A stretch of 64,000 nt of DNA from Hyphomicrobiales bacterium (GTDB taxonomy: Bacteria; Pseudomonadota; Alphaproteobacteria; Rhizobiales; Devosiaceae), in contig UCAU01000022.1 in the NCBI GenBank assembly GCA_900470445.1, forward strand, positions 1 through 64,000, in the 5' to 3' direction. The translations under genes and the position numbers were made by a program. A model generated the notes under the pieces. It ran no database searches, had not been told where the DNA came from, and saw only the letters and a program-made list of their open reading frames with translations. Positions 1-64,000 of the stretch are shown here, piece after piece; position 1 is the first letter of the stretch; the number at the start of each line of letters is the position of its first letter.

Positions 1-498
1 GCGGCGACCACCCCGATCCACTCCAATGAACTGGTGGTCTATCAAGGCATCAGCCCAGACCAGCTGGGCTTGGCCAGCTATCCGTTGATCAGCGATGGCG
101 CCGGCGGGCATTACCGCAAACCCTCGCAGTTCTTCTCCGTCAGCGGCGCCTCGCAAAATGCCGAACAGGCGGCGGCGTTCATTTCCTATTTCGTCAACGA
201 TCCAGCTGCAGCCAAGCTGCTCGGCGTCGAACGCGGCGTGCCCTGCACCCAGACCGCGCGTGAGGCCGTCGCCAATGAGCTATCGCCGGAAAGCCGGGCC
301 GCGCTCGATTTCGTTACCTCGCTTGGTGCCCTGGTCGGCCCGCTACCGCCATCCCCGCCCCCCGCTGCTGGCGAGGTCAGCAAGGCGCTTGGCAATATCT
401 CCCAGGAGATCGCCTTTGGCATGCGCTCACCCGAAGATGCCGCCCAGACCTTCGTCGCCGACGCAGCCGCCATCCTTGCCCGCAGCAGCGGATCGTAG
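1..498 (+). CDS. ABC transporter solute-binding protein, C-terminal part (cut by window edge)
   Basis: The reading frame is open from base 1 and ends at a TAG at 496-498, so only the last ~165 residues are visible. The text has the feel of the C-terminal lobe of a family 1 (sugar-type) extracellular solute-binding protein: a stretch around QFFSVSGASQNAEQAAAFISYF, where helices close over the ligand, then a 'GVERGVPCTQTAREAV' segment typical of CUT1 binding proteins. Such proteins deliver a sugar to an inner-membrane ABC permease. The N-terminus, signal peptide and partner genes lie upstream of the window. The substrate cannot be read from this fragment. It is probably unrelated to the iron locus that follows, which has its own promoter region. 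Confidence 0.75.
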   Translation, partial: AATTPIHSNELVVYQGISPDQLGLASYPLISDGAGGHYRKPSQFFSVSGASQNAEQAAAFISYFVNDPAAAKLLGVERGVPCTQTAREAVANELSPESRAALDFVTSLGALVGPLPPSPPPAAGEVSKALGNISQEIAFGMRSPEDAAQTFVADAAAILARSSGS

Positions 499-558
499 TC
501 GGTTGGCGGGGATACCGCTGGCGAGATAGCCTGGTGCCATCTAGCCACTACTTAAACT

Positions 559-573
559 TGACATGCCAGATCA
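559..573 (+). promoter_or_regulatory. RirA-type iron-responsive operator (IRO box) before the siderophore import operon
   Basis: The bases read TGA, nine bases, TCA, which is the published core of the RirA operator in Rhizobiales (TGA-N9-TCA). The same element with nearly identical flanks (AAACTTGACATG on the left, ATCATAAAATCTAGTCCGA on the right) recurs in reverse orientation at 6663-6677, before the third binding-protein gene. The shared right flank contains TAAAAT (574-579), a plausible -10 element that the regulator would cover. Expected effect: repression when iron is sufficient. The match is visible; the identity of the regulator is inferred, and no rirA gene lies in the window. Confidence 0.7.
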
Positions 574-622
574 TAAAATCTAGTCCGAGGGCTTGCAAAG
601 TGACGTCGCGGCGGGCTGGCAC

Positions 623-1474
623 ATGGATATCCAAGATCAGGCAAGGGCGAAGAACGAGCGGCTCGAGGCCATGGAGCTGCGCGCCGGCTATGACGACACC
701 ACTATTCTCGATGGCCTCGATTTTGCGGTGCCCAGTGGCGCTTTGACCATTCTGGTCGGCGCCAATGGGTGCGGCAAATCCACCCTGCTCAAGACGCTGG
801 CGCGCATCCTCATGCCAAGCCATGGCTACGTGCTGCTAGATGGCAAGGACATCCACAAAGCCGCTACGCGCGAGGTGGCGCGCAAACTCGGCCTCTTGCC
901 ACAGGGGCCGGTGGCGCCGGAAGGGCTGAGCGTGCGCGAGCTGGTGGCGCAGGGGCGGTTCCCCCATCAATCGCTGCTGCGGCAATGGAGTTCGAGCGAC
1001 GAGGCGGCGGTCAATGCGGCCATGCTCACCGCCCAGGTCACGGACTTTGCCGACCGACCAGTGGATTCCCTCTCGGGCGGGCAGCGTCAGCGCTGCTGGG
1101 TTGCCATGGCACTGGCGCAAGAAACTGATCTGATCCTGCTCGACGAACCCACCACCTTTCTCGATCTCAAGGTGCAGGTGGATGTGATGAACCTGCTGCA
1201 CGATCTGGCACACAAGACTGGCCGCACGCTGGTCGTGGTGCTGCACGAACTCAGTCTTGCCGCTGCCTATGCAGACACTCTCGTGATGATGCGGGCTGGG
1301 CGCATTGTGTGTTCGGGCGCACCCGAGACGGTTTTTACGGCCCAAAATATCAAAACCGTGTTCGATCTGGATGCTAATGTGCTGCGCGATCCGGCATCGG
1401 GTCGCCTCTTCTGCATGCCGACGCGGGGGGCGCCCGCAAGCACCCATATCCTTCCGGCTCTGGCTACGGCATGA
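623..1474 (+). CDS. iron-siderophore ABC transporter, ATP-binding protein
   Basis: FepC/FecE-type ATPase of about 283 residues that powers import of ferric siderophore from the periplasm. Visible motifs are Walker A GANGCGKST (residues ~46-54), signature LSGGQRQR (~150-157), Walker B LILLDEP (~170-176) and the switch histidine in VVLHELS (H208). The frame also has a TTG at 593, but that lies only ~14 bases past the likely -10 element inside the operator region, so I prefer the ATG at 623. An ATG at 671 (MELRAGY) is also possible. The gene overlaps the first permease by four bases (ATGA), showing translational coupling. Confidence 0.9.
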   Translation: MDIQDQARAKNERLEAMELRAGYDDTTILDGLDFAVPSGALTILVGANGCGKSTLLKTLARILMPSHGYVLLDGKDIHKAATREVARKLGLLPQGPVAPEGLSVRELVAQGRFPHQSLLRQWSSSDEAAVNAAMLTAQVTDFADRPVDSLSGGQRQRCWVAMALAQETDLILLDEPTTFLDLKVQVDVMNLLHDLAHKTGRTLVVVLHELSLAAAYADTLVMMRAGRIVCSGAPETVFTAQNIKTVFDLDANVLRDPASGRLFCMPTRGAPASTHILPALATA

Positions 1475-2490
1475 ACAGCGCCGCCGGGGTCTCGCCCGTC
1501 ATACGCACTAGCCGCTGGCTCGGCTTGCCAGTGGCGCTGAGTCTGATCGCAGCGATCTTCTGCCTTCATATCGCGTTGGGTGCTAAGCTGTTGCCGCTCA
1601 ACGTCGTCTTCGAAGCGCTGACCGCGCGCGATCCCAGCAATTTCAACCACACCATCATCTGGGACCTACGGCTGCCGCGCGCGCTGGTGGGCATGATCGT
1701 TGGAGCATCGCTCTCGGTTGCCGGCGCTTTGATGCAGGGTGTTACCCGCAATCCACTGGCCGAGCCGGGCATTCTGGGCCTCATGGCGGGCGCGGCATTC
1801 GCTGTGGTCTTCGGCATCGGGATGCTTGGTCTGGTGGACAATACCGCCATTCCGCCGATGGCCGCCGGTGGAGCGCTCGGGGCGGCATGCCTGGTCTATC
1901 TTATCGCTCGTTGGGTACCCGGCGGCACGTCGCCGCTGACCTTGACGCTGGCCGGGGCGGTGGTCACCGCATTCCTCGGGGCACTGACTTCTGTCGCCTT
2001 CCTGCTGCGCGAGAACGCTTTTGACTCTTATCGCGTCTGGCTCTCCGGTTCGCTGGCGGGACGCGATCTGTCCATGCTGCTGACGGCTGGGCCCGTGCTT
2101 ATTGTCGCCCTGCTACTATCCTTCGCTTTGGCACGTCAGATCACGGCACTTGCCATGGGCGAGGAAGTAGCTCAGGCGCTAGGCGTGCGCACCGGCTGGC
2201 TCAAGGCGCAATTGCTGGTCTGCGTCGTGGCGCTGACGGCCGGTTCGGTGGCCCTGGCCGGACCACTCGGCTTTGTTGGCCTGGTCATCCCCCATGTGGT
2301 GCGGCTCTTCACTGGCGCCGACTATCGCTGGATCGTGCCCTATTCGGCAGTGCTCGGGGCCGGCTATTTGCTGGCAGTTGATGTCGCGGCGCGCATGCTG
2401 TTCCGCCCGGCCGAGATTTCCACCGGCATCATCACCGCACTGATCGGCGCGCCGATCTTCATCTACCTCATTCGCCAGCGAGCCCGCTGA
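1471..2490 (+). CDS. iron-siderophore ABC transporter permease, FecCD family (first)
   Basis: 339-residue integral membrane subunit of the BtuC/FecCD family. Family marks are the N-terminal DLRLPRALVGMIVGASLSVAG segment, the 'GVTRNPLAEPGILG' loop, and the C-terminal 'GPLGFVGLVIPHVVRLF' segment that contacts the ATPase. About nine or ten hydrophobic segments are visible. It should form a heterodimer with the permease that follows. Start ATG is inside the stop of the ATPase gene, and its own TGA shares one base with the next ATG, so all three are read as one unit. Confidence 0.92.
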   Translation: MNSAAGVSPVIRTSRWLGLPVALSLIAAIFCLHIALGAKLLPLNVVFEALTARDPSNFNHTIIWDLRLPRALVGMIVGASLSVAGALMQGVTRNPLAEPGILGLMAGAAFAVVFGIGMLGLVDNTAIPPMAAGGALGAACLVYLIARWVPGGTSPLTLTLAGAVVTAFLGALTSVAFLLRENAFDSYRVWLSGSLAGRDLSMLLTAGPVLIVALLLSFALARQITALAMGEEVAQALGVRTGWLKAQLLVCVVALTAGSVALAGPLGFVGLVIPHVVRLFTGADYRWIVPYSAVLGAGYLLAVDVAARMLFRPAEISTGIITALIGAPIFIYLIRQRAR

Positions 2491-3557
2491 TGAGCACCAT
2501 CGCCGCCTCTCGCTGGTATGTGCTGCGCCTATTCGGCGAACGCATCGCCCTGCGGCTGCCCGTTGGGGCGCTTGGCTGGCTCGTTGCATCCTTGCTGCTG
2601 CTCGCCGCCATCATCGCCTATAGCCTCACCATCGGCAGCCAACCGACCAGCCTTTCCGAAGTCTGGCGCACGTTGAGCGGCGAAACCGTCAGCAAGACCA
2701 TCGACAATGTCGTTTGGGAATTCCGCTTTCCGCGTGCCCTGGCTGCCGCTTTAGTCGGCGCCATGTTTGCCCTCTCGGGCGCAGCGCTGCAAAACGTCAC
2801 CCGCAATGGCCTGGCCGATCCGTCCCTGGTGGGCGTGGCGCAAGGCGCCGGGCTCGCCGTGGTTGCGCTGACCGTGTTGTGGCCCAGTGGCTTGGCAACA
2901 CTACGGCCTTGGGTGGCATTTGGCGGCTCCATGCTGGTGGCCATTCTGATCCAGAGCCTGACCTGGACGACGAGGGATGCCAGCTCCGTCCGCTTTATCC
3001 TGATGGGCGTCGGGGTTGCTGCACTCATCTCAGCCGGCACGTCGGTGCTGATGACCTATGGCGACATCGAACGGGTACTTTCGGTTTTGACCTGGCTCAA
3101 TGGCTCGATCAATGCTGCCAATTGGAGCGATGTGCAGATGCTCGCCGCCTGGTCGGCAGTGCTGCTGCCCGCCTTACTGCTGCTCTCGCGCTCCACCGCA
3201 GCCCTACGCATGGGTGACGCCACCGCCACTGCCCTCGGCGCCCCGGTGCGCTGGGTACGCTATGGCCTCATCACCACCGCTGTAGGCTTTGCCGCAATAG
3301 GCACCGCCGTTGTGGGGCCGCTCGGCTTTGTCGGGCTGATCGCGCCGCATGCCGCGCGCCGCCTCGCCCCCTCGGGCGTCGCCCTGCATCTGCTGCTCAC
3401 GGCAACGCTGGGCGCGGCCCTGGTCTGCGCCGCTGACCTGGTGGGGCGCACCCTGATGGCCCCGGTCCAGATTCCCGCCGGTCTCGTCACCGATCTGATC
3501 GGCGTGCCGATCTTTCTCATCCTGCTGCGCCGGGCCGCGCGTCGGACTGCTCTTTAA
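2490..3557 (+). CDS. iron-siderophore ABC transporter permease, FecCD family (second)
   Basis: 355-residue FecCD permease, partner of the preceding one. It shows the same landmarks: EFRFPRALAAALVGAMFALSG near residue 80, NVTRNGLADPSLVG, and GPLGFVGLIAPHAARRL near residue 280. Two different permeases are usual for Fec/Fep-type importers that use a heterodimeric pore. It starts in a TGATG overlap and is followed after 10 bases by the first binding-protein gene, so the operon order is ATPase, permease, permease, binding protein, binding protein. Confidence 0.92.
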   Translation: MSTIAASRWYVLRLFGERIALRLPVGALGWLVASLLLLAAIIAYSLTIGSQPTSLSEVWRTLSGETVSKTIDNVVWEFRFPRALAAALVGAMFALSGAALQNVTRNGLADPSLVGVAQGAGLAVVALTVLWPSGLATLRPWVAFGGSMLVAILIQSLTWTTRDASSVRFILMGVGVAALISAGTSVLMTYGDIERVLSVLTWLNGSINAANWSDVQMLAAWSAVLLPALLLLSRSTAALRMGDATATALGAPVRWVRYGLITTAVGFAAIGTAVVGPLGFVGLIAPHAARRLAPSGVALHLLLTATLGAALVCAADLVGRTLMAPVQIPAGLVTDLIGVPIFLILLRRAARRTAL

Positions 3558-3567
3558 GGATCAAGCC

Positions 3568-4548
3568 ATGAAACTGCTTCTAGCCGCCGCTGCCATTCTT
3601 GGGGGATTGCTCACCGCATCGGCGTGGGCGCAGGAGACCCGCCCCTTCGAGGCTGCCAATGGCACAATCGATATTCCGGTCGAGCCTCTGCGCATCGTTT
3701 CACTGCATGATCTGAGCATCACCCTGCCGCTGGTCGAATTCGGCGCCACCAACCATGTCGTAGGCAGCCATGGACGGCTCGAAGAAGACAACATTCCCTA
3801 TATTCGTGGCGCAAAGGAGCTCTACGAAACCAGTTTCGACAATACCGACATCAAGTTCCTCGGCGTCTTCAACGAGATCGATCTCGAACTGATTGCCGGG
3901 CTTGAGCCTGATCTGATCATCGGCCGGTCTGGTAATGACGACGCCCTGCTGCCCAATCTCGAAAAACTTGCACCCACCATTCTGATAGACCAGCGCGGGC
4001 TGGGCTTTTTCGGCGCTCTGCAAGCGGTGGCCGACGCCGCAGGCGTGCTGCCCGAATATGAGCATCTGCGCGCCCGCTATGACGCCCAGGTCGTCGAATT
4101 CAAGCGGTTGGTGCCCAATGCCGCCAATATCTCGGTCGCTATCCTGCAGCCCTGGCCCGATGACGGCTATATCGCCGCCAGCAAGGATTATTACGCCCTC
4201 TCCCAATTGCTAGACGATGTCGGCTTTACCAGGCCCACCATCATTGCCGAACTGGAGAAAGGCTCACTCGATCTGAGCCCCGAATTCCTGCCTGAGGTCG
4301 ATGCAGATTTCATTGTCTCGACTTATGAACCCCTCTATCCCGACGAGCGCAGCCCTGCCGAGATTCGCGCCGCCTTCGAGAAGATCGTACCCGGCTACTG
4401 CCAGGCCCTGCATGCCTGCAGCAATAACCAGCATATCTTCTTGCACCGTACGCCGATCTATTCGTCGTCGTTCAAGTCGCTTGAGACGGCCTATCTGCAA
4501 CTGCTCACCCACATTGCCGGCCGCGCCTTCGTGCCGCTGTCCAAGTAA
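3568..4548 (+). CDS. iron-siderophore periplasmic binding protein (paralogue 1)
   Basis: 326 residues with a clear signal peptide (MKLLLAAAAILGG...SAWA, cleavage before QE). The mature part follows the FepB/FhuD-like class III binding-protein pattern: RIVSLHDLSITLPLVEFG at the start of lobe 1 and LEPDLIIGR before the linking helix. Near the C-terminus there is a cysteine pair in GYCQALHACSNNQ that also occurs in the next two binding proteins, suggesting a conserved disulfide peculiar to this subfamily. No lipobox is seen, so it is probably soluble in the periplasm. It lies 10 bases after the permease gene. Confidence 0.88.
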   Translation: MKLLLAAAAILGGLLTASAWAQETRPFEAANGTIDIPVEPLRIVSLHDLSITLPLVEFGATNHVVGSHGRLEEDNIPYIRGAKELYETSFDNTDIKFLGVFNEIDLELIAGLEPDLIIGRSGNDDALLPNLEKLAPTILIDQRGLGFFGALQAVADAAGVLPEYEHLRARYDAQVVEFKRLVPNAANISVAILQPWPDDGYIAASKDYYALSQLLDDVGFTRPTIIAELEKGSLDLSPEFLPEVDADFIVSTYEPLYPDERSPAEIRAAFEKIVPGYCQALHACSNNQHIFLHRTPIYSSSFKSLETAYLQLLTHIAGRAFVPLSK

Positions 4549-4556
4549 AGCAAACC

Positions 4557-5504
4557 ATGAAAACTTTCGTTTTTGCCTTCTGCCTTGCTGTGCTGGCCAT
4601 GGCCCCAAGCCAGGCTCAGGACACCCGCTCCTTCACCGACGATCTGGGCCGCGTGGTCGAAATCCCGGCCCAACCGAAACGCATCGCCGCGCTCGATGAC
4701 CTGCGGCTAAGCGTGCCGCTGATCGAGTTGGATGTCCTGCCCATTGCCTCGCACGGCCGTACCAACGACGATCAACCCTATATTCGCTCCGGCCTGATCC
4801 TCACCGGGGTCGATTTCGCCACGTCCGACATTACTTTCCTGGGCAATGAGCCAATCGACATCGAAGCACTAGCCGCCGCTGCACCCGATCTGATCGTTAC
4901 CCTCGTCTCCCGCGATGTGCCGCTCGACCAGCTCGAGCGAATCGCACCGACTGTGGTGTTCGACGAGACCATCAGCGATCGTTTCGATATCTACGCCCGC
5001 CTGGCCGATCTAACCGGCACCACGCCCACCCTCGCCCGCCTGGAAGCCCGCTATCAGGCGCAACTGGCGCAACTGGTGCGGCTTGTTGATGCAAAGAACA
5101 TCTCAGTGATGGAAGGCTCCGGCGGCGCGATTTCCGTGCAGCACAGCTATGGTAGCCTGGGCAAGGTATTGCGCGATGCCGGCTTCCGCTTCCCAGCGCT
5201 CATCGATGCCATTCCTCAAGGCGGAGAGCAGGAACTGAGCGCCGAATTGCTGCCGGACCTGGATGCCGATGTCATATTCGACACCTTCCGGACCGATCGC
5301 GGCGAAACGCCTGCCGACGCCGACGCGCGCATGCAGGAAGCGCTCCCCGGCTATTGCGAGCAGCTCTGGGCCTGCCGGAACGAGCAATATTTCCGCCTGC
5401 CGCGCGACGAGGCCTATGCCATTTCTTACCAAAGACTGAGCAGCATCACCGCGACGCTCCTGGCCCTGATGAACAGCCAGACTCTTCGCACAAGGGATCA
5501 ATAG
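4557..5504 (+). CDS. iron-siderophore periplasmic binding protein (paralogue 2)
   Basis: 315 residues with a signal peptide (MKTFVFAFCLAVLAMAPSQA-QD). Sequence and layout parallel the preceding protein: RIAALDDLRLSVPLIELDV, AAPDLIVTL, and a C-terminal cysteine pair in GYCEQLWACRNEQ. The copies have diverged well beyond a recent duplication. They may bind different siderophores and share one permease/ATPase complex. The gene starts nine bases after its paralogue and ends the plus-strand operon. The next gene runs towards it on the other strand. Confidence 0.87.
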   Translation: MKTFVFAFCLAVLAMAPSQAQDTRSFTDDLGRVVEIPAQPKRIAALDDLRLSVPLIELDVLPIASHGRTNDDQPYIRSGLILTGVDFATSDITFLGNEPIDIEALAAAAPDLIVTLVSRDVPLDQLERIAPTVVFDETISDRFDIYARLADLTGTTPTLARLEARYQAQLAQLVRLVDAKNISVMEGSGGAISVQHSYGSLGKVLRDAGFRFPALIDAIPQGGEQELSAELLPDLDADVIFDTFRTDRGETPADADARMQEALPGYCEQLWACRNEQYFRLPRDEAYAISYQRLSSITATLLALMNSQTLRTRDQ

Positions 5505-5600
5505 GGTATCGGCCGAGATCCAACGCAGGACCACGACCGCTCGACAGCCTTGATGACCAGCACCGCCGCCAAATAACATCCGTTCCTTCAGGCGGCTACG

Positions 5601-6566
5601 CTACTCGGCCAAGGGTGTGAAACCACGGCCGGCGATATGGCTTTCCACCAGCTCCAACGCGAGTTCGAGCGAAGTCATGGAACTGCCGAAACTCGGACCA
5701 GGCAGCAGAACGAACTGGTTGTTGCGGCAGGCGGCGAGGGCCTGGCACCAGCCAGGCGAGAATTTCTCATAAGCCGCGCGAACGGTGGCCGGCGTGGCGT
5801 CGGCCTGCTGGCGATAGAACCCGAAGACGAAATCGGCGTCGAGCTCCTGGATCAATTCAGGACTGAATGTCATTTGGGGTTCGCTGAGATCGGCGATTGC
5901 CTTGGGCTTGGCAAAGCCGAGGTCATCGATCACGCGGGTGATTGCCCCAAGGTTGGCCTTATAGACCCATAGTTCTTCGGCAGCGGGAAACATGAACGTT
6001 GTCGCGACCGAGATATCGCCCGTATTGCCAATGAAGGAGCGGGCGCGCTCGACATTGTCGAGATAGCGTTGATATCGAGCTTCGAAGCGACCGCTCTGTC
6101 CGGTAATGTCGGCCAGCGTCCGCAGCGTGCCGATGAAGCCCAGGTTAGCGTTGTCAACCACCAGGGTCGGCGCGATCGACTGCAGTTGTTCGATTACTTT
6201 GGCGTCAGTGTAAAGTCCCCCGATAATCAGATCGGGTTCCAGGGCGGCGATGGCCTCCACGTCCAGCTGATTGAAGCCGCCGACATAGGCGATGTCGGTG
6301 TTGGAATAGTCGATCCCCAGCGTATCCATGCCCCCGCGCAGGAAATGGGTACCATCCTCGGCGGTACGGCCGGCGCTACCTATGACCGGCGCGCCCAGTT
6401 CATAGAGCGGTAGCGTCACGATCTGATCGTTGAGAGATACGATGCGCTGCGGCGCGGTCGGGATTTCGAATACTCCGTTGGCGACGGTGACGCTGCGGAT
6501 TTCCTGAGCAACGGTCGGTGCCACAGTAATGGCAACCGCAAGGATCAGAGCAATGAGCGTTTTCAT
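5601..6566 (-). CDS. iron-siderophore periplasmic binding protein (paralogue 3, opposite strand)
   Basis: About 321 residues with a signal peptide (MKTLIALILAVAITVAPTVA-QE). It is clearly related to the two preceding binding proteins: RIVSLNDQIVTLPLYELGAPVIGSAGR, LEPDLIIGGL and the cysteine pair in GWCQALAACRNNQ. I chose the ATG preceded by AAGAAAG; a TTG one codon upstream is also possible. It runs convergent to the main operon and has its own upstream RirA-type box (6663-6677) leaving an untranslated leader of roughly 80-100 bases. No permease or ATPase accompanies it, so it probably feeds the transporter of the operon opposite. Confidence 0.87.
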   Translation of the reverse strand: MKTLIALILAVAITVAPTVAQEIRSVTVANGVFEIPTAPQRIVSLNDQIVTLPLYELGAPVIGSAGRTAEDGTHFLRGGMDTLGIDYSNTDIAYVGGFNQLDVEAIAALEPDLIIGGLYTDAKVIEQLQSIAPTLVVDNANLGFIGTLRTLADITGQSGRFEARYQRYLDNVERARSFIGNTGDISVATTFMFPAAEELWVYKANLGAITRVIDDLGFAKPKAIADLSEPQMTFSPELIQELDADFVFGFYRQQADATPATVRAAYEKFSPGWCQALAACRNNQFVLLPGPSFGSSMTSLELALELVESHIAGRGFTPLAE

Positions 6567-6662
6567 CAATGTGCTTTCTTGAGCTTGGTTATTCGTCCCT
6601 GGGGGCTGCGTGTGTGACCCATACCCTAATGGCGCGCGCGCCAGCCTTCGGACTAGATTTTA

Positions 6663-6677
6663 TGATACAACATGTCA
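6663..6677 (-). promoter_or_regulatory. RirA-type iron-responsive operator (IRO box), second copy
   Basis: On the minus strand this reads TGA, nine bases, TCA with flanks almost identical to the box at 559-573, including the following CATAAAATCTAGTCCGA. It faces the lone binding-protein gene ending at 5601. Two matching operators pointing inward at both ends of the locus imply that all six genes are iron-regulated together. Confidence 0.68.
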
Positions 6678-6970
6678 AGTTTAGGCATCTGCACGGACGG
6701 CAACTCACCAATCATGCCGCCTACCGATTTCGTGTGTGATTTTCTGCCTGTCCCCCGTACCTGCCGACGATGACGCTGCAGCCCTTCGGTAGAAGGAAGC
6801 AGGTGACGTGCGGCCCAACTGGTGGCGCCGTTACGTTGCCCAAAACGCCGATCATGTCAGGCCGAGGAAGTAGAGAGAGAATTTCGGCCAATGTCCGGTA
6901 CAATCATCTTGCGGCAACGGCCGGCGCTTGATTCACCGTTGTCAGTCTGGCCTTCCGTTCGAGGTAACAT

Positions 6971-7204
6971 ATGCCCCAAAATTTCGCGTCAGCGATCATC
7001 CGTTGGCGAGATCACTTGGACAGCCAGCCGGGCGGGCTTTCCACGTTCGATCAATCCTATACGGTCTCAACAATGCTCTTTGGGTGCCATCGATACTTGG
7101 AAGCACACGGCGCGCATGCAACCCCGGAAAAAGACCGGATCGAGGCGATCAAGGGGGAGCTTGAGGCATGGATGCGTGAGCGAGGCTGTGTTTACTATCC
7201 GTAG
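6971..7204 (+). CDS. small hypothetical protein
   Basis: 77 residues, MPQNFASAIIRWRDHL... ending in CVYYP. I do not recognise the family. The start is supported by GAGGT seven bases before the ATG. The composition (helical, several charged residues, no signal or membrane segment) is protein-like, but longer overlapping frames exist on the same strand (6822-7229 and 6928-7164). It stands alone in a gene-poor stretch after the iron locus. Confidence 0.45.
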   Translation: MPQNFASAIIRWRDHLDSQPGGLSTFDQSYTVSTMLFGCHRYLEAHGAHATPEKDRIEAIKGELEAWMRERGCVYYP

Positions 7205-7328
7205 GTCCACCCAAGCATCGGTGATATGAGGCAGGGGCCTCGGTGGATCACCTTCCGCCGGGGCGGCGCCTGCTACCGAGCCGTAGTCACCTAGCAGGCG
7301 CCCTTTTCCAATTGGCGCCCCGTCTCCA

Positions 7329-7505
7329 TCAGCAAAGCTGCAACTTTAGCATGACAGGCGAGAGCGCCAGGCCAGGGATCGCGAGGCCAGCCTGCATGGT
7401 CTCGCACTCCCGAAATTGGACACCCGTAGGACAACAGCCCCATACAATCAAATCGTATGTGCCGCTGTCCTCAATGCTGCAAAGTATGCACGCAAACCGT
7501 CTCAT
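7329..7505 (-). CDS. possible small hypothetical protein
   Basis: 58 residues beginning MRRFACILCSIEDSG, with five cysteines. The ATG is preceded by GAAGG at good spacing. The frame extends upstream to a weaker start. Nothing in the sequence suggests a function, and a chance open frame cannot be excluded. Confidence 0.27.
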   Translation of the reverse strand: MRRFACILCSIEDSGTYDLIVWGCCPTGVQFRECETMQAGLAIPGLALSPVMLKLQLC

Positions 7506-7665
7506 ATTAGCCTTCTCGACCACCGCCTGAGCCAGCCATCCCAGAAAGGCTCGTTCCAAGCCAAGCTGTTGCTGGCTTCAGACAGAACGGTCGCTTCCCC
7601 CTCCTTCTTAATGGAGAAGCCTTTTCTAAAGTCGCGCTGCGGAGATCATCGTCCCCGACCAGCGC

Positions 7666-8097
7666 CTACTTTCGGGAATAGGTGCCGTCAAATGTCACGT
7701 TCATCCCGCCGCACATGTAGTTGTCCGAGACCTCAAGCGTCTGGCCAGACTGCGTTATGTTGACGACACAATCGTACTCATCCGCATCATCGATCCGCAG
7801 CGGTCCATTTTCTCCAACACCGAAGGAGACCTTGCCCTGCTCGATCCAACCTGCGGGCACCAACACGGAGAAGTCTCCGACATTGATCGCGCCGATGGCC
7901 GCTTTCTCCGGATCTTCGGCGCCATAGGTGGCATTTCCCTCAATAAGCAGGGCGTCACCATCAGCCTTGATAGTGATGAATTGTTCGGGTCCAGCGGCCC
8001 ATTCCCCTATCCAGGATGCAAGATCGGTTTTCTCCTGTGCCCATGCGGGCGACGCGCTGGCTATAGCCATCAGTACGTACGCAAAACGACGCTTCAT
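7666..8097 (-). CDS. small secreted protein of unknown function
   Basis: 143 residues with a signal peptide (MKRRFAYVLMAIASASPAWA-QE). The mature ~120 residues have the look of a compact lipocalin-like or META-type beta barrel: DLASWIGEWAAGPEQFITIKADGDALLIEG resembles the 'W-x-G-x-W' opening of small periplasmic barrels, and two cysteines (DCVVNI and MCGGM) could pair. The open frame runs further upstream, but the signal peptide start has GGAGAG five bases before the ATG, so I place the start at 8097. It is a single gene. Family assignment is only a resemblance. Confidence 0.7.
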   Translation of the reverse strand: MKRRFAYVLMAIASASPAWAQEKTDLASWIGEWAAGPEQFITIKADGDALLIEGNATYGAEDPEKAAIGAINVGDFSVLVPAGWIEQGKVSFGVGENGPLRIDDADEYDCVVNITQSGQTLEVSDNYMCGGMNVTFDGTYSRK

Positions 8098-8179
8098 AAA
8101 ACTCTCCATTACAAGTCCCGCTACCACACAGTTCTTTTCAAGGTAACCGTCATCTGTGCTGTTCGAATCTTCGCAAGGC

Positions 8180-8359
8180 TCACGCCGCGGACACAAACAA
8201 CGCAAGACCGTGTAAGCCGACGGAGATAGCGATAGCAACAATGGCTGACGGCAAGGTCGCATTGGCCATGGCCACTGGCCCAATGGCGCCGGCGGCCAAA
8301 ATGGCAAGAGCCACTCCATTCAAGAATTGGGCAATCGTTCGTTTCACATCTCGGCTCAT
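8180..8359 (-). CDS. small two-helix membrane protein
   Basis: A 59-residue reading frame, starting MSRDVKRTIAQFLNG and ending HGLALFVSAA. It is preceded by a strong ribosome binding site (AGGAGG, five bases before the ATG). Residues ~10-32 and ~37-58 are two hydrophobic segments rich in Ala, Gly and Ile separated by a short NATLP turn, so it is probably a helical hairpin in the inner membrane. The N-terminus is basic, which would keep both ends in the cytoplasm. I do not recognise the family. Confidence 0.62.
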   Translation of the reverse strand: MSRDVKRTIAQFLNGVALAILAAGAIGPVAMANATLPSAIVAIAISVGLHGLALFVSAA

Positions 8360-8365
8360 GGCATC

Positions 8366-9139
8366 TCCTCCTGTTGTCCAGACAAGATTAACCTAATTGG
8401 CGAGGCGGAGGATTTCGGGGATAAGTCACTAACCAGGAACCGATGAAAAGCCACAGTGAACCGCTCAAGCGCCGAACTGACGACCCGCTATATCCATTAT
8501 CTGGAGACGTTCCTGGTGGACCTTTGAAGCGACGCGGGCCAGATCGTTTCGATGCGGTTTTACCTCCGTGTTGACCATCAGCTCCGCCAGTTCACGCTCA
8601 AGCTGCCCGCTCCGGACGGAGACACCGACGAGGAGCGCGACCTGATGATCGTAACTATTTTTGAGCAATCGAAGACATCATCGAGGACGCCATTGCCGAA
8701 AGGCGCGCGGCGGCGAATTGATCCACTGCTCACGTCGCGCACGATTCCGCTAAACGGAAAAGTCCTGACCCAGGGGTCAGGACTTACGCGTCACACGAGC
8801 GTCACGAGCGACGCGATGAGCACTAAACCTCGCTCGCTCCAGATTGGTTCCCCCGACACGGAGGCGGCGCCAGAACTTCACACTGAGCCCGACAGCGCCC
8901 TTGGCGGCAGAAATTGCTCGCCAGCTCCGGCCCGTGAAAACACGCGACAGATGCCGCTAGCGGCTGCAGGGCTTCCGTTACGATCTCCGCGACCCGGCGC
9001 TGCGCTCCACAATCTTACGGATGACCGGATGTCGGTGTAGCCGACGGCGAGGATCGACTGGGGCGCGACCGGGCAGGACTAGCATCCTCCGACAAAGCAA
9101 GGCCACAAAGCTGGCTCGTTGGGCCCCGTGCCCATTCCT
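8366..9139. other. gene-poor stretch, possible degenerate coding remnants
   Basis: No convincing gene here. Open frames exist on both strands (for example 8552-9040 plus and 8465-8668 minus) but lack good ribosome binding sites and recognisable sequence. Short protein-like pieces broken by stops are visible: SAELTTRYIHYLETFL near 8470-8526, and IEDIIEDAIAERRAAAN near 8669-8722. These could be remnants of decayed genes. The only clear structure is the inverted repeat at 8761-8784. Confidence 0.4.
8761..8784 (-). terminator. perfect 10-bp hairpin, possible terminator
   Basis: AGTCCTGACC and GGTCAGGACT form a perfect 10-bp stem around the loop CAGG. Read on the minus strand it is followed by four T residues, which suits a weak intrinsic terminator. 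No gene obviously ends into it from the minus strand, so it may be a remnant or an RNA structure. Confidence 0.45.
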
Positions 9140-9157
9140 GAACACATTCTCGTGTTC
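9140..9157 (+). repeat. inverted repeat upstream of the lipoprotein gene
   Basis: GAACAC and GTGTTC are perfect inverted 6-mers separated by six bases, 43 bases before the lipoprotein start. This could be an operator or chance. It does not fit the alphaproteobacterial LexA pattern (GTTC-N7-GTTC). Confidence 0.3.
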
Positions 9158-9200
9158 GCATCGAGACCGTACCTGCCAACTTTTTTAAAGGTCGCTTTCA

Positions 9201-9431
9201 ATGCAAAACAATCTTCGCCTTCTGGCAATGGTAGCTGGCACGGCCGTCGTGCTCGCTGGCTGCAACAGCACAAGTTCGAATTATGATGCCCCACCCGAGC
9301 CAGGTCAGACTACTTTCTCCGGCCCCAGAACAACCTACGATGCTCCCCCCGAGCCGGGCCAAACCTCGATGCAAGGCCCAAGTGCGACCCCCGATGCGCC
9401 GCTAGAGCCGGGTCAAACCAGCTATCAATAA
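9201..9431 (+). CDS. small repeat-containing lipoprotein
   Basis: 76 residues. The signal peptide ends in a lipobox, VLAGC with Cys21, so the mature ~56-residue protein should be lipid-anchored. The mature part consists almost wholly of three tandem 18-residue units beginning at Asp29, Asp47 and Asp65, each carrying the core DAPPEPGQT (third copy DAPLEPGQT). The proline-rich, glycine-containing repeat suggests an extended, unfolded tether, not an enzyme. The ribosome binding site is weak (AAAGG about ten bases upstream). No homologous family comes to mind. Confidence 0.72.
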   Translation: MQNNLRLLAMVAGTAVVLAGCNSTSSNYDAPPEPGQTTFSGPRTTYDAPPEPGQTSMQGPSATPDAPLEPGQTSYQ

Positions 9432-9543
9432 GCCAATAATAGGGTTGCCCTCTCTGCCATATGGGACAGAAGGGCTAAGGCAAAAAGCCCCGACCTTCCG
9501 GCCAGGGCTACATCGCGAACGTCCAGGAAACACAATGCGGATC

Positions 9544-9900
9544 TTAAACCTGATACCGCCCAGCTTGGTTCCCTATACCGACACCCTCAGAGCGAGGACT
9601 AAATTGTCTAGGGGCAGCGGCTGCCAGTCCAATTTTCCGCACGTTTTGAGCCTGCATCCGCCATTCAACCATCAACTGGTCGATTTCCGCAGGCGACAGG
9701 ATTTGTTGGCTATCAAAGACATAGGCCCAAGGTTCGCGCTCAAACTCGCGTGTCCGACGCTGTGAAATAGCTTCGAACGCGTCCAGAGCATAATAGTAAA
9801 AGTCACTTGATCCAGGACGAGCCCGATCGGCAAATTCAGCAGGATAGGGCTGTTCCGCGACAGGAAGCCATAGCACCGCAGTTTCAGACCACCAGTTCAT
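9544..9900 (-). CDS. hypothetical protein
   Basis: 118 residues, MNWWSETAVLWLPVAEQPYPAEFADR..., unknown family. The start at 9900 is well supported by GGAG eight bases upstream; the frame extends further to 9957 but without a better site. The body has many aromatic and charged residues and no signal or membrane helix, so a small soluble protein is likely. A near-match to an EcfG promoter upstream was judged too weak to report. Confidence 0.55.
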   Translation of the reverse strand: MNWWSETAVLWLPVAEQPYPAEFADRARPGSSDFYYYALDAFEAISQRRTREFEREPWAYVFDSQQILSPAEIDQLMVEWRMQAQNVRKIGLAAAAPRQFSPRSEGVGIGNQAGRYQV

Positions 9901-10017
9901 GTTTATGCTCCTATTTACGAGGGGCAAAGCTAATGCGACGACCAATAGTTCCGACACAATAGGGCTATGAGCGGCTTGTGATTAGCAGCGCACTGATGCG
10001 ATGACGGCGATGCGGTT

Positions 10018-10194
10018 ATGCGGAGGGTCGCACTCGTTGCAATTGTCGGCATAGCCGCTTCGGTGTGGTGTTTCGCGCTCCTGAATGGCTATGATCAGGT
10101 AGGATCAGCCCCACGCCACTATCCGCGCCCTGGATTAACCCATGTTATTTCGTGCACCCTCACTGCCTGTTGGGCATTTCTTCGAGTAAGTTAG
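10018..10194 (+). CDS. possible small membrane protein
   Basis: 58 residues from an ATG at 10018, opening MRRVALVAIVGIAASVWCFALLNG. A basic start followed by ~18 hydrophobic residues, and a second, less hydrophobic segment (THVISCTLTACWAFL), suggest one or two membrane passes. The ribosome binding site is poor, and the next gene begins 16 bases later. Confidence 0.33.
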   Translation: MRRVALVAIVGIAASVWCFALLNGYDQVGSAPRHYPRPGLTHVISCTLTACWAFLRVS

Positions 10195-10210
10195 TCCGCA
10201 CTGGGTGGGC

Positions 10211-10414
10211 ATGAGTTTGGCAGACGACCTCGAAGACAGATTGAACGCGGCGCTGCGAGCAGCAGACGAGGCCATGCTGAGGGCTGCTTCGACGCGGGCG
10301 GAAGCCCGGAAGAATGCGAAGATGCTTCATGACAGGCGGGTAGAGATACGTCGAGAGATCGCAAGCGCTCGCCAGTCGTTGCGAACAGCGCGAATGCTGC
10401 TGGGTAAAATGTAA
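10211..10414 (+). CDS. small coiled-coil hypothetical protein
   Basis: 67 residues, MSLADDLEDRLNAALRAADEAM..., almost entirely predicted helix, with alternating Ala/Leu and Arg/Glu heptads compatible with a coiled coil. I prefer the ATG at 10211 over the GTG two codons upstream. Highly charged and soluble. The opposite strand also has open frames, but those read as arginine- and proline-rich shadows. Confidence 0.45.
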   Translation: MSLADDLEDRLNAALRAADEAMLRAASTRAEARKNAKMLHDRRVEIRREIASARQSLRTARMLLGKM

Positions 10415-11022
10415 GCGATTAGGAGCGCTTGGAACTTGCCTACGGCCCAAAGGGCCGCCAGATATGCGAACAGCCCTGCCAGGGTTAGGGAGGGTGGCCA
10501 GCCCCCGCTTGCCGCTCTCCCGCCTAAAACGCAAAAGCCCTGACCCGAAGAGCGCGAAGCGTCCTGAACGCGCTGCGGGCAATTAAGGATCCCAATATCA
10601 GTGCCCGGCCGATATTCAAGGTTGTCCATCCTTGCGGTTGGCTGCCTCAAGCGCATTTAGCCGTCGATCGGTTCGCGCCTCGTCGGCCGAGACAGTGGCA
10701 AGCCGATCCTTTGTGAGGCGTTCGTGGTACTAGGCCGGCGCGCAACCCTTTCCTTCCGCCCGATCACCTGTCCTGGGCCAGACGGATCATTCGAGTGGAT
10801 GAATGACGCTACCCGCCGGCACGGAGCATAATCGTCTTGCCGGATGCTCGGCGTTAATCCCGGCAACTGACCTGCCACAGCCGCATTATCTGGCGGGGCA
10901 TAACGCCCTTTGGGAGGGTGGCCGATCCGCCGCTTTTCGGTTGCCTTCCCAACCACCTGATCCGCCTCGATGTAACCGCCCCGAACACCTCATGCCGCTG
11001 TACGGCGTTAGTACCGTCGAGG
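10415..11022. other. stretch without a supported gene
   Basis: About 600 bases with no gene I can defend. Frames at 10657-10956 (minus) and 10803-11102 (plus) lack ribosome binding sites and have shadow-like composition. A short perfect hairpin (CGGCCC, AAA, GGGCCG; 10443-10457) follows the coiled-coil gene and might end its transcript, but has no T run. Confidence 0.4.
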
Positions 11023-11047
11023 GGAACGGCTCGTTCGCCACCTCGTT
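11023..11047 (+). promoter_or_regulatory. EcfG-type general stress promoter for the first ku gene
   Basis: GGAAC (11023-11027), sixteen bases, CGTT (11044-11047) matches exactly the consensus -35/-10 of the alphaproteobacterial general stress sigma factor EcfG (GGAAC-N16/17-CGTT). It ends 21 bases before the ku ATG, leaving a short leader that just holds the GGAGG ribosome binding site. The same promoter type lies before the second ku gene. Confidence 0.72.
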
Positions 11048-11068
11048 TCACCTCGACTGGAGGATGAA

Positions 11069-11944
11069 ATGGCCGCACGCGCGATTTGGACCGGAGCAAT
11101 AAAAATTGCCGAAATCGTCTGCCCGGTGAAGATGTACACCGCCGCAACCACCTCAGAGCGCATTGCCCTGCACATGGTGAATCGGAAGACCGGTCATCGT
11201 CTGCGCCGGGTCTATGTTGATGAGAAGACCAATAAACCTGTGGAACAGGACGATCAGGTCAAAGGCTATGAAACCCATGAAGGGTCATATGTCGTGCTCG
11301 AGCCAGAAGAAATCGCGGCCGCCGTTCCCGATAGCGACAAGGTGCTCTCGGTCGACAAATTCATAGCCTGCGGTCAGATCGACCAGACCTATTTCGACCG
11401 CCCCTATTATCTATTGCCGGCGAGCGAAGCGACAGAAGAGACCTTCGTCTTAATCCGCGAAGCGCTTCGCAATCGGAAGGCTGCCGCAATAGCGCACACC
11501 GTATTGTTTCGCCGCCTACGGCCAGTTCTGATCCGCGCCCATCATAAAGGTCTGATCGCGACCACCTTGAACTTCGACTACGAAGTGCGCTCGTCACGCG
11601 ACGCTTTCAGCGGCATCCCCAAGCGAAAAATCGACCCAGAGATGCTCGAGCTTGCGCAACACATACTCAAAACCAAGGCCGGAAAATTCGAACCGGACAA
11701 GTTCGAGGATCGATATGAGGAAGCCTTGACGGAGATGGTGCGCGCCAAAATCGAGGGCAGAAAAGTCATCCCTTTCCGTACACCTGAGCCGACCAAGGCA
11801 AACGATCTGCTCGAAGCACTCCGCCTGAGCGCAGGGGGCAAGAAAGAGCAGGAACGCAAGAAAGCACCCAAGAGGGCGGCTTCAGCAAAGGACTCTAGCA
11901 CCAAAGCATCGAAACGAGCACCAGCGCGCAGAAAGGCGAGTTAA
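11069..11944 (+). CDS. ku: Ku protein (first copy), non-homologous end joining
   Basis: 291 residues. Opens MAARAIWTGAIKIAEIVCPVKMYTA, the classic bacterial Ku start (x-R-x-x-W-x-G-x-I/L). Residues ~1-250 form the Ku beta-barrel bridge that rings broken DNA ends, with the HMVNRKTGHRLRRVYVDE and VVLEPEEI landmarks. The last ~45 residues are a lysine-rich, disordered tail (KKAPKRAASAKD...RRKAS), usual for extended bacterial Ku and thought to bind DNA. GGAGG precedes the ATG. It normally works with LigD, which is not in the window. The stop codon overlaps that of the second ku gene on the other strand. Confidence 0.95.
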   Translation: MAARAIWTGAIKIAEIVCPVKMYTAATTSERIALHMVNRKTGHRLRRVYVDEKTNKPVEQDDQVKGYETHEGSYVVLEPEEIAAAVPDSDKVLSVDKFIACGQIDQTYFDRPYYLLPASEATEETFVLIREALRNRKAAAIAHTVLFRRLRPVLIRAHHKGLIATTLNFDYEVRSSRDAFSGIPKRKIDPEMLELAQHILKTKAGKFEPDKFEDRYEEALTEMVRAKIEGRKVIPFRTPEPTKANDLLEALRLSAGGKKEQERKKAPKRAASAKDSSTKASKRAPARRKAS

Positions 11945-12762
11945 CCGTCAGACCTATGGTTCGGCTTGGCCTTTCTCTCTAAGCTCTTTTTCAGAGCTGA
12001 CATCAGGTCAATCACATTGTCCTTGGGCTCGGCGTTTTGCTCGGCCCCTTTCTTAGGCGTGGCCTTGCGCTTGGAAGATTTTTTGGACTGGATGATTTCG
12101 AGGAGGCGGTCTTGAACCGGATCTTTCACCATGGAGTCTGACCATGCCACGGTCCGCTGCTCGATAATTTCCTCAACCATCGACAGCAGTTTGTTTTCAG
12201 GCTTTTGAGCTTGGACGCTTTTGAAATACTCGTCTTCCTCGCGCACTTCATCGCCATAGCGCAGTGTCCAAAGGACAATTCCCTTGTCCCAAGGCTGCAG
12301 CATGACGGCGCGCTCGCGGCCGCCCAAGACGAGCCGAGAAATCCCCACGACCTTGCTGTCGGACATGGCCTCCCGAATGACCGTGAACGCCTCTTCACCG
12401 ACCTCGTCAGCCGGCACAACAAAATAGGGACTGTCAAAATAGACCCATTCGATCGTGTCCGCCTCCACGAACTCATCGATATCGATCGTGCGGGCACTCT
12501 CGAGTTGAACAGCATCGAGATCCTCGTCCTCAAGGATCACGTAGTCGTCTTCCCCCTTCTCATAGGCTTTGGCCTGATCATCTTCGTCAACGGTCTTTCC
12601 TGAGACGGCATCGATGTAGCGCGTATAGATGCGGTCGCCGGTCTTGCGGTTGAGCGTGTGAAACCGAACTTTCTCGCCTTCGGTGGTCGCGGGCGACAAA
12701 GTCACTGCACAGGTAACCAGTGACAGTTTCAGATAACCTCTCCAATAAGGCCGAGGTGCCAT
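11941..12762 (-). CDS. ku: Ku protein (second copy)
   Basis: 273 residues, opening MAPRPYWRGYLKLSLVTCAVTL. It follows the same Ku fold (RFHTLNRKTGDRIYTRYID, DDYVILEDEDLDAV) but has diverged strongly from its neighbour and has a shorter basic tail ending KAKPNHRSDG. The start at 12762 is fixed by AAGGAGG five bases upstream; the open frame continues further but has no better site. Several Rhizobiales carry two to four ku genes that may form heterodimers. Here the two are tail to tail, sharing the four bases TTAA as the ends of both genes. An EcfG-type promoter lies upstream. Confidence 0.95.
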   Translation of the reverse strand: MAPRPYWRGYLKLSLVTCAVTLSPATTEGEKVRFHTLNRKTGDRIYTRYIDAVSGKTVDEDDQAKAYEKGEDDYVILEDEDLDAVQLESARTIDIDEFVEADTIEWVYFDSPYFVVPADEVGEEAFTVIREAMSDSKVVGISRLVLGGRERAVMLQPWDKGIVLWTLRYGDEVREEDEYFKSVQAQKPENKLLSMVEEIIEQRTVAWSDSMVKDPVQDRLLEIIQSKKSSKRKATPKKGAEQNAEPKDNVIDLMSALKKSLERKAKPNHRSDG

Positions 12763-12787
12763 GGTCGCCTCCTTCAGTCCCCAGGCA

Positions 12788-12813
12788 AACGCCAATCTAG
12801 GCTCGTGTGTTCC
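12788..12813 (-). promoter_or_regulatory. EcfG-type general stress promoter for the second ku gene
   Basis: On the minus strand: GGAAC (12813-12809), seventeen bases, CGTT (12791-12788). This matches the EcfG consensus and ends 25 bases before the ATG of the second ku gene. The equivalent promoter of the first ku gene has a sixteen-base spacer, also accepted by EcfG. Confidence 0.7.
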
Positions 12814-12949
12814 CTGCTGAGGAGGCAATGTCCTATGCCGTAACAACTCCTAGGCGGCCCAGGAAACTCATGTGCTCTGTGAGAACCAGGCGGTGTGCTG
12901 CGTTCGTGACGGCGAGTTGCCGCTATTGATCAGTGTGCGGTGCAGATGC

Positions 12950-13369
12950 TCATTCCTCCCAGAACGCCCGCGCCTCAGGTGGCAAGCGCGCCAAGCACTT
13001 AGTGAACTCCGTTTGATCGACGTGTTTTCGCAGTGCAGCAGCGACATTCTGAATTGCCGTATTCGGCGAAAAGTTATGATGAACACGCAATTGCTGCACC
13101 TCCCGGGACAGAGCCGATGGGTCCCAGTTTGAGGACAAAGCCTGGCCAGGCTCCCAATTCTCAATGAAGAGCGCTCTGGGTAGGGGTGGTAGCACTTGTG
13201 CGAAATTGATCGCGTCCTGTACTTCCAGCCGTCGTCTAAAAACCTGAAGGACACCCTGGAGCATGGTGTAGGCTTGGTTGCGCGTTTCCAAGCCGGCTTC
13301 AACCGCCGCATCCTTTAGCAAATCGTCGAATTGCTCCGAGGCGCGGCGGTAATCCTTCGGAACCGTCAT
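12950..13369 (-). CDS. DUF2267 family protein
   Basis: 139 residues. The pattern FDDLLKDAAVEAG..RNQAYTMLQGVLQVFRRRL...FAQVLPPLPRALFIENWEPG matches DUF2267, a helical family found widely in alphaproteobacteria and often associated with stress genes. No catalytic residues are known. GAGGG sits upstream of the ATG. No EcfG promoter could be found directly before it, although the neighbouring ku genes have them. Function unknown; family call fairly sure. Confidence 0.78.
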   Translation of the reverse strand: MTVPKDYRRASEQFDDLLKDAAVEAGLETRNQAYTMLQGVLQVFRRRLEVQDAINFAQVLPPLPRALFIENWEPGQALSSNWDPSALSREVQQLRVHHNFSPNTAIQNVAAALRKHVDQTEFTKCLARLPPEARAFWEE

Positions 13370-13583
13370 TGGGCCCTCGCCGAAAACACCAAATGGCTCG
13401 TCGTTTGATCTAAAGCGGACTGCCGTCCTCGGTCCGATGCGTCTGTCTTTGGATCGCGCTATTGGATTAGAACTTTGCTCGCTGAGCGTCCAGCCGCCAG
13501 AGCGGGTCTACATGTGCTTGCGATAGCAAGCATGGGCATCGGACCCAAGTCCAACGATGGGCGAACACGGTCTCAGCACCAGC

Positions 13584-15587
13584 TTAGAACTCGCTCCACT
13601 CTTCTTTGACAGCGATATTTCCACGGCTCAGATACGTCCGCGTGGCATTCTGTGCGTTCTGCCGTGGCGCTGGCTTGCTGGCAGATTGTAGTGCCGCGCG
13701 TGCGTTAACCGCCGTCACTGCTGGCGCGCTCACACGGAATATCGCAACGGCCTGATCTAGCTCGTTTGCCTGCGCCTCGGTCTGCTCGATAGCGGCGTTG
13801 GTTTGTTCAACAAGCGCTGCATTGTGCTGGGTCATTTCGTCCATATGGCGGATGGCAGAAGTGACCTCCCCGATGGCCGAACTCTGTTCAGTGCTGGCGC
13901 TCGATACAGCCTTCATAAGCTCATTGTTTTCTCTTACGGCTCGCAGGATCGCATCGAGCTTGTCGGCCGCTAGTGAAACCAGCTTAGTTCCGCCGCTGAC
14001 CTCCTGCGTGCTCTGCTCGATCAAATGCTTCACGTCTGAGGATGCTTGAGCCGCAGATTGTGCCAATCGACGTACTTCGACAGCAACTACTGCAAATCCC
14101 TTGCCGGCCTCTCCAGCCCTGGCTGCCTCTACGGACGCGTTCAGCGCAAGCAAGTTGGTCTGGAAGGCAATGTCGTCAATCAGCCCGATAATGTCGGAGA
14201 TTTTGCTAGAAGAGCTGGTAATGCGCTCCATGGCCTCATTGGCTTGGCCCATGACTTGGCCACCTTCTTCGGCAAGCTGGGCCGCTGACGTAGTGCGACC
14301 TGCGGCTTGCTCGATCTTTTGAGCATTCTCCTTGACCGTTCCGGCCAACTGCTCCATGGCAGCCGACGTTTGTTCAATTGCTGCGGCCTGCTTCGTCGTG
14401 CGTTCCGCAAGGTCGTTGGCGCCAGTCAATATCTCGCCCGTCGCTGCCTTGAGCGCACTGGAGGTGCCACGCAGCGAGATAACCATTTCTGTAAGCCGTT
14501 CACTTACGGCATTGGTGTCACCTTTCAGGGCAGCAAAAGCACCCAGATATTGGCCTTCCATTTTTTGCGTTAGGTCAGTCCGCGCCAGCGCAGAAAGCAC
14601 CTTGCCGGCTTCTGCCAATGCTGACTCGGTGGTTTGCAGCATTGTGTTCATGTTGCCAGCTACCTGGTCGAGAGCGGCGTCGCCGAAGTCATCGCGAATA
14701 CGGCTACTGAAATCACCTCCAACGGCGGCCTGAATTGTTTGTGCAAACGAGGCTTGGAAGCGCTCCATTGTCGCTGCCCGCAACTCGGCCTCTTGAATGC
14801 GCTGAGCGCGTTCTGCGTCGGATAGTTGCACCGCCAAACCGTTCTGCTGAAAAACCTTCAAGGCCTTCGCCATCCGACCGAGCTCGTGATCCTGCTCAGC
14901 ATTATTTATTGCCACCTGATAATTGCCGTGTGCCAGCTCCCCCATAAGCTGGGTCATGTCTTTGAGAGCTCGGGACAACCAACGGCCAGTAAAGAACGCC
15001 AAGGCTAGGCCGACCACGATGCCAAAAACCGAACTGATAACGACCACGGCTTCTGTAAAATCAATTCGCGACAGAGCTTGCGGGCCAAGAGTGTTCTGAA
15101 CATCCTTGGCGTGTTCGAACACTGTTTTGAGATTCTGTGCCATGCTTTCCGCTAAAGCATCGAGCTGGGCCAGGTCGGATGAATAGTCACCATCCGCACC
15201 TACAGCAACAGTTCCGAATACCGACTGGTAAGCCTTTGCCGTTTCCACCAGTTTGGCCAACTCGCTAAGAGCTAGAGCATCCCCCTCAAACCTAGCATAA
15301 CCATCAGCATCGATTGTGCCGACGTCTTCGATCTTGGCGACAATTTCTTCAGTAGAAAACGACCCCGGCTCACGAAAAAACGCATCTGCAGAGAGCCGCA
15401 GATCAATCAGATCGTTGGTGTAGTCACTCAGCTCGAGGGTCTCGCGCGCGGCGTGCAAATAGTTTTCAAAAATCCCGGCGACGCTGGACACCCCGTAATA
15501 CCCCACCGTGCCGATACCCGTGAGAATGACGATAAGCGCACCAAAGGCAGCAAAGATGCGATTGGCAACGGAAATACGGGAGAACAT
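13584..15587 (-). CDS. methyl-accepting chemotaxis protein
   Basis: 667 residues. TM1 ~11-33, periplasmic helical sensor ~34-175, TM2 ~178-200, HAMP ~200-255 with a second HAMP-like segment ~300-350, and a cytoplasmic signalling hairpin with the conserved tip IDDIAFQTNLLALNASVEAARAG. It senses an unknown ligand and controls CheA activity. The protein ends ...KEEWSEF: the last five residues, EWSEF, follow the W-x-x-F spacing of the NWETF-type tether that binds CheR methyltransferase, after a flexible Ala/Ser/Pro/Asn-rich linker. No other chemotaxis gene is nearby, so it is an orphan receptor. A diguanylate cyclase gene lies upstream. Confidence 0.95.
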   Translation of the reverse strand: MFSRISVANRIFAAFGALIVILTGIGTVGYYGVSSVAGIFENYLHAARETLELSDYTNDLIDLRLSADAFFREPGSFSTEEIVAKIEDVGTIDADGYARFEGDALALSELAKLVETAKAYQSVFGTVAVGADGDYSSDLAQLDALAESMAQNLKTVFEHAKDVQNTLGPQALSRIDFTEAVVVISSVFGIVVGLALAFFTGRWLSRALKDMTQLMGELAHGNYQVAINNAEQDHELGRMAKALKVFQQNGLAVQLSDAERAQRIQEAELRAATMERFQASFAQTIQAAVGGDFSSRIRDDFGDAALDQVAGNMNTMLQTTESALAEAGKVLSALARTDLTQKMEGQYLGAFAALKGDTNAVSERLTEMVISLRGTSSALKAATGEILTGANDLAERTTKQAAAIEQTSAAMEQLAGTVKENAQKIEQAAGRTTSAAQLAEEGGQVMGQANEAMERITSSSSKISDIIGLIDDIAFQTNLLALNASVEAARAGEAGKGFAVVAVEVRRLAQSAAQASSDVKHLIEQSTQEVSGGTKLVSLAADKLDAILRAVRENNELMKAVSSASTEQSSAIGEVTSAIRHMDEMTQHNAALVEQTNAAIEQTEAQANELDQAVAIFRVSAPAVTAVNARAALQSASKPAPRQNAQNATRTYLSRGNIAVKEEWSEF

Positions 15588-15768
15588 GGCGGCCTCTGAT
15601 CACTGATACACCGGGCTCAAAGAAAGACGGCGACGCAATATTCTTAGGCAATTTCGGTTAACTAACCTTCCTGACAAATGGCTTACAGGTGGAAGATGAA
15701 GTCAGAGGCGCTCCCAGTCTTGGACCGACCTGGACACGCCCGCTACGCTGCAAAAACTCGCAGCTCAA

Positions 15769-16509
15769 TCAGGCTACCGAACTGTGGCTAACTAGTCGGG
15801 GTTTGACTGAGGACGCCACGACTGTATTCCGGCCAGCGGCTTTGGCTGCGTAGAGGTTAACGTCTGCCTGCCGAAAGGTATGCTGCAAATCTATGTCTTC
15901 CGTGCCGACCGCTAGGCCAATACTGACGCTGAGGGGGTAAGGCATGGAATGAATCGGATAAAACTGAACGTTGGCCACTAATGAGCGTAGCTTTTCGCCT
16001 GCGGAAGCAGCTTCAGTAGCTGACGCATTTGGGATAAACACGGCGAACTCTTCACCGCCTATCCGTCCAATAATCCAACTCGGGGAACTGCCGGACCGCA
16101 GTGCTGCTGCGATAAGGCGCAATGCAGTGTCACCTTCGGCGTGCCCGAAAGTATCATTGATCGCTTTGAAATTGTCGGCGTCGATTAGCAGTAGTGCGCC
16201 TGGTGCGCCCAACCTCGCCAGAAATGTCTCTCGGTTGAGCAAACCGGTTAGCCCGTCATGAGCAGCTCGAACGGCCAGTTCCTCATGCGCCCTTTTTAGC
16301 GCGAGATGGGCCTGCTGAATGCGGTGCTGCTGCCAAAAAATAATCAGGGAGGCAGGCAGCGCCGTCACGAGCGGCAGGAAGCTGTTCATGAAAAAGACGT
16401 AGGGGGTAAACGGCTGGCCAGTCGCCATTCGGCCCGAGTAGGAAATCACCTGGCCCACGACAATCACAGCTAGGGTTACGAGCATGGATTTTACGACAAC
16501 ACGGAGCAT
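15769..16509 (-). CDS. membrane diguanylate cyclase (GGDEF)
   Basis: 246 residues from the ATG at 16509, chosen because AAAGGAC precedes it; the frame begins 11 codons earlier at a GTG. Two membrane segments (~5-25 and ~38-60) are followed by a short helix and a GGDEF domain with active-site GGEEF at ~151-155. The domain opening DGLTGLLNRETF and metal-binding DADNFK are intact, so it should make c-di-GMP. No RxxD inhibitory site precedes GGEEF, so product inhibition through that site is not expected. There is no recognised sensory domain beyond the membrane part. Confidence 0.9.
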   Translation of the reverse strand: MLRVVVKSMLVTLAVIVVGQVISYSGRMATGQPFTPYVFFMNSFLPLVTALPASLIIFWQQHRIQQAHLALKRAHEELAVRAAHDGLTGLLNRETFLARLGAPGALLLIDADNFKAINDTFGHAEGDTALRLIAAALRSGSSPSWIIGRIGGEEFAVFIPNASATEAASAGEKLRSLVANVQFYPIHSMPYPLSVSIGLAVGTEDIDLQHTFRQADVNLYAAKAAGRNTVVASSVKPRLVSHSSVA

Positions 16510-16608
16510 CGAAATGTCCTTTAGGGGCTCCATGTCTGTCACGGCATCATCAAGCGTCCGTTAATCAGACGCCTAGAATTCCGGCTACCGCTCGGTTGGC
16601 CGAGGAGA

Positions 16609-17022
16609 TCAGGGATCTCTAAATCCCGCAACGCGCAACTCTACCGCGTCGCCACTTGTGCCAGCCGGAAAGACGAGCGTGATGCTTTTGGTTGATTCCG
16701 CGGGCGCGTAGTCGAGTGTGGCATGCGCGAGGACCGGTTTGCCTGACGCGGTCCCGGCCTCGCCCTCGATTTCTACGTCCGCAGCAGTGCCACTGCCGGA
16801 ATTGGATACTTCCACTTCGAGATAGACTGGCCCGCTTCCGCTTATCTCGCCGCGCTGCAACTCGATCCGTGGTCTGCCGTCTCCCGCAGCAAAGGCGTCG
16901 TAGACCAGATAGCCAAAAAGGCCCAGCACGGTAAGCGCCGCGGCGCTCGCCAGGGTCCATTCAACTCGATCACCCGTGGCCGACTTAGTCCTGGATTTAC
17001 GCGGCGTAGGTTTCTTGGTCAT
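16609..17022 (-). CDS. TIGR02588 family membrane-anchored protein
   Basis: 137 residues: basic N-terminus (MTKKPTPRKSRTKS), one membrane helix (~22-44), then an outside domain GRPRIELQRGEISGSGPVYLEVEVSNSGSGTAADVEIEGE that reads as an immunoglobulin-like or CARDB-like fold. Family TIGR02588 is known to occur beside TIGR02587, exactly as here. The start at 17022 has GAGG upstream and is eight bases past the stop of the partner gene. The function of the pair is not known. Confidence 0.75.
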   Translation of the reverse strand: MTKKPTPRKSRTKSATGDRVEWTLASAAALTVLGLFGYLVYDAFAAGDGRPRIELQRGEISGSGPVYLEVEVSNSGSGTAADVEIEGEAGTASGKPVLAHATLDYAPAESTKSITLVFPAGTSGDAVELRVAGFRDP

Positions 17023-17030
17023 CCTCACCT

Positions 17031-17840
17031 CTACAGTATCAGTCTGGCAGCCGCCGCTCCAATGGCCGCCGGGAAGCCTAAAACCACGACTACCCGCAGC
17101 CCATTGCCGGCGCTTACCCCGTCCAGATGCCCGAATGTCCATAAGAGGTACAAGGCCACCAACAGCGACACAGCATATCCTACCAGCGTAAACCGCAGGA
17201 AAGCGCTCCACCACGGCGTATCGGGTGTCAGCTCGGTGCTACTTGAGAATTCGGTTGCATAAACGAACACATGCATGATGAGCAGCGTGGCGGGGATAAG
17301 TGCGAGTGTGTGAATGCTCGTCATCCGATATGAAATGAGCACCATCTCTTCGGTTGGCGCCACGTTCAATGCAAGAAACAGCGCGCCAATCATCATGATA
17401 CCCAGCTCCCCGAAGAAGGTTTGTTCGCGCTGGCTGTCTTTGGCGTCTTTACCGAATTGGCTGCGACCCAATAGGGCTCCCAACGCTCCAGGTATGGACT
17501 GCAATCCGACTTTGCCGGCGATTTCCGAAAGGCTCATTCCCGCTCCGACAATGCCGAGCAGACCCAGCACGAATGCACTTGTCAGCAGACCAACGCCATA
17601 TGCGATGGCCACGTCACGGGCATCCTCGCGCCAATCCCAAGTTCGCTCGAAGCCGGAGTAATGCGACAAGAACATCAGCATGGGCAGGCTTGCGGCCAAC
17701 AACAGGACGGCTTTCCAGCGTTCCATGGCGAAGCCCAGATCCCACATCTCCATTGTCATCAGCATGGGCAGCGAAAACACCAATGCGCCACCGAATGCTC
17801 TACCGAGTCCGGTGCGCAGTTGGTTGGAGGCACCGGTCAT
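17031..17840 (-). CDS. TIGR02587 family integral membrane protein
   Basis: 269 residues with about seven hydrophobic segments. Features such as ALVFSLPMLMTMEMWDLGF at the N-terminus and LGRSQFGKDAKDSQREQTFFGELGIMMIGALFLALNVAPTEEMVLI in the middle identify the TIGR02587 group of putative membrane proteins. It is upstream of, and surely co-transcribed with, its TIGR02588 partner. The frame could start two codons earlier at a TTG. No catalytic motif is apparent. A complex of membrane core plus extracytoplasmic Ig-like subunit is a reasonable picture. Confidence 0.75.
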   Translation of the reverse strand: MTGASNQLRTGLGRAFGGALVFSLPMLMTMEMWDLGFAMERWKAVLLLAASLPMLMFLSHYSGFERTWDWREDARDVAIAYGVGLLTSAFVLGLLGIVGAGMSLSEIAGKVGLQSIPGALGALLGRSQFGKDAKDSQREQTFFGELGIMMIGALFLALNVAPTEEMVLISYRMTSIHTLALIPATLLIMHVFVYATEFSSSTELTPDTPWWSAFLRFTLVGYAVSLLVALYLLWTFGHLDGVSAGNGLRVVVVLGFPAAIGAAAARLIL

Positions 17841-18074
17841 CGGCAAAGCTTCTCAACGGCGGGGAAGGAGCGCTCAATTGCTTTCGCCGCTCTGGTGGGG
17901 CGACAAACGGTTCTCATGCCCGGTCCAAACGTCCCGGCCAAACCAAACATTGAAAGCCGAACCTGGGTTCGCAACACAAGACTCCAACCAAGACGGAAGC
18001 GGACTAGTCTGCCCGGTAACGCTGGCTCCTGCGGGCCAGTTCCGCTCGCTTGCGCCAGTTGCGCCGGACTGGCC

Positions 18075-19841
18075 TCATATCCCCCACACCAATATCAGCA
18101 TGGGAACTGCCACTAAAACGACGAGGAGCGATAACGGCAGCCCCAGCCGCCAATAGTCGCCAAATCGATAGCCGCCGGGGGCCATAACCAGCGTGTTGCA
18201 TTGATGTCCGATGGGCGTGAGGAAGTCCGACCCCGCCCCTATCGCCACCGCCATTAGAAAAGCTTGGGGCTGAAACCCCAGGTCTGTCGCGAAGGTGGCT
18301 GCGATCGGCGCCATTACCAACACAGTTGCTGCATTGTTCAGAAACGGCGTGACCGCCATTGCGGCAACCATAATGAGCGCCAAGGCCCCATATGGCGGTA
18401 GCACACTAGCGGTTTCCGACAGCCAGTTAGCGATAAGGTCGGTGGCGCCCGTGGTTCGCAAGGAGTCACTAACCGGGATGAGTGCTGCCAGCATGATTAG
18501 GATGGGAGCGTCGAGGTGAGTGTAGATCTCTCGCAGAGGAATGGTGCGAGAGACCACCATCAAGAAGGCCGCAGCAAAAAAAGCGAGCGGCACCGAGACA
18601 AGGCCAAGTGCGGTGCTGCCCATTGCCAATGCCAGGATGACGAGAGGTGCCAATCCGTTACGTGCGCTGCCAAGCTTCAGGTTACGTTCAACGAGCGGCA
18701 GACAGTCCCATTGGCGCAGTAGTTCCGGCAACTCCCGCAGATTTCCCTGAAGAACGATGACATCGCCATTCTGAAACCTGATCTCTCCAAGGCGCTCAGT
18801 GAACCGCTTATCGCGCCGACTAACCGCCAGGAGGTTAAGGCCAGTGATGTCGAACAGCGTCAACTCGCGCGCGCTGCGACCGATCAGGCTCGAATGCTCC
18901 CCAATGACAGCCTCGACGACGCCAGTTTCTGCGGATGCAACCTTGGCATCGCGGCGCTCGGAAAAGGCTAACTTGCCCTGCGCGACCATTTTGTCGAGGG
19001 CCTCAGGTTCCCCTTCCAGCAAGAGCAGATCGCCACCTTGCACGGTAGCGTCTGGTAAGGGCGTGCGTCGCTTGCCGGCGGCCGAAATGATGCCGATTAT
19101 CATTGCCTGCCCGCCGCTAAGTGCTTGAATTTCACTCACCGTCTGCCCAACGCTTGGAGAATCCTGAGGTACTTGCGCCTCGGTTGTATAATTCTTGATC
19201 TCGATCGCCTGATCCATGGAAAGGCTCTCGCGCGTCCGCTCGGGTAGCAGCTTGTAGCAGATGGACAGGAACACGACGCCAACTAGGGCCAAGGTGGCGC
19301 CGACCGGTGTAAAATCGAACATGCTGAACGGGGTGCCGGTGAGTTCCTCGTGGACACGGGAAACGATGATGTTAGGCGACGTTCCAATCTGGGTCATAAG
19401 CCCGCCTAGCAGCGACCCGAATGACATCGGCATTAAAAACAGCGAGGGCGAAACGCCCGAGCTGCGAGCCATTTGGAAGGCGATCGGGATCATGATCGCT
19501 AAGGCTCCGATGTTCTTAATGAACGCCGAAAGAATGGTGACGACTAAAACCAACAGAATCAATTGGGCTCGAGGTGTGCTGACATTGGGCGCAAACCGCC
19601 TGACGGCCACCTCCATAATCCCGGAGCGCGCCACGGCAGCGCTGACGATCAGCGCACTACCCACGATCACAACAATATCGTCCGAAAGCCCTGAAAAGGC
19701 GGCGCCAGGAGCAACCACTCCGACAGCGACGGCGAGGAGCAGTGCGCCGGCGGCGACGAGGTCATAACGCCAGCGCCCCCAAACGAAAGCAACCATCATG
19801 AGCAAGATGATGCCGAAGGCGAGAATCTGGGGCGTGGTCAT
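18075..19841 (-). CDS. SLC13-family permease with RCK_C (TrkA-C) domains
   Basis: 588 residues. It has two halves of about six membrane segments (N-terminal ~1-195, C-terminal ~390-588) joined by ~190 soluble residues. Family marks include NIGALAIMIPIAF, QIGTSPNIIVSRVHEELTGTPFSMFDF, and the repeat-related FLNNAATVLVMAPIA and TPIGHQCNTLVMAPGGYRFGDYWRLG. The soluble middle holds two RCK_C/TrkA-C regions (VSEIQALSGGQAMIIG...; IGEHSSLIGRSARELTL...) as in transporters loosely annotated for sulfate or other dianions. The substrate cannot be read. Start ATG with GGAG nine bases before; an upstream start would add nine residues. Confidence 0.88.
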   Translation of the reverse strand: MTTPQILAFGIILLMMVAFVWGRWRYDLVAAGALLLAVAVGVVAPGAAFSGLSDDIVVIVGSALIVSAAVARSGIMEVAVRRFAPNVSTPRAQLILLVLVVTILSAFIKNIGALAIMIPIAFQMARSSGVSPSLFLMPMSFGSLLGGLMTQIGTSPNIIVSRVHEELTGTPFSMFDFTPVGATLALVGVVFLSICYKLLPERTRESLSMDQAIEIKNYTTEAQVPQDSPSVGQTVSEIQALSGGQAMIIGIISAAGKRRTPLPDATVQGGDLLLLEGEPEALDKMVAQGKLAFSERRDAKVASAETGVVEAVIGEHSSLIGRSARELTLFDITGLNLLAVSRRDKRFTERLGEIRFQNGDVIVLQGNLRELPELLRQWDCLPLVERNLKLGSARNGLAPLVILALAMGSTALGLVSVPLAFFAAAFLMVVSRTIPLREIYTHLDAPILIMLAALIPVSDSLRTTGATDLIANWLSETASVLPPYGALALIMVAAMAVTPFLNNAATVLVMAPIAATFATDLGFQPQAFLMAVAIGAGSDFLTPIGHQCNTLVMAPGGYRFGDYWRLGLPLSLLVVLVAVPMLILVWGI

Positions 19842-20008
19842 TGGCGGGGCTCCATAAGCCACGGTCAACGCGGAAGAACTTAATTTTGCATAGACCGATC
19901 AAAGAATATTTTTCGTCGTCCGGTCGATCCGTGGTGCAACCTTTGGCAGAAGCCGCGCTTCCCTTCAAAGCTCATGGGCCGGCGCGACAAGTGCCGACCG
20001 GAAACGAG

Positions 20009-20704
20009 ATGCAACCAATGCACGAACCCGCCTCCATAGTGGCACCGACACTGCCGACCAGCTCGTCAGAAGCCGCAACAGTGATGACACACTATTATCG
20101 GGCCGAAATGACGCGGATGAACGCGTGGCGGGCTCGGCTCGATCTCACCAGCAATTGGTCGATCACCGTTGTGGCGGCGCTCCTATCGGTTTCGCTCTCG
20201 ACGCCGTCCGCCCATCATGGGCTCGCTTTGTTCGGAATGGTCATTATCCTGTTGCTGTTGTTCGTTGAAGCAAGGCGGTACCGCTTTTACGATGTTTACC
20301 GCATGCGGATTCGGCAGTTTGAACGCCACTATTTCGGGCAGTTTTTTGCAGCTGATACTCAAGGTGGTGGTCCCGAGCCCTGGCTGGTTATGCTGGCGCA
20401 GGATCTTCGCCACCCCAAGTTCAGGATTACCCTGATGCTGGCGCTCCGCCGCCGCCTGCGCCGCAACTACATCTGGATGTTTTTGATTTTGCTTTGCGCC
20501 TGGATTGTCAAGATTGCATCTCCTGACCTGCAGGCAGGGGCGCATCTTGATCCTGCGCGACCTCTGGCGGCCATGCTTGGGCACGCCGCTATTGGACCGT
20601 TGCCGGGATGGCTAGTCATTGCCCTGGTACTTGTTTTCTATGCGGCGCTTGGCATTGCCTGTCTGCGGGGCAAGGACCGCGGCGGGGACGAGGTTCACGT
20701 CTAA
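20009..20704 (+). CDS. DUF2270 family integral membrane protein
   Basis: 231 residues. YYRAEMTRMNAWRARLDLTSNWSITV followed by two membrane helices (~48-90), EARRYRFYDVYRMRIRQFERHY, then two further helices (~155-175 and ~195-215) match the predicted membrane family DUF2270, whose function is unknown. The reading frame is open well upstream, but those codons lie over the start region of the opposite-strand permease and read poorly. The ATG at 20009 follows GGAAACGAG. Confidence 0.75.
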   Translation: MQPMHEPASIVAPTLPTSSSEAATVMTHYYRAEMTRMNAWRARLDLTSNWSITVVAALLSVSLSTPSAHHGLALFGMVIILLLLFVEARRYRFYDVYRMRIRQFERHYFGQFFAADTQGGGPEPWLVMLAQDLRHPKFRITLMLALRRRLRRNYIWMFLILLCAWIVKIASPDLQAGAHLDPARPLAAMLGHAAIGPLPGWLVIALVLVFYAALGIACLRGKDRGGDEVHV

Positions 20705-20807
20705 GTCCGAGCGGCATTTTAAAAGCGTGGCAATGCTAGCGTCATATTCCATCAAGCCGGACCGACGCGGGAATTTTTACCCTGCCTATGCTGGCCATTG
20801 GAGCAAG

Positions 20808-20834
20808 AAGGGCCCGCTTGTGAAAGGGGCCCTT
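20808..20834. terminator. hairpin between convergent genes, probable terminator
   Basis: AAGGGCCC and GGGCCCTT form an 8-bp perfect stem with an 11-base loop, placed between the end of the DUF2270 gene (plus) and the end of the tiny-peptide operon (minus). The plus-strand side continues TTATATAA. It could end transcripts from either side. Confidence 0.55.
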
Positions 20835-20864
20835 ATATAAGCTCAATTTTGGTTTAGATCGCCG

Positions 20865-20942
20865 CTAGTTGATGAAGAATATGATGATGATGATCAACCA
20901 GATCGGCACACCTAAAAGCCACAGGCCAATTCCTCGTAACAT
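20865..20942 (-). CDS. 25-residue hydrophobic peptide
   Basis: A 26-codon frame (MLRGIGLWLL...IFFIN) with AAGGAAG six bases before the ATG. After Arg3 it is one uninterrupted membrane helix including WLIIIIIFF. It starts 14 bases after the stop of the 294-residue membrane protein, so it is the last gene of that operon. Peptides of this type are common next to stress genes in Rhizobiales, though seldom annotated. Function unknown. Confidence 0.65.
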   Translation of the reverse strand: MLRGIGLWLLGVPIWLIIIIIFFIN

Positions 20943-20956
20943 AGGTTTCTTCCTTT

Positions 20957-21841
20957 TTAGAACCGACGGAAGACTTCGACGAAAAGAGTGCCTTCATCGC
21001 GGTGATTGCCACCTTTTTGTGCTGCCCAGTAGGCCCCGATTGCGGACACGAGAAGCGAGGCAGCAAGCAGGAATGCCGCGATAATGCCCGTATTTCTTGC
21101 GATACGCGCGGCCTCTAGAGCCTCCTGGCGAGCGGCCTCGATTGACGCGATAACCTGATCGACACGTGTCGTTGCTTCCTCAGGGGTCAGGCCTGTATTG
21201 GCTGCAACAATATTGGCCAGGTAGGTGCGGTCGTCGTCAGTCAGTGTGCCATCACCAAGCGCGGCTTGTGCAAAAATGCGACCTGCTTCGTCTCGCGCTA
21301 CATTTGCCTCTACCGGCTGATCCGATCGGAAAAGGGTGTCGACGAAGTATGCGTTAGGGTCCACACTGCCTTCGGCGGCATTAGAGGCCGCTTCCGTTAC
21401 TGTCGAAGCGGCGGAGCCTAATGCGCTGCCTGCAGCTCCAATTCCGCCAATGGCGATAACCGCTCCCAGGACTGCTGCGCCCGCCCAGACAAGCAAGCCA
21501 TGCGCGCCGTCTCGTAGGTCACTTTCTGCCTCGGTAGCATCAAAATAACGGCGGCGCAGGCGGCCGGTCAAATAGCCGCCTGCCATGAAGCTCGAAACTT
21601 GCACCCAAAGAAACCAGGTTGCAGCGGCAATTCCGATGAAAATCGGAGACGCGCCCTCGCGGGCATTGAAGTCCAGAAAATTTAGCCCCACTGCCGAGCC
21701 GAAACTAATAAGAACGATGGAGATGGCAGAGGCCAAGAGAATGCCAGCGATGATGGCTGGCCAGTCGACATAAGATGACTGGTCCCTGGTGGCTTCTGCG
21801 TTTTCGACGACGGTTATCCCCGCCGGTGCATCAAGTGCCAT
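20957..21841 (-). CDS. conserved membrane protein (PhnA-like label in relatives)
   Basis: 294 residues. VDWPAIIAGILLASAISIVLISFGSAVGLNF at ~25-55, a second helix ~68-92, GYLTGRLRRR, a helix ~112-135, a long extracytoplasmic or cytoplasmic helical part (~136-260) rich in Ala and acidic residues (LTPEEATTRVDQVIASIEAARQEALEAARIA), and a final helix ~262-285. Rhizobial relatives carry the uninformative label 'PhnA-like'. I see no phosphonate-related motif. It is the middle gene of a three-gene operon with two tiny membrane peptides behind an EcfG-type promoter, pointing to a role in envelope stress. Confidence 0.72.
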   Translation of the reverse strand: MALDAPAGITVVENAEATRDQSSYVDWPAIIAGILLASAISIVLISFGSAVGLNFLDFNAREGASPIFIGIAAATWFLWVQVSSFMAGGYLTGRLRRRYFDATEAESDLRDGAHGLLVWAGAAVLGAVIAIGGIGAAGSALGSAASTVTEAASNAAEGSVDPNAYFVDTLFRSDQPVEANVARDEAGRIFAQAALGDGTLTDDDRTYLANIVAANTGLTPEEATTRVDQVIASIEAARQEALEAARIARNTGIIAAFLLAASLLVSAIGAYWAAQKGGNHRDEGTLFVEVFRRF

Positions 21842-21874
21842 TGTGTCTTCCTCCGTGTTGCTTATTCGAAACGT

Positions 21875-21949
21875 TCAGGCGAGGCCGATAAACGAGAGGA
21901 TTGCCATTACGATCACGACGAGGCCGACGAGATAGATGATCGAGTTCAT
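21875..21949 (-). CDS. 24-residue membrane peptide
   Basis: MNSIIYLVGLVVIVMAILSF plus IGLA: a single predicted membrane helix, no charged residues. The open frame extends upstream, but only this part is distinctive and the same peptide type is familiar from Rhizobiales genomes. It ends 33 bases before the 294-residue membrane protein. An EcfG-type promoter lies 34 bases upstream of its ATG. Confidence 0.65.
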   Translation of the reverse strand: MNSIIYLVGLVVIVMAILSFIGLA

Positions 21950-21982
21950 TTGCCTGTCCAATTTTTGTGAGTGGTGCCAATC

Positions 21983-22008
21983 AACCAGTGTTGGGGTGAT
22001 TTTGTTCC
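21983..22008 (-). promoter_or_regulatory. EcfG-type promoter for the tiny-peptide operon
   Basis: On the minus strand GGAAC (22008-22004), eighteen bases, GTT (21985-21983), equal to GGAAC-N17-GGTT. The C of the usual CGTT is a G here; the rest fits the EcfG general stress promoter. It points at the 24-residue peptide gene and its two followers. Confidence 0.6.
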
Positions 22009-22324
22009 GTGGTTCAGGAGCAGCATTTTCAATTGCTCCAACCGATCCGCAGCCCCGGAGAGTTGGCGGCCAACCAACCGGCACCGATTGCCCCCCGTCG
22101 ATGGGGTCGCAGATGACTTAAGAGCGCTTCAAGTCAGTCCGCCCCGCCAATGGCAGGCACAACGATCGAAGCGGCTCTGGTACCTTGCATCGCCCGAGCC
22201 GATGCGGCGCTCACCGTGCGAAGACAGGCGATTAAGGCTGCGTACGAGTTTGCTCCGACAGGCACACGAATTATGAAGGGTTAGGGCTTACGTTCAATTT
22301 GGCTAGTTTCTCGCCGAGCGTTGA
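22009..22324. other. intergenic stretch, nothing identified
   Basis: About 315 bases between the back-to-back EcfG-type promoter and the GGDEF-EAL gene. Frames here are short and overlap in all phases without ribosome binding sites. No clear -35/-10 for the rightward gene was recognised. Confidence 0.4.
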
Positions 22325-24520
22325 ATGCCCTCGCTATCAAAGCAAATTACCTCCCTCTCACTCGTCCTCGCTGCCGCGCTAGTCATCGTGCTTGGCTCGT
22401 TCGGATGGTGGGCAGCGTCGCGTATAGATGACCGTTCGATGGCCCGGGAAACACGGGCGGTGCAGACAGGGCTTGGTGAAATTGCCGAACGTCTGCCAAT
22501 CGAACAGGACAGTTCCGCCATCTGGGACGATGCCGTTACGAATTTGCGCTCCAACGATGAAGCATGGATCGCTGAGAATTTGGCCGAGTGGATGAGCGAG
22601 TACTTCGGCCACAACCGGGTTTACATTCTTGATTCAGATAACCGCCTCGTTCGTGCTGTTGCGAATGGCAAACTTGTCAGTCCAGCAATGTTCGAGACGG
22701 ACCAAGCCGCAATCGCTCCTCTTGTTGGCGCTCTGAGGGCGCAAATGGCCTTAGCCTCGAAGGGATTGGCGAATTCAACTGAAGCTGTGACCGGAATGGG
22801 CGAGGAAGATCTCGCGGTGCTGGGCGATGGTACTCCCGCGATTGTAAGCGTGCGGCCCATCGTTCCAAGTACCGACGCAGTACCGCAAACCTCAGGGACA
22901 GAGTACCTGCACATTTCGATCCGCTTCATTGACAGCTCGGTGACTGCGGCGATCAGCGAGAAATTTGAGGTGAACGAACTCGCCTTTGAACGTGTCGCCC
23001 GGTCTGACGGCGATCGTATCGCCTCGCCCGTTCTATCGGCGGACGGGCGCATTGTTGGCTTTTTTACATGGACCCCGGATGAACCTGCCTACCAGCTAAT
23101 CAGAGAAACGGGACCCGCAGTTGCAGGTGGCGTGACGCTGGCCGCGTTGGCGGTCTTCCTATTACTGCGCCGGCTCCAGCGCACGTCAGTTCAACTCGAG
23201 AACAGCAAAGCGCATGCCTCGTTTCTGGCCTTTCACGACGCACTTACCAAGATACCCAATCGTGCATTATTCGAGGATCGGCTCGAACAGGCGCTGGCCA
23301 ACATGCGTAGAAACGGCTCTAAACTAGCGCTCCATTTCATTGATCTGGACCGCTTCAAGCATGTCAATGACACCTTGGGGCATCCTGCCGGCGACGATCT
23401 AATCCGCAAAGCAGCATCCCGCCTAACAGAGCTGGTGGATGATATTGATACGGTTGCACGGCTGGGGGGCGACGAGTTTGCAATTATCCAATTCGCGGTA
23501 GCCGATACGTCTGAAGCTCTCGCGCTAAGTCAAAAAATCGTCGATTCCCTGGCGTTGGCGTTCGACCTGAACGGAGGCCAAGTGCATGTCGGCGCCAGTG
23601 TTGGCGTCGTTGTTACCTCGAACATGGCAACGCAAGCCGAAGACCTGATGCGTCATGCCGATATCGCCTTGTATGAGGCCAAGGCTGGAGGGCGGGGTAA
23701 GTTCGAGCTTTTTGCGGACAATCTCGGCGAGGCTGTGCGCGACAAGCGGTTGCTTGAAACGGACCTGCGTGAAGCCTTGAACACCGGTGAAGGCTTGCAC
23801 CTAGTTTATCAACCGCTCCTGAACACCCGCGCCGGCGAAATCGCGGGCGTAGAGGCTTTAGTCCGCTGGCAACACCCCAGCCGCGGCAGGATGTCTCCGG
23901 CAGAGTTCATCGAGTTAGCGGAAGAACGCGGGCTGATCGATCAGTTGGGTATGTGGGTAATGCGGGAAGCCTGCCGCTTTGCCGCCTCATCCTCGGTGCC
24001 GTGGGTCGCCGTCAATGTCTCACCTATTCAGTTCCGTGACGAGCATTTTGCCAGAAGAGTTTTCAATCTTCTTGCTGAAACGGGGCTCCCGCCTAAGAGG
24101 CTGGAAATTGAAGTCACTGAGGGTCTACTGCTTCAGAACTCGCCCGTAGTCCAATCCACGTTGATGCTCTTGCGTGCTAAAGGCATCAGGGTAGCGCTGG
24201 ACGACTTTGGGACGGGCTATTCCTCAATTACCTATCTGCGCAATCACGGGGTGGACAAGCTCAAAATTGACCGGTCTTTCACAGCGCAACTGGGCCAAAA
24301 CGAAGAGATCGACAGTATCGTACGCTCCATTATTGATCTGGGACATGCAATGCGGATCGTGGTGGCCGCAGAAGGGGTGGAAACCGAAGATCAACGCGAA
24401 CTCTTGAGTGAAATGGGTTGTAACCAGTTGCAGGGTTTCCTGCTGTCGCACCCGCTCACACCCGAGAAACTTGAGCTTATGCTCCAGCGTTGGTTGCCGT
24501 CTAAGGCAAGAGAGGCCTAA
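22325..24520 (+). CDS. CHASE4-GGDEF-EAL membrane protein (c-di-GMP turnover)
   Basis: 731 residues. TM1 ~10-30; CHASE4-type periplasmic sensor ~35-255 (ARETRAVQTGLGEIAERLPIEQDSSAIWDDAV is typical); TM2 ~268-290; GGDEF domain ~305-470 with LGGDEF intact; EAL domain ~480-730 with GVEALVRW, NVSPIQF, DDFGTGYSS and VVAAEGVET all present. Both active sites look functional, so it may make and degrade c-di-GMP depending on its signal. Together with the smaller cyclase at 15769 and the exopolysaccharide locus downstream this suggests local control of sessile life, but no physical link is shown. Confidence 0.95.
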   Translation: MPSLSKQITSLSLVLAAALVIVLGSFGWWAASRIDDRSMARETRAVQTGLGEIAERLPIEQDSSAIWDDAVTNLRSNDEAWIAENLAEWMSEYFGHNRVYILDSDNRLVRAVANGKLVSPAMFETDQAAIAPLVGALRAQMALASKGLANSTEAVTGMGEEDLAVLGDGTPAIVSVRPIVPSTDAVPQTSGTEYLHISIRFIDSSVTAAISEKFEVNELAFERVARSDGDRIASPVLSADGRIVGFFTWTPDEPAYQLIRETGPAVAGGVTLAALAVFLLLRRLQRTSVQLENSKAHASFLAFHDALTKIPNRALFEDRLEQALANMRRNGSKLALHFIDLDRFKHVNDTLGHPAGDDLIRKAASRLTELVDDIDTVARLGGDEFAIIQFAVADTSEALALSQKIVDSLALAFDLNGGQVHVGASVGVVVTSNMATQAEDLMRHADIALYEAKAGGRGKFELFADNLGEAVRDKRLLETDLREALNTGEGLHLVYQPLLNTRAGEIAGVEALVRWQHPSRGRMSPAEFIELAEERGLIDQLGMWVMREACRFAASSSVPWVAVNVSPIQFRDEHFARRVFNLLAETGLPPKRLEIEVTEGLLLQNSPVVQSTLMLLRAKGIRVALDDFGTGYSSITYLRNHGVDKLKIDRSFTAQLGQNEEIDSIVRSIIDLGHAMRIVVAAEGVETEDQRELLSEMGCNQLQGFLLSHPLTPEKLELMLQRWLPSKAREA

Positions 24521-24743
24521 ACGTGGTAAGACTGCTGGACGCGCGTTGCCGGTGGACCGAAGACGGAGTGTCTGGAACGAATGGCAAGCCGATTGCCGTC
24601 GCGCTCCCGGTGCCGCAGCCAGGCGAGCGACCGAGGGCGTCGGCGTGACCGTCGGCAAATAGGCAAGCGAGCAAGGTTATTCACCTGCGAGACCATGGTC
24701 TTGTGCGCCGCTGATCTTGCAGGCTTAATGATAAGTGGCAAGA

Positions 24744-25757
24744 ATGACCGGTGACTGCATGCGGGATAATGAAGCGAGCCTAAATACGGACATTCCTGTC
24801 TACGCGCAGGCGAGCACCGAGGGACTGGGTCGCAACGCTTTCGAAATATGGCGCGATACGATCCTGTTCTTCTATGAGCCTGATCCTTGGCAGCCCGAAC
24901 ACGGAGAGTTTTTCGCATCGGGCCGCAGTCTTTTGTCTCAACAGGCCGACTTCGTAGCCTATCGATCTCGCTTGACCGGCGGGGTGAGGAATACCCGGCA
25001 ATTACATCAGGACGGGAACGAGGACATCAGCATAGGCCTGGTTTTCGAGGGAACGCGTCGGCACGATCTTTTTGATGACAGCCGGGCCGTCCAGCATTCT
25101 GGGCAGTTCTATGCCTATGACGCCAGTCGGCCCTCGCGTGTTCTTTGGAGCGATCATACGGCGGCCTATATGAATCTCCGTCGCAATGACGTTGCTAAGG
25201 CGTTCGGTGGGGAGGTTCCGGATGCAGCGGAAATCGGCAAGAGGCTCACCGCCTCGCGTCTCGCGCCTTTCGTTCGCAGCCACTTCGAGCTTCTGGCCAG
25301 TGGCATGGCGGAGATGGTTGGCCCCGAGCGCGCTATTGTTCTGGGGCAGACCAAGGCACTTCTCCTTTCGGCTCTCCAGAACCCGGAAGGCGGCGGCACC
25401 CCAGGATTCGGCGGGCTGCAGCCGAACGCCTTCTACGTGGCCGCCATGCGTTTGATCGAGAAAAACGTCTCGCGACCGAACTTGACGGCCGAGAGAATTG
25501 CCAAGTCGCTTGGATGTTCGCGTGCGACGCTCTACAGAGCGTTCGAGGCAGAGGGCCAGAATGTCGCCGATACCGTGACCCGAGCACGCCTGGCCCTCGC
25601 GCGATCCGTTATCCTGGCACCTCAGTCTCTTACCAATGAAACGATTGCCACGCTGTGCGGATATTCGGATGTTCGCACTTTCTATCGTGCCTTCCGTCTG
25701 CATTTCGGTGTGACTCCGGGGAAGATGCGCGCTGATGCATTGCGAGCACACCGCTAG
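24744..25757 (+). CDS. AraC family transcriptional regulator
   Basis: 337 residues. The first ~210 form an AraC-binding-like domain (FFASGRSLLSQQADFVAYRSRLTGG; QHSGQFYAYDASRPSRVLWSD). Residues ~230-335 are the double helix-turn-helix: LTAERIAKSLGCSRATLYRAFEAEG for the first and LTNETIATLCGYSDVRTFYRAFRLHFGVTPGKMR for the second. The frame starts at a GTG three codons earlier and a further ATG exists at 24759; ribosome binding sites are all weak. It lies just upstream of the autotransporter gene on the same strand, 164 bases apart, so control of that gene is possible but unproven. Confidence 0.9.
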   Translation: MTGDCMRDNEASLNTDIPVYAQASTEGLGRNAFEIWRDTILFFYEPDPWQPEHGEFFASGRSLLSQQADFVAYRSRLTGGVRNTRQLHQDGNEDISIGLVFEGTRRHDLFDDSRAVQHSGQFYAYDASRPSRVLWSDHTAAYMNLRRNDVAKAFGGEVPDAAEIGKRLTASRLAPFVRSHFELLASGMAEMVGPERAIVLGQTKALLLSALQNPEGGGTPGFGGLQPNAFYVAAMRLIEKNVSRPNLTAERIAKSLGCSRATLYRAFEAEGQNVADTVTRARLALARSVILAPQSLTNETIATLCGYSDVRTFYRAFRLHFGVTPGKMRADALRAHR

Positions 25758-25921
25758 TTTCTCGTTATCGTGAGACGGTTTGCCGCTGGCTTGAAACATC
25801 CTGTCATTGCCGAAGGTAGGAAGACCGACATTACTCGCCTCTAAGGCCATGCATCGATTCATCTTCTGGGTGGGGCACGGCCACGACTCTCTTTGCTTGG
25901 CAAGGAGAACTGGGGGCGTTG

Positions 25922-28690
25922 ATGCGTGGAGTTTGGCAAAAACTAGGCTTGGGCTCTGTGTTCTCGGCATCGAAACGGGGGCGTGGCACGAGGCGCCTGG
26001 GGACCATAATGGCCGGTGTGCTGATGGCGTGTGTCATTTCGCAGCCCGTCATGGCCGCCTCATCGGGTTGCAACGCTGTCGCAGGCGGCGTGCTCACCGC
26101 AACTGCGTTTGGGGCCGGTAACTTCTATGACTTTCGCCAAGGCGAAGCGATCCAGTTCAACAATCATCATGCCAGTGATCCATTAGACGCCAAAGTGGGC
26201 CTACCCAGTCCTTGGACAAGCATTCCTGCCGGGGGAAGCGTCACGCTTATCGTGCCGACAACGGCGAACCAGTATGTTGGCTGGGCGTTCAGCTCCACGA
26301 GCGGTTCAGTCTCGGCAACTTGCACAGCGCCTGCCGCACCCACGATAAGCGGTGTGTCCCCGGCAAATGGCCCGGCCACCGGGGGAACGTCAGTTACCAT
26401 AAGCGGCGCTGATTTTTTTGACGTATCAACCGTAATATTGGGGGGCAGGTCGGTCCCTTTCACCGTCGTCAATAACACAACGATCACATTGATCACGCCC
26501 CAGGCTGTTCCGGGCGCTACTACACTCGGAATCTATGCGTCAGCTGGCGGCGTTCAGAGATCCGCGGCGTTCACCTACGACGTCGTTCCCACCTCCATCA
26601 ATATCGACACATCGAGCCTCGACCCGGCAACTGGGACGCTGAGCGTGTCGGCGCGCGTCAGCGCAACGGGCGGGACACCCAGCGGAACGATCACGCTCCT
26701 TGTCAGCGGGACGGCGACAAGCCCAGTGACGCTTGATGCCAACGGCAAGGCAGACCTGACGGCAAGTGGCCTTGCTCCAGGGTCGCAGAATATTCAAGTT
26801 GCTTATTCGGGAGGCGGGCCGTTTGAAGCCTCGCAGATAACGTTCAGCCAGACTGTTCCACAACGTGCTGCGACAGTGGCATTGACCTCAACGCCCAACC
26901 CATCGGTTTTCGGTGTGGCGACAATCCTGACGGCGACCGTAACCGCCGCAGTCGATACGCCAACTGGCACGGTAACCTTTTATGATGGCAGCCAAGCTCT
27001 GGGCACCAGCGCATTAAACGGCGACATGGCCAGCCTCGAGATCGATTCATTTTCCTCTGGCGACCACAGTCTGACCGCAACCTACAACGGTGACTCTAAC
27101 CTGCAAGCCGCTACCGCCGCTCTCGCCCATACTGTGGGACGAGCCGCCACCACAATTTTGGTCAGCTCTTCAGCGAACCCAAGCACCTTCGGGCAGGACG
27201 TAACCTTCACCGCGCAGGTTCAAGCGCCGGTAGGTAGCCCGACAGGATCGGTGACATTCCTCGTTAATGGCGAGGAATTCGGCACCGCCGCGCTCGACAA
27301 TGGCATTGCCAGATATGCCACAAGCCAGCTCGGCGCCGGCAACCACAATGTCGTTGCACGATATGAAGGAAGCGCGGATTACGCAGGTTCGAACTCGTCC
27401 CCGCTCGCCCAGAATATCGCTGAGCTGGCGAACCTGGTCATCCGGCAGATGACGGAAGGCGCCGATGGTGCATTCGGCTTTGCAATCATGCCTTCAGCGA
27501 CCACTATTCTTGTCACCACAATGGCGGGACAAGGCCAGAGTGCACCTCTCGCCCTGCCCGCTGGGAATTATACGATCGTAGCCGATGACATGCGCGCGGC
27601 GGGATTCGGATTAACGGGCCTGGCCTGTACCGATCCCAATGGCGCCATCGACGTCGCGAGCCGCACGGCACGGATCACGCTTGCCCCTGGTGATGCGGTG
27701 ACTTGTACCTTTAGCGCACTGAACTCTGCCGAGATCACCTCGGCATTGATCGAAGACTTCATGGAGACCCGTGCCTCACTGCTGCTGGAGAGCCTTCCTG
27801 ACAGTTCACGCCGGGTCGGACGCCTGAATGGTTCAGTGGCTGGCAATATCAGTCCCGGATCGGTGCTGGCTTATCTCCCCGATATTGCATCCGGCTCCCA
27901 CTTGCCAGTGTCGGCCTCCCTTGCGACGCTCGATGCTCTGGCCGGGAACCGCCAACCCTCCCGTTTCGACGCATGGATCGAGGGTTCATTTGCCCTGTTC
28001 GATACCGACGTCGCCGGTGGGCAATTGAGCACGGTTGCGTTGGGCGCGGACTACCTCATCACTGATGATCTGCTGCTCGGCGCCTTTGCCCAGCTCGACG
28101 GCCTCAACCAATCTGCTGACATGGGGGCGGCGAAAATTGCGGGCGATGGTTGGCTTGCCGGCCCCTACGCGACTCTGCGTCTGACGGACAATCTTTTCCT
28201 CGACCTGATGGCGGCAGTTGGCGGGTCCACCAATCGCGTCTCTCCCTTTGGTACTTATACCGATGAGTTCAGTGCGGAACGGTATCTGTTGCGGGCGACA
28301 TTGGAAGGCAGTTGGACCTCAGGAGACTGGACCTTCTCACCGCGCGCCAGCATCGGCTATTTCGAGGAAACCTCGCAGAATTACACTGACAGCCTTGGAG
28401 TGACAGTCCCATCCGTCACGACTGGCGTTGGCAAGATCGCTCTCGGACCGGGGGTGACGTACAGGTTCCCAACTGGCGATGGCATCGCTACGGTCGCTGG
28501 AATCCGTCTGGATGGGATGGTCGACATTCGCGACGAGGGCGTTGCCAAACCGCATGCCGCTATCAACGCCCACGTCGATTTCGCACTCGATGCGGGCGCC
28601 CGGTTCGGCTTTGATCTCGGCTATGGTGGGCTGGGCTCTGACACGTCGTCGCTAAACGGAAAATTCCGCCTCGGCATTTCGATGGATTAG
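25922..28690 (+). CDS. autotransporter with TIG and tandem Ig-like domains (probable adhesin)
   Basis: 922 residues. Long signal peptide with basic extension, cleaved about after QPVMAA (~48). A short N-terminal region with a cysteine pair is followed by an IPT/TIG domain (~140-223: PTISGVSPANGPATGGTSVTISG). Then come three Ig-like repeats of the Big_3-type (~225-500) with the recurring TPSGTITLLVSG, TPTGTVTFYDGSQALG and SPTGSVTFLVNGEEFG strands. A linker ~505-640 precedes a C-terminal autotransporter beta barrel (~650-922: SRFDAWIEGSFALFDTD...DYLITDDLLLGAFAQLDG; last strand FRLGISMD). The barrel should export the Ig stalk to the cell surface. A TTG one codon upstream of the chosen ATG is possible. 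Confidence 0.9.
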   Translation: MRGVWQKLGLGSVFSASKRGRGTRRLGTIMAGVLMACVISQPVMAASSGCNAVAGGVLTATAFGAGNFYDFRQGEAIQFNNHHASDPLDAKVGLPSPWTSIPAGGSVTLIVPTTANQYVGWAFSSTSGSVSATCTAPAAPTISGVSPANGPATGGTSVTISGADFFDVSTVILGGRSVPFTVVNNTTITLITPQAVPGATTLGIYASAGGVQRSAAFTYDVVPTSINIDTSSLDPATGTLSVSARVSATGGTPSGTITLLVSGTATSPVTLDANGKADLTASGLAPGSQNIQVAYSGGGPFEASQITFSQTVPQRAATVALTSTPNPSVFGVATILTATVTAAVDTPTGTVTFYDGSQALGTSALNGDMASLEIDSFSSGDHSLTATYNGDSNLQAATAALAHTVGRAATTILVSSSANPSTFGQDVTFTAQVQAPVGSPTGSVTFLVNGEEFGTAALDNGIARYATSQLGAGNHNVVARYEGSADYAGSNSSPLAQNIAELANLVIRQMTEGADGAFGFAIMPSATTILVTTMAGQGQSAPLALPAGNYTIVADDMRAAGFGLTGLACTDPNGAIDVASRTARITLAPGDAVTCTFSALNSAEITSALIEDFMETRASLLLESLPDSSRRVGRLNGSVAGNISPGSVLAYLPDIASGSHLPVSASLATLDALAGNRQPSRFDAWIEGSFALFDTDVAGGQLSTVALGADYLITDDLLLGAFAQLDGLNQSADMGAAKIAGDGWLAGPYATLRLTDNLFLDLMAAVGGSTNRVSPFGTYTDEFSAERYLLRATLEGSWTSGDWTFSPRASIGYFEETSQNYTDSLGVTVPSVTTGVGKIALGPGVTYRFPTGDGIATVAGIRLDGMVDIRDEGVAKPHAAINAHVDFALDAGARFGFDLGYGGLGSDTSSLNGKFRLGISMD

Positions 28691-28973
28691 CCCCAAGCAG
28701 ATTTGCGTCCCGTATCAGCTGTGCAGTGCGTCACCGCCTTGTTCCGTAAGTCGGCGCTCTTCTGGGTAGCTGCCAAAATAGTTTGAGCAGAAGCCCCTTC
28801 GGTCGCACACTAGAGGCCGTAACCATCGTTTAGCTGGTGGCGGCCCACGCGACTATGGGGCGTAGACAGGCCGATTCAATTTTCCTTCGTTGAATCCTGC
28901 TCATTGCTGCCTTCGTCGCTACCGCGGTCACCCCGTCGCCTGGTGCCGCAATTGTTCTTCAACCGTTAACGCA

Positions 28974-31496
28974 ATGGCACCTACGATGCTGTCGGTTGCT
29001 GAAACTGTCGTGAGAGACCAGAAAATGATGCCGGTCATCAACATGATCGAAAGTGCCTCGGTCGTCATTCTGGCTGTGCTTTTCATTGCTTTCCTTGGTG
29101 ACCGTCTTGATCGTTCCTTCTGGGCCAAAAGCATCGTTTTTGGGATCGTATTCGGAGGCACAGGACTGATCAGCATGGCCTCTCCGGTGGAACTCGCCTC
29201 TGGCTTTTTCGCCGATGGACGCAACGTCGTCATGGCATTCTCTGGCGCCATTGGCGGGCCCATAAGCGCCCTGGTCACGGCCGCGGTGCTTTCCGGCATG
29301 CGGATGAGTTTGGGGGGCGCAGGTCTCCCCTCGGCCTTTGCCGGCATCTGGTTGGTCGCTGCTGCTTCATCTGCGCTTTGGGGATGGCTTCACATCAGAG
29401 GGCAGCAGCGCCTCGCCCCGAAACATGTGCTCATCCTGGCGATATTAGCCGCGTTTCTTCCACCTCTGGGCCTGTGGATAGTGCATGCGGCGCCAAGTGC
29501 CGAAATATTCGGTAAGCTCATAATATTGATTGTCCCGACAAATTTTGTCGGTGTTCTCCTTCTCGGTTTTCTGATCATCAACGAACAGCAGCGCCGCTGG
29601 GCGCTCATGGCTTATTCCGAAAGCCAGGCTCAGTTGCAGGCGATCGCCAACAACGCGCCGGGTGTTTTGTTTCAACTTTTTACAGACAGCGAAGGCATCG
29701 GTCGCTTCTCGTATGTGTCCGGAGGCGCGGAGCGCGTCCTGGGCGTGCCGGCACAGGACATTGTCAGCAGCCCTGGCACCATCTCACGCATGATTTCGCA
29801 AGAGGCGCTGGCCACAATTCAGCGCCATCTCAAGCATTCCACCGAAACGCACCGTGCCTGGTCCCATGAGGTTGAATTCACCAAGCCCGATGGCGAGAAA
29901 GTGTGGATGCGCGCCGCGGCAGAACCGCGGTTCGACATTCATGGACACCTCGTTTGGGACGGCTCACTTTTTGACATTACGGAGCGCAAACGCAGCGAGC
30001 AGATGAAGAACGACTTCATCTCGACGGTAAGCCATGAACTCAGAACACCACTCACCTCGATCCGCGGGTCACTGGGACTGGTCGCCGCGGGCGCAGCCGG
30101 TGAGCTACCACCGAAAGTCGCTGGGCTGATCAAGATCGCCCACTCCAACAGCGAACGCCTGGTCCGGCTCATCAACGACATTCTGGACATTGAGAAGATC
30201 GAGTCTGGCCACATGCCGTTCGATCCCCGACCAATGGCGCTCAGGCCGCTCATCGAGCAGTCGATCGAGGGCAGCCGCGACTATCTCACCGAAAGCAATG
30301 TCCGGATCGCACTCAACGACAAGGCTCTGGGCGCGATGGCTTCGGTCGATCCGGATCGGCTGCATCAGGTGATGGTCAATCTGCTCTCCAATGCAGTGAA
30401 GTACTCGCCGCGAGACGGCGAAGTGATCGTGCAACTGGAACGGAACGGAGACGCGGTTCGAATTTCCGTGATTGATCGCGGCCCCGGCATCCCCCAGGCG
30501 TTCCGGTCGAGGATTTTTGGAAAATTTGAACAGGCGGACGCGTCCGATTCCCGGCAAAGGGGCGGAACTGGACTGGGTTTGAGCATTGCCAAGGCGATCG
30601 TGGACAGGCTGGGCGGTGCAATTTCCTTCGATACCGGGCCTGACACGGGAACGTCGTTTCATGTGGACCTTCCAGAAATTGCGGAAGATCGGCCCTTGAG
30701 CACCCAGGAGGCGGGCCCGCTCGGCGACGGGACGGCGCCCCGGCGTGTGCTGATCGTCGAAGACGAACCAGACATTGCCGCCATCATTGCCGTTGCCCTT
30801 CTTCAGGAGGGACTTCAGAGCGACATCGCCCCTGATGTTGAAACGGCAAAAAATATGCTCGCGAGCAAACGCTACGTTGCGATGACGCTCGACCTGAAAC
30901 TCCCAGGTCAGTCAGGAGTCGCCCTTTATGGACATCTGCGTGCTACCGCCAACGGCCTGGATTTGCCCGTTATCGTGATTTCCGCCTTCATAGACGAGGC
31001 TCGCAGATCCCTGAACGGGTCGGCGCTCGGTATTGTCGACTGGCTGGAGAAGCCAATAGACGTTGCTCGATTGCGCGCCGCGATCGAGAAAATCCGAGAC
31101 GGCGCATACAGTCGGATGCCCACGGTGCTCCACGTCGAAGACGACGAAGACATGCTGACGGTAATGTCGGCGGGTCTCGGCCAAGATATCGCGATCACCT
31201 TCGCTCGGAATGTGCAGGAGGCACGGTTCGAACTCCAGCAGAAGCGCTTTGACCTTGTCATCCTGGACCTGACTCTTCCTGACGGATCCGGAGCGGACCT
31301 TTTGAGGGCCATCCCCAGCGGCACCCCGGTAATCATATTGTCAGCATCAGAAGTCGACGAGCATTTGGCTGCGACAGTTACTGCGGCGGTAACGAAAACC
31401 AGGACGTCGGAGATCGCGATAGCCGAACTCGTTCGAAGGCTGACCATGAAGCACGCCGGCGTTGAGATCCCTGCCCTACCACAGCAAAAAGGATAG
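28974..31496 (+). CDS. hybrid histidine kinase with LytS-type membrane sensor and two receiver domains
   Basis: 840 residues from the ATG at 28974; the frame opens at a TTG (28890) and an ATG at 29025 directly before the first helix is also possible. An N-terminal 5TM-5TMR_LYT-like module (~20-200, with ISALVTAAVLSGMRMSLGGAGLPS) is followed by PAS (~215-340), HisKA with FISTVSHELRTPLTSIRG, HATPase with N box VNLLSNAVKYSP and G boxes DRGPGIP and GGTGLGLSIAK. Two receivers follow: the first with VEDEPD, acceptor Asp in TLDLKLPGQSG and Lys in EKPID; the second with VEDDED and Asp in ILDLTLPDGSG. First gene of a tight operon; four bases separate its stop from the next ATG. Confidence 0.92.
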   Translation: MAPTMLSVAETVVRDQKMMPVINMIESASVVILAVLFIAFLGDRLDRSFWAKSIVFGIVFGGTGLISMASPVELASGFFADGRNVVMAFSGAIGGPISALVTAAVLSGMRMSLGGAGLPSAFAGIWLVAAASSALWGWLHIRGQQRLAPKHVLILAILAAFLPPLGLWIVHAAPSAEIFGKLIILIVPTNFVGVLLLGFLIINEQQRRWALMAYSESQAQLQAIANNAPGVLFQLFTDSEGIGRFSYVSGGAERVLGVPAQDIVSSPGTISRMISQEALATIQRHLKHSTETHRAWSHEVEFTKPDGEKVWMRAAAEPRFDIHGHLVWDGSLFDITERKRSEQMKNDFISTVSHELRTPLTSIRGSLGLVAAGAAGELPPKVAGLIKIAHSNSERLVRLINDILDIEKIESGHMPFDPRPMALRPLIEQSIEGSRDYLTESNVRIALNDKALGAMASVDPDRLHQVMVNLLSNAVKYSPRDGEVIVQLERNGDAVRISVIDRGPGIPQAFRSRIFGKFEQADASDSRQRGGTGLGLSIAKAIVDRLGGAISFDTGPDTGTSFHVDLPEIAEDRPLSTQEAGPLGDGTAPRRVLIVEDEPDIAAIIAVALLQEGLQSDIAPDVETAKNMLASKRYVAMTLDLKLPGQSGVALYGHLRATANGLDLPVIVISAFIDEARRSLNGSALGIVDWLEKPIDVARLRAAIEKIRDGAYSRMPTVLHVEDDEDMLTVMSAGLGQDIAITFARNVQEARFELQQKRFDLVILDLTLPDGSGADLLRAIPSGTPVIILSASEVDEHLAATVTAAVTKTRTSEIAIAELVRRLTMKHAGVEIPALPQQKG

Positions 31497-31500
31497 GCAG

Positions 31501-31890
31501 ATGCAGACATTTCGCGTGCTTTATGTCGATGACGAGGCGGACATTAGAGAGGTCGCCACGATGTCGCTCGCGCTAGACCCTGCCCTCGAGGTCCAGGATT
31601 GTGCCTCGGGCCAACAGGCGCTGGGTGTCGCCGCGCTCTGGCAGCCTCACCTCATTCTGCTCGACGTCATGATGCCTGAAATGGACGGTCCGCAAACCCT
31701 GGCGCAACTAAGAGCAGCCAACCAAACGCGAAGCATTCCGGTCGTATTTATCACCGCCAGAACGCAGGCCTATGAGATCGAACGTTTTCTGTCTTTGGGG
31801 GCAATTGGAGTTATTGCCAAACCCTTCGATCCTATGGCGCTCGCAGCGCAGACCCGGCGCTATCTGGACGGGCGAGCCAGTGAGCGGTGA
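31501..31890 (+). CDS. single-domain response regulator (first)
   Basis: 129 residues, a stand-alone receiver: acidic pair D10/D11, phosphoacceptor D55 (LILLDVMMPEMDG), switch T85 and K107 (IAKPFDP). No output domain, so it acts as a phosphate shuttle or by protein contact. The ATG at 31501 follows AAGGAT; the frame is open 13 codons further up, into the kinase gene. Its TGA overlaps the GTG start of the next gene (GTGA). Confidence 0.92.
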   Translation: MQTFRVLYVDDEADIREVATMSLALDPALEVQDCASGQQALGVAALWQPHLILLDVMMPEMDGPQTLAQLRAANQTRSIPVVFITARTQAYEIERFLSLGAIGVIAKPFDPMALAAQTRRYLDGRASER

Positions 31891-33545
31891 GAGCCGTGGG
31901 CAGTCGGAGGCTTGGGCTGCCGATCTTGTTCACCGCGCTGGCGCTGGTTTCTGGCAACGCCGCTGAGACGCCGGCAATGAAACACGGCGAGCCATTAGCA
32001 CTTTGGAGCCGATCTATAGCGGTGCCGACACCCGTACCGCCACGCATCACCATAGAAGGTGTCGAGGTCGACGGCCGCTTTGTGCCGCACGCCGCCAACA
32101 TCGATTATGACGGGGGAGAACAAGCCCCCAAGACTGCGCTGCCGCTTGGCGAGAACCTTGTTGGCCGCCTCCAGCCACGGCCTTTCGGCCGGGAGGAACG
32201 CGTGGAGGCCGTGTGGTCCGGGAAGAGCCTGGCAGTTCATTGCAGGGCGGGGCGCGCCCCCGCTGGCGTTGTTCTCGAAACCGGGTCCGCCCATTTTCCA
32301 CGCGGAGCGAGCCTGACGCTCGCCGTCGCAGGCCTTGGTTCCACCGAACCGCTTGGGCTGTCGGTTGTCCAGCGGGGCGCCGATGCGCCTACACCCTGGC
32401 AGGCGCAGATTGGCGCCGATACCAGGCTCAATCTGCAGCTTTCTGCGAGCCTTGGCCAAGCTGAGGCTTATCGAGATGTCGTAATCAGCTGCCCGCCTGG
32501 GGAGGGCAGCTTTAGGCTGGACTCCATCAGCTTGGAGCCTAGCCGGCCGGCTAGCCGGGCTTCGGGCGTCGGAACATGGCTCTGGACGTCCGAGACATGG
32601 CTTGCTCAGCCAGGGCAAATCGAAGACTGGGCCGTGGCTGCGCAACTCGACCGCGTGTTTCTGCAACTGAAGATTGCCAATGGAGAGGTATCGGACAGCC
32701 CTGCCCTCGCCAATCTGGTGAGCCGTCTCCGCAAGCGAGGTATCTCGGTTCATGCGGTTGAGGGTGATCCGGCAATGGTAACGACCGGCGGTCTCAACAA
32801 TGCGCTTCGGCGCGTTGTCGCGATCCGCCGCTATCAAGTTTCCGCTCAACCGGATACCCGCCTCGGCGGTCTGCAATTCGACATCGAGCCTTATCTTCTG
32901 GCCGATTTCGCGCGCGATCCCCCTGCAGCTTGGAGCCAGTGGGCGGAAGCGATCCACTCGCTTTCCTCGGCGTGGGGCGAGGCAGTGTCGGTGGTTGTCC
33001 CATTCTGGATGCTGAATTCCGAAGCCGGGACAGCGGCGGCGGCAGCGGCGCGTCCGGTGGTTTCCGACCTTACGGTGATGGCATACCGAACCCAGATCGG
33101 CGAGGTGACGACGGTGAGCGAGCCATGGCTCGATTGGGGAACACGCAACGATGTTGCAGTCAGGATCGCCATCGAAAATGGCCCTCTCGACGTCGAAGTC
33201 CACCGCACCTTTGTGCGCGCAGAAACCGGGAGCGTGCTGCTGAAAATGGACGGCAGGGTGGGAACGATCACGCTACTTTCGGAACCGGTCAATGCCGGCC
33301 AAAGTACTCTGGCATACGCATTTCACCAGGAAACGCGTATTAATCCGGCCCGAATCAGCTTTATGAATGACAGTGCTAAACTAGCGGTCGCGCGCGCTAA
33401 GCTCGCGCAACTCTTCGTTGCCTGGCCATGCTTTGATGGCCTCATGATCCACGCACTAGATGCTTCGGATCACGATCTTGGGCGCGCACCCCCGACACCG
33501 GAGGCCAGAGCCAATGACTCCCAAGCACCGGATACTGATTTGTGA
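31887..33545 (+). CDS. secreted TIM-barrel-like protein, possible glycoside hydrolase
   Basis: 552 residues starting at a GTG that overlaps the preceding stop. A basic and then hydrophobic N-terminus (RRLGLPILFTALALVSGNAA) is a signal peptide. Residues ~50-220 look like beta-rich carbohydrate-binding modules. Residues ~228-430 resemble a TIM barrel: GTWLWTSETWL (~229), LDRVFLQLKIANGEV, RKRGISVHAVEGDP, then GLQFDIEPY (D332, E334) and SDLTVMAYRT (~394). The DxE pair plus a following MAY strand recalls GH18-like hydrolases. The catalytic role is inference. Placed between two response regulators inside a glycosyltransferase operon, it could trim or bind the polymer, much as PgaB does in PNAG systems. 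The last 32 bases overlap the next gene. Confidence 0.72.
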   Translation: MRAVGSRRLGLPILFTALALVSGNAAETPAMKHGEPLALWSRSIAVPTPVPPRITIEGVEVDGRFVPHAANIDYDGGEQAPKTALPLGENLVGRLQPRPFGREERVEAVWSGKSLAVHCRAGRAPAGVVLETGSAHFPRGASLTLAVAGLGSTEPLGLSVVQRGADAPTPWQAQIGADTRLNLQLSASLGQAEAYRDVVISCPPGEGSFRLDSISLEPSRPASRASGVGTWLWTSETWLAQPGQIEDWAVAAQLDRVFLQLKIANGEVSDSPALANLVSRLRKRGISVHAVEGDPAMVTTGGLNNALRRVVAIRRYQVSAQPDTRLGGLQFDIEPYLLADFARDPPAAWSQWAEAIHSLSSAWGEAVSVVVPFWMLNSEAGTAAAAAARPVVSDLTVMAYRTQIGEVTTVSEPWLDWGTRNDVAVRIAIENGPLDVEVHRTFVRAETGSVLLKMDGRVGTITLLSEPVNAGQSTLAYAFHQETRINPARISFMNDSAKLAVARAKLAQLFVAWPCFDGLMIHALDASDHDLGRAPPTPEARANDSQAPDTDL

Positions 33546-33906
33546 CGACGACCCGCTGTTGATCGAGCTGATGAGTTTTCGTCTCAAGGCGAAAGGGTTC
33601 GACGTGCTCACGGCCATGGACGGGGTGGAAGCGCTTGCCAAGATTGCGAGCGAACAACCATCCTTGGTCGTGCTCGACGCAATGATGCCGCGCCTGGACG
33701 GCTTCGAAGTGCTCTCGCGGATGAAGGCCGATGCCGCCGTATCACATATTCCCGTTATCATGCTGACCGCTCGCAAGGGCGAAAGGGACATTGTTTCGGC
33801 GCTGGAACGGGGTGCGGACGACTACTTGGTCAAACCGTTCATTCCCGAGGAACTGCTTGCCCGCCTTTCCAAGCTTCTCGCACGGCAAGCTCCGAGGCAA
33901 TTATGA
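33514..33906 (+). CDS. single-domain response regulator (second)
   Basis: 130 residues, receiver only: DDD at 11-13, phosphoacceptor D55 (VVLDAMMPRLDGFE), T85 and K107 (LVKPF). The start is fixed by GGAGG at normal distance before the ATG at 33514, inside the 3' end of the preceding gene. It overlaps the next gene by ATGA. The GADDYLVKPF ending is PleD/DivK-like. With the receiver at 31501 and the kinase's two, the operon encodes four receivers. Confidence 0.93.
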   Translation: MTPKHRILICDDDPLLIELMSFRLKAKGFDVLTAMDGVEALAKIASEQPSLVVLDAMMPRLDGFEVLSRMKADAAVSHIPVIMLTARKGERDIVSALERGADDYLVKPFIPEELLARLSKLLARQAPRQL

Positions 33907-35552
33907 CCATAGGGCGCTGCCTGAACCTTGTCCTGCTCGCTGGAGTTCTGGCAATCGCCAGCGGTGGAAAGGTCTTCGCCCAGACAGCAGACGAGCTTTA
34001 TCGAGATGGGCAGAGCGCGCGGATGGAACAGCGCTTTGACGATGCTGTTTCGCTTCTGGAGCGCGCCAGGATTCTTGATCCCGGCAATGCAGATATACTG
34101 GTGCAACTGGGCTTTGCCCAATTGGGCCTTGGCAACAGCAGCGCCGCCCGCCAAGCGTTCCAGCAGGCGCTGGCGATTGCCCCCTCCTATCAGGATGCCC
34201 GGTTCGGGCTGGCGCAGATAGTGTTCAGAAGCGGTAATCTTGCCGAAGCGCGCAGGCTGACCGAAATCGTGCTTGGCGCGCAGCCCGATTATGGTGAGGC
34301 CAAGCAATTGCGCGCCTCGATAGTGGCTGCAGAAGCGAGCAAGGTGAACCCGCCCGTGCGATCGGGCGCCACAAGTCAATCAGTCGGAGGGACCAAGCCT
34401 GCCCCGAGCCAGTTGGAGATCACGCTTGTACAGGCGCAAAAGCTGCGCGGAGAGGCTCGCTTTGCGGAAGCCGAGGCGCTCTATCGCGACGCATTGGCGT
34501 TATCCCCCGGCAATGCCGACGTCCTCGTTGCTCTCGGCCAGGTCGCTGGATTTCAGCAGAAATTCAAAGAGGCGGAGGGCTTCTTCAGGGCGGCGCTCGA
34601 GCGCGCGCCGGATTACCTTGATGCAAGTCTCGGGCTTGCCCGCCTGGCGCTACAGCGTGGCGATCTGGCCGGGGCCAAGGAGCGGTTTGAGGCCGTTCTG
34701 GAACGTGAGCCAGACAATATCGAGGCGCTGGTCGGCCTGGGCGACACATATCGTGCTGGTGGAGACGATGCGGCGGCCCGAATTCGTTATGACACCGCGC
34801 TAACGCTTGAGCCGGGTTCGGCCGATATACAGCAGCGCCTGGACCAGCCAATGCCAAGGAAATGGCGGGTCGACATCGGCACAGAGGTCAGCGCCCTTAC
34901 GGGGGGAAGGCTGCCATGGACGGATAGCTCGATTGCGCTATCCTACGCCCTGCAGCCAGCAACGACAATCGGCGGCCGCCTACGCGTCGGCACACGGTAT
35001 GGCGAAACTGACACGCAGATCGAGGTGCGTGTTGACCATGCGTTCTCGGAAGACTTTTCTGCCTACGGCATAGTGGCCGCCACGCCTGACGCCGATTTCC
35101 TGGCGCGTTTTTCCCTTGGCGGGGGAGCATCCTGGCGAGCCCAAATGCCTGGTGGCCCATTGGGGCCACTACTCTTTACCCTGGACGGACGGCACGACGT
35201 TTTCCACGACACATCGGTGACTACCATTTCTCCGGCTGTGCAGTACTTCTTCCTGGACGAACGGTTGGGATTACAGGTCCGCTGGATACACTCCGTCGAT
35301 GCCGAAGGGATTTCGGCCAACGGCTTCGCAGTGCGCGCCGAATTGGCCGCGACGGACAAGCTGCGCTTGGTTGCGGGATACAGCGACGCTCCAGAAGTTT
35401 CCGACGGCTCACAGATCGCCACCCAGACGGTGTTCGCAGGAATTTCCTACGACCTTTCGGATGCCGTCACCCTGCGGGCGAATTACGCCCACGAACACCG
35501 CGACGCCTTTGAGAGCGATACTATCGGGCTCGGCCTAGCGGTCAGGTTCTGA
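33903..35552 (+). CDS. TPR protein with YaiO-type outer-membrane beta barrel
   Basis: 549 residues. Signal peptide 1-26 (ending KVFA-QT). Two blocks of tetratricopeptide repeats: ~29-140 (AVSLLERARILDPGNADILVQLGFAQLGLGN...) and ~170-315, split by a Ser/Pro/Ala-rich linker. From ~330 to the end come alternating amphipathic strands ending in Phe (IGLGLAVRF), the sign of an outer-membrane barrel of the YaiO family (TIGR04390). A periplasmic TPR scaffold fused to an outer-membrane pore is the design of PgaA and related polysaccharide exporters, so export of the product of the downstream glycosyltransferase is the natural reading. Confidence 0.87.
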   Translation: MTIGRCLNLVLLAGVLAIASGGKVFAQTADELYRDGQSARMEQRFDDAVSLLERARILDPGNADILVQLGFAQLGLGNSSAARQAFQQALAIAPSYQDARFGLAQIVFRSGNLAEARRLTEIVLGAQPDYGEAKQLRASIVAAEASKVNPPVRSGATSQSVGGTKPAPSQLEITLVQAQKLRGEARFAEAEALYRDALALSPGNADVLVALGQVAGFQQKFKEAEGFFRAALERAPDYLDASLGLARLALQRGDLAGAKERFEAVLEREPDNIEALVGLGDTYRAGGDDAAARIRYDTALTLEPGSADIQQRLDQPMPRKWRVDIGTEVSALTGGRLPWTDSSIALSYALQPATTIGGRLRVGTRYGETDTQIEVRVDHAFSEDFSAYGIVAATPDADFLARFSLGGGASWRAQMPGGPLGPLLFTLDGRHDVFHDTSVTTISPAVQYFFLDERLGLQVRWIHSVDAEGISANGFAVRAELAATDKLRLVAGYSDAPEVSDGSQIATQTVFAGISYDLSDAVTLRANYAHEHRDAFESDTIGLGLAVRF

Positions 35553-35553
35553 C

Positions 35554-36591
35554 ATGCTCTTCTTTATTTGGACATTGTCGATCGTGATGGGACTAAGCGC
35601 GCTGGCGATCATGGTCGTGCTGATCGCGCTAAGGATGGTTCACGAGAGACGCAGCGCACGCAACGAGATCCTCAGCCGAAAATTGACTGCGTCCCTGATC
35701 CGCTTCAGCGAGGATGGGGAGCGGCAGGCACTAGCCTCGGTGCTCGAGGAAATACCTCCAACCATCGTGATCGATTCCGGGTTTGAATTCCTGTCACTGC
35801 TGCGTGGAGATGAGCGCCGCAAGATCGAAGAAGTTTTCGGTGCAACGCATTTGCCAGATTTCGTCCGCCGCCGGCTGCGCAAAGGCAATGAAGCCGAACG
35901 CATCCATTGCGCCGAGATCCTCACCGCGTTTCCCGGGGCTGGCAGCACGGACGCTCTGCTTGAAGCACTCGTCGATCACTCATCGGAAGTACGCATCGCC
36001 GCAGCAATTTCCCTGAACGCGCTTGGCGCACTTCCGCCGCTGCAAAACGTGTTCCGATTGATAGGTTCGAAGAGCCTGCGCTCCCGTCGCCTGATCGATT
36101 TGTTCGAAAGCCTGCCCACGGATCGCAGGAGCGAGCTGCTCGCCACTGCGCTGCAGCAGGACGCCTCCCCTTTTGCCAGAGCCGCGGCCATAGAGGCGCT
36201 CTCGCGCTCGGGTGACTATAGCTTCGTGGGTGAGTTGGAAGACCTGGCCCGCGATCCATCGCCTGAGGTCGCGGCGAGCGCCCTTCGCGCTCTTGGCCGA
36301 TCCGCTCATCCGGCGGCCGCAGAAACGGTGCTTGCAAGCTTGGAAAACCCCGACTGGGAGGTGCGCCGGGAGGCCGCTGAAGCCGCCGGCCGCATCGGCA
36401 TCCCTGCGGCAGTAGAGACATTGATTTCGCTACTTGGAGATAGCGAGTGGGCCGTTCGCTATGCAGCGGGGAATGCCCTCAAGGAGATCGGAGCCTCCGG
36501 CATGGAAGCGCTTCAACGAACGGCGAAGGAGGAGGCGTCCCGCGGCCAGCGTACCGCCTCGCTCATACTATCCGAGGGACTGACAGCATGA
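35554..36591 (+). CDS. membrane-anchored HEAT-repeat protein
   Basis: 345 residues. One N-terminal membrane helix (~3-27), then a helical region and at least five HEAT/PBS-lyase-type repeats (~110-335), best seen as LEDLARDPSPEVAASALRALGRS, LENPDWEVRREAAEAAGRIG and LGDSEWAVRYAAGNALKEIG. With only one helix and a basic first loop (RMVHERRSARNE) the repeats are probably cytoplasmic. HEAT repeats bind proteins, so it may tie a receiver domain to the glycosyltransferase. It begins one base after the barrel gene and overlaps the glycosyltransferase start by ATGA. Confidence 0.88.
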   Translation: MLFFIWTLSIVMGLSALAIMVVLIALRMVHERRSARNEILSRKLTASLIRFSEDGERQALASVLEEIPPTIVIDSGFEFLSLLRGDERRKIEEVFGATHLPDFVRRRLRKGNEAERIHCAEILTAFPGAGSTDALLEALVDHSSEVRIAAAISLNALGALPPLQNVFRLIGSKSLRSRRLIDLFESLPTDRRSELLATALQQDASPFARAAAIEALSRSGDYSFVGELEDLARDPSPEVAASALRALGRSAHPAAAETVLASLENPDWEVRREAAEAAGRIGIPAAVETLISLLGDSEWAVRYAAGNALKEIGASGMEALQRTAKEEASRGQRTASLILSEGLTA

Positions 36592-38012
36592 CCGGCATTT
36601 GGCATGATCTGCTGCTCGGTACGGCTGGTGTGATCGCGTGGGTAGTAATCGTATTCGGGCTGATCCAGACTGTTATATACCTTCTGCAACTCGTGATTGC
36701 CGCTTACGCCCTCTCCAAGCGGCCGCCTGTCGCTCGATCGAGCCTGCTGTGGCATCGATATAGCGATATTGCGCCACCGATCTCACTGATCGTACCTGCC
36801 TACAACGAGCAGATAAATATCGTCGAGAGCGTCCATTCCATGCTGGCGCTCGAATATCCCGCTTACGAGGTCATTGTCGTCAATGACGGGTCCAAAGACG
36901 AGACGCTGAAGCGAATGATCGAGGCCTTCGAACTGGTACCTGTCCAGCGGTCGTTCGAGGAGACGCTCAAGCATGAACCGATCAGGGGAATCTACGCCTC
37001 GTCACGGTCTGATCGATTATTCGTCGTGGATAAATCCAATGGCGGCAAGGCCGATGCTCAGAATGCGGGCATCAACGTTTGCCGAGCACCGATCTTTTGC
37101 GTCATCGACGGGGATTCAATCCTCGAACCCGACGCGTTACTGCGTGCAGTGCAGCCATTCATCGAAGACCCAGAACGCACAATCGCGGTCGGCGGCACCA
37201 TCCGCATCGCGAACAACTCGACGATTGAAAGCGGACGCGTAAAGACCATCCGCCTTCCCAACAAGATTCTACCTCTTTTTCAGGTGGTCGAATATCTGCG
37301 CGCATTTCTCATGGCGCGCCTAGCCTGGAGCCAGGTCAACACGCTCATGCTCGTTTCTGGAGCATTCGGTGTGTTCCGGCGGCGCGAGGCCGTCGCTGTA
37401 GGCGGATTCACCAAAGGTTCAATGGGGGAAGACCTCGACTTTGTGATCAAGCTTCACCGGTACATGTTGGACAACAAAAAAGAGTATCGCATCGAATTCA
37501 TCCCGGAACCTGTCTGCTGGACCGAGGCACCGGAGACCCTGGCGGTGCTGGCCCGTCAGCGGTCACGCTGGCAGCGCGGATCGCTGGAAGCCTTCTTCCG
37601 CTATCGCGGCATGTTGTTCAATCCTCGATACGGCCGTGTCGGCTTCCTCGGTTTTGGGCATATTCTGATCGTGGACGTGCTGGGCCCAATTATGGAGGTG
37701 CTCGGCTACATTCTTATGCCGCTCTTCTGGCTCACTGGGGTGCTTTCGGGCGAAAGCCTGCTTGCTTACACGGCACTGGTATTCGTTTACGGCGTCTTCG
37801 TCAGCGTTGCTTCATTAATCCTGGAGGAACTCGAACTGAAGCGCTTCCCGCGTCCGCGGGATCTCGCCATCCTGACCCTGGCTGCCGTTGCGGAAAATTT
37901 CGGCTACCGGCAGATTAACAATTTCTGGCGCGTCAGGGGCTATTGGCAATATCTGCGGGCCGACACCAGTTGGGGCGAAATGACCCGAACGGGGTTCTCA
38001 AAGCAAGAGTGA
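36588..38012 (+). CDS. family 2 processive glycosyltransferase (polysaccharide synthase)
   Basis: 474 residues. N-terminal membrane helix (~12-40); GT-A domain ~64-345 with ISLIVPAYNEQINI, NDGS (D100), the DxD motif DGD (174-176), catalytic GED (ED at 281-282) and QRSRW (QxxRW, 324-328); then three or four C-terminal helices (~345-440). This is the layout of PgaC/BcsA-type inner-membrane synthases that polymerise and extrude a beta-linked glycan. The start is the ATG inside the HEAT gene's stop; the open frame above it is a shadow. No PilZ domain is seen, so c-di-GMP control, if any, would be indirect. The sugar is unknown. Confidence 0.93.
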   Translation: MTGIWHDLLLGTAGVIAWVVIVFGLIQTVIYLLQLVIAAYALSKRPPVARSSLLWHRYSDIAPPISLIVPAYNEQINIVESVHSMLALEYPAYEVIVVNDGSKDETLKRMIEAFELVPVQRSFEETLKHEPIRGIYASSRSDRLFVVDKSNGGKADAQNAGINVCRAPIFCVIDGDSILEPDALLRAVQPFIEDPERTIAVGGTIRIANNSTIESGRVKTIRLPNKILPLFQVVEYLRAFLMARLAWSQVNTLMLVSGAFGVFRRREAVAVGGFTKGSMGEDLDFVIKLHRYMLDNKKEYRIEFIPEPVCWTEAPETLAVLARQRSRWQRGSLEAFFRYRGMLFNPRYGRVGFLGFGHILIVDVLGPIMEVLGYILMPLFWLTGVLSGESLLAYTALVFVYGVFVSVASLILEELELKRFPRPRDLAILTLAAVAENFGYRQINNFWRVRGYWQYLRADTSWGEMTRTGFSKQE

Positions 38013-38018
38013 CATCGA

Positions 38019-38321
38019 TCATTGTGGCGCGCCGGAGACCACCTCCAACGCGTCGATCAGGCGATCCAGCGCGGCGTTAGTCTGATCGTCGGTCTTGCCT
38101 TCGATCAGCATGGTCTCGACTTCAAATGCGGTACTGCTGATTTCGGGGAAACCGAGCGTTCCGCCGGTGCCTGCCAGCGAATGCGCAATCCCCAACAACG
38201 CTGACATTGCTTCCGCATCGTCACGATACGCCCTGGACGCCCTCAACGCGCTCAGGCGGGCTAGATCACCACGGCACCGTTCAGCAAAGCGTTTTCGGAT
38301 CTGGTCCAGGGGGTCGGTCAC
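38019..38321 (-). CDS. histidine phosphotransfer (Hpt) protein
   Basis: 100 residues. ALLGIAHSLAGTGGTLGFPEIS holds the Hpt signature with the phosphoryl-accepting His47. It is a single Hpt domain with four-helix bundle composition. It is convergent with the glycosyltransferase gene, six bases between stops. It is the only free Hpt in the window and lies beside an operon containing a hybrid kinase and two free receivers, so it probably carries phosphate from the kinase's receivers to the stand-alone ones. No promoter could be recognised. Confidence 0.88.
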   Translation of the reverse strand: MTDPLDQIRKRFAERCRGDLARLSALRASRAYRDDAEAMSALLGIAHSLAGTGGTLGFPEISSTAFEVETMLIEGKTDDQTNAALDRLIDALEVVSGAPQ

Positions 38322-38550
38322 CGGCGAGCTCCATAAATGGCGGTTCTCATCTAACGACCATGGCGACAGCTCGTTTTGAGGTCAACGTCATGCCGCCGCC
38401 TGTTTCCATGATCGAGATTGGCCGACGGTTCACCACTGTACAATGGTCCATGAGGCGGATCAGGGTTTTCGCTTCGCCAAGGCTAACTGTCCCGCTTGCT
38501 CGCGGGACTTGAAAATTAGCATCCAACAATTGCCAATTGCCGCCGCCTAC

Positions 38551-38577
38551 CTTATGACATATGACTTATGTCATAAG
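38551..38577 (+). promoter_or_regulatory. perfect 11-bp inverted repeat, probable GntR operator
   Basis: CTTATGACATA and TATGTCATAAG are perfect inverted arms around TGACT. The site ends 16 bases before the preferred start of the SDR gene, and a GntR/FadR-type regulator is encoded by the second gene of the unit. FadR-subfamily sites are short palindromes with TG...CA arms, so autoregulation through this site is likely. Confidence 0.65.
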
Positions 38578-38593
38578 TGGAGGGTGGGTAGCT

Positions 38594-39412
38594 TTGTCTG
38601 ACCTGTTTAGTGTCGAAGGAAAGATCGCTGTCGTAACCGGAGGACTGGGGCAGTTGGGGCGAGAGTTTGCCAGCTCGCTTGCCCAGGCTGGCGCCAAGGT
38701 TGCCATCTTTAGCCGTCGGCCTGTCACCCAGGAAAATCTCGATGAATTGTTCCCGGGACTGCAGAATTGCATTCGTGTCTACGAAGCGAGTGTTTCAGAC
38801 AAAGCAGCCCTGGAGGTGGCAACCAACAAGTTGATCACCGATTGGGGCGTACCGCATATCCTGGTCAACAACGCCGGCATCGATTCCAAGCCCGATGGCG
38901 GCGCCGAACAGAATGGCCCCTTCGAGACCTATCCGCAAAAGTTCTGGGACGACATCATCGATGTGAACCTGACCGGTGTGATGCTGTGCAGCCAGGTTAT
39001 TGGCACTAAGATGGCTGAAGCGGGCCGTGGCAGCATCATCAATGTGGGTTCGATCTACGGCATCGTATCGCCCAATCAGGCGCTCTATGCCTATCGCGAA
39101 AAGCGAGACGGTGTCCCCTTCATCAAGGCTGTGTCCTATGCCGCGTCTAAATCGGGGCTGGTGAACCTAACGCGCTACGTCGCCACGTATTGGGCGGAAA
39201 AGAACGTGCGCTGTAACCTTATCTCGTTTGGCGGGGTCAAGACCGGCAGCTTCGATAAGGAGTTCGTCGATAATTTTCTCGAGCGGGTGCCGATGCGCCG
39301 CCAAGCGGAGAAGAGTGAATATAACGGGGTCATCCAGTTCCTCGCCTCTGACGCCTCCTCCTACATGACCGGCTCCAACGTTGTAGTCGACGGGGGCTTT
39401 ACCGCGTGGTGA
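38594..39412 (+). CDS. short-chain dehydrogenase/reductase
   Basis: 272 residues. Classical SDR: cofactor motif TGGLGQLG (~16-23), NNAGI (~90), catalytic serine in NVGSIYG, and a YAASKSG motif with Tyr and Lys. It should oxidise or reduce a sugar, sugar acid or polyol with NAD(P). I start at a TTG preceded by GGAGGGTGGG; the upstream ATG lies inside the inverted-repeat operator and is unlikely. The substrate is unknown. Overlap with the GntR gene indicates one transcript with GntR and RraA. Confidence 0.88.
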   Translation: MSDLFSVEGKIAVVTGGLGQLGREFASSLAQAGAKVAIFSRRPVTQENLDELFPGLQNCIRVYEASVSDKAALEVATNKLITDWGVPHILVNNAGIDSKPDGGAEQNGPFETYPQKFWDDIIDVNLTGVMLCSQVIGTKMAEAGRGSIINVGSIYGIVSPNQALYAYREKRDGVPFIKAVSYAASKSGLVNLTRYVATYWAEKNVRCNLISFGGVKTGSFDKEFVDNFLERVPMRRQAEKSEYNGVIQFLASDASSYMTGSNVVVDGGFTAW

Positions 39413-40140
39413 CTCCATCTCCATCCGATCGCGACCGGCTTTATGTCTCGGTGGTCTCAGCCATTGAGGCGCAGATCCTGTCGGGTGAACTCAAGGTTGG
39501 CGCTCGCCTGCCCTCGGAAGCCGAAATCGCTCGGCAGTTCGCCATCTCAACGCGATCGGTGCGCGAGGGTCTGCAGATCCTTGAAACCAAGGGACTGGTG
39601 CGCCGCCGTCATGGCGAACGTGCCGAGGTGGTGCGCGATGATGTCGGACAATTCCTCGGCTCGCTTGCCACAACCGTACGCAGCCTTTTTGCCAAGGACG
39701 CGGACTATCTGGTGCAACTAATGGACGTGCGCCGCATGTTCGAGCTGGAAGCGGTGGGGCGGCTGGCGGCGGGTGAAGGCGCGCTGTCGGACGATGTCAC
39801 CAGGGCATTAACCGATCTCGCCGCTGCCAAGGACTTTGCTCAATACGCTCAATCCGATGCAGATTTCCATCGAGCACTGGTGCAATCGCTGGGCAATGAA
39901 ATCCTCTCGACGGTCTATGGCAATCTCTATGCCCTCATCACCGACGTGATCCGGCTGACCAGCCGGCAAGCCAGCAAGACCCAGGCCGAAGGTGTCGCCG
40001 AACATGAGGCTATTCACGCCGCCATTTCTAAGGGCGATGTCGAGGCCAGCCGCGCGCTGATGCGCGAGCATATCGATAATTCCACCATCTATCTCCAACA
40101 GGCGATCAGCGCCGCAAAACAGCAGGGACGGAACAGCTAA
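39406..40140 (+). CDS. GntR family regulator (FadR/FCD subfamily)
   Basis: 244 residues. N-terminal winged helix (~10-75: AIEAQILSGELKVGARLPSEAEIARQFAISTRSVREGLQILETKGLVRRR). C-terminal FCD ligand-binding helices (~85-235: LMDVRRMFELEAVGRLA, DADFHRALVQSLGN, EHEAIHAAISKGDVEASRALMREHI) with the Asp and His residues that bind a metal and an organic acid ligand. Start GTG overlaps the SDR stop. It is probably a repressor acting at the inverted repeat 38551-38577. Confidence 0.92.
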   Translation: MVTPSPSDRDRLYVSVVSAIEAQILSGELKVGARLPSEAEIARQFAISTRSVREGLQILETKGLVRRRHGERAEVVRDDVGQFLGSLATTVRSLFAKDADYLVQLMDVRRMFELEAVGRLAAGEGALSDDVTRALTDLAAAKDFAQYAQSDADFHRALVQSLGNEILSTVYGNLYALITDVIRLTSRQASKTQAEGVAEHEAIHAAISKGDVEASRALMREHIDNSTIYLQQAISAAKQQGRNS

Positions 40141-40818
40141 ATGGCCGCATACGACTACAACCAAACCGACTGGCCGGCGATCAAGCGCCTGTCGAAATGG
40201 TATTCGGGCGACATCCACGACGTGCTCGATGGCCGCGGCCCCTATGGCTATCTCAAGGGCATCAGCCAGTTCGGTGTGCTGCATCCCGGACAGGTGATCT
40301 GCGGCCCGGTTTCGACCGTGCGGTACGAACCCAGCACCCGCATCGGCCAGCCGCAAGATATCTATCATGGGGCTATCGATGCCGTGGTCAAGGGCGGCAT
40401 TCTACTGGTGGATTCCTCCTGTGCCGAGGGGTCGGGCACGGGTGAATTGATGTCGAGCGGAGCCAAGACCAAGGGCGCAGCGGCAACTGTGGTCAATGGC
40501 ACGGTGCGCGACCTGGCCGAGGTACGCAAGCTCGACTACCCGCTCTTTGCCAAGGGCATGAGCCCGGTGGGCGTGTCGGGCCGCATGGAGCCGGCACATT
40601 ACCAGGTCGAACTGGACATTGACGGCGTCAAAGTACGGCCCGGCGATGTGATCTTTGCCGACGTTACCGGCGTAGTGGTTATTCCGGCCGATCTGGTGAG
40701 CGTCATTGCCGACGCGGCAGATGCTAATGGCGAGGCCGAAATTCGCTGCCGCACGCGCATCTTGGCTGGCGAGAACCTGCGCGACATTTGGCCGGTGGGG
40801 GTTGCCGGTCCCGCCTGA
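40141..40818 (+). CDS. RraA family protein (aldolase/decarboxylase-like)
   Basis: 225 residues of the RraA/HMG aldolase family (LSKWYSGDIHDVLDGRGPYGYLKGI, GAIDAVVKGGILLVDSSC, VVNGTVRDLAEV, GDVIFADVTGVVVIPADLV). Members in catabolic operons cleave or decarboxylate 2-oxo acids such as 4-hydroxy-4-methyl-2-oxoglutarate; the GxVRD Arg-Asp pair is present. It begins directly after the GntR stop. Together with the SDR this suggests dehydrogenation to an oxo acid followed by cleavage, but the actual substrate cannot be told. Confidence 0.85.
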   Translation: MAAYDYNQTDWPAIKRLSKWYSGDIHDVLDGRGPYGYLKGISQFGVLHPGQVICGPVSTVRYEPSTRIGQPQDIYHGAIDAVVKGGILLVDSSCAEGSGTGELMSSGAKTKGAAATVVNGTVRDLAEVRKLDYPLFAKGMSPVGVSGRMEPAHYQVELDIDGVKVRPGDVIFADVTGVVVIPADLVSVIADAADANGEAEIRCRTRILAGENLRDIWPVGVAGPA

Positions 40819-40821
40819 CGA

Positions 40822-40844
40822 AAAAGCCGGCCCCAAAGGTCGGC
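40822..40844 (-). terminator. intrinsic terminator of the iclR gene
   Basis: On the minus strand GCCGACC, TTTGG, GGCCGGC form a 7-bp stem (one G-T pair) followed by five T residues (40825-40821). It sits 45 bases past the stop of the IclR-family gene and just after the end of the convergent RraA gene. Confidence 0.65.
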
Positions 40845-40888
40845 CTACACCATCCAGCCACTCGAGGAGGAGCGGGGCGATGCTGCAA

Positions 40889-41686
40889 TCAGCGTATGTA
40901 GCCCAGCCTCTGGGAAATGAGGTTGGCGTGGTAAATTACTACTTTGTTGAGTTCATCCACTTCGGTCATGGGCAATTGCCAGGCCGGCGCACTGACGCTG
41001 ATGCCGGCAAAAATTGCGCCGGACTGGTCGCGGATCGGTGCGCCGACGCAACGCAGGCCCGGCTGGTGTTCACCATTGTCGATGGCAAAGCCCCGCTGAC
41101 GCACGGTCTCGAGCTCGGCCTCAAGCGCGACCGCATCGGTAATGGTGGTTTCAGTGAAACGCTGCAGGCCAGCATTGATGACGCGCCGGACAATTTCCGG
41201 CGGCTGAAAGGCCAGGATGGCCTTGCCGACGCTGGTGCAATAGGCCGGCGAATTTTCTACCATCGTGTTGGACAGCATGGGCTCGGTCTCGGTGCGCTGA
41301 ATAACGACGGCGTTCAGGCCGTCGAACACCGCCAGATGCACGGGCTTGCCCGTCAACCGGTGCAGCGCATCGACGATGGCGCGGCCCTCGCGATGCAATT
41401 CCAGATTTGCCAGCACGACATTGCCCAATTCGAAGAGACGCAATCCGAGACGATAAAAGTCGCGTTCACGGTCCTGCTCGATGAACCCGACCTCGCGCAT
41501 CGCGGCCAAAAGGCGGTGGGTGGTGGAGCGCGGATAGCCGGTTTTGGTGCAGATTTCCGCCAGGCTCAGCGAGCGGCGGCTGGTTGTGAAGCACTCGAGA
41601 ACACGCGACACCTTGGTCAGCGATTTGAGGCTTTCGTCGCTGCGAACGGGTTTGGCCGGAGCGGCAGCGTCGACGGGATCGGTCAT
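40889..41686 (-). CDS. IclR family transcriptional regulator
   Basis: 265 residues. Winged helix at ~20-85 (SLTKVSRVLECFTTSRRSLSLAEICTKTGYPRSTTHRLLAAMREVGFIEQD) and the effector domain ~100-260 (YCTSVGKAILAFQPPE, GFAIDNGEHQPGLRCVGAPIRDQSG, AGISVSAPAWQL). The first ~15 residues are Ala/Pro-rich and probably loose. It lies between the RraA gene and the dhaL/dhaK genes, 83 bases from dhaL. Candidate targets are the two TTCCA-N5-TGGAA-type sites between the DHDPS and Tct genes. Confidence 0.93.
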   Translation of the reverse strand: MTDPVDAAAPAKPVRSDESLKSLTKVSRVLECFTTSRRSLSLAEICTKTGYPRSTTHRLLAAMREVGFIEQDRERDFYRLGLRLFELGNVVLANLELHREGRAIVDALHRLTGKPVHLAVFDGLNAVVIQRTETEPMLSNTMVENSPAYCTSVGKAILAFQPPEIVRRVINAGLQRFTETTITDAVALEAELETVRQRGFAIDNGEHQPGLRCVGAPIRDQSGAIFAGISVSAPAWQLPMTEVDELNKVVIYHANLISQRLGYIR

Positions 41687-41769
41687 TGCTTGGGCCTCAG
41701 AACTTTAATGGAACCGCCGGCGCTGCCTGCGACAGGTTGTTCATCCCATAATTCACTTGTCCGCTCACC

Positions 41770-42411
41770 TCAAGCGAACGCGGTGCCGGCATGACGCGCG
41801 TCCTCATGCCCTATCACCGCCCAGACCAATTCGGCCAGCGCCAGCATGCCCGGATCATCGAGGCCTCGGCTCCTGTCGGCGAACATTCGGGCACGACCCA
41901 TGGTGCAGGGACGCGGGCGAAAATCTTCGAGCACGGCCCGCATCGTTCTGTCCGCGATCTGAGCTATAGTGGTGGGGTCCTCCTCACCGGCAAGGCTCTT
42001 CGCCAAGGCGTCAAGCCCGTCGACAATGGTCTTGGCACCGAGTTCGGCCCTGCCGCGCGCCATGGCCGCGTCGCGGATGGCTGCCAACAGCGGGCCCAGG
42101 CGGTCCCAGCCCAGCGCCGATTGGCTGGCACTCGCCTTGCCAGCCGTCATCATCGCCGTGATGACCAGCGTGCCCAGGCTCGATCCCGTGGATGCGGCGC
42201 CGGCCTTGGCCAAAGCCATGAAAGCGGTGCCAAGATCTGGTGTGGCGCGCACGTCCACAGCGGCGAATGTTGCAATGAGACGTGCCAGCATGGTGCCGGT
42301 ATCGCCGTCACCCAATTTGGCATCTGCGGCATTGAGAACGTCGGCGAGCATGTCCATGCGGGTATTGGCCCGTTCAAGAGCCGTCGCCAGGGTTTCCTGC
42401 GTCATAGCCAT
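41770..42411 (-). CDS. dihydroxyacetone kinase-like phosphotransfer subunit (DhaL)
   Basis: 213 residues of the DAK2/DhaL family, the nucleotide-binding half of dihydroxyacetone-type kinases. The metal and nucleotide loop LGDGDTGTML (~33-42) and STGSSLGTL (~74-82) are intact. It starts three bases after the dhaK stop. No DhaM (EI/HPr-like) gene is near, so the pair may use ATP directly. In actinobacteria and rhizobia such kinases can also act on erythrulose or similar ketoses, so the substrate is open. Confidence 0.9.
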   Translation of the reverse strand: MAMTQETLATALERANTRMDMLADVLNAADAKLGDGDTGTMLARLIATFAAVDVRATPDLGTAFMALAKAGAASTGSSLGTLVITAMMTAGKASASQSALGWDRLGPLLAAIRDAAMARGRAELGAKTIVDGLDALAKSLAGEEDPTTIAQIADRTMRAVLEDFRPRPCTMGRARMFADRSRGLDDPGMLALAELVWAVIGHEDARHAGTAFA

Positions 42412-42414
42412 AGT

Positions 42415-43410
42415 TCAATCCACCCGCCAGAAGGGACAATCGGCCGGAGCGGCCAGCAAGGTTTCGATTTCGTCATCGAGGAAACAGAGGCTGATGGACG
42501 CCCCACCCATTTCCATCGAGGTGACGTAAGGGCCGATCAAGAGCCGCGCCACAGACAAACCCACCGCATCCAATTGCCGGGCTGCGCGGCGGTAGACAAT
42601 GAAGAGCTCCTCGAAGGGCGTAGAGCCAAGACTATTGACCAAGATGGATACACGGCTGGCGCCTTGAGGTCTCTCCGCCAGCAGCATCGCGATCATTTCG
42701 TCAACCAATTCGTCCGCTGGACGGACTTTCTTGCGCCAGATGCCGGGCTCTCCATGAATGCCCATACCCATTTCGATCTCATCATCGGCAATGGTGAAAT
42801 TGGGGCCTGCCGCGCCTGGGATCTGGCAGGACGACAGTGCCACGCCAATAGTCCTAGTGCGATCGACTGTCTTCTGTGCGATGGCCGCGACGGCGTCCAG
42901 ATCAGCGTCCTGTTCGGCCAAGGCACCGGCGGTTTTGTAGGCAAAGATCAGGCCGGCAACGCCGCGGCGCTTGTGCGCTTCCTGTGGCGCGGCGCTGGCA
43001 ATGTCGTCGGTACCCAGCACGGTGCGGATTTCGATATTATCCATGGCAGCGAATTCGCTGGCCATTTCGAAATTCATCCTGTCGCCACCATAATTGCCAA
43101 ACAGGCAGAGTACGCCTGCACCGCCGTTGGCGGCCGCGATGGCGTCCTGGCAGGAATTGATGGTTGGCCCCTCAAACACATTACCAATAGCGCAGGCGTC
43201 GAGCAGTCCCTCGCCGACATAGCCGGTGAACAAAGGCAGATGGCCCGAACCGCCGCCCGAAACTATGCCGACCTTACCCTGGCGAATGGCGGTGTTACGC
43301 GCGATAGCGCGGCGATCGCTGCCAACGCGAACCAGCCCCGGGTGGGCCAGGCACAGCCCGTCCAGCATTTCATCGACATAGTTGGCGGGATCGTTGATCA
43401 GCTTTTTCAG
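42415..43410 (-). CDS. dihydroxyacetone kinase-like substrate subunit (DhaK), apparent CTG start
   Basis: 331 residues if translation begins at the CTG at 43410. The first ATG (43368) would leave out KKLINDPANYVDE, the canonical DhaK N-terminus that is present in frame. There is no ATG, GTG or TTG in between, and GGGAGG stands five bases before the CTG. Substrate-binding GGGSGHLPLFTGYVG and the catalytic histidine in MGIHGEPG are present. Product: phosphorylation of a short ketose together with DhaL. Alternatives are initiation at 43368 with a truncated N-terminus, or a sequence error. A GC-rich hairpin lies just upstream, after the DHDPS-family gene. Confidence 0.88.
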   Translation of the reverse strand: MKKLINDPANYVDEMLDGLCLAHPGLVRVGSDRRAIARNTAIRQGKVGIVSGGGSGHLPLFTGYVGEGLLDACAIGNVFEGPTINSCQDAIAAANGGAGVLCLFGNYGGDRMNFEMASEFAAMDNIEIRTVLGTDDIASAAPQEAHKRRGVAGLIFAYKTAGALAEQDADLDAVAAIAQKTVDRTRTIGVALSSCQIPGAAGPNFTIADDEIEMGMGIHGEPGIWRKKVRPADELVDEMIAMLLAERPQGASRVSILVNSLGSTPFEELFIVYRRAARQLDAVGLSVARLLIGPYVTSMEMGGASISLCFLDDEIETLLAAPADCPFWRVD

Positions 43411-43442
43411 TTCGTCCTCCCAGGGTGTTCTACGGGGCGGGA

Positions 43443-43468
43443 CCGGCCGCGTTCAGCTCCGCGGCCGG
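43443..43468 (-). terminator. intercistronic 9-bp GC hairpin (DHDPS gene to dhaK)
   Basis: CCGGCCGCG and CGCGGCCGG form a perfect stem with an 8-base loop. It stands between the DHDPS-family gene and dhaK, with no T run. It is likely an RNA stabiliser or partial terminator that lowers dhaK/dhaL expression relative to the aldolase. Confidence 0.55.
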
Positions 43469-43479
43469 TAGATGCAGAC

Positions 43480-44415
43480 TTAGGCGGCCGAACGGGCGCG
43501 TATCGTGACCAATTCGAGAACCGGGCCAAGCGCAGCGTCGATCTTTTTCTTCTGCGCGTCGCTGACCCGCTCCATTGGTGCGCGCGGATGGAACATAGGC
43601 AGACCCTGGCGGTGCTGCACATATTTCACGCAGGCCGGCAGATTGTCATGACGCATGGCATTCCACAGCGCGTTGAGGCGGAAGTGGATATCCTTGGCGG
43701 CCTCGTAATCCTTGGCCTCTACGGCATTGTAGAGCTTGACCGTCACGCCGGGCACAGCACAGGTCAGCGCGCTGATGGCGCCGTGGGCGCCCAGCGAGAA
43801 AGCTGGATAGAGCAGAGCGTCGATGCCCGACAGAATGAGGTTTTCCGGTTTGGCGCGCAGGATCAGGTCGGAGACGGACTTGAGATCACCCGAAGACTGC
43901 TTCATACCCACAACGCCCGGCACGGCATCCATGATCGCCAGCATGTCGTCGACGCTGAGATAGTTCCAGGGAATGACGTTGTAGATCAGAACCGGGACCT
44001 TGGTTTCTTCGTAGATAGCGCGGAAGTGCTCGATCGTGGCTTCCAAACCCGGCTTGAAAAGGTAGTGGACCGGGGTCACCTGCAGCGCGGCGATCTTCAT
44101 ATCGCCCAGCGCCTTGACCCGGTCGATGGCCTCGCGTGTCGATTGCACGATCAGGCCGGCAACGAAAGGCACGCGGCCGGCGGTGGCCTCATAGGCTTCT
44201 GTCATGGCCTCCACAAATTCGCTGTTGGAGAGCGTGTGCCCCTCACCGGTCGAGCCGCCAACAACAACGGCGCGCACGCCCGATTCGATCATGAAATCGA
44301 CCTGCGCTTTGAGCGCGCCTTTGACGAGATTGCCATTTTCGTCAAAGGGCATCGACAGCGGGGGCAGGATGCCGGTGAGCGTCTGGCGCACCTGCTGGGC
44401 GATTGGATTCGTCAT
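43480..44415 (-). CDS. DHDPS/N-acetylneuraminate lyase family aldolase
   Basis: 311 residues from an ATG with GGAGGAAAGAT upstream; the longer frame to 44481 lacks a site. A TIM barrel with GGSTGEGHTLSNSEF, PVLIYNVIPWNYLS (catalytic Tyr) and VVGMKQSSGDLKS (Schiff-base Lys). In catabolic operons the family usually splits or dehydrates 2-oxo sugar acids, not making dihydrodipicolinate for lysine. It is the first gene of the aldolase-dhaK-dhaL unit and is divergent from the TctCBA transporter, sharing the intergenic region with two IclR-like sites. Confidence 0.9.
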   Translation of the reverse strand: MTNPIAQQVRQTLTGILPPLSMPFDENGNLVKGALKAQVDFMIESGVRAVVVGGSTGEGHTLSNSEFVEAMTEAYEATAGRVPFVAGLIVQSTREAIDRVKALGDMKIAALQVTPVHYLFKPGLEATIEHFRAIYEETKVPVLIYNVIPWNYLSVDDMLAIMDAVPGVVGMKQSSGDLKSVSDLILRAKPENLILSGIDALLYPAFSLGAHGAISALTCAVPGVTVKLYNAVEAKDYEAAKDIHFRLNALWNAMRHDNLPACVKYVQHRQGLPMFHPRAPMERVSDAQKKKIDAALGPVLELVTIRARSAA

Positions 44416-44522
44416 ATCTTTCCTCCAGTTATGGGCCGCTCTGTTACGAGAAAGCGGACCCGAAAATCGGTCTGTCTGCATTTCAGGCGCTGCTCATCAA
44501 TACGGTGCCCACGTGAGCATCA

Positions 44523-44539
44523 ATTCCATATTGTGGAAT
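44523..44539. promoter_or_regulatory. IclR-type operator candidate (aldolase side)
   Basis: ATTCCA, TATTG, TGGAAT: a perfect 6-bp inverted repeat, 108 bases upstream of the aldolase start. A near-identical element (ATTCCA, CATTG, TGGTAT) lies at 44675-44691 before tctC. Short TTCC/GGAA palindromes are known targets of IclR-family proteins, and an IclR gene is close by. Confidence 0.6.
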
Positions 44540-44674
44540 ACCATTCCTGTATCGTTTTACGTTCAGGTCCGGCAAGATGTCAATGCAACCGCCCGATAAA
44601 CCGAACTACTGGAGGTATGGCCGCTTTCAGAATGCCTTCTCTACAGCGGTTGTCTCGTGCCGCACTCCATGCTA

Positions 44675-44696
44675 ATTCCACATTGTGGTATATAAT
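44675..44696 (+). promoter_or_regulatory. IclR-type operator next to the tctC -10 element
   Basis: ATTCCA, CATTG, TGGTAT (one mismatch to a perfect palindrome) directly abuts TATAAT (44691-44696), a perfect -10 hexamer 64 bases before tctC. A protein bound here would block polymerase, so repression in the absence of the substrate is expected. Confidence 0.58.
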
Positions 44697-44760
44697 TTTG
44701 CGATACGGTTTGATCGCATAAGCCGCCGGCGAACGAGCCGGCCTCAAGGGAGGACGTTAA

Positions 44761-45729
44761 ATGAAGACAGTCAAAACGCTCGCAGCGGCATTAGCTGCAA
44801 CGCTGATGATGGCCGGTTCCGCCATGGCGCAATATCCAGATCGCCCGATCGAACTGATCATTCCGTGGGCCGCTGGCGGCGGCACCGACGCCACCGGGCG
44901 CATCATCGCCACTATGCTTGAGGAAAAGCTGGGTCAGCCGATCACCGTCAACAATCGGACCGGGGGTGGCGGCATCGTCGGCCACGAAGCCATCAAGGCG
45001 GCCAATCCGGACGGCTATACGCTGGGCATCATCACTACCGAATTGTCCATGTACAAGGCCGTTGGTTCGGCCGACATGACCTATGAGGATTTCACCCTGA
45101 TCGGCCTGTTCAACGCCGATCCATCCGCCGTCTTCGTGCGTGCTGACTCGCCGTACCAGAGCATGCAGGATTTGGCCGAGGCGGTGAAAGCGGACCCCGC
45201 GGCCGTCAAAGCCAGCGGCGCCAATTTCGGGGGCCTCAACCACTTGTCGTGGGTGAGCTTGGTGCAACTGCTCGGCGCCCCCGCCGACAAGGCATTCTGG
45301 GTGCCCACCGATGGAGCAACGCCCTCGTTGCAATTGCTGGCCTCCGGCGCCATTGACGTTGCCGTCTCCCAGTTCCCCGAAGCGCAATCGCTGGTTGATG
45401 CCGGTGAAATCCGTGCGCTCGGGTTTCTGGGCAATGAGGTCAATCCCAAGCAGCCCAATGTTCCCCCGATCACCGACGCGCTTGGCCTTGAATTCTCGAT
45501 CGCAGGCTGGCGCGGCCTAGGCGGACCCAAGGGCATGCCGGAAGACGTCGTGGCAAAGCTCTCGACTGCCCTCGACGAAATTGTGAACAGCGAAGAGTTC
45601 GCAACCTTCATGGACGGCCGCAACTACGGTGTCGTCTGGGAAGGTGGTGCCGATTTCGAGAATTATCTCAAGACCCGCGGCGAGGCCTTCGCCACGGCCA
45701 TCTCGACCGCCGGTATCACCGCACAATAA
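44761..45729 (+). CDS. tripartite tricarboxylate transporter binding protein (TctC family)
   Basis: 322 residues. Signal peptide to SAMA-QYPDRPIELIIPWAAGGGTDATGRIIA, the usual TctC mature start. NRTGGGGIVGHEAIKAANPDGYTLGI is the substrate loop. GGAGG precedes the ATG. TctC proteins bind organic acids such as citrate, sugar acids or aromatic acids; the companion SDR, RraA and aldolase genes suggest a hydroxylated or oxo sugar acid. Confidence 0.94.
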   Translation: MKTVKTLAAALAATLMMAGSAMAQYPDRPIELIIPWAAGGGTDATGRIIATMLEEKLGQPITVNNRTGGGGIVGHEAIKAANPDGYTLGIITTELSMYKAVGSADMTYEDFTLIGLFNADPSAVFVRADSPYQSMQDLAEAVKADPAAVKASGANFGGLNHLSWVSLVQLLGAPADKAFWVPTDGATPSLQLLASGAIDVAVSQFPEAQSLVDAGEIRALGFLGNEVNPKQPNVPPITDALGLEFSIAGWRGLGGPKGMPEDVVAKLSTALDEIVNSEEFATFMDGRNYGVVWEGGADFENYLKTRGEAFATAISTAGITAQ

Positions 45730-45736
45730 TCGCCTA

Positions 45737-45755
45737 CCCCGGCCGGTGGCCGGGG
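45737..45755 (+). terminator. intercistronic 8-bp GC hairpin (tctC to tctB)
   Basis: CCCCGGCC, GGT, GGCCGGGG: a perfect, very stable stem-loop eight bases after the tctC stop and before tctB. There is no T run. It is likely to protect the tctC message or reduce read-through, making the binding protein more abundant than the membrane parts. Confidence 0.6.
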
Positions 45756-45779
45756 GACTACCTCATGGAGGAGGGTCCG

Positions 45780-46277
45780 TTGAAAGCAAGAAACTATCCC
45801 GACATTGCCCTGGGCGCCGCCTTCACTCCTGGCGGCCTATTCATTCTGAGCCAAGCCCTATCAATTCACGCCATGCCTGGTTTGCCTGTGGGCCCCGGCC
45901 TGTTTCCCACTATCACCGGCGGTGCCATGGCCTTTTTTGGCTTGGTTCTGACCGTCCAAGGCTGGCTTTTGACGCCTGACGAGGATGCGCCGCTGCTGCC
46001 CGAAGAGTCGTCGGGCGAACAGGCGGTGCTCTATGCGCCACCCAATTTCTTCAGCCCCTTCGTTTTGGGCACTTTGGGATGCGTACTGGCTAGCATTCTC
46101 TTGATGCCGTTGCTGGGTTTCCTCATTACCGGCCTTCTCTTCACCTTCGCAATTGTGCTGTTGAGCGGGGGCAAGCTGCCCTCGGCGCTGGTCTTCAGTC
46201 CGCTGGCCGCAATCGCGATCTATGCCATGTTTGCTTATGGCTTCCGGGTGCCTTTGCCCCGTGGAATTTTGGGGTAA
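45780..46277 (+). CDS. tripartite tricarboxylate transporter small membrane subunit (TctB family)
   Basis: 165 residues, about four membrane helices (~8-27, ~40-57, ~85-135, ~140-160), with FTPGGLFILSQAL and GFRVPLPRGILG typical of TctB. I prefer the TTG at 45780, because the alternative ATG at 45765 overlaps the ribosome binding site GGAGGAGGG that serves the TTG. The stop lies three bases before tctA. Confidence 0.87.
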   Translation: MKARNYPDIALGAAFTPGGLFILSQALSIHAMPGLPVGPGLFPTITGGAMAFFGLVLTVQGWLLTPDEDAPLLPEESSGEQAVLYAPPNFFSPFVLGTLGCVLASILLMPLLGFLITGLLFTFAIVLLSGGKLPSALVFSPLAAIAIYAMFAYGFRVPLPRGILG

Positions 46278-46280
46278 GTC

Positions 46281-47798
46281 ATGGACGCCTTTCTGCAAGC
46301 CTTCGGGCTGGTCTTCAATGTCGAGACCTTGCTTGTCATTACCGGCTCGGCCATTTTCGGTCTCTTCGTCGGCGCCCTGCCCGGCCTGACCGCCACCATG
46401 GCGACAGCTCTGCTGGTGCCTGTCACCTTCTATATGGCGCCCATTCCGGCCATTGCCGCCATCATTTCCTGCACCGCCATGGCGATCACTGCCGGCGACT
46501 TGCCTGGCACCCTGCTGCGCATTCCAGGCACGCCGGCGTCGGCCGCCTATGTGGAAGACAGTTACCGTATGGCGCAAAAGGGCCAGGCGGGCCTTGCCAT
46601 CGGCATTGGCGTCATCGGTTCGGTACTGGGTGGCCTTTTCGGCTTCGTTTTCCTAATGTTCACTGCGCCGGCCTTGGCCAAGTTTGCGCTGGGCTTCTCC
46701 AGTTTTGAGTATTTCTGGCTGGCAGTGCTTGGCCTGTCTTGCGCCGCACTCATCTCCTCGGGTGGCATGGCCAAAGGCGCACTGTCGCTACTGCTCGGCC
46801 TGTTCATTGCCCAGGTGGGGCTGGATCCATTGATGGGATCGCAACGCTTCACCTTTGGATTGACCGAGTTGGCCGGCGGTATCAGTTTCATCCCGGCGAT
46901 GATCGGAATGTTCGCGCTGGCCGAGATTATGCGAGCCGGCCGCACCGGCGCACCGGCTATCATCCAGGATAATTCCCGCAACCCATTCAAGGGCACGCTC
47001 AAGGTGCTCTGGAAATATCGCAAGAACCAGATCCGCGGCTCAATCATCGGCAGCCTGATCGGCGCCCTGCCCGGCGTGGGTGGCGACCTGGCCGCTTGGG
47101 TCACCTATACCCTGGCCAAAAAAACCTCCAAGACCCCCGAACTCTTTGGCAGGGGCCATCCCGAAGGGCTTGTCGAAGCTGGCGCAACCAATAACGCGGC
47201 CCTAAGCGCCTCGTGGATTCCGGCCATGGTTTTTGGCATTCCGGGCGACGCGGTGACGGCCATCGCCGTTGGCGTGCTGGTGATGAAGGGACTGGATCCC
47301 GGCCCGCAATTGCTCACGGTGCATCCGGAAAATTTCTATGCCGTGATGCTGGTCTTCGTCATCGCCAACATCCTCATGCTGCCGCTTGGCTACGTGGCCG
47401 CCCGTACCGCCCGCTGGATCTTCGAAGTGCCAAGGGCGCTTCTAAACGCGGCCATCCTGCTCTTTTGTATCGTTGGCTCATTCTCCATCAACAACACCAT
47501 GTTTGGCGTCGGCATCATGTTGGTGCTGGGGATTGTGGCCTATGTCCTTGAGCGGCGGCAGTTCGCCATCGCGCCGATCATTTTGGGTATCGTGTTGGGA
47601 CCGTTGGTAGAGACGAACTTTACGACATCCATGATCATCACCAGCGGCAATTTCGCTGGCTTCTTCGGCCGTCCAATCGCTGGTGTGCTGGGTGCGGCAA
47701 CGATCATCATCTGGGGACTGGCGATCTTCGGTACGATACGTCGCACAATGATCGAGCGAGCGGAACGCAAATCACCGGTGCTACCTGTGGCAAACTAG
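46281..47798 (+). CDS. tripartite tricarboxylate transporter large membrane subunit (TctA family)
   Basis: 505 residues, about twelve helices. Family marks: GALPGLTATMATALLVPVTFYM (~33-55), GTPASAAYVEDSYRMAQKGQA, GSLIGALPGVGGDLAAWVTY (~253-272) and GVPEA-like GHPEGLVEAGATNNAALS. It forms the secondary uptake channel that works with TctC and TctB. It is the last gene of the operon; a hairpin at 47885-47905 follows. Confidence 0.94.
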   Translation: MDAFLQAFGLVFNVETLLVITGSAIFGLFVGALPGLTATMATALLVPVTFYMAPIPAIAAIISCTAMAITAGDLPGTLLRIPGTPASAAYVEDSYRMAQKGQAGLAIGIGVIGSVLGGLFGFVFLMFTAPALAKFALGFSSFEYFWLAVLGLSCAALISSGGMAKGALSLLLGLFIAQVGLDPLMGSQRFTFGLTELAGGISFIPAMIGMFALAEIMRAGRTGAPAIIQDNSRNPFKGTLKVLWKYRKNQIRGSIIGSLIGALPGVGGDLAAWVTYTLAKKTSKTPELFGRGHPEGLVEAGATNNAALSASWIPAMVFGIPGDAVTAIAVGVLVMKGLDPGPQLLTVHPENFYAVMLVFVIANILMLPLGYVAARTARWIFEVPRALLNAAILLFCIVGSFSINNTMFGVGIMLVLGIVAYVLERRQFAIAPIILGIVLGPLVETNFTTSMIITSGNFAGFFGRPIAGVLGAATIIIWGLAIFGTIRRTMIERAERKSPVLPVAN

Positions 47799-47884
47799 TC
47801 AGAATCCGACCGCTTGGCGGCCCGGGTTCTGTGGCAGCCGAGCTTCTTATCCGGCCCGCACCGTAATCTGCTGGTGATCTGAGG

Positions 47885-47905
47885 TCGGGGTGAGGCTCAC
47901 CCCGA
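47885..47905. terminator. hairpin between convergent operons
   Basis: TCGGGGTGA, GGC, TCACCCCGA is a perfect 9-bp stem between the end of tctA (plus) and the end of the sugar ABC operon (minus). It lacks a T run on either strand. The rest of the 270-base gap shows nothing else. Confidence 0.5.
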
Positions 47906-48066
47906 TCCAAGTTCGGCGAAGTGCTCCAGACATCAGCGGCTGCTGCGTGAGCCTAGTAACGCAACCGTTGGCTACTAAGGTCTTCGATGCGGGGACTTTT
48001 GAACTAGGTATCGCCCCAGCCGTGTGTTCCTAGCAATCCGGAATCCGTCGCCGGCATCGTTTTCGC

Positions 48067-49119
48067 CTATAAGCGTGCGCCAGTTGTCTGATTGAAGAAA
48101 TAGGTGTCGCCGCCAGTGAGGCATAGGTGGACTTGCTGATCATCGGTTAAGCCCACCCGTTCACGGAACAGACATACGATTTCGTGCTCTCCCGCAGTCA
48201 GAACAGCAAAAGTCTCTGATCCAGTGGGCTCGATGACCTTCACGCGAGCTGTTACACCCTGGTCCGCGATTGTAATATGCTCTGGTCGCTTGCCGAGCAG
48301 CAAAGTGCCGCCCTCCGGGATTGACGAGGGCGCCCTCAATCCGGTCGCTGCGCCAGACCTCAGCACCACCTCATCACCCTTCCGGACGACCGGCAGCAGG
48401 TTCATCGATGGCGAACCGATAAACTGCGCGACAAAGCTGTTAGCGGGATTGTCGTATAGCTCCAGTGGAGTGCCATACTGCTCAACTCGCCCGGCCTGCA
48501 TAACCACGATCTTGTCGGCCATCGTCATAGCTTCCACTTGATCGTGCGTAACATAAACGATCGTAGTGCCGAGCCGTTTATGCAGGCTTTTAATCTCGGC
48601 ACGCATGGCCACCCGGAGTTTGGCATCAAGATTGGACAGCGGTTCGTCGAACAGGAACACCTGCGGGTTGCGCACGATAGAGCGCCCCATGGCAACTCGT
48701 TGGCGCTGGCCGCCCGAGAGCTGGCGCGGATATCGACCCAGAAGTTCGGTGAGCCCCAGGATTTGTGCTGCCTCAGCAACCCGCCGCTTCTTTTCTTCGG
48801 CCGGAGCCTTAGCGAGGGTCATTGAGAACGCCATGTTTTCGGCCACCGTCATATGCGGGTAGAGCGCATAGTTTTGGAAGACCATGGAGATGTCTCGGGC
48901 CTTAGGTGGCAGATCATTGACCACGCGATCGCCGATGCTGATCGTGCCGTCAGTGATATCCTCAAGTCCAGCTATCATGCGCAGCAGGGTAGACTTGCCG
49001 CAACCGGAGGGGCCGACCAGAACCACGAACTCGCCGTGTTCAATGTCAACTGAGACGCCATGCATCACCGGCACGCCGCCGTAGGATTTCTTGACGTTTT
49101 CAATGCGTACTGGAGCCAT
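48067..49119 (-). CDS. sugar ABC transporter ATP-binding protein (MsmK/UgpC type)
   Basis: 350 residues: Walker [10 protein letters not shown] (~37-45), signature LSGGQRQR (~134), Walker B VFLFDEP, switch His in [30 protein letters not shown], and a C-terminal OB/TOBE regulatory part (~240-350). AAGGAGAG precedes the ATG. It is the last gene of a LacI-controlled operon with two permeases, a binding protein and an ADP-ribosylglycohydrolase-family protein. Confidence 0.94.
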
Positions 49120-49141
49120 GGTGCTCTCCTTTCAATGACGT

Positions 49142-51253
49142 TCAGGCTGCGGCCGCAATGCTGACCGCGTCGGTGGACAGCGCGCCCTCATGCACGACCA
49201 GACCGATGCCGCCATTGGCAAAACCGTCGGCGCTGGGGTCACTGGCGGAGATATGCGTACCGTTGACGCTGGCCGAGATGGTGTTTCCGACCACCTTGGC
49301 GTCGAAGGAGAGCTTGGTCTCGAAACCGAACGCGAAGTCGGTGGACGCGAGAACCTTCACCTCGTCGTCACGCACGCGCACGATTTCTAGGGTGTTGTTC
49401 CGTGTCGCACGCACGCCGTAATAGCGGCGCAGGCCTTGCACGCGCAGCGCCACGCCACCGTAATTGCCAAGATGCACCGTGATGTCGGATTTGAGCGCAT
49501 AGTCGGTCCACTGGCGTGTGCCATGCGAGACCATGCCCTCGTCCCGCGATTGCGAGATCCGGAAACTGGGGGGAAATCGCTTGGAGAAAAAGTCCACGCC
49601 GTTCACCCAGGCCATGCGCCAGAAGTCGCCATCCCCCCGGGGCCGGCGCAAGGTAAGCTCGGCCGATCCATCCCAGCGCATGTAGTCGAGCAGAACGGAG
49701 CCGTCGGCGCGGCGGCCCTCGGCGGCAATAGCGAGGCCAATTTCAGCGATAGGCTGGCCGTCGAATTCCGGCAGGCGCCATTCCAGCTCGGTTTCTGATC
49801 CGGGCGCCAGACGCTGGACCTGGCCGTCCACGTCGCGCAACTGATCTGCCGCGTCGTAAACCCGCAGGCGTAGCCGGACTTCGACACTGCCCTTGTTATC
49901 CTTTGGGGCGACGATGCGGGCCCTGATTGTCTGGCCAGGATAGACTAGCGGCGTTGCCATTAGGTCATAGGTGCGCATGTTGAGCATTTCGGGCGGCGAG
50001 AAGGTCGGCGTCGTCACGATTGCGAACTGTCCCGGGCCGAGTGCTTCGTAATTGATGGACAAGGCGCGGCCGCCTTCAAACTCGACGTTGCGCAAGGCAG
50101 GGTTGGCGCTGCCGCCGGCGCTGCCATCGGGACGGAATCCCTGCTGGCTACCCGGCAGCGAGAAGTGCATCTGCGCGCCGTTCTTGGGGTCGCCCAGCTC
50201 GCCCTCGCCGGCTAGCTTGCGGCCGAGATTGGCCAGGTAATAGGCCGTGCGGACTGCGTCATTGATCGAGTTGCCGCCATCTGCAGATGAGATCAGCAGG
50301 CGGTCGGCAATGGGGCCGCGCCAGTCCGGACCATCTTCGATGCCCTCAAGACCGAGCATGATGCCCATCAGGCACCCGACGTTTCCGGCATTGCAGTCCG
50401 TGTCCCAACCGGAAGTGTTGACGATCATCTGGGCCTTCTGGAAATCGTCCGGCGCATAGAGCACCGACATGATCATCAGCGCGTGGTTGGGCACGACGTG
50501 GCAATTGCCGGGATACTTGTCGTAGCCGTAATTGTCCTCAATGAGCTGGCGGCATTCGCGCCAGTCGGCGTGCTGGCTGTGCCAAGCACGAATGTCGGCG
50601 ATTAGTTTGGCGATGAGGCTGTCGGCGGGAATGACCGACAGGCCGACATCGATCAGTGCGTCGATATCCTTGGTGCGGAAGGCTTCCGCTTCCATTGCCG
50701 CCCAGAGCATGGCCGCATAGACCGATTCCCCGTCATGGCTGACCTTACCGGCCTGCTCGGCGAGTTTTGCCGCGAGCTGCGGCTTGCCTGGCGCGACCAT
50801 GGCCCAACCGTCGATGAAGATCTGCGCGCCGATCTGTTCGGCAATTGCCTTGCCATTGACGGCAATGGACCCGGAGGCAGGCGCCGGCACACCCTTTTTG
50901 AGGTTCAGCCAGGCGGTATGTTCGGTGGAATTGCCATTGCCGCCCCACCACAGGATCGAGCGCTCCTCGCACATGTAGTTCAGCCACGCCTTACCGATAT
51001 CCTCGGCGCGCAGATCGGGCGAGAGGTCGTAATCCTCTAGCGCACGGATGAAGGTGAAGGTGCCCGCAACGTCATCATCGGTGACCACCAGCGGCTGGTT
51101 GAGCCGGTCGTGCACATAGTATTCGATCGGCCCAAGCTCATCCATGATGCGCTGATAGGTCCAGCCTTCGAATGGGCGGCCAAGGTAAACGCCAATCAGC
51201 TTGCCAAGCACCCCGGCATAGACGCGCTCAAGATAATCGTTTGGGACGGACAT
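49142..51253 (-). CDS. ADP-ribosylglycohydrolase family protein with C-terminal beta domains
   Basis: 703 residues. Residues ~1-345 follow the ADP-ribosylglycohydrolase (ARH/DraG) fold: GVLGKLIGVYLGRPFEGW, the acidic VVTDDDVAGTF metal-binding loop, and SGWDTDCNAGNVGCLMGIMLGLEG (second metal site). Residues ~370-520 and ~540-700 look like beta-sandwich modules; the last (NYGGVALRVQGLRRYYGVRA...FETKLSFDAKVVGNTISASVNG) resembles laminin-G/DUF1080-like carbohydrate-binding domains. There is no signal peptide, so it is probably cytoplasmic. Inside a sugar ABC operon it may hydrolyse an N- or O-glycosidic bond of an imported ribosyl-like compound. That function is inference. Confidence 0.85.
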   Translation of the reverse strand: MSVPNDYLERVYAGVLGKLIGVYLGRPFEGWTYQRIMDELGPIEYYVHDRLNQPLVVTDDDVAGTFTFIRALEDYDLSPDLRAEDIGKAWLNYMCEERSILWWGGNGNSTEHTAWLNLKKGVPAPASGSIAVNGKAIAEQIGAQIFIDGWAMVAPGKPQLAAKLAEQAGKVSHDGESVYAAMLWAAMEAEAFRTKDIDALIDVGLSVIPADSLIAKLIADIRAWHSQHADWRECRQLIEDNYGYDKYPGNCHVVPNHALMIMSVLYAPDDFQKAQMIVNTSGWDTDCNAGNVGCLMGIMLGLEGIEDGPDWRGPIADRLLISSADGGNSINDAVRTAYYLANLGRKLAGEGELGDPKNGAQMHFSLPGSQQGFRPDGSAGGSANPALRNVEFEGGRALSINYEALGPGQFAIVTTPTFSPPEMLNMRTYDLMATPLVYPGQTIRARIVAPKDNKGSVEVRLRLRVYDAADQLRDVDGQVQRLAPGSETELEWRLPEFDGQPIAEIGLAIAAEGRRADGSVLLDYMRWDGSAELTLRRPRGDGDFWRMAWVNGVDFFSKRFPPSFRISQSRDEGMVSHGTRQWTDYALKSDITVHLGNYGGVALRVQGLRRYYGVRATRNNTLEIVRVRDDEVKVLASTDFAFGFETKLSFDAKVVGNTISASVNGTHISASDPSADGFANGGIGLVVHEGALSTDAVSIAAAA

Positions 51254-51280
51254 CTTTATCTCCTCAGAATTTTAGTTGGT

Positions 51281-52114
51281 TCAGCCCTTGACCGAGCCGC
51301 CGGCCATGCCTTCGATGAAGCGGCGCTGCAGCAGGACAAACAGGATGATGACGGGCAGCACAATGATCAGAGCCGCTGCCATGATCTCACCCCAGTCGCT
51401 ACTGTACTGACCGGACAGCAGGAAGAATGAGACAATGGCGGTGGACGTGTCGGCACGCTGAAGGAAGGTCGTCGCGATCAGGAACTCGTTCCATGAATAG
51501 AGCCCGATGATCAGCGCGACGGTCAGGATGCCCGGCGACACGATGGGCAGCATGACCTTGGTAAACACCTGCCAGTGCGAGGCGCCGTCGATCAGGGCAG
51601 CCTCCTCGAGCTCCTTGGGCACTGCCAGGAAGTAGGTCCGCAGTAACATGACGGCAAAAGGCGACCAGATGGCGGTGTAGACCACCGACACGGCCACGGC
51701 GTTGTTGATCAGGCCCAGCCGGGCGAAGCCGAAATAGAGCGGGAACAGGAAGAGCTGGATCGGCGCGGTCGTCGTTGCCAGGAGGTAGAAGGTAATGATC
51801 TTCCACGACTTGATCTTGCGCCGCGCCAGCACATAGGCGGTGAGCGAACCGGTGGTGCAGACCAGAATGATGGTCAGGCCCGACAGGATCGCCGAGTTCA
51901 GCATGGTGGTGCCGAAACGTGCGTCGTTCCAGGCCCGGGTGAAATTGTCCCAACGGAAGGTTTCGGGCCAGGCCAACGGGTTCTGGATGATCTGCGTGGC
52001 CGGTTTGACGGAATTCAGCACCAGCAGCGCGATGGGGAACAGGGTGATCACCAGCAGGACGGTGAGAATGGCATAGGTGAGCAACAGCGTGGCACGGCTT
52101 TCGATCAGTCTCAT
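51281..52114 (-). CDS. sugar ABC transporter permease (MalG type)
   Basis: 277 residues with six membrane helices. The EAA loop EEAALIDGASHWQVFTKVMLPIVSPGI (~178-203) docks with the ATPase. It ends GGSVKG, standard for CUT1 permeases. Its ATG overlaps the stop of the companion permease (ATGA). Confidence 0.94.
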   Translation of the reverse strand: MRLIESRATLLLTYAILTVLLVITLFPIALLVLNSVKPATQIIQNPLAWPETFRWDNFTRAWNDARFGTTMLNSAILSGLTIILVCTTGSLTAYVLARRKIKSWKIITFYLLATTTAPIQLFLFPLYFGFARLGLINNAVAVSVVYTAIWSPFAVMLLRTYFLAVPKELEEAALIDGASHWQVFTKVMLPIVSPGILTVALIIGLYSWNEFLIATTFLQRADTSTAIVSFFLLSGQYSSDWGEIMAAALIIVLPVIILFVLLQRRFIEGMAGGSVKG

Positions 52115-52971
52115 TGGTCGAACTCCCGGGCTTGTTCGCGGATGTAGAAGGTCGTGGCGATCAGACCGAAGATCGAGATGATCACGGCCACGGCTGCAGC
52201 CTTGCCGACCGCCAGGTCATAGAAGGCGCTCCGATAGGCCAGCGTCGACAGTACCTCGCTGGAAAAGGCGGGGCCGCCCTGGGTGAGGATGTAGACGAAG
52301 TCGAAAACGAGGAAGGACCAGATCACCGTCATGATCATCATCAGCGTGATCGTGGGGCGAATGCCCGGCAAAAGCACGTAGCGCATCATCTGCCAGAAGG
52401 ACGCGCCCTCGATGCGCGCTGCCTCCACCTGCTCCTGCGGAACCTGGCGAAGGGCCGCAAAGAAGATAACGCACAGAAAGCCCCACCAATGCCACAGGTC
52501 CACGGTCGCGATGCCAACCAGCGCCGTGGAGGGCTGGGTGAGCGGGTCGAGTGTGGGGAAGCCCATGCGTTGCAGCATGCCGTTAACGCCCGACAGAGGG
52601 CTATAGATCATGCCTTGCCAGATACGCGCCAGGATGGCCGTCGCAATGATCATGGGCAGGAAATAGATGACCTGGAAGAACATGCTGCCGCGGCGCGCCA
52701 CAAGCAGCAGAGTGGCGGCAAGTAGGCCGATGCCGATGGGCACTGTCAGAAACAGCAGCGTCCAGATGATGTTGTTGGTCAGCGCCGTCCAGAAAACGCG
52801 GTCGGCCCACAGGACCCGGAAATTCTCGAGACCAATAAAGACCGGCGTGGAAATGCCATCCCAGCGAAAGAATGCCAGGGCGATCGTCAGCATAGCCGGA
52901 ACCAGGATGATGACCACGTTGATGAGCAACGTTGGAAGCAGATAGAGTCGATGCATGTGAGGCTCCGCCAT
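52111..52971 (-). CDS. sugar ABC transporter permease (MalF type)
   Basis: 286 residues, six helices; EAA loop VEAARIEGASFWQMMRYVLLPGIRPTI (~182-208). An ATG five codons further in (MHRLYLLP) has GGAG before it and may be the real start. A very stable hairpin (52975-52996) separates it from the binding-protein gene upstream. Confidence 0.93.
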   Translation of the reverse strand: MAEPHMHRLYLLPTLLINVVIILVPAMLTIALAFFRWDGISTPVFIGLENFRVLWADRVFWTALTNNIIWTLLFLTVPIGIGLLAATLLLVARRGSMFFQVIYFLPMIIATAILARIWQGMIYSPLSGVNGMLQRMGFPTLDPLTQPSTALVGIATVDLWHWWGFLCVIFFAALRQVPQEQVEAARIEGASFWQMMRYVLLPGIRPTITLMMIMTVIWSFLVFDFVYILTQGGPAFSSEVLSTLAYRSAFYDLAVGKAAAVAVIISIFGLIATTFYIREQAREFDQ

Positions 52972-52974
52972 GAA

Positions 52975-52996
52975 GGGCGGCGGCGAACCGCCGCCC
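52975..52996 (-). terminator. intercistronic 9-bp hairpin with TTCG loop (binding protein to permease)
   Basis: On the minus strand GGGCGGCGG, TTCG, CCGCCGCCC: nine GC pairs closed by a TTCG tetraloop, right after the binding-protein gene and immediately before the first permease start. There is no T run. It probably stabilises the upstream message and lowers permease expression, as seen for hairpins between malE and malF in enterobacteria. Confidence 0.62.
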
Positions 52997-53013
52997 CACG
53001 TTCGTGGGAGGTG

Positions 53014-54330
53014 TTACCGTGCCGGAATGGCGGGTACCTTGCCCTCGGCCATCTCCTGCTGGAAGGTGGCACCCAGCTGTTCCAGGAACTGCTTGGTATC
53101 GGTGCGGTCGAGCCAGACCTCTTCGATGCCGCTCACCAGGAACGATACGGTTGCCGGCGGCAGGAAGGTCCAGGTTGTGTAGCCATACTTGTCTTCGGCG
53201 ACCGACTGCGCGAGCGTTTGCATGGCCTCAGTGTAGAGTGGCAGCACTCCGTCTCCGAGCGTGATGCCGGAAAGGTCCTTGAGGGGCGTGTTCCACTCGC
53301 CCTGCCACTCGGTGTTCATGCTGGCATAGGTTGCATCAGAGAAAATGAAGTCGATCGCCGCCGCCGCGCCATCCGGGTTCTGCGAAGATGCCGCAACCGA
53401 AAAGGTGGAGCCGACCCCCAGTGGAAACACTGGTTCGCCTACGTCTTCGGCGCTCGGGAACCCGACGAAACCGGCTTCTGCATTGGCAGGTGGGAAGTAG
53501 GTGTTGATGTGTTGGAACTGCCAGGTCCCGGACGGCATCATGCCCGCCTGGCCATTGGCCAGTTGCGCGACCTGCTGCTCGCCGTTGAGCGAGAAGTAGT
53601 TGGGGCCGAAATAGCCCTTTTTCCACCATTCGTCGAGCTTATCGATGGCCTTGACGAATGGCTCAGATGTCCACGGGATTTTGCCCGTCAGTGCCTGGTA
53701 GACGGCTTCGGGGCCCGCGATTGAGTTGAGTACGAGCGTAACATAGTGCTCGTTGGTTGGGCGCCAAAGCGCGTTCCCGGACGAGAATGGAACGATATTC
53801 TCGGCCAACATGGCATCCGCTACTGTTTCCAGTTCAGCGATGGTTGTCGGGACCTTCCAACCGTGTTCTTTGAACATGGTGGCATTGTAGAAAAGGCCAA
53901 GCGTTTCGTATGTCTTAGGCAGCGCATAGAGCTGCCCGTTGTACTTACCCATTTCGATGAAAACCGGCAGTATGCGGTCCTGCCAGCCGAACTGTTCGGC
54001 ATATTTGTCCAAAGCCAGTAGCTGGCCGGCTTGCGCCATGGGTGCCACGTAACTGGGTCCGGCCGTATAAACGATATCAGGGCCGCTGCCCGACAGCAGC
54101 GCCACACGCATCTGATTGTCGAGCTGGGCACCTCGATAATCGATGCTCAACACGTCCTCTGGATGCGCGGCGTTGAACGGCTCGATGATGTTTTTGGTGA
54201 TTACTCCCTGTTGTTCAGGAGTCGCGGTTTCGTACCACCAACTGATGGGCCCGTCGGCAAGAGCCGCGCTGGTGAAGGCAGTGCCAACCAGCAAGGCGAT
54301 GGCGGCTTTGGCATAGATGCGATTGTCCAT
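53014..54330 (-). CDS. sugar ABC transporter binding protein
   Basis: 438 residues from an ATG with GGAGGAGA directly upstream; the longer frame is not needed. Signal peptide to SAALA-DGPISWWYETATPEQQGVI. Family 1 binding-protein pattern: SGSGPDIVYTAGPSYVAPMAQAGQLLALDKY, LYALPKTYETLGLFYNATMFKEHGW, GQAGMMPSGTWQFQHI. It follows the lacI gene by 25 bases. The substrate is unknown; neighbouring enzymes hint at a glycoside with an N- or O-linked ribose-like sugar. Confidence 0.93.
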   Translation of the reverse strand: MDNRIYAKAAIALLVGTAFTSAALADGPISWWYETATPEQQGVITKNIIEPFNAAHPEDVLSIDYRGAQLDNQMRVALLSGSGPDIVYTAGPSYVAPMAQAGQLLALDKYAEQFGWQDRILPVFIEMGKYNGQLYALPKTYETLGLFYNATMFKEHGWKVPTTIAELETVADAMLAENIVPFSSGNALWRPTNEHYVTLVLNSIAGPEAVYQALTGKIPWTSEPFVKAIDKLDEWWKKGYFGPNYFSLNGEQQVAQLANGQAGMMPSGTWQFQHINTYFPPANAEAGFVGFPSAEDVGEPVFPLGVGSTFSVAASSQNPDGAAAAIDFIFSDATYASMNTEWQGEWNTPLKDLSGITLGDGVLPLYTEAMQTLAQSVAEDKYGYTTWTFLPPATVSFLVSGIEEVWLDRTDTKQFLEQLGATFQQEMAEGKVPAIPAR

Positions 54331-54355
54331 ATTCTCCTCCAAGAATGCAAAGTAA

Positions 54356-55360
54356 CTAGACCGATCCGCGCTCGATGAGCTGGAAAGGCATTTCCTGAGC
54401 CGTGCCAGGGCCGACAATTTCTCCATTCAGGCGCTGCAACAGGATCTCGGCGGCGCGTTCGCCCATTCGGTCCTGAAATTGGGTGACGGTTGTGAGCGGG
54501 GGCGTGACCAAAGGAGCCGCCGAGATATTGTCGAACCCCACCACTGCCATTTTCCCAGGCACCGCAATTCCGCGGTTACGCAGGGCTTGCATCACCCCGA
54601 TTGCCATCAAATCGTTGGCAGCAAATATCGCCGTAGCAGCAAACCCGCTTTCGAGAATGGCATTTGCTGCCTCTAGCCCGGCGGACTCGGTGAAGCTGTG
54701 TTCAATCACAACAAGCGGATCTAGTTTGTGCGCAGCTAGGGTTTCCCGGTAGCCCTCAACGCGCACACCTTGCGGCCCGCCGACCCCGGCAACCATTGCG
54801 ATGCGGCGATGCCCCATGGCGATCAATCGCTCGACCACCACTGCGGCGGCGGCACGACTATCGACAAAAATGTCGTCGATCGGCAGAATCCCGCCCGATT
54901 TGCGAGAAGATTCTATGCGCACGACGGCGACGGAATTATCGAGCAGAACCTTAAGGTCAGCGGCGCGTAGCGTGAAGAAGACTCCTACAACGCCGTCAAT
55001 ACGCCCTTCCAGGGCCCACTCTATGAAGTGCCGCTCGCTGGTAGCGTTGCCATCGCTATTTAGGGTGATGACGTCGTATTTTCCGGCCTGAGCTACCCTC
55101 TGCACACCGCGGATAAGGGTCGGATAAAACGGGTTGGTTATGTCTGGAACAACGCAGGCAATCGTCATTGTGCGGCGCGTCTTGAGCGCCTGTGCCACGC
55201 GGTTCGGAACGTAGCCGAGTTCTTTGGCGGCAGCTTGGATGCGATCGATCGTTTCGGCCGGCAACGTGGAGGGCGCCCCACCTCCAAGAACCATTGAGAC
55301 AGCCGCCTGCGATACACCGGCGCGCAGCGCAACGTCCTTCTGTGTAGCTCTCCGAGTCAC
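54356..55360 (-). CDS. LacI family repressor of the sugar ABC operon
   Basis: 334 residues. Helix-turn-helix ATQKDVALRAGVSQAAVSMVLGG (~5-27) with the hinge helix RVAQALKTRR, then a periplasmic-binding-protein-like effector domain (TIACVVPDITNPFYPTLIRGV...). It heads the operon lacI-binding protein-permeases-ARH-ATPase. The near-perfect inverted repeat at 55371-55397, just before its ATG, implies that it represses itself and the whole operon. Confidence 0.94.
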   Translation of the reverse strand: MTRRATQKDVALRAGVSQAAVSMVLGGGAPSTLPAETIDRIQAAAKELGYVPNRVAQALKTRRTMTIACVVPDITNPFYPTLIRGVQRVAQAGKYDVITLNSDGNATSERHFIEWALEGRIDGVVGVFFTLRAADLKVLLDNSVAVVRIESSRKSGGILPIDDIFVDSRAAAAVVVERLIAMGHRRIAMVAGVGGPQGVRVEGYRETLAAHKLDPLVVIEHSFTESAGLEAANAILESGFAATAIFAANDLMAIGVMQALRNRGIAVPGKMAVVGFDNISAAPLVTPPLTTVTQFQDRMGERAAEILLQRLNGEIVGPGTAQEMPFQLIERGSV

Positions 55361-55370
55361 GAGTGCTTTC

Positions 55371-55397
55371 CTTATACGTATTAGTGATACGAATAAG
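55371..55397 (-). promoter_or_regulatory. LacI-type operator upstream of the sugar operon
   Basis: CTTATACGTAT and ATACGAATAAG are inverted arms (one mismatch in 11) around TAGTG. Each arm itself holds a central CG within an AT-rich palindrome, as usual in LacI-family sites. It ends 10 bases before the lacI ATG. The following 280 bases (55398-55684) hold no gene I can support. Confidence 0.62.
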
Positions 55398-55684
55398 TTG
55401 GTTATTTATCCATGTCAAGCCAGCCGTCTTGGAAAGGGCATGCACGCTAAACTGTCGTGCATCGCCAGGTCGACAAAGGTGCCGCCGTAGTTATGGTCGA
55501 GGCAGTGTCGTGTTCGGCTGCGTTGCCGTTCACGTGGCCACAGACCAGCCCGTTCTGGATCCCGCTTCCTATGTTGACAGAGCAGTCGGCTGTTTTCCGC
55601 GTCGGCACTGCGAAAACCTATCACTCTGATCTGTCATGGTATTTTTCTCCACCAGCACCCTAAAAGCGAAGTACAGAATCTGAT

Positions 55685-55698
55685 TGACAACGTTAACA
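55685..55698 (+). promoter_or_regulatory. LacI-type operator, first of two
   Basis: TGACAACGTTAACA, with an AACGTT core inside TG...CA ends, fits the LacI-family operator consensus. An identical 14-base copy starts 27 bases later. A LacI-family gene closes the downstream operon. Confidence 0.72.
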
Positions 55699-55711
55699 TC
55701 AGTCTCTTGAA

Positions 55712-55725
55712 TGACAACGTTAACA
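55712..55725 (+). promoter_or_regulatory. LacI-type operator, second of two
   Basis: Exact repeat of TGACAACGTTAACA, 27 bases centre to centre from the first, so nearly on the same face of the helix (about 2.6 turns). It lies just before the GGAGGG ribosome binding site. Cooperative binding by one dimer pair is possible. Confidence 0.72.
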
Positions 55726-55737
55726 TTGGAGGGCGTC

Positions 55738-56985
55738 GTGAGTTTGCTTCGAGGATTGGTGGGGGTGTTGGCAAATGAAGAGGGGCTGTCCCATGCCGCA
55801 TTGCGTCCAGAGACTGGTGACCTGTCTCTCCCCGTATTGACTCTCGACCTCGAGGCTTTCGATCGAAATGCCGATGCGATGCTTGGCTATGCCAAGGCGC
55901 TCAATCTTTCATTGGCACCGCACGCCAAGACCCCGATGTCGCCCGAATTGAGCAGGCGCCTGATCGAAAAAGGTGCCTGGGGATTATCCGTCGCCAACCT
56001 GCAGCAAGCAGCGGTGATGCTTGAAAATGGCTTCGACACACTATTGGTGGCAAATCAGATTGGCGGTCGGAAATCGGGCGCTCGCTTCGGGCGATTACTG
56101 TCAGGCTTTCCTAAGGCCAAAGCCCACTTTTTTGTAGATTCGGTTCCGAGTGCCCTGTCCGTCGCCGCTGCCGGCGAAGCTGCAGCCCGTCCCCTGCCCG
56201 CCTTGATCGAGGTCGGCCGCGGCCGTGCGGGTGCTCGCGACCGGGAAACGGTAGGCGCCGTCATCGCGGCGGTGTTGGCTTCACCACATCTGAAGCTTGC
56301 TGGCGTGGCCTGCTACGAAGGCGCCGTTGCCAGCGCTAATCCATTTGAAACGGAAGCTGCCATCGCCGAGCTGTGCGCGATTACCACGGACGCGTTCAAC
56401 ATGGTTCGCAAAGCTCGGCCCGGTGCGGAACTCATCCTGAGCGCAGGTGGATCGTCCTTTTTCGACCTCGTCGTGAAGCATCTGTCCCCTTTGGTTGAAA
56501 TGGACGGCAACGTCCGCATGGTTTTACGCAGCGGCGCAATCTACTTCCATGATCATGGGGTCTACGAACGTTCATTGACACTGCTGGACGAGCGCGATGG
56601 CTTCGCGCCGGTCACCGGTCAAAGGGCTTCAGATGCCTTTGCTCCGGCTCTGCGTGTTTGGGCCGAGGTTCTGTCCCGGCCGGAACCAGATTTACTGATC
56701 TGTGGCATGGGTATGCGCGACGTGTCGTCAGATCAGGACCTGCCGCGTCCCTTGGCCTTCTACCGTGACGGCGCCGAGTTCGTCTCCGGCCAAGACGCTA
56801 AAGTTTTCAAGCTGAACGACCAGCATGCCTTCCTACGCATACCGGCTGGCCATCCAGCCTCGGTAGGCGATGTAGTCGAATTCGGCATATCCCACCCGTG
56901 CACCTGCATCGATCGGTGGCGCGTCATACTGGCCCGCAACCCGGCCGGCGTCCTCACCGATGTATTCCCCACCCATTTCGGCTAG
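55738..56985 (+). CDS. DSD1/D-threonine aldolase-like PLP enzyme
   Basis: 415 residues from a GTG at 55738, chosen because GGAGGG precedes it while the upstream ATG lies inside the second operator. Fold type III PLP barrel (~30-270): LAPHAKTPMSPELSRRL carries the likely PLP lysine, and DTLLVANQIGGRKS and GRGRAGARD follow. C-terminal beta domain with ISHPCTCIDRWRVI, whose His and Cys match the zinc site of DSD1 D-serine dehydratase and D-threonine aldolase. It probably removes ammonia or splits a D- or modified beta-hydroxy amino acid. The RidA gene in the same operon fits a dehydratase that releases an enamine. Confidence 0.86.
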   Translation: MSLLRGLVGVLANEEGLSHAALRPETGDLSLPVLTLDLEAFDRNADAMLGYAKALNLSLAPHAKTPMSPELSRRLIEKGAWGLSVANLQQAAVMLENGFDTLLVANQIGGRKSGARFGRLLSGFPKAKAHFFVDSVPSALSVAAAGEAAARPLPALIEVGRGRAGARDRETVGAVIAAVLASPHLKLAGVACYEGAVASANPFETEAAIAELCAITTDAFNMVRKARPGAELILSAGGSSFFDLVVKHLSPLVEMDGNVRMVLRSGAIYFHDHGVYERSLTLLDERDGFAPVTGQRASDAFAPALRVWAEVLSRPEPDLLICGMGMRDVSSDQDLPRPLAFYRDGAEFVSGQDAKVFKLNDQHAFLRIPAGHPASVGDVVEFGISHPCTCIDRWRVILARNPAGVLTDVFPTHFG

Positions 56986-57009
56986 TCCCGCACGTAAAGG
57001 CCCTGCCGC

Positions 57010-57675
57010 ATGAATCTCAATTTCAACCAGCTCTGGCGTTATCAGGACCAGTTCCTGCACGGCATTCAGGTGACGCTTACCTTAACCCTGATTGCAACGG
57101 TCGCCGGCATGGTGATCGGCCTGGCCGGAGCGACCCTGTCCAATAGCCGCTTCGCGCCACTGCGACTGTTCATTCGCACCTATGTGGAACTGATCCGCAA
57201 TACGCCGGCGCTTATTCAGATCTTCCTGATCTTTTTCGTATTGCCCTATGCCGGACTGCGCTTGCCGCCGTTCGAGGCCGCCTCGGTGGCATTGTCGCTC
57301 TATATGGGCGCCTATGCAGTCGAGATCTTCAGGAGCGGGCTCGGGTCGATCCCTAAGAGCCAGATTGAGGCTGGCCAGTGCCTGGGGCTGACACAGTTTC
57401 AGGTGTTTCGTCACGTCATTCTGCCGCCGGCTCTGCGCAACGTGTATCCATCGCTTTCGAGCCAGATCATTCTGATCCTGCTCGGTTCATCGCTGGCCAG
57501 CCAGGTCTCAGCCGACGAACTATTTCATACCGCCGCCTTCGTCGAAAGCCGCACCTACCGCAGCTTTGAGGTCTATGCGGTGGTTTGCGTCATCTATTTC
57601 GCCATGGTCTTGGCCTTGCGCCTGATCTTTGCCGGCGTCGAGCGGCTTGCCTTCCGCTGGCCCACGCGTCGTTAG
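57010..57675 (+). CDS. polar amino acid ABC transporter permease (first)
   Basis: 221 residues of the HisM/GlnP family: five helices; TYVELIRNTPALIQIFLIFFVLP is the classic opening, and the EAA loop is IEAGQCLGLTQFQVFRHVILPPALRNVYPS (~118-147). It follows the PLP enzyme by 24 bases and precedes a second permease by 10. Confidence 0.94.
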   Translation: MNLNFNQLWRYQDQFLHGIQVTLTLTLIATVAGMVIGLAGATLSNSRFAPLRLFIRTYVELIRNTPALIQIFLIFFVLPYAGLRLPPFEAASVALSLYMGAYAVEIFRSGLGSIPKSQIEAGQCLGLTQFQVFRHVILPPALRNVYPSLSSQIILILLGSSLASQVSADELFHTAAFVESRTYRSFEVYAVVCVIYFAMVLALRLIFAGVERLAFRWPTRR

Positions 57676-57685
57676 GAGGCCCTTG

Positions 57686-58336
57686 ATGCGCGGATTTACC
57701 TTCTCAGACTTCCTGACCATGCTCTGGGCCGTTCAATGGACCGCCACGCTGGTCCTTATTTCCCTGGCCTTTGGTAGCCCACTGGGCCTGCTGATGGCGC
57801 AGATGCGGACCAGCGGCAATCGCGTCCTGAACCTGATCGCACTGGTCATCCTGCAGATCGTGCAGGGCGTACCACTGCTTGGCATGCTGATGTTTTTCTA
57901 CTTCGGCATGCCGGTGTTTCTTGGCATTCAGATGCCGGCACTGGTTTCAGTGAGCGTGGCTTTCACGGTCTTCACCGCTGCCTTTCTTGGCGAAATCTGG
58001 CGTGGCGGCATTCAGGCCGTGCATGTCGCCCAGAGCGAGGCGGCAGCCTGTCTGGGCCTCACCAAGTGGCAGAGTTTTCGACATGTCGTGGCGCCACAGG
58101 CCTTCAAGATCGCTCTGCCAGCAACGGTCGGCTTTCTGGTCCAATTGATCAAGAACACCTCGCTCGCTTCGGTTGTCGGTTTTGTCGAACTGGCCCGCGC
58201 GGGTCAGTTGGCCAGCGCTGCGACCTTCGCTCCTCTCACATCCTATGCCTGCGTCGCCGCGATCTACTTCGCGATCTGTTTCCCGCTGACCCAGTGGTCG
58301 CGTTCTCTGGAGAGAAAATTCCATGGCGTTCGTTGA
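57686..58336 (+). CDS. polar amino acid ABC transporter permease (second)
   Basis: 216 residues, HisQ/GlnP-like; QIVQGVPLLGMLMFFYFGMPV and the EAA loop SEAAACLGLTKWQSFRHVVAPQAFKIALPA. The ATG at 57686 has GGAGG upstream; the frame is open further up but overlaps the first permease. Its last 14 bases overlap the ATPase gene. Confidence 0.93.
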   Translation: MRGFTFSDFLTMLWAVQWTATLVLISLAFGSPLGLLMAQMRTSGNRVLNLIALVILQIVQGVPLLGMLMFFYFGMPVFLGIQMPALVSVSVAFTVFTAAFLGEIWRGGIQAVHVAQSEAAACLGLTKWQSFRHVVAPQAFKIALPATVGFLVQLIKNTSLASVVGFVELARAGQLASAATFAPLTSYACVAAIYFAICFPLTQWSRSLERKFHGVR

Positions 58337-59054
58337 TATCAACAATGTCCGCAAGACCTTTGGTGAAACCGAAGTTCTCAAGGGCGTGACGATCGAAGTC
58401 GAAAAGGGCGAGATCGTCACGATTATTGGCCGCAGTGGTTCGGGCAAGTCGACCCTTCTGCGTTGTATCAATGGCCTTGAAACCATCCAGGATGGCGACA
58501 TCCGCATCAATGGCCAGCGCGTGCACGACACCAATACCGACCTGCGTCGCCTCCGTCAGAAGGTTGGCATCGTCTTCCAGCAGTTTAATCTTTTCCCGCA
58601 TATGACGGTGGAGCAGAACATCACTCTGGCACCTACACTGTCCAAGCGCGTGGCCAAGGGCGAGTCCGCTCGCAAGCTTGCCCTCGAGGTACTGACCCGC
58701 GTCGGGCTTGCCGAAAAGATCGATGCTTTTCCCGAACAACTGTCCGGCGGTCAGCAGCAGCGCGTCGCCATCGCGCGCTGCCTGGCCATGGGGCCGGAGC
58801 TGATGCTGTTCGACGAGGTGACCTCGGCACTCGACCCCGAACTCGTGGGTGAAGTGCTTAAAGTCATGGAGGATCTGGCTCGTCAGGGCATGACAATGAT
58901 CCTTGTAACCCATGAGATGAACTTCGCACGCAATGTCGCGTCCAAGATCGTTTTCATGCATGCCGGCAAGGTTCACGAACAAGGTGCACCGGCCGAGCTG
59001 TTCGCCAATCCGGCGACGCCGGAGCTGAAGAATTTCATCAGCTCAACCAAGTGA
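58323..59054 (+). CDS. polar amino acid ABC transporter ATP-binding protein (GlnQ type)
   Basis: 243 residues: Walker A GRSGSGKST (~37-45), Q loop GIVFQQFNLFPHMTV, signature LSGGQQQR (~141), Walker B LMLFDEVTSALDPELV, switch ILVTHEMNFARNVA. The starting ATG is within the preceding permease gene. It ends 23 bases before the binding-protein start. Confidence 0.95.
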   Translation: MAFVDINNVRKTFGETEVLKGVTIEVEKGEIVTIIGRSGSGKSTLLRCINGLETIQDGDIRINGQRVHDTNTDLRRLRQKVGIVFQQFNLFPHMTVEQNITLAPTLSKRVAKGESARKLALEVLTRVGLAEKIDAFPEQLSGGQQQRVAIARCLAMGPELMLFDEVTSALDPELVGEVLKVMEDLARQGMTMILVTHEMNFARNVASKIVFMHAGKVHEQGAPAELFANPATPELKNFISSTK

Positions 59055-59077
59055 CTAAGGGAAAAGGGAACTACACT

Positions 59078-59857
59078 ATGAACTTCAAGACCGCCTTCGC
59101 GGCCGCAGCTGTCGGCCTGATGGCCCTAGCACCAGTCGGCGCCTTTGCCGACAAGCTCGAAGACATCCTTAACAATGGCACCGTGCGCGTCGGCGTGCTT
59201 GCTGACTCCGCGCCTTGGGGCTTCCGCGATGGAGCTGGCGAACTGACCGGTTTCGATATTGGCCTTGCTGAGCTCATCGCTGCCGACCTGGGCGTTGAGC
59301 TGCAGATCGTTGAAGTCACCGGCGCTGCCCGTATACCGAGCCTGCTGTCCGACCAGATCGACGTGCTGATCGCAGCCGCCGGCGCAACGCCCGAACGCGC
59401 CCAGCAGGTCATGTTCACAGCCCCCTATGTAGCGACCGACCTTGGTGTTTTCGGCCCTGCTGATGCCCCCGGATTCCAAAGCGCGGCAGACATGGCTGGC
59501 ACCTCGATCGCAGTGGCTCGCGGCACGACGCTTGACGTCTGGCTCACCGACAATGCTCCCGGCGCCAATATTGTGCGCTTCGAAGACGCCGCCAGCGCGC
59601 TGGCTGCCTTTGCCGCGGGCCAGACGCAGTATTTTGCCGAGAACAGCATCATCGCCAAGAACGCCGAAGGCGCTGCAAATCTCGAGCTCAAGTTCCGCAT
59701 CCGCCAGTCGCCGGCCCATATCGCGGTCAGCCAAGGCGAGCACAACCTGCTGCAGTGGCTCAATACCGATCTGTTTTACAACCGTCTCAACGGCAAGTTG
59801 GACGCACTTCAGGTCGAATTCTTCGGCGAAGCCAGCGCCGTTCCCAATATGCTCTAA
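59078..59857 (+). CDS. polar amino acid ABC transporter binding protein
   Basis: 259 residues. Signal peptide to GAFA-DKLEDILNNGTVRVGVLADSAPWGFRDGAGELTGFDIGLAELIAADL, the usual family 3 (SBP_bac_3) opening. SDQIDVLIAAAGATPERAQQVMFTAPY follows. The binding-protein arginine and aspartate that hold an alpha-amino acid (usually an R in TPERA.. and a D near the end) seem at least partly kept. The start is the ATG after AAGGGAA; the upstream part of the frame is not signal-like. Confidence 0.93.
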   Translation: MNFKTAFAAAAVGLMALAPVGAFADKLEDILNNGTVRVGVLADSAPWGFRDGAGELTGFDIGLAELIAADLGVELQIVEVTGAARIPSLLSDQIDVLIAAAGATPERAQQVMFTAPYVATDLGVFGPADAPGFQSAADMAGTSIAVARGTTLDVWLTDNAPGANIVRFEDAASALAAFAAGQTQYFAENSIIAKNAEGAANLELKFRIRQSPAHIAVSQGEHNLLQWLNTDLFYNRLNGKLDALQVEFFGEASAVPNML

Positions 59858-59873
59858 GGATTGCTCCAGCATC

Positions 59874-60218
59874 ATGACCCAGCGTTTCGAAATCGGCCCC
59901 CGTATGAGCCAGGCCGTCGTTCACAACGGCATCGTTCATATCGCCGGCCAAGTGGCGGACAACCGCAAATCTTCGCTTGAGCAGCAGACCAAGGAAGTTC
60001 TGGCCAAGATCGAGAACCTTCTCGCTCAAGCCGGAACCGACAAGTCCAAACTGCTCTCTGTGACAATCCTCTTGCCGCACATCATCGATTTCGATGCGCT
60101 CAACGCTGTCTATGACGCCTGGATCGACCCGGCCAATCCGCCAGCCCGCGCCTGCTATGAGGCGCGCTTGGCCGACCCTGACCTGCGGGTCGAAATGACC
60201 GCTGTCGCAGCTATTTAA
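59874..60218 (+). CDS. RidA family enamine/imine deaminase
   Basis: 114 residues of the YjgF/RidA family (QAVVHNGIVHIAGQVAD, TKEVLAKIENLLAQAGTDKSKLLSVTILL, ARACYEARLADPDLRVEMTAVA). The catalytic arginine that matches Arg105 of RidA is R92. RidA hydrolyses reactive 2-aminoacrylate-type enamines made by PLP dehydratases, consistent with the DSD1-like enzyme at the start of this operon. The long frame that enters from upstream is a shadow of the binding-protein gene. Confidence 0.9.
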   Translation: MTQRFEIGPRMSQAVVHNGIVHIAGQVADNRKSSLEQQTKEVLAKIENLLAQAGTDKSKLLSVTILLPHIIDFDALNAVYDAWIDPANPPARACYEARLADPDLRVEMTAVAAI

Positions 60219-60226
60219 GGTCCTTT

Positions 60227-60261
60227 GGCGGCGGGACAGCCCGCCGCCACTTCCTCTTTTT
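60227..60261 (+). terminator. intrinsic terminator or attenuator between ridA and the acylase gene
   Basis: GGCGGCGGG, ACAG, CCCGCCGCC: nine GC pairs, then eight bases (ACTTCCTC) and a run of five T residues. It looks like a partial intrinsic terminator. The next gene begins 15 bases later on the same strand, so some read-through or a separate promoter is needed for it. Confidence 0.62.
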
Positions 60262-60275
60262 AGAAATCCTAGTCC

Positions 60276-61280
60276 ATGCATACTGGCATTTTTCACGATC
60301 TAGACCTGAACGCAGACGGCAAGACGACCGGCTATCTGTCCGTTCCGTTTTCCATCGACCGCTCGCCCTATTTCCAGGTGAAAGTTCCCGTCATTCGCAT
60401 CCGCAATGGCCAAGGCCCTAGCCTGTTGCTCATGGCCGGCAATCACGGCGATGAATATGAAGGTGAAATCTGCCTGGCACGGCTGTCGCGTCTGCTTGAA
60501 CCAGCCAATATCCATGGGTCGGTCACGATCATTCCTTTCGCCAACGCGCCCGCTGTAATGGCCGCACGCCGTCGCTCGCCACTCGACGAGGGCAATCTCA
60601 ACCGGGCGTTTCCCGGCGATGCTGGCGGCACGCCGACCCAACGTATTGCCCATTTCCTGGAACATGACCTGTTCCCCAAACATGACGTCGTGTTCGACTT
60701 GCATTCCGGCGGAACGTCCATGGAGCACCTGCTCTGCGCGCTGATCGAGCGTCAGGGGCCACCGGAGCAGTTCGAAGAGGCCAAGCGGCTCATGCAAGCC
60801 ATGGCCCTGCCTTACGGATTTATTGCCGAGAACGGAGCAGCTGCTCCGACCTCCATGGCAGGGGCGGCCCGTGCCGGCGCAATCGGCCTCAGTGGCGAGT
60901 TCGGCGGTGGTGGCACGGCAACCAAGCAGTCCATGGCAATAACCGCCCAGGCCATCGACAACGTGCTGATCGCCATGGGCATCTGCGATACGCCTATCCT
61001 GTCTCGTGCGCCTCTCGCCGACCAGAGCATGACTCTGCTCAAACTCGAAAGCCATGAACAGGCGATCTACGCGACGCGACGCGGCTGGTTCGAACCGGCA
61101 GTCGCGGTTGGGGACAAGGTCGAGGCCGGCGATGTGGCGGGCTGGTATCACGATTTCGAACGCCTTGATTTGGCTGAAGAAACCCTGCATTTCCGTCGCG
61201 GGGGGATCGTATTATCGCGCCGACTCCATACCGATTCCCAAGCGGGCGATTGCCTCGTCCAGGTAGGGCTTCTGATCTGA
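60276..61280 (+). CDS. succinylglutamate desuccinylase/aspartoacylase family deacylase
   Basis: 334 residues, zinc-dependent M14-like amidohydrolase: MAGNHGDEYEGE supplies H57 and E60, and DVVFDLHSGG the third ligand (His). DEGNLNRAFPGD is the substrate-binding loop. The closest familiar type is DoeB, which removes an N-acetyl group from N-alpha-acetyl-diaminobutyrate. It probably frees an amino acid from an N-acyl derivative after import, before the PLP enzyme acts. No other ectoine genes (doeA, doeC, doeD) are near, so an ectoine role is not supported. Confidence 0.87.
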   Translation: MHTGIFHDLDLNADGKTTGYLSVPFSIDRSPYFQVKVPVIRIRNGQGPSLLLMAGNHGDEYEGEICLARLSRLLEPANIHGSVTIIPFANAPAVMAARRRSPLDEGNLNRAFPGDAGGTPTQRIAHFLEHDLFPKHDVVFDLHSGGTSMEHLLCALIERQGPPEQFEEAKRLMQAMALPYGFIAENGAAAPTSMAGAARAGAIGLSGEFGGGGTATKQSMAITAQAIDNVLIAMGICDTPILSRAPLADQSMTLLKLESHEQAIYATRRGWFEPAVAVGDKVEAGDVAGWYHDFERLDLAEETLHFRRGGIVLSRRLHTDSQAGDCLVQVGLLI

Positions 61281-61301
61281 TTGGCCAATGAGGTGGGCAG
61301 C

Positions 61302-62369
61302 ATGCATGATGACCTGACTGCCCACTCCTTCGATGACGTGGTGCGTATCGAGCCGACGGTTTCGGCCGGTACACAGACGCGTGCCAAACCGGTCCGCATC
61401 GAGGAAGTCGCTCAACTGGCGGGCGTCTCCGCCATCACGGTATCGCGCGCCCTCCGCAACCCCAATCTCGTGTCAGAAGCCACTCGGGCGCGAATTCTCG
61501 AAGTCGTGCAGCAGACCGGTTATTGGTCCAATCCGCATGCTTCCGCGCTGCGGTCAGGCCGGTCGAGCATCGTAGCCGTATTCGTGTCGAATCTGCAAAG
61601 TCAGCAATACACACAGGCAGCACAGGCCTGCGCCCAGGTCATCGAAGAACATGGCCTGCAAATGATGGTTGGGCAAACCTCCTACTCGTATTCCCGTGAA
61701 CTAACCGCCATCCAATCCCTTCGCGCCCTTCGGCCCGCCGCCGTCTTCTTTACAGGCGTCATCGAGCTGGAAGAAAACCGGCAGACGCTACGTGATCTCA
61801 ACATTCCTATCGTCGAGAGTTGGGCGCACACGCGTGACCCAATCGACATGTTGGTGGCATTCTCGAACGTCGATGCCGGTCGGCTGGCTGCAACGCATCT
61901 GTCCGACCGCGGCTATCGCCGGCCGGCCTTCATTGGGCGCGGCGGCGGCCGTGGCAAACTGCGGCTACAGGGATTTTCCCAGCGCCTTGCCGAACGCGAC
62001 ATCAACCTAGCCGGCCATGTTGTGATCGATTGGGTGGAAAGCGTCGAGGATGGTCGCATCGCTTATCGCCGCCTGCAAGAAAGCGGTGCGCAGTTTGATA
62101 GTGTCTTCTGCGCCAACGACCTTCTTGGCACAGGCGCAATGATCGAGGCGCTCTCGCAAGGTCAAGGCGTTCCGGAGCAGGTCGGCATTCTTGCATTTGG
62201 CGACCCGTCCACTGCCGGCGCGCTATCTCCACGCCTCTCCATGGTCGGCGTCGATACGCGGGAGGTCGGCCGGCGGGCGGCAGCCATGATCCTTGCTCGC
62301 ATTTCAGGCGAGGACTTGCCCAGCCGGACATGTCTTGACCTGTCTTTGGTCGGCGGCGAGACGACCTAG
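61302..62369 (+). CDS. LacI family repressor of the amino-acid-derivative operon
   Basis: 355 residues starting at an ATG with GAGGT upstream; a TTG seven codons earlier, directly after the preceding stop, is less likely. An unusual ~30-residue N-terminal extension precedes the helix-turn-helix (VRIEEVAQLAGVSAITVSRALRN, ~33-55). Effector domain ~90-350 (SIVAVFVSNLQSQQYTQAAQAC...). Last gene of the operon; the AACGTT operators 55685-55725 are the likely targets. Confidence 0.93.
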   Translation: MHDDLTAHSFDDVVRIEPTVSAGTQTRAKPVRIEEVAQLAGVSAITVSRALRNPNLVSEATRARILEVVQQTGYWSNPHASALRSGRSSIVAVFVSNLQSQQYTQAAQACAQVIEEHGLQMMVGQTSYSYSRELTAIQSLRALRPAAVFFTGVIELEENRQTLRDLNIPIVESWAHTRDPIDMLVAFSNVDAGRLAATHLSDRGYRRPAFIGRGGGRGKLRLQGFSQRLAERDINLAGHVVIDWVESVEDGRIAYRRLQESGAQFDSVFCANDLLGTGAMIEALSQGQGVPEQVGILAFGDPSTAGALSPRLSMVGVDTREVGRRAAAMILARISGEDLPSRTCLDLSLVGGETT

Positions 62370-62417
62370 TTCGTCACCACTATGACGCTGCTGGAAACCC
62401 GCCGAACCCCGCCAGCA

Positions 62418-62798
62418 TCATCGATCCTGCTCATCACTCCAGCCTTTTGCCCATAGCAGTCCTATGATCCCGCCCTTTGAAGACGGGAGTATGGCCAAGG
62501 GTACGACCACGGATAACGGCACAAGAACATACAGATAGATCAAGGGGCTGCCCCGACCACTGAGCTCCATCTCCAACATCACGAAGCCCAGGATATGAAC
62601 CATAACGGTTATCACGATGAGCGGCAAAAAAAGCCCGACCTTGTAAGCGGCTAAGGGTTCATTGCAGACCGAACAATTGTCCACCTGCTCGATGTAGTGG
62701 TGAAAGAGCCAACCTCTGCCACATCGTGGACACTTGCATTTAATTCCCCTCCAGATGGACGGCCAAACAGGGCTTGAAGATTGCGGATCGCTGCTCAT
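62418..62798 (-). CDS. DUF983 family membrane protein
   Basis: 126 residues. KCKCPRCGRGWLFHHYIEQVDNCSVCNEPL forms a four-cysteine zinc-ribbon-like N-terminus (CPRC and CSVC), followed by two membrane helices (~63-85, ~95-115). This is the DUF983 pattern, of unknown function. The ATG at 62798 has GGAG eight bases upstream; the frame extends earlier without a better site. Confidence 0.85.
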   Translation of the reverse strand: MSSDPQSSSPVWPSIWRGIKCKCPRCGRGWLFHHYIEQVDNCSVCNEPLAAYKVGLFLPLIVITVMVHILGFVMLEMELSGRGSPLIYLYVLVPLSVVVPLAILPSSKGGIIGLLWAKGWSDEQDR

Positions 62799-62919
62799 GA
62801 CGGATGCTCCATTGCCCACTTAACGTAGTGCGTCGCCGTGTGGCTGCAGGTTTGCCTGAGCAACAGCTTGCCCTCCGGCATTGGCCGAAGAGCAAGGAAA
62901 GAACTGGCTGTCGATTTAG

Positions 62920-63987
62920 TCAGAGCTGGTATCCTGACGTTGACATTGAGAGAGCCACTTCCTCTTCGTTCATGTCCTCTCCAATTCCTTCGAATAGCGG
63001 GGTAGTAATGTAGCGCTCGCCGGTATCGGGGAGCATACATAGGATAACCGATCCCGCGGGCGCGCGCGCCGCGACCTGCCGAGCAACAGCAAACGTGGCC
63101 CCGCCGGAAATGCCGGTGAAAATACCTTCCTTGCGAGCAAGTTCCTGGGCCCACTTGATGCCATCAGGACCCGCTACGGGCACCAGTTCATCGTAGTAGG
63201 ATTTGTTGATGGCCTCCTGGAGGACCAATGGAATGAAGTCGGGTGTCCAACCCTGAATGGGGTGAGGCTGGAACGCTGGATGGCTCATCAACGGGGCGCC
63301 ATCCTCAAGGCGCTGTTGGACGTCACCGCTGGCGATAAGCTGGGCGCTCGCAGGCTCGGACAGAATGATCCTGGTTTCCGGCCTTTCGCGCCGCAGGACT
63401 CTTGCAACGCCAGTCACAGTGCCGCCTGTGCCATACCCGGTGACGAAGTAATCCAGCCGCTGCTCCATGAAGTCGGCGATGATCTCACGACCAGTCGTGG
63501 CCTCATGGATGTCAGCATTGGCGGAAGTCTCGAACTGGTGCGCAAGAAACCATCCATTGGCTTCCGCAAGCTCGACAGCTTTCTTGTACATGCCGAAACC
63601 CTTCTGAGCGCGAGGGGTCAGCACCACCCTGGCGCCCAGCATGCGCATGAGCTTTCGTCGTTCGACAGAGAAGCTGTCGGCCATTGTTACAACGAGAGGA
63701 TAGCCCTTCTGAGCACAAACCATGGCGAGACCGATGCCGGTATTGCCGCTGGTCGCTTCGATGACGGTCTGGCCGGGTTGCAGCGCGCCGGACTGCTCGG
63801 CCTGCTCGATTATGGCGAGTGCCAAGCGGTCCTTAACGGAAGCTGCCGGGTTGAAGAACTCGGCCTTGACGTAAATCGTGGTGTTGTCGACGCCCAAATT
63901 GTTAATGCGGATTACCGGCGTGTTGCCCACCGTATCCAAGATGCTGTCGTAGAGGCGTCCGCGTCCTTCACTCGTCCTGGTGCTCAT
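62920..63987 (-). CDS. cysteine synthase / PLP beta-family enzyme
   Basis: 355 residues. PLP lysine in FFNPAASVKDRLA (K52), SGNTG phosphate loop in EATSGNTGIGLAM, and the glycine loop TGYGTGGTVTGVA. Very like CysK/CysM, which make cysteine from O-acetylserine and sulfide, though ~40 residues longer than CysK because of N- and C-terminal extensions (end: EEVALSMSTSGYQL). GGAGGAAAAC precedes the ATG, 13 bases from the window edge. A related role (for example cystathionine beta-synthase-like) cannot be excluded. Any upstream operon member is outside the window. Confidence 0.9.
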   Translation of the reverse strand: MSTRTSEGRGRLYDSILDTVGNTPVIRINNLGVDNTTIYVKAEFFNPAASVKDRLALAIIEQAEQSGALQPGQTVIEATSGNTGIGLAMVCAQKGYPLVVTMADSFSVERRKLMRMLGARVVLTPRAQKGFGMYKKAVELAEANGWFLAHQFETSANADIHEATTGREIIADFMEQRLDYFVTGYGTGGTVTGVARVLRRERPETRIILSEPASAQLIASGDVQQRLEDGAPLMSHPAFQPHPIQGWTPDFIPLVLQEAINKSYYDELVPVAGPDGIKWAQELARKEGIFTGISGGATFAVARQVAARAPAGSVILCMLPDTGERYITTPLFEGIGEDMNEEEVALSMSTSGYQL

Positions 63988-64000
63988 CGTGTTTTCCTCC

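Follow-up and report, generated by a model that had tools for sequence, protein, structure and literature searches.

A receiver–HEAT–GT2 gene core suggests a widespread phosphorelay switch for surface polysaccharide synthases

The 64,000-nucleotide stretch of Devosiaceae DNA analysed here (the window) carries at 28974-38321 a compact cluster in which, with domain calls on the eight proteins made against Pfam and NCBIfam, all eight gene kinds named by a sequence-only reading were recovered. The first seven genes lie on the plus strand and open with a LytS-type hybrid sensor kinase of 840 aa (28974..31496), in which 5TM-5TMR_LYT (PF07694), PAS (PF08447), HisKA (PF00512), HATPase (PF02518) and two stretches of PF00072 pass their Pfam cut-offs. 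After a 4-bp gap follows REC1, a stand-alone receiver of 129 aa (31501..31890; PF00072, 84 bits) with its aligned phospho-acceptor Asp present, and its gene overlaps by 4 bp that of the C protein (31887..33545), which combines an exported-looking N-terminal region with a C-terminal domain (about residues 226-552) predicted by an AF2 domain model and fold search to be a (beta/alpha)8 glycosidase-like barrel. REC2, a stand-alone receiver of 130 aa (33514..33906; PF00072, 104 bits), opens a REC-barrel-HEAT-GT2 block and overlaps by 4 bp the gene for a 549-aa TPR plus YaiO outer-membrane barrel protein (33903..35552; TIGR04390 and TPR families). A 1-bp gap separates the latter from a 345-aa HEAT-repeat protein (35554..36591; PF13646, 105 bits against a cut-off of 27.7) whose hydrophobic N-terminus is a probable membrane helix, and this gene in turn overlaps by 4 bp that of a 474-aa processive-type GT2 polysaccharide synthase without a PilZ domain (36588..38012; PF13641 and PF00535). 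Convergent with the synthase gene and 6 bp from it is a 100-aa Hpt phosphotransfer protein (38019..38321, minus strand; PF01627, 42 bits against a cut-off of 24.6). The phosphorelay domain set is thus complete, with HisKA/HATPase, receiver and Hpt all above Pfam cut-offs, and Pfam gives neither REC1 nor REC2 an output domain. The spacing of 4 bases or fewer claimed for the seven genes holds elsewhere but not between C and REC2, where the ATG at 33514, taken as the start of REC2, gives a 32-bp overlap. From its gene content the cluster does resemble, as had been proposed, a synthase-dependent system for polysaccharide that brings along kinase, receiver and Hpt genes of its own.

The barrel is matched by TIGR04390 over its full length (1-230 of 230) at 134.4 bits against a cut-off of 32; the same model matches 7 of 10 hand-picked proteins, and an alphaproteobacterial YaiO profile misses other lineages. 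Searches with the C protein found nothing in Pfam or NCBIfam at E 0.1, and nothing among PDB sequences at E 1. Its modelled domain (pLDDT 62, pTM 0.68) has eight strands in order, and D332, E334 and E430 (domain D107, E109 and E205) are invariant in 11 sequences; they may correspond to the acids that a glycoside hydrolase of this fold carries at its strand 4 and strand 7 ends. The top Foldseek rows for this domain are other TIM barrels, and in the fold search many families of glycosidase score level at Z 15-17, with no single family placeable. Relatives of the C protein occur inside other HEAT-GT2 loci; the C profile, which holds rows from all three genomes that it matched strongly, had no strong match among the best few candidates scored in each of the other 395 genomes.

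Comparison with a same-species genome revealed that the whole cluster is variable within the species. In that genome 981 bp stand in place of a 13,986-bp segment (24504..38489) that comprises the cluster, an AraC-type regulator and an autotransporter adhesin, an insertion of about 14 kb that leaves the second genome without the cluster. This presence/absence pair offers a natural test strain. A GGDEF-EAL gene at 22325-24520 adjoins the segment, and c-di-GMP input is therefore possible.

The cluster is also kept beyond close relatives, as had been anticipated: all eight gene kinds are retained in another family of the order, and a check of genome neighbourhoods found barrel, HEAT and GT2 recurring with a stand-alone receiver in other families. 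Because the REC2-barrel-HEAT-GT2 order recurs in other families of the same order and class, this arrangement is more than chance. Among 397 genomes of the order, with the best 4-5 candidates per genome scored, strong matches to the HEAT protein fell in the same ten genomes as this GT2, and none of them was without the synthase, in keeping with the expectation that HEAT does not usually occur apart from it. As a conserved unit the cluster held only in part: the genes do co-occur, but the widest core is receiver-HEAT-GT2, and lineages differ in their barrel, C protein, kinase and Hpt genes. The window itself belongs to this proposed class, its HEAT gene adjoining a GT2 of the family.

To describe this core we used the best 80 of 446 relatives, leaving out the window and six plasmid loci; the seed HEAT profile was built from those seven, none of which is in the 80. 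These 80 HEAT-GT2 loci span at least 14 named phyla, archaea among them. The HEAT gene lies upstream of GT2 in 68 of the best 80 and is fused to it in 5, the five fusions matching the HEAT2 profile at 1.8e-15 to 8.4e-5. Two further loci have the order HEAT-GT2-GT2 (L086, L089), two hold a HEAT gene missed by the seed profile (L062, L088), one starts at GT2 (L055), one is cut (L049), and L084 has no HEAT nearby. With the HEAT2 profile, which is circular in being built partly from the same loci, HEAT is found within 5 kb in 78 of the best 80 of 446. Pfam HEAT_2 matches 63 of the 76 HEAT proteins of these loci at E 1e-3 (fusions counted), and the hydrophobic N-terminus is present in 67 of 71 unfused HEAT relatives. 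A second set, of 23 loci counted on profile hits, shows HEAT ending no more than 30 bp from the GT2 match in 20/20 loci with a GT2 of at least 292 bits, and such a HEAT neighbour in 0/3 where GT2 scores 211-239 bits.

Receivers accompany this pair in most loci. A receiver-domain gene, hybrid kinases counted, lies within 5 kb in 68 of the best 80 of 446, with 0.32-0.42 such genes per kb in the stretch 1-4 kb upstream and about 0.02 past 5 kb, and a receiver immediately precedes HEAT in 44 of these 80; the other 12 of the 80, some on short contigs, have no receiver within 5 kb. A same-strand, non-kinase receiver gene is near the synthase in 69 of 84 cases, and in the second set a receiver lies within 6 kb in 19/20, one on the opposite strand. 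In the archaeon Salinirubellus, which presumably has no outer membrane, a receiver again stands directly before HEAT. Some archaea and monoderms keep both receiver and HEAT, and both therefore belong with the inner-membrane synthase. Judged from these sequences, the receiver-HEAT-GT2 core appears to be older than the sequence-only reading supposed. Kinase and Hpt genes near the synthase are not universal: profiles of low sensitivity, made from the window (for Hpt with one further protein), found kinase genes within 5 kb in 27 and Hpt in 6 of the best 80 of 446 loci. The phospho-acceptor Asp is absent in 16 of 78 receiver domains near synthases, with Glu instead in 12, and phosphorylation is therefore not universal either; 10 of these 16 receivers are from Bacillota or Spirochaetota. 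Five receiver proteins have a Pfam GGDEF match, with the motif absent in four. No ORF in the searched loci fuses a receiver to HEAT, and contact between receiver and HEAT is suggested by gene linkage.

The synthase itself carries the DGSxD, DxD, GED and QxxRW motifs of a processive synthase, the last of these present in 86 of 87 sequences of its GT2 family. A family-specific combination of spacing and motif was considered as a marker and set aside: the family does keep a constant spacing, yet two of three outgroup GT2s have a similar length, and the motif occurs in only 50/87. A natural HEAT-GT2 fusion (L073) gave a model with pLDDT 91.3 and pTM 0.85, built on a faulty alignment in which 15 HEAT-only rows were set on the GT2 half, so that the HEAT half is backed by five sequences. 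The best single fold match of its GT2 half is annotated as a mannosyltransferase (Z 27.3), with hyaluronan synthases at Z 22.5-25.7 and cellulose synthases at Z 19.3-23.4; for BcsA the range is Z 19.8-23.4. In all 8 listed cellulose-synthase rows the alignment starts at residue 12-23, within the HEAT N-terminal helix, and in the listed hyaluronan-synthase rows at residue 458 or later; two chondroitin-polymerase rows start at 170, within the HEAT part, and since each range is known by its two end residues alone, such starts can be chance. The folds and a fixed HEAT-GT2 arrangement are predicted, and HEAT-GT2 contact is supported indirectly by the five natural fusions together with a confident model.

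Taken together, we think it probable, with real room for doubt, that the cluster represents a widespread class of synthase-dependent polysaccharide system with a receiver-HEAT-GT2 core, in which phosphorylated REC2 on HEAT switches the synthase. GT2 would polymerise a sugar nucleotide at the cytosolic face and thread the chain through a membrane channel of its own. HEAT would be a membrane-anchored synthase subunit, its N-terminal helix packed in the membrane part, a placement that we liken to that of PgaD serving PgaC, and its solenoid on the cytosolic side. In Devosia the LytS-type hybrid kinase would read the signal and hand it on, by way of its own receivers and Hpt, to REC2, which once phosphorylated would dock onto HEAT, replacing c-di-GMP/PilZ control in switching the synthase. 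Chain transport across the outer membrane may fall to the TPR/YaiO protein, and trimming in the periplasm to the C protein.

HEAT could instead be a structural subunit serving the folding or stability of the synthase, with the receivers acting elsewhere (on motility, on transcription via a partner, or on the barrel) and the linkage reflecting joint use in attachment. We regard this as unlikely, though it deserves weight: HEAT is more constant within 5 kb than the receiver (78 against 68 of the best 80 of 446, by the partly circular HEAT2 profile), an Erythrobacter locus lies amid flagellar genes, and kinase and Hpt genes are often distant. Against it, bacteria and archaea alike have receivers clustered at HEAT-GT2, just before HEAT in over half of the best 80 of 446 loci and in Salinirubellus too. 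A different product is conceivable as well: GT2 would lengthen a glycolipid of the cell surface instead of making a free polymer, and in Bacteroidota an LTA-synthase-like domain, near or fused, would add a phospho-group. A Sulfatase/LTA-synthase-like domain is fused to GT2 in L047 and present in loci L019, L032 and L081, and the mannosyltransferase annotation of the best structural match would suit this account; we nevertheless judge it improbable, as both motifs and fold place GT2 with the channel-bearing processive synthases, and as BcsG-like phosphoethanolamine transfer acts on free cellulose too. Glycolipid extension would be compatible with receiver gating, and the rival accounts are not all mutually exclusive.

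We consider it very improbable that the cluster is a remote PGA (poly-beta-1,6-GlcNAc) operon that has lost or replaced PgaD and the PgaB deacetylase and that makes and exports a PNAG-like polymer regulated by c-di-GMP. The nearest curated synthase model is indeed PgaC_IcaA, the TPR part weakly matches PgaA, and the PgaB C-terminal domain is among the fold matches of the C domain (Z 15.1, level with many glycosidases). Yet the PgaC/PgaA/PgaB likeness noted earlier survives as layout and not as family identity: in NCBIfam the PgaC equivalog TIGR03937 reaches 149.4 bits against a cut-off of 422.3 and the PgaA equivalog TIGR03939 64.5 bits against 366.65. Neither a PgaB deacetylase domain nor PgaD, and, as had been stated, neither BcsB nor PilZ, is among the Pfam/NCBIfam matches listed for the eight proteins, and E. 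coli PgaC, YaiP and BcsA fall outside the 87-sequence GT2 family in a tree (support 89, with long branches).

It is c-di-GMP that switches the best-known polymer synthases of bacteria. That HEAT and a receiver travel with this synthase across many phyla and archaea suggests a widespread phosphorelay switch for surface polymer, undescribed as far as searched. More tentatively, and with slightly less confidence than doubt, we propose a pan-prokaryotic synthase class that pre-dates many phyla or has spread widely, in which a HEAT-docked receiver would let phosphorylation switch the enzyme directly and post-translationally, in parallel to c-di-GMP/PilZ. If true, this would be a second general switch for polymer synthases in diderms, monoderms and archaea, with HEAT nearly always and the receiver mostly present, and it would link genes today annotated apart as 'HEAT repeat', 'response regulator' and 'glycosyltransferase'. 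The proposed switch is testable with few purified proteins.

Among the matches listed from open-licence PubMed Central papers, no description of a receiver-HEAT-GT2 system was found. As far as the excerpted texts go, the emb/psc loci of Rubrivivax (PMC3684757) differ in gene content and the HEAT gene of PMC10434189 is unrelated. The sfz stalk cluster of Zetaproteobacteria (PMC8250860) is likewise a GT2-based candidate exopolysaccharide locus, but its gene content differs and it was rejected as the same system: the excerpted text describes a BcsB-like subunit and an EpsE-like N-terminus on GT2, and mentions no HEAT-repeat protein. Identity with a PGA or cellulose operon was rejected on the missed cut-offs, the CelA/BcsA equivalog TIGR03030 reaching 52.1 bits against 699.1. 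PgaABCD shares with the window an inner-membrane GT2, a TPR-barrel outer-membrane protein, an exported TIM-barrel glycosidase-like protein and a small membrane-bound synthase partner, and BcsABC shares the processive GT2 fold and TPR-barrel exporter logic; HEAT and the receivers are, as the sequence-only reading held, additions not found in either, and BcsZ is, like PilZ and BcsB, not among the listed Pfam/NCBIfam matches of the window. The E. coli yaiP-yaiO-yaiS genes resemble the window in pairing a GT2 with a YaiO barrel, but no HEAT, receiver, kinase or Hpt is annotated there. Phosphorelays of the RcsC, ArcB and BarA type share with the window HisKA, receiver, Hpt and free receivers; unlike them, the eight cluster proteins include no DNA-binding output protein, and the output of this relay, we infer, is the synthase itself.

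All eight genes of the cluster at 28974-38321 are present as the sequence-only reading described them in gene coordinates and domain assignments: a hybrid kinase, the stand-alone receivers REC1 and REC2, the exported-looking C protein, a TPR/YaiO barrel, a membrane HEAT-repeat protein (HEAT), the processive-type polysaccharide synthase GT2 and a convergent Hpt. The spacing of four bases or fewer given there does not extend to C and REC2, which overlap by 32 bp. The contig comprises 105,976 bases of a 4.8 Mb genome in which the GT2 family is single copy at E 1e-10. A same-species genome carries 981 bp in place of 24504-38489 (13,986 bp), with flanks 97-99% identical, and neither the GT2 of the cluster nor the C protein was found in it; this empty site (L175; L-numbers denote loci from other genomes) holds two small genes that, judged by eye, resemble a PIN-type toxin-antitoxin pair. 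Upstream of the kinase, the same 14-kb segment encodes a regulator of the AraC type together with an autotransporter of 923 aa that carries TIG and Big_3_5 domains (24735-28690), and a CHASE4-GGDEF-EAL protein, a possible c-di-GMP input, lies immediately outside its left end (22325-24520). The genus of the window is taken to be Devosia, since Devosia sp. A8/3-2, whose genome is marked as congeneric, has a syntenic copy on a 515-kb plasmid, where homology restarts at 28833, shortly upstream of the kinase gene, so that the eight genes occur there without the autotransporter adhesin and AraC genes beside them. In the deposited sequence of this copy (L004:9617-18248) the genes for the kinase, the TPR protein and GT2 are split or truncated, possibly through assembly error or decay.

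The proposal of an exopolysaccharide system with its own phosphorelay had been staked on the gene set staying together beyond close relatives, and all eight kinds of gene are indeed kept in L123 and L124, from one other family, with the kinase moved downstream. L120 and L121, from a third family, retain seven kinds in the window's order with only Hpt undetected, and the Mesorhizobium ciceri set lacks the C gene. A seven-sequence GT2 alignment (E 1e-60 or better) matched 12/397 genomes of the order, 15/398 of the phylum and 7/136 of the family. Among all 23 distinct non-own matches from the order and phylum searches, 20 loci had GT2 at 292 bits or above; a same-strand HEAT gene ends no more than 30 bp from the GT2 match in every one (20/20), and a receiver-domain gene lies within 6 kb in 19, one of these on the other strand. 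The remaining three loci (GT2 211-239 bits), an unplanned control, have none of the profiled genes nearby. A profile made from eight HEAT proteins of Alphaproteobacteria (E 1e-15 or better) matched 13/397 order genomes, ten strongly (E 3.6e-44 or better) and three partially (1.9e-17 to 3.0e-20). Taking the HEAT and GT2 samples as the same 397 genomes, given their equal number and identical handles, the ten strong-HEAT genomes, which partly share a genus and are not independent, are the ten with GT2 at 577 bits or above in the order search; for the other two GT2 genomes of that search (232 and 238 bits) HEAT gave no strong match. HEAT and receiver genes usually occurring without a synthase and barrel had been named by the same reading as contrary evidence; HEAT without a synthase did not appear as a strong match in the 397 order genomes at 4-5 candidates scored per genome.

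A wide scan of one genome per species gave at least 446 relatives, and the best 80, retained as loci (77 bacterial, 3 archaeal), come from 14 named phyla plus one record without assignment. The seed HEAT profile, for which the window and six plasmid loci were the sole source, matches the gene upstream of GT2 in 68/80 of these; five further loci, in Bacillota and Spirochaetota, are natural HEAT-GT2 fusions, and 63 of 76 of these HEAT proteins independently match Pfam HEAT_2 at E 1e-3. The core also occurs on plasmids, as REC-HEAT-GT2 in the archaeon Salinirubellus, as TPR-HEAT-GT2 in Deinococcus, and in Emticicia, Paenibacillus and Erythrobacter. Judged from these sequence comparisons, the HEAT-GT2 core is older than had been thought. 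Among the matches listed, no description of the receiver, HEAT and GT2 combination was found in the open-licence full-text literature. An LTA-synthase-like sulfatase domain is fused to GT2 at L047:8971-12396 and lies within L019, L032 and L081, cases from Bacteroidota, Bdellovibrio and Elusimicrobia that hint at a phospho-decorated polymer. Three Bacillota HEAT-GT2 loci encode apparently secreted proteins of ~1,000 aa with no Pfam match (L008:3740-6841, L033:4686-7733, L041:10378-13545).

Receiver-domain genes, hybrid kinases counted, lie within 5 kb in 68/80 of the best loci and immediately upstream of HEAT in 44/80, at a density of 0.32-0.42 per kb at 1-4 kb upstream versus about 0.02 past 5 kb. 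With kinases excluded, a same-strand receiver gene lies at most 3.8 kb upstream or 0.5 kb downstream in 69/84 loci (the best 80 plus four plasmid loci). Window-built profiles detect a kinase within 5 kb in 27/80 and Hpt in 6/80 of the best loci, which places the full relay outside the wide core. The phospho-acceptor is Asp in 62/78 and Glu in 12/78 receiver domains near synthases; all four receivers of the window retain Asp, and one has Ser aligned at the conserved Lys. Where Glu takes this place in Bacillota and Spirochaetota loci (L025, L028, L034, L035, L038, L051, L068, L069, L073), the receivers look as if locked in the active state. Some locus receivers carry a fused Hpt, GGDEF or ODP domain, and the motif is absent from 4/5 of those with a Pfam GGDEF match. 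In Sphaerochaeta an ODP-GGDEF-receiver protein (L068:5559-7568), its ODP domain being of the di-iron oxygen-sensor type, lies immediately upstream of a HEAT-GT2 fusion, and a Clostridium protein (L051:5307-7349) is similar by eye.

The C protein (31887-33545, + strand) has no sequence-family match in Pfam, NCBIfam or a PDB-sequence search. Profile iteration, which searched HEAT-GT2 loci only and hence has all its matches there, found it in Devosia, three other Alphaproteobacteria groups, one further Pseudomonadota genome, Elusimicrobiota and Paenibacillus/Neobacillus. It occurs in 2/136 family genomes, both with GT2; in 398 phylum genomes the three strong matches all fall in GT2-bearing genomes and all contributed rows to the profile, the other 395 contain no strong one, and a phylum genome without GT2 gives a single weak match (55.7 bits). 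The C-terminal domain model (pLDDT 62, pTM 0.68) alternates eight strands with helices. The first Foldseek rows are non-glycosidase TIM barrels (a monooxygenase, methylenetetrahydrofolate reductases), followed by chitinases; after re-alignment the best matches are mostly glycosidases of many families and include the PgaB C-terminal domain (Z 15.1, rmsd 4.0, 240 aligned). D332, E334 and E430 are invariant in 11 sequences; they lie where strands 4 and 7 end, the positions at which clan GH-A enzymes bear their catalytic residues.

An outer membrane is absent from archaea and monoderms, and because Salinirubellus and many Bacillota loci retain a receiver and HEAT beside GT2, these two most likely serve the inner-membrane synthase. 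Since the synthase lacks PilZ and the window's receivers lack an output domain, the simplest route would run from phosphate through REC2 and HEAT to GT2. The domain set suggests that phosphate could reach REC2, gene linkage only that REC2 might act on HEAT, and the natural fusions and a model that HEAT may act on GT2.

This model, of the 967-residue natural fusion at L073, reached pLDDT 91.3 and pTM 0.85 from an alignment that was partly misplaced; the halves being equally large, a pTM well below this would be anticipated had they been loosely arranged. In 67/71 unfused HEAT proteins the hydrophobicity of the N-terminus is sufficient for a membrane helix. In a FastTree phylogeny a branch with support 89, not starred, parts 87 GT2s from E. 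coli PgaC, YaiP and BcsA, the outgroup branches being long. The GT2 half of the fusion matches a mannosyltransferase at Z 27.3; it also matches hyaluronan and cellulose synthases, with a best Z of 25.7 for the former and 23.4 for the latter. By aligned ranges, which report first and last residue only, hyaluronan-synthase rows begin at 458 or later, two chondroitin-polymerase rows at 170, within the HEAT solenoid, and all eight cellulose-synthase rows shown at 12-23, within the HEAT N-terminal helix (3-50). Subject to the caution that the chondroitin-polymerase rows, the bare range ends and the misplaced alignment impose, the model suggests that the HEAT membrane helix occupies the place that BcsA fills with helices of its own.
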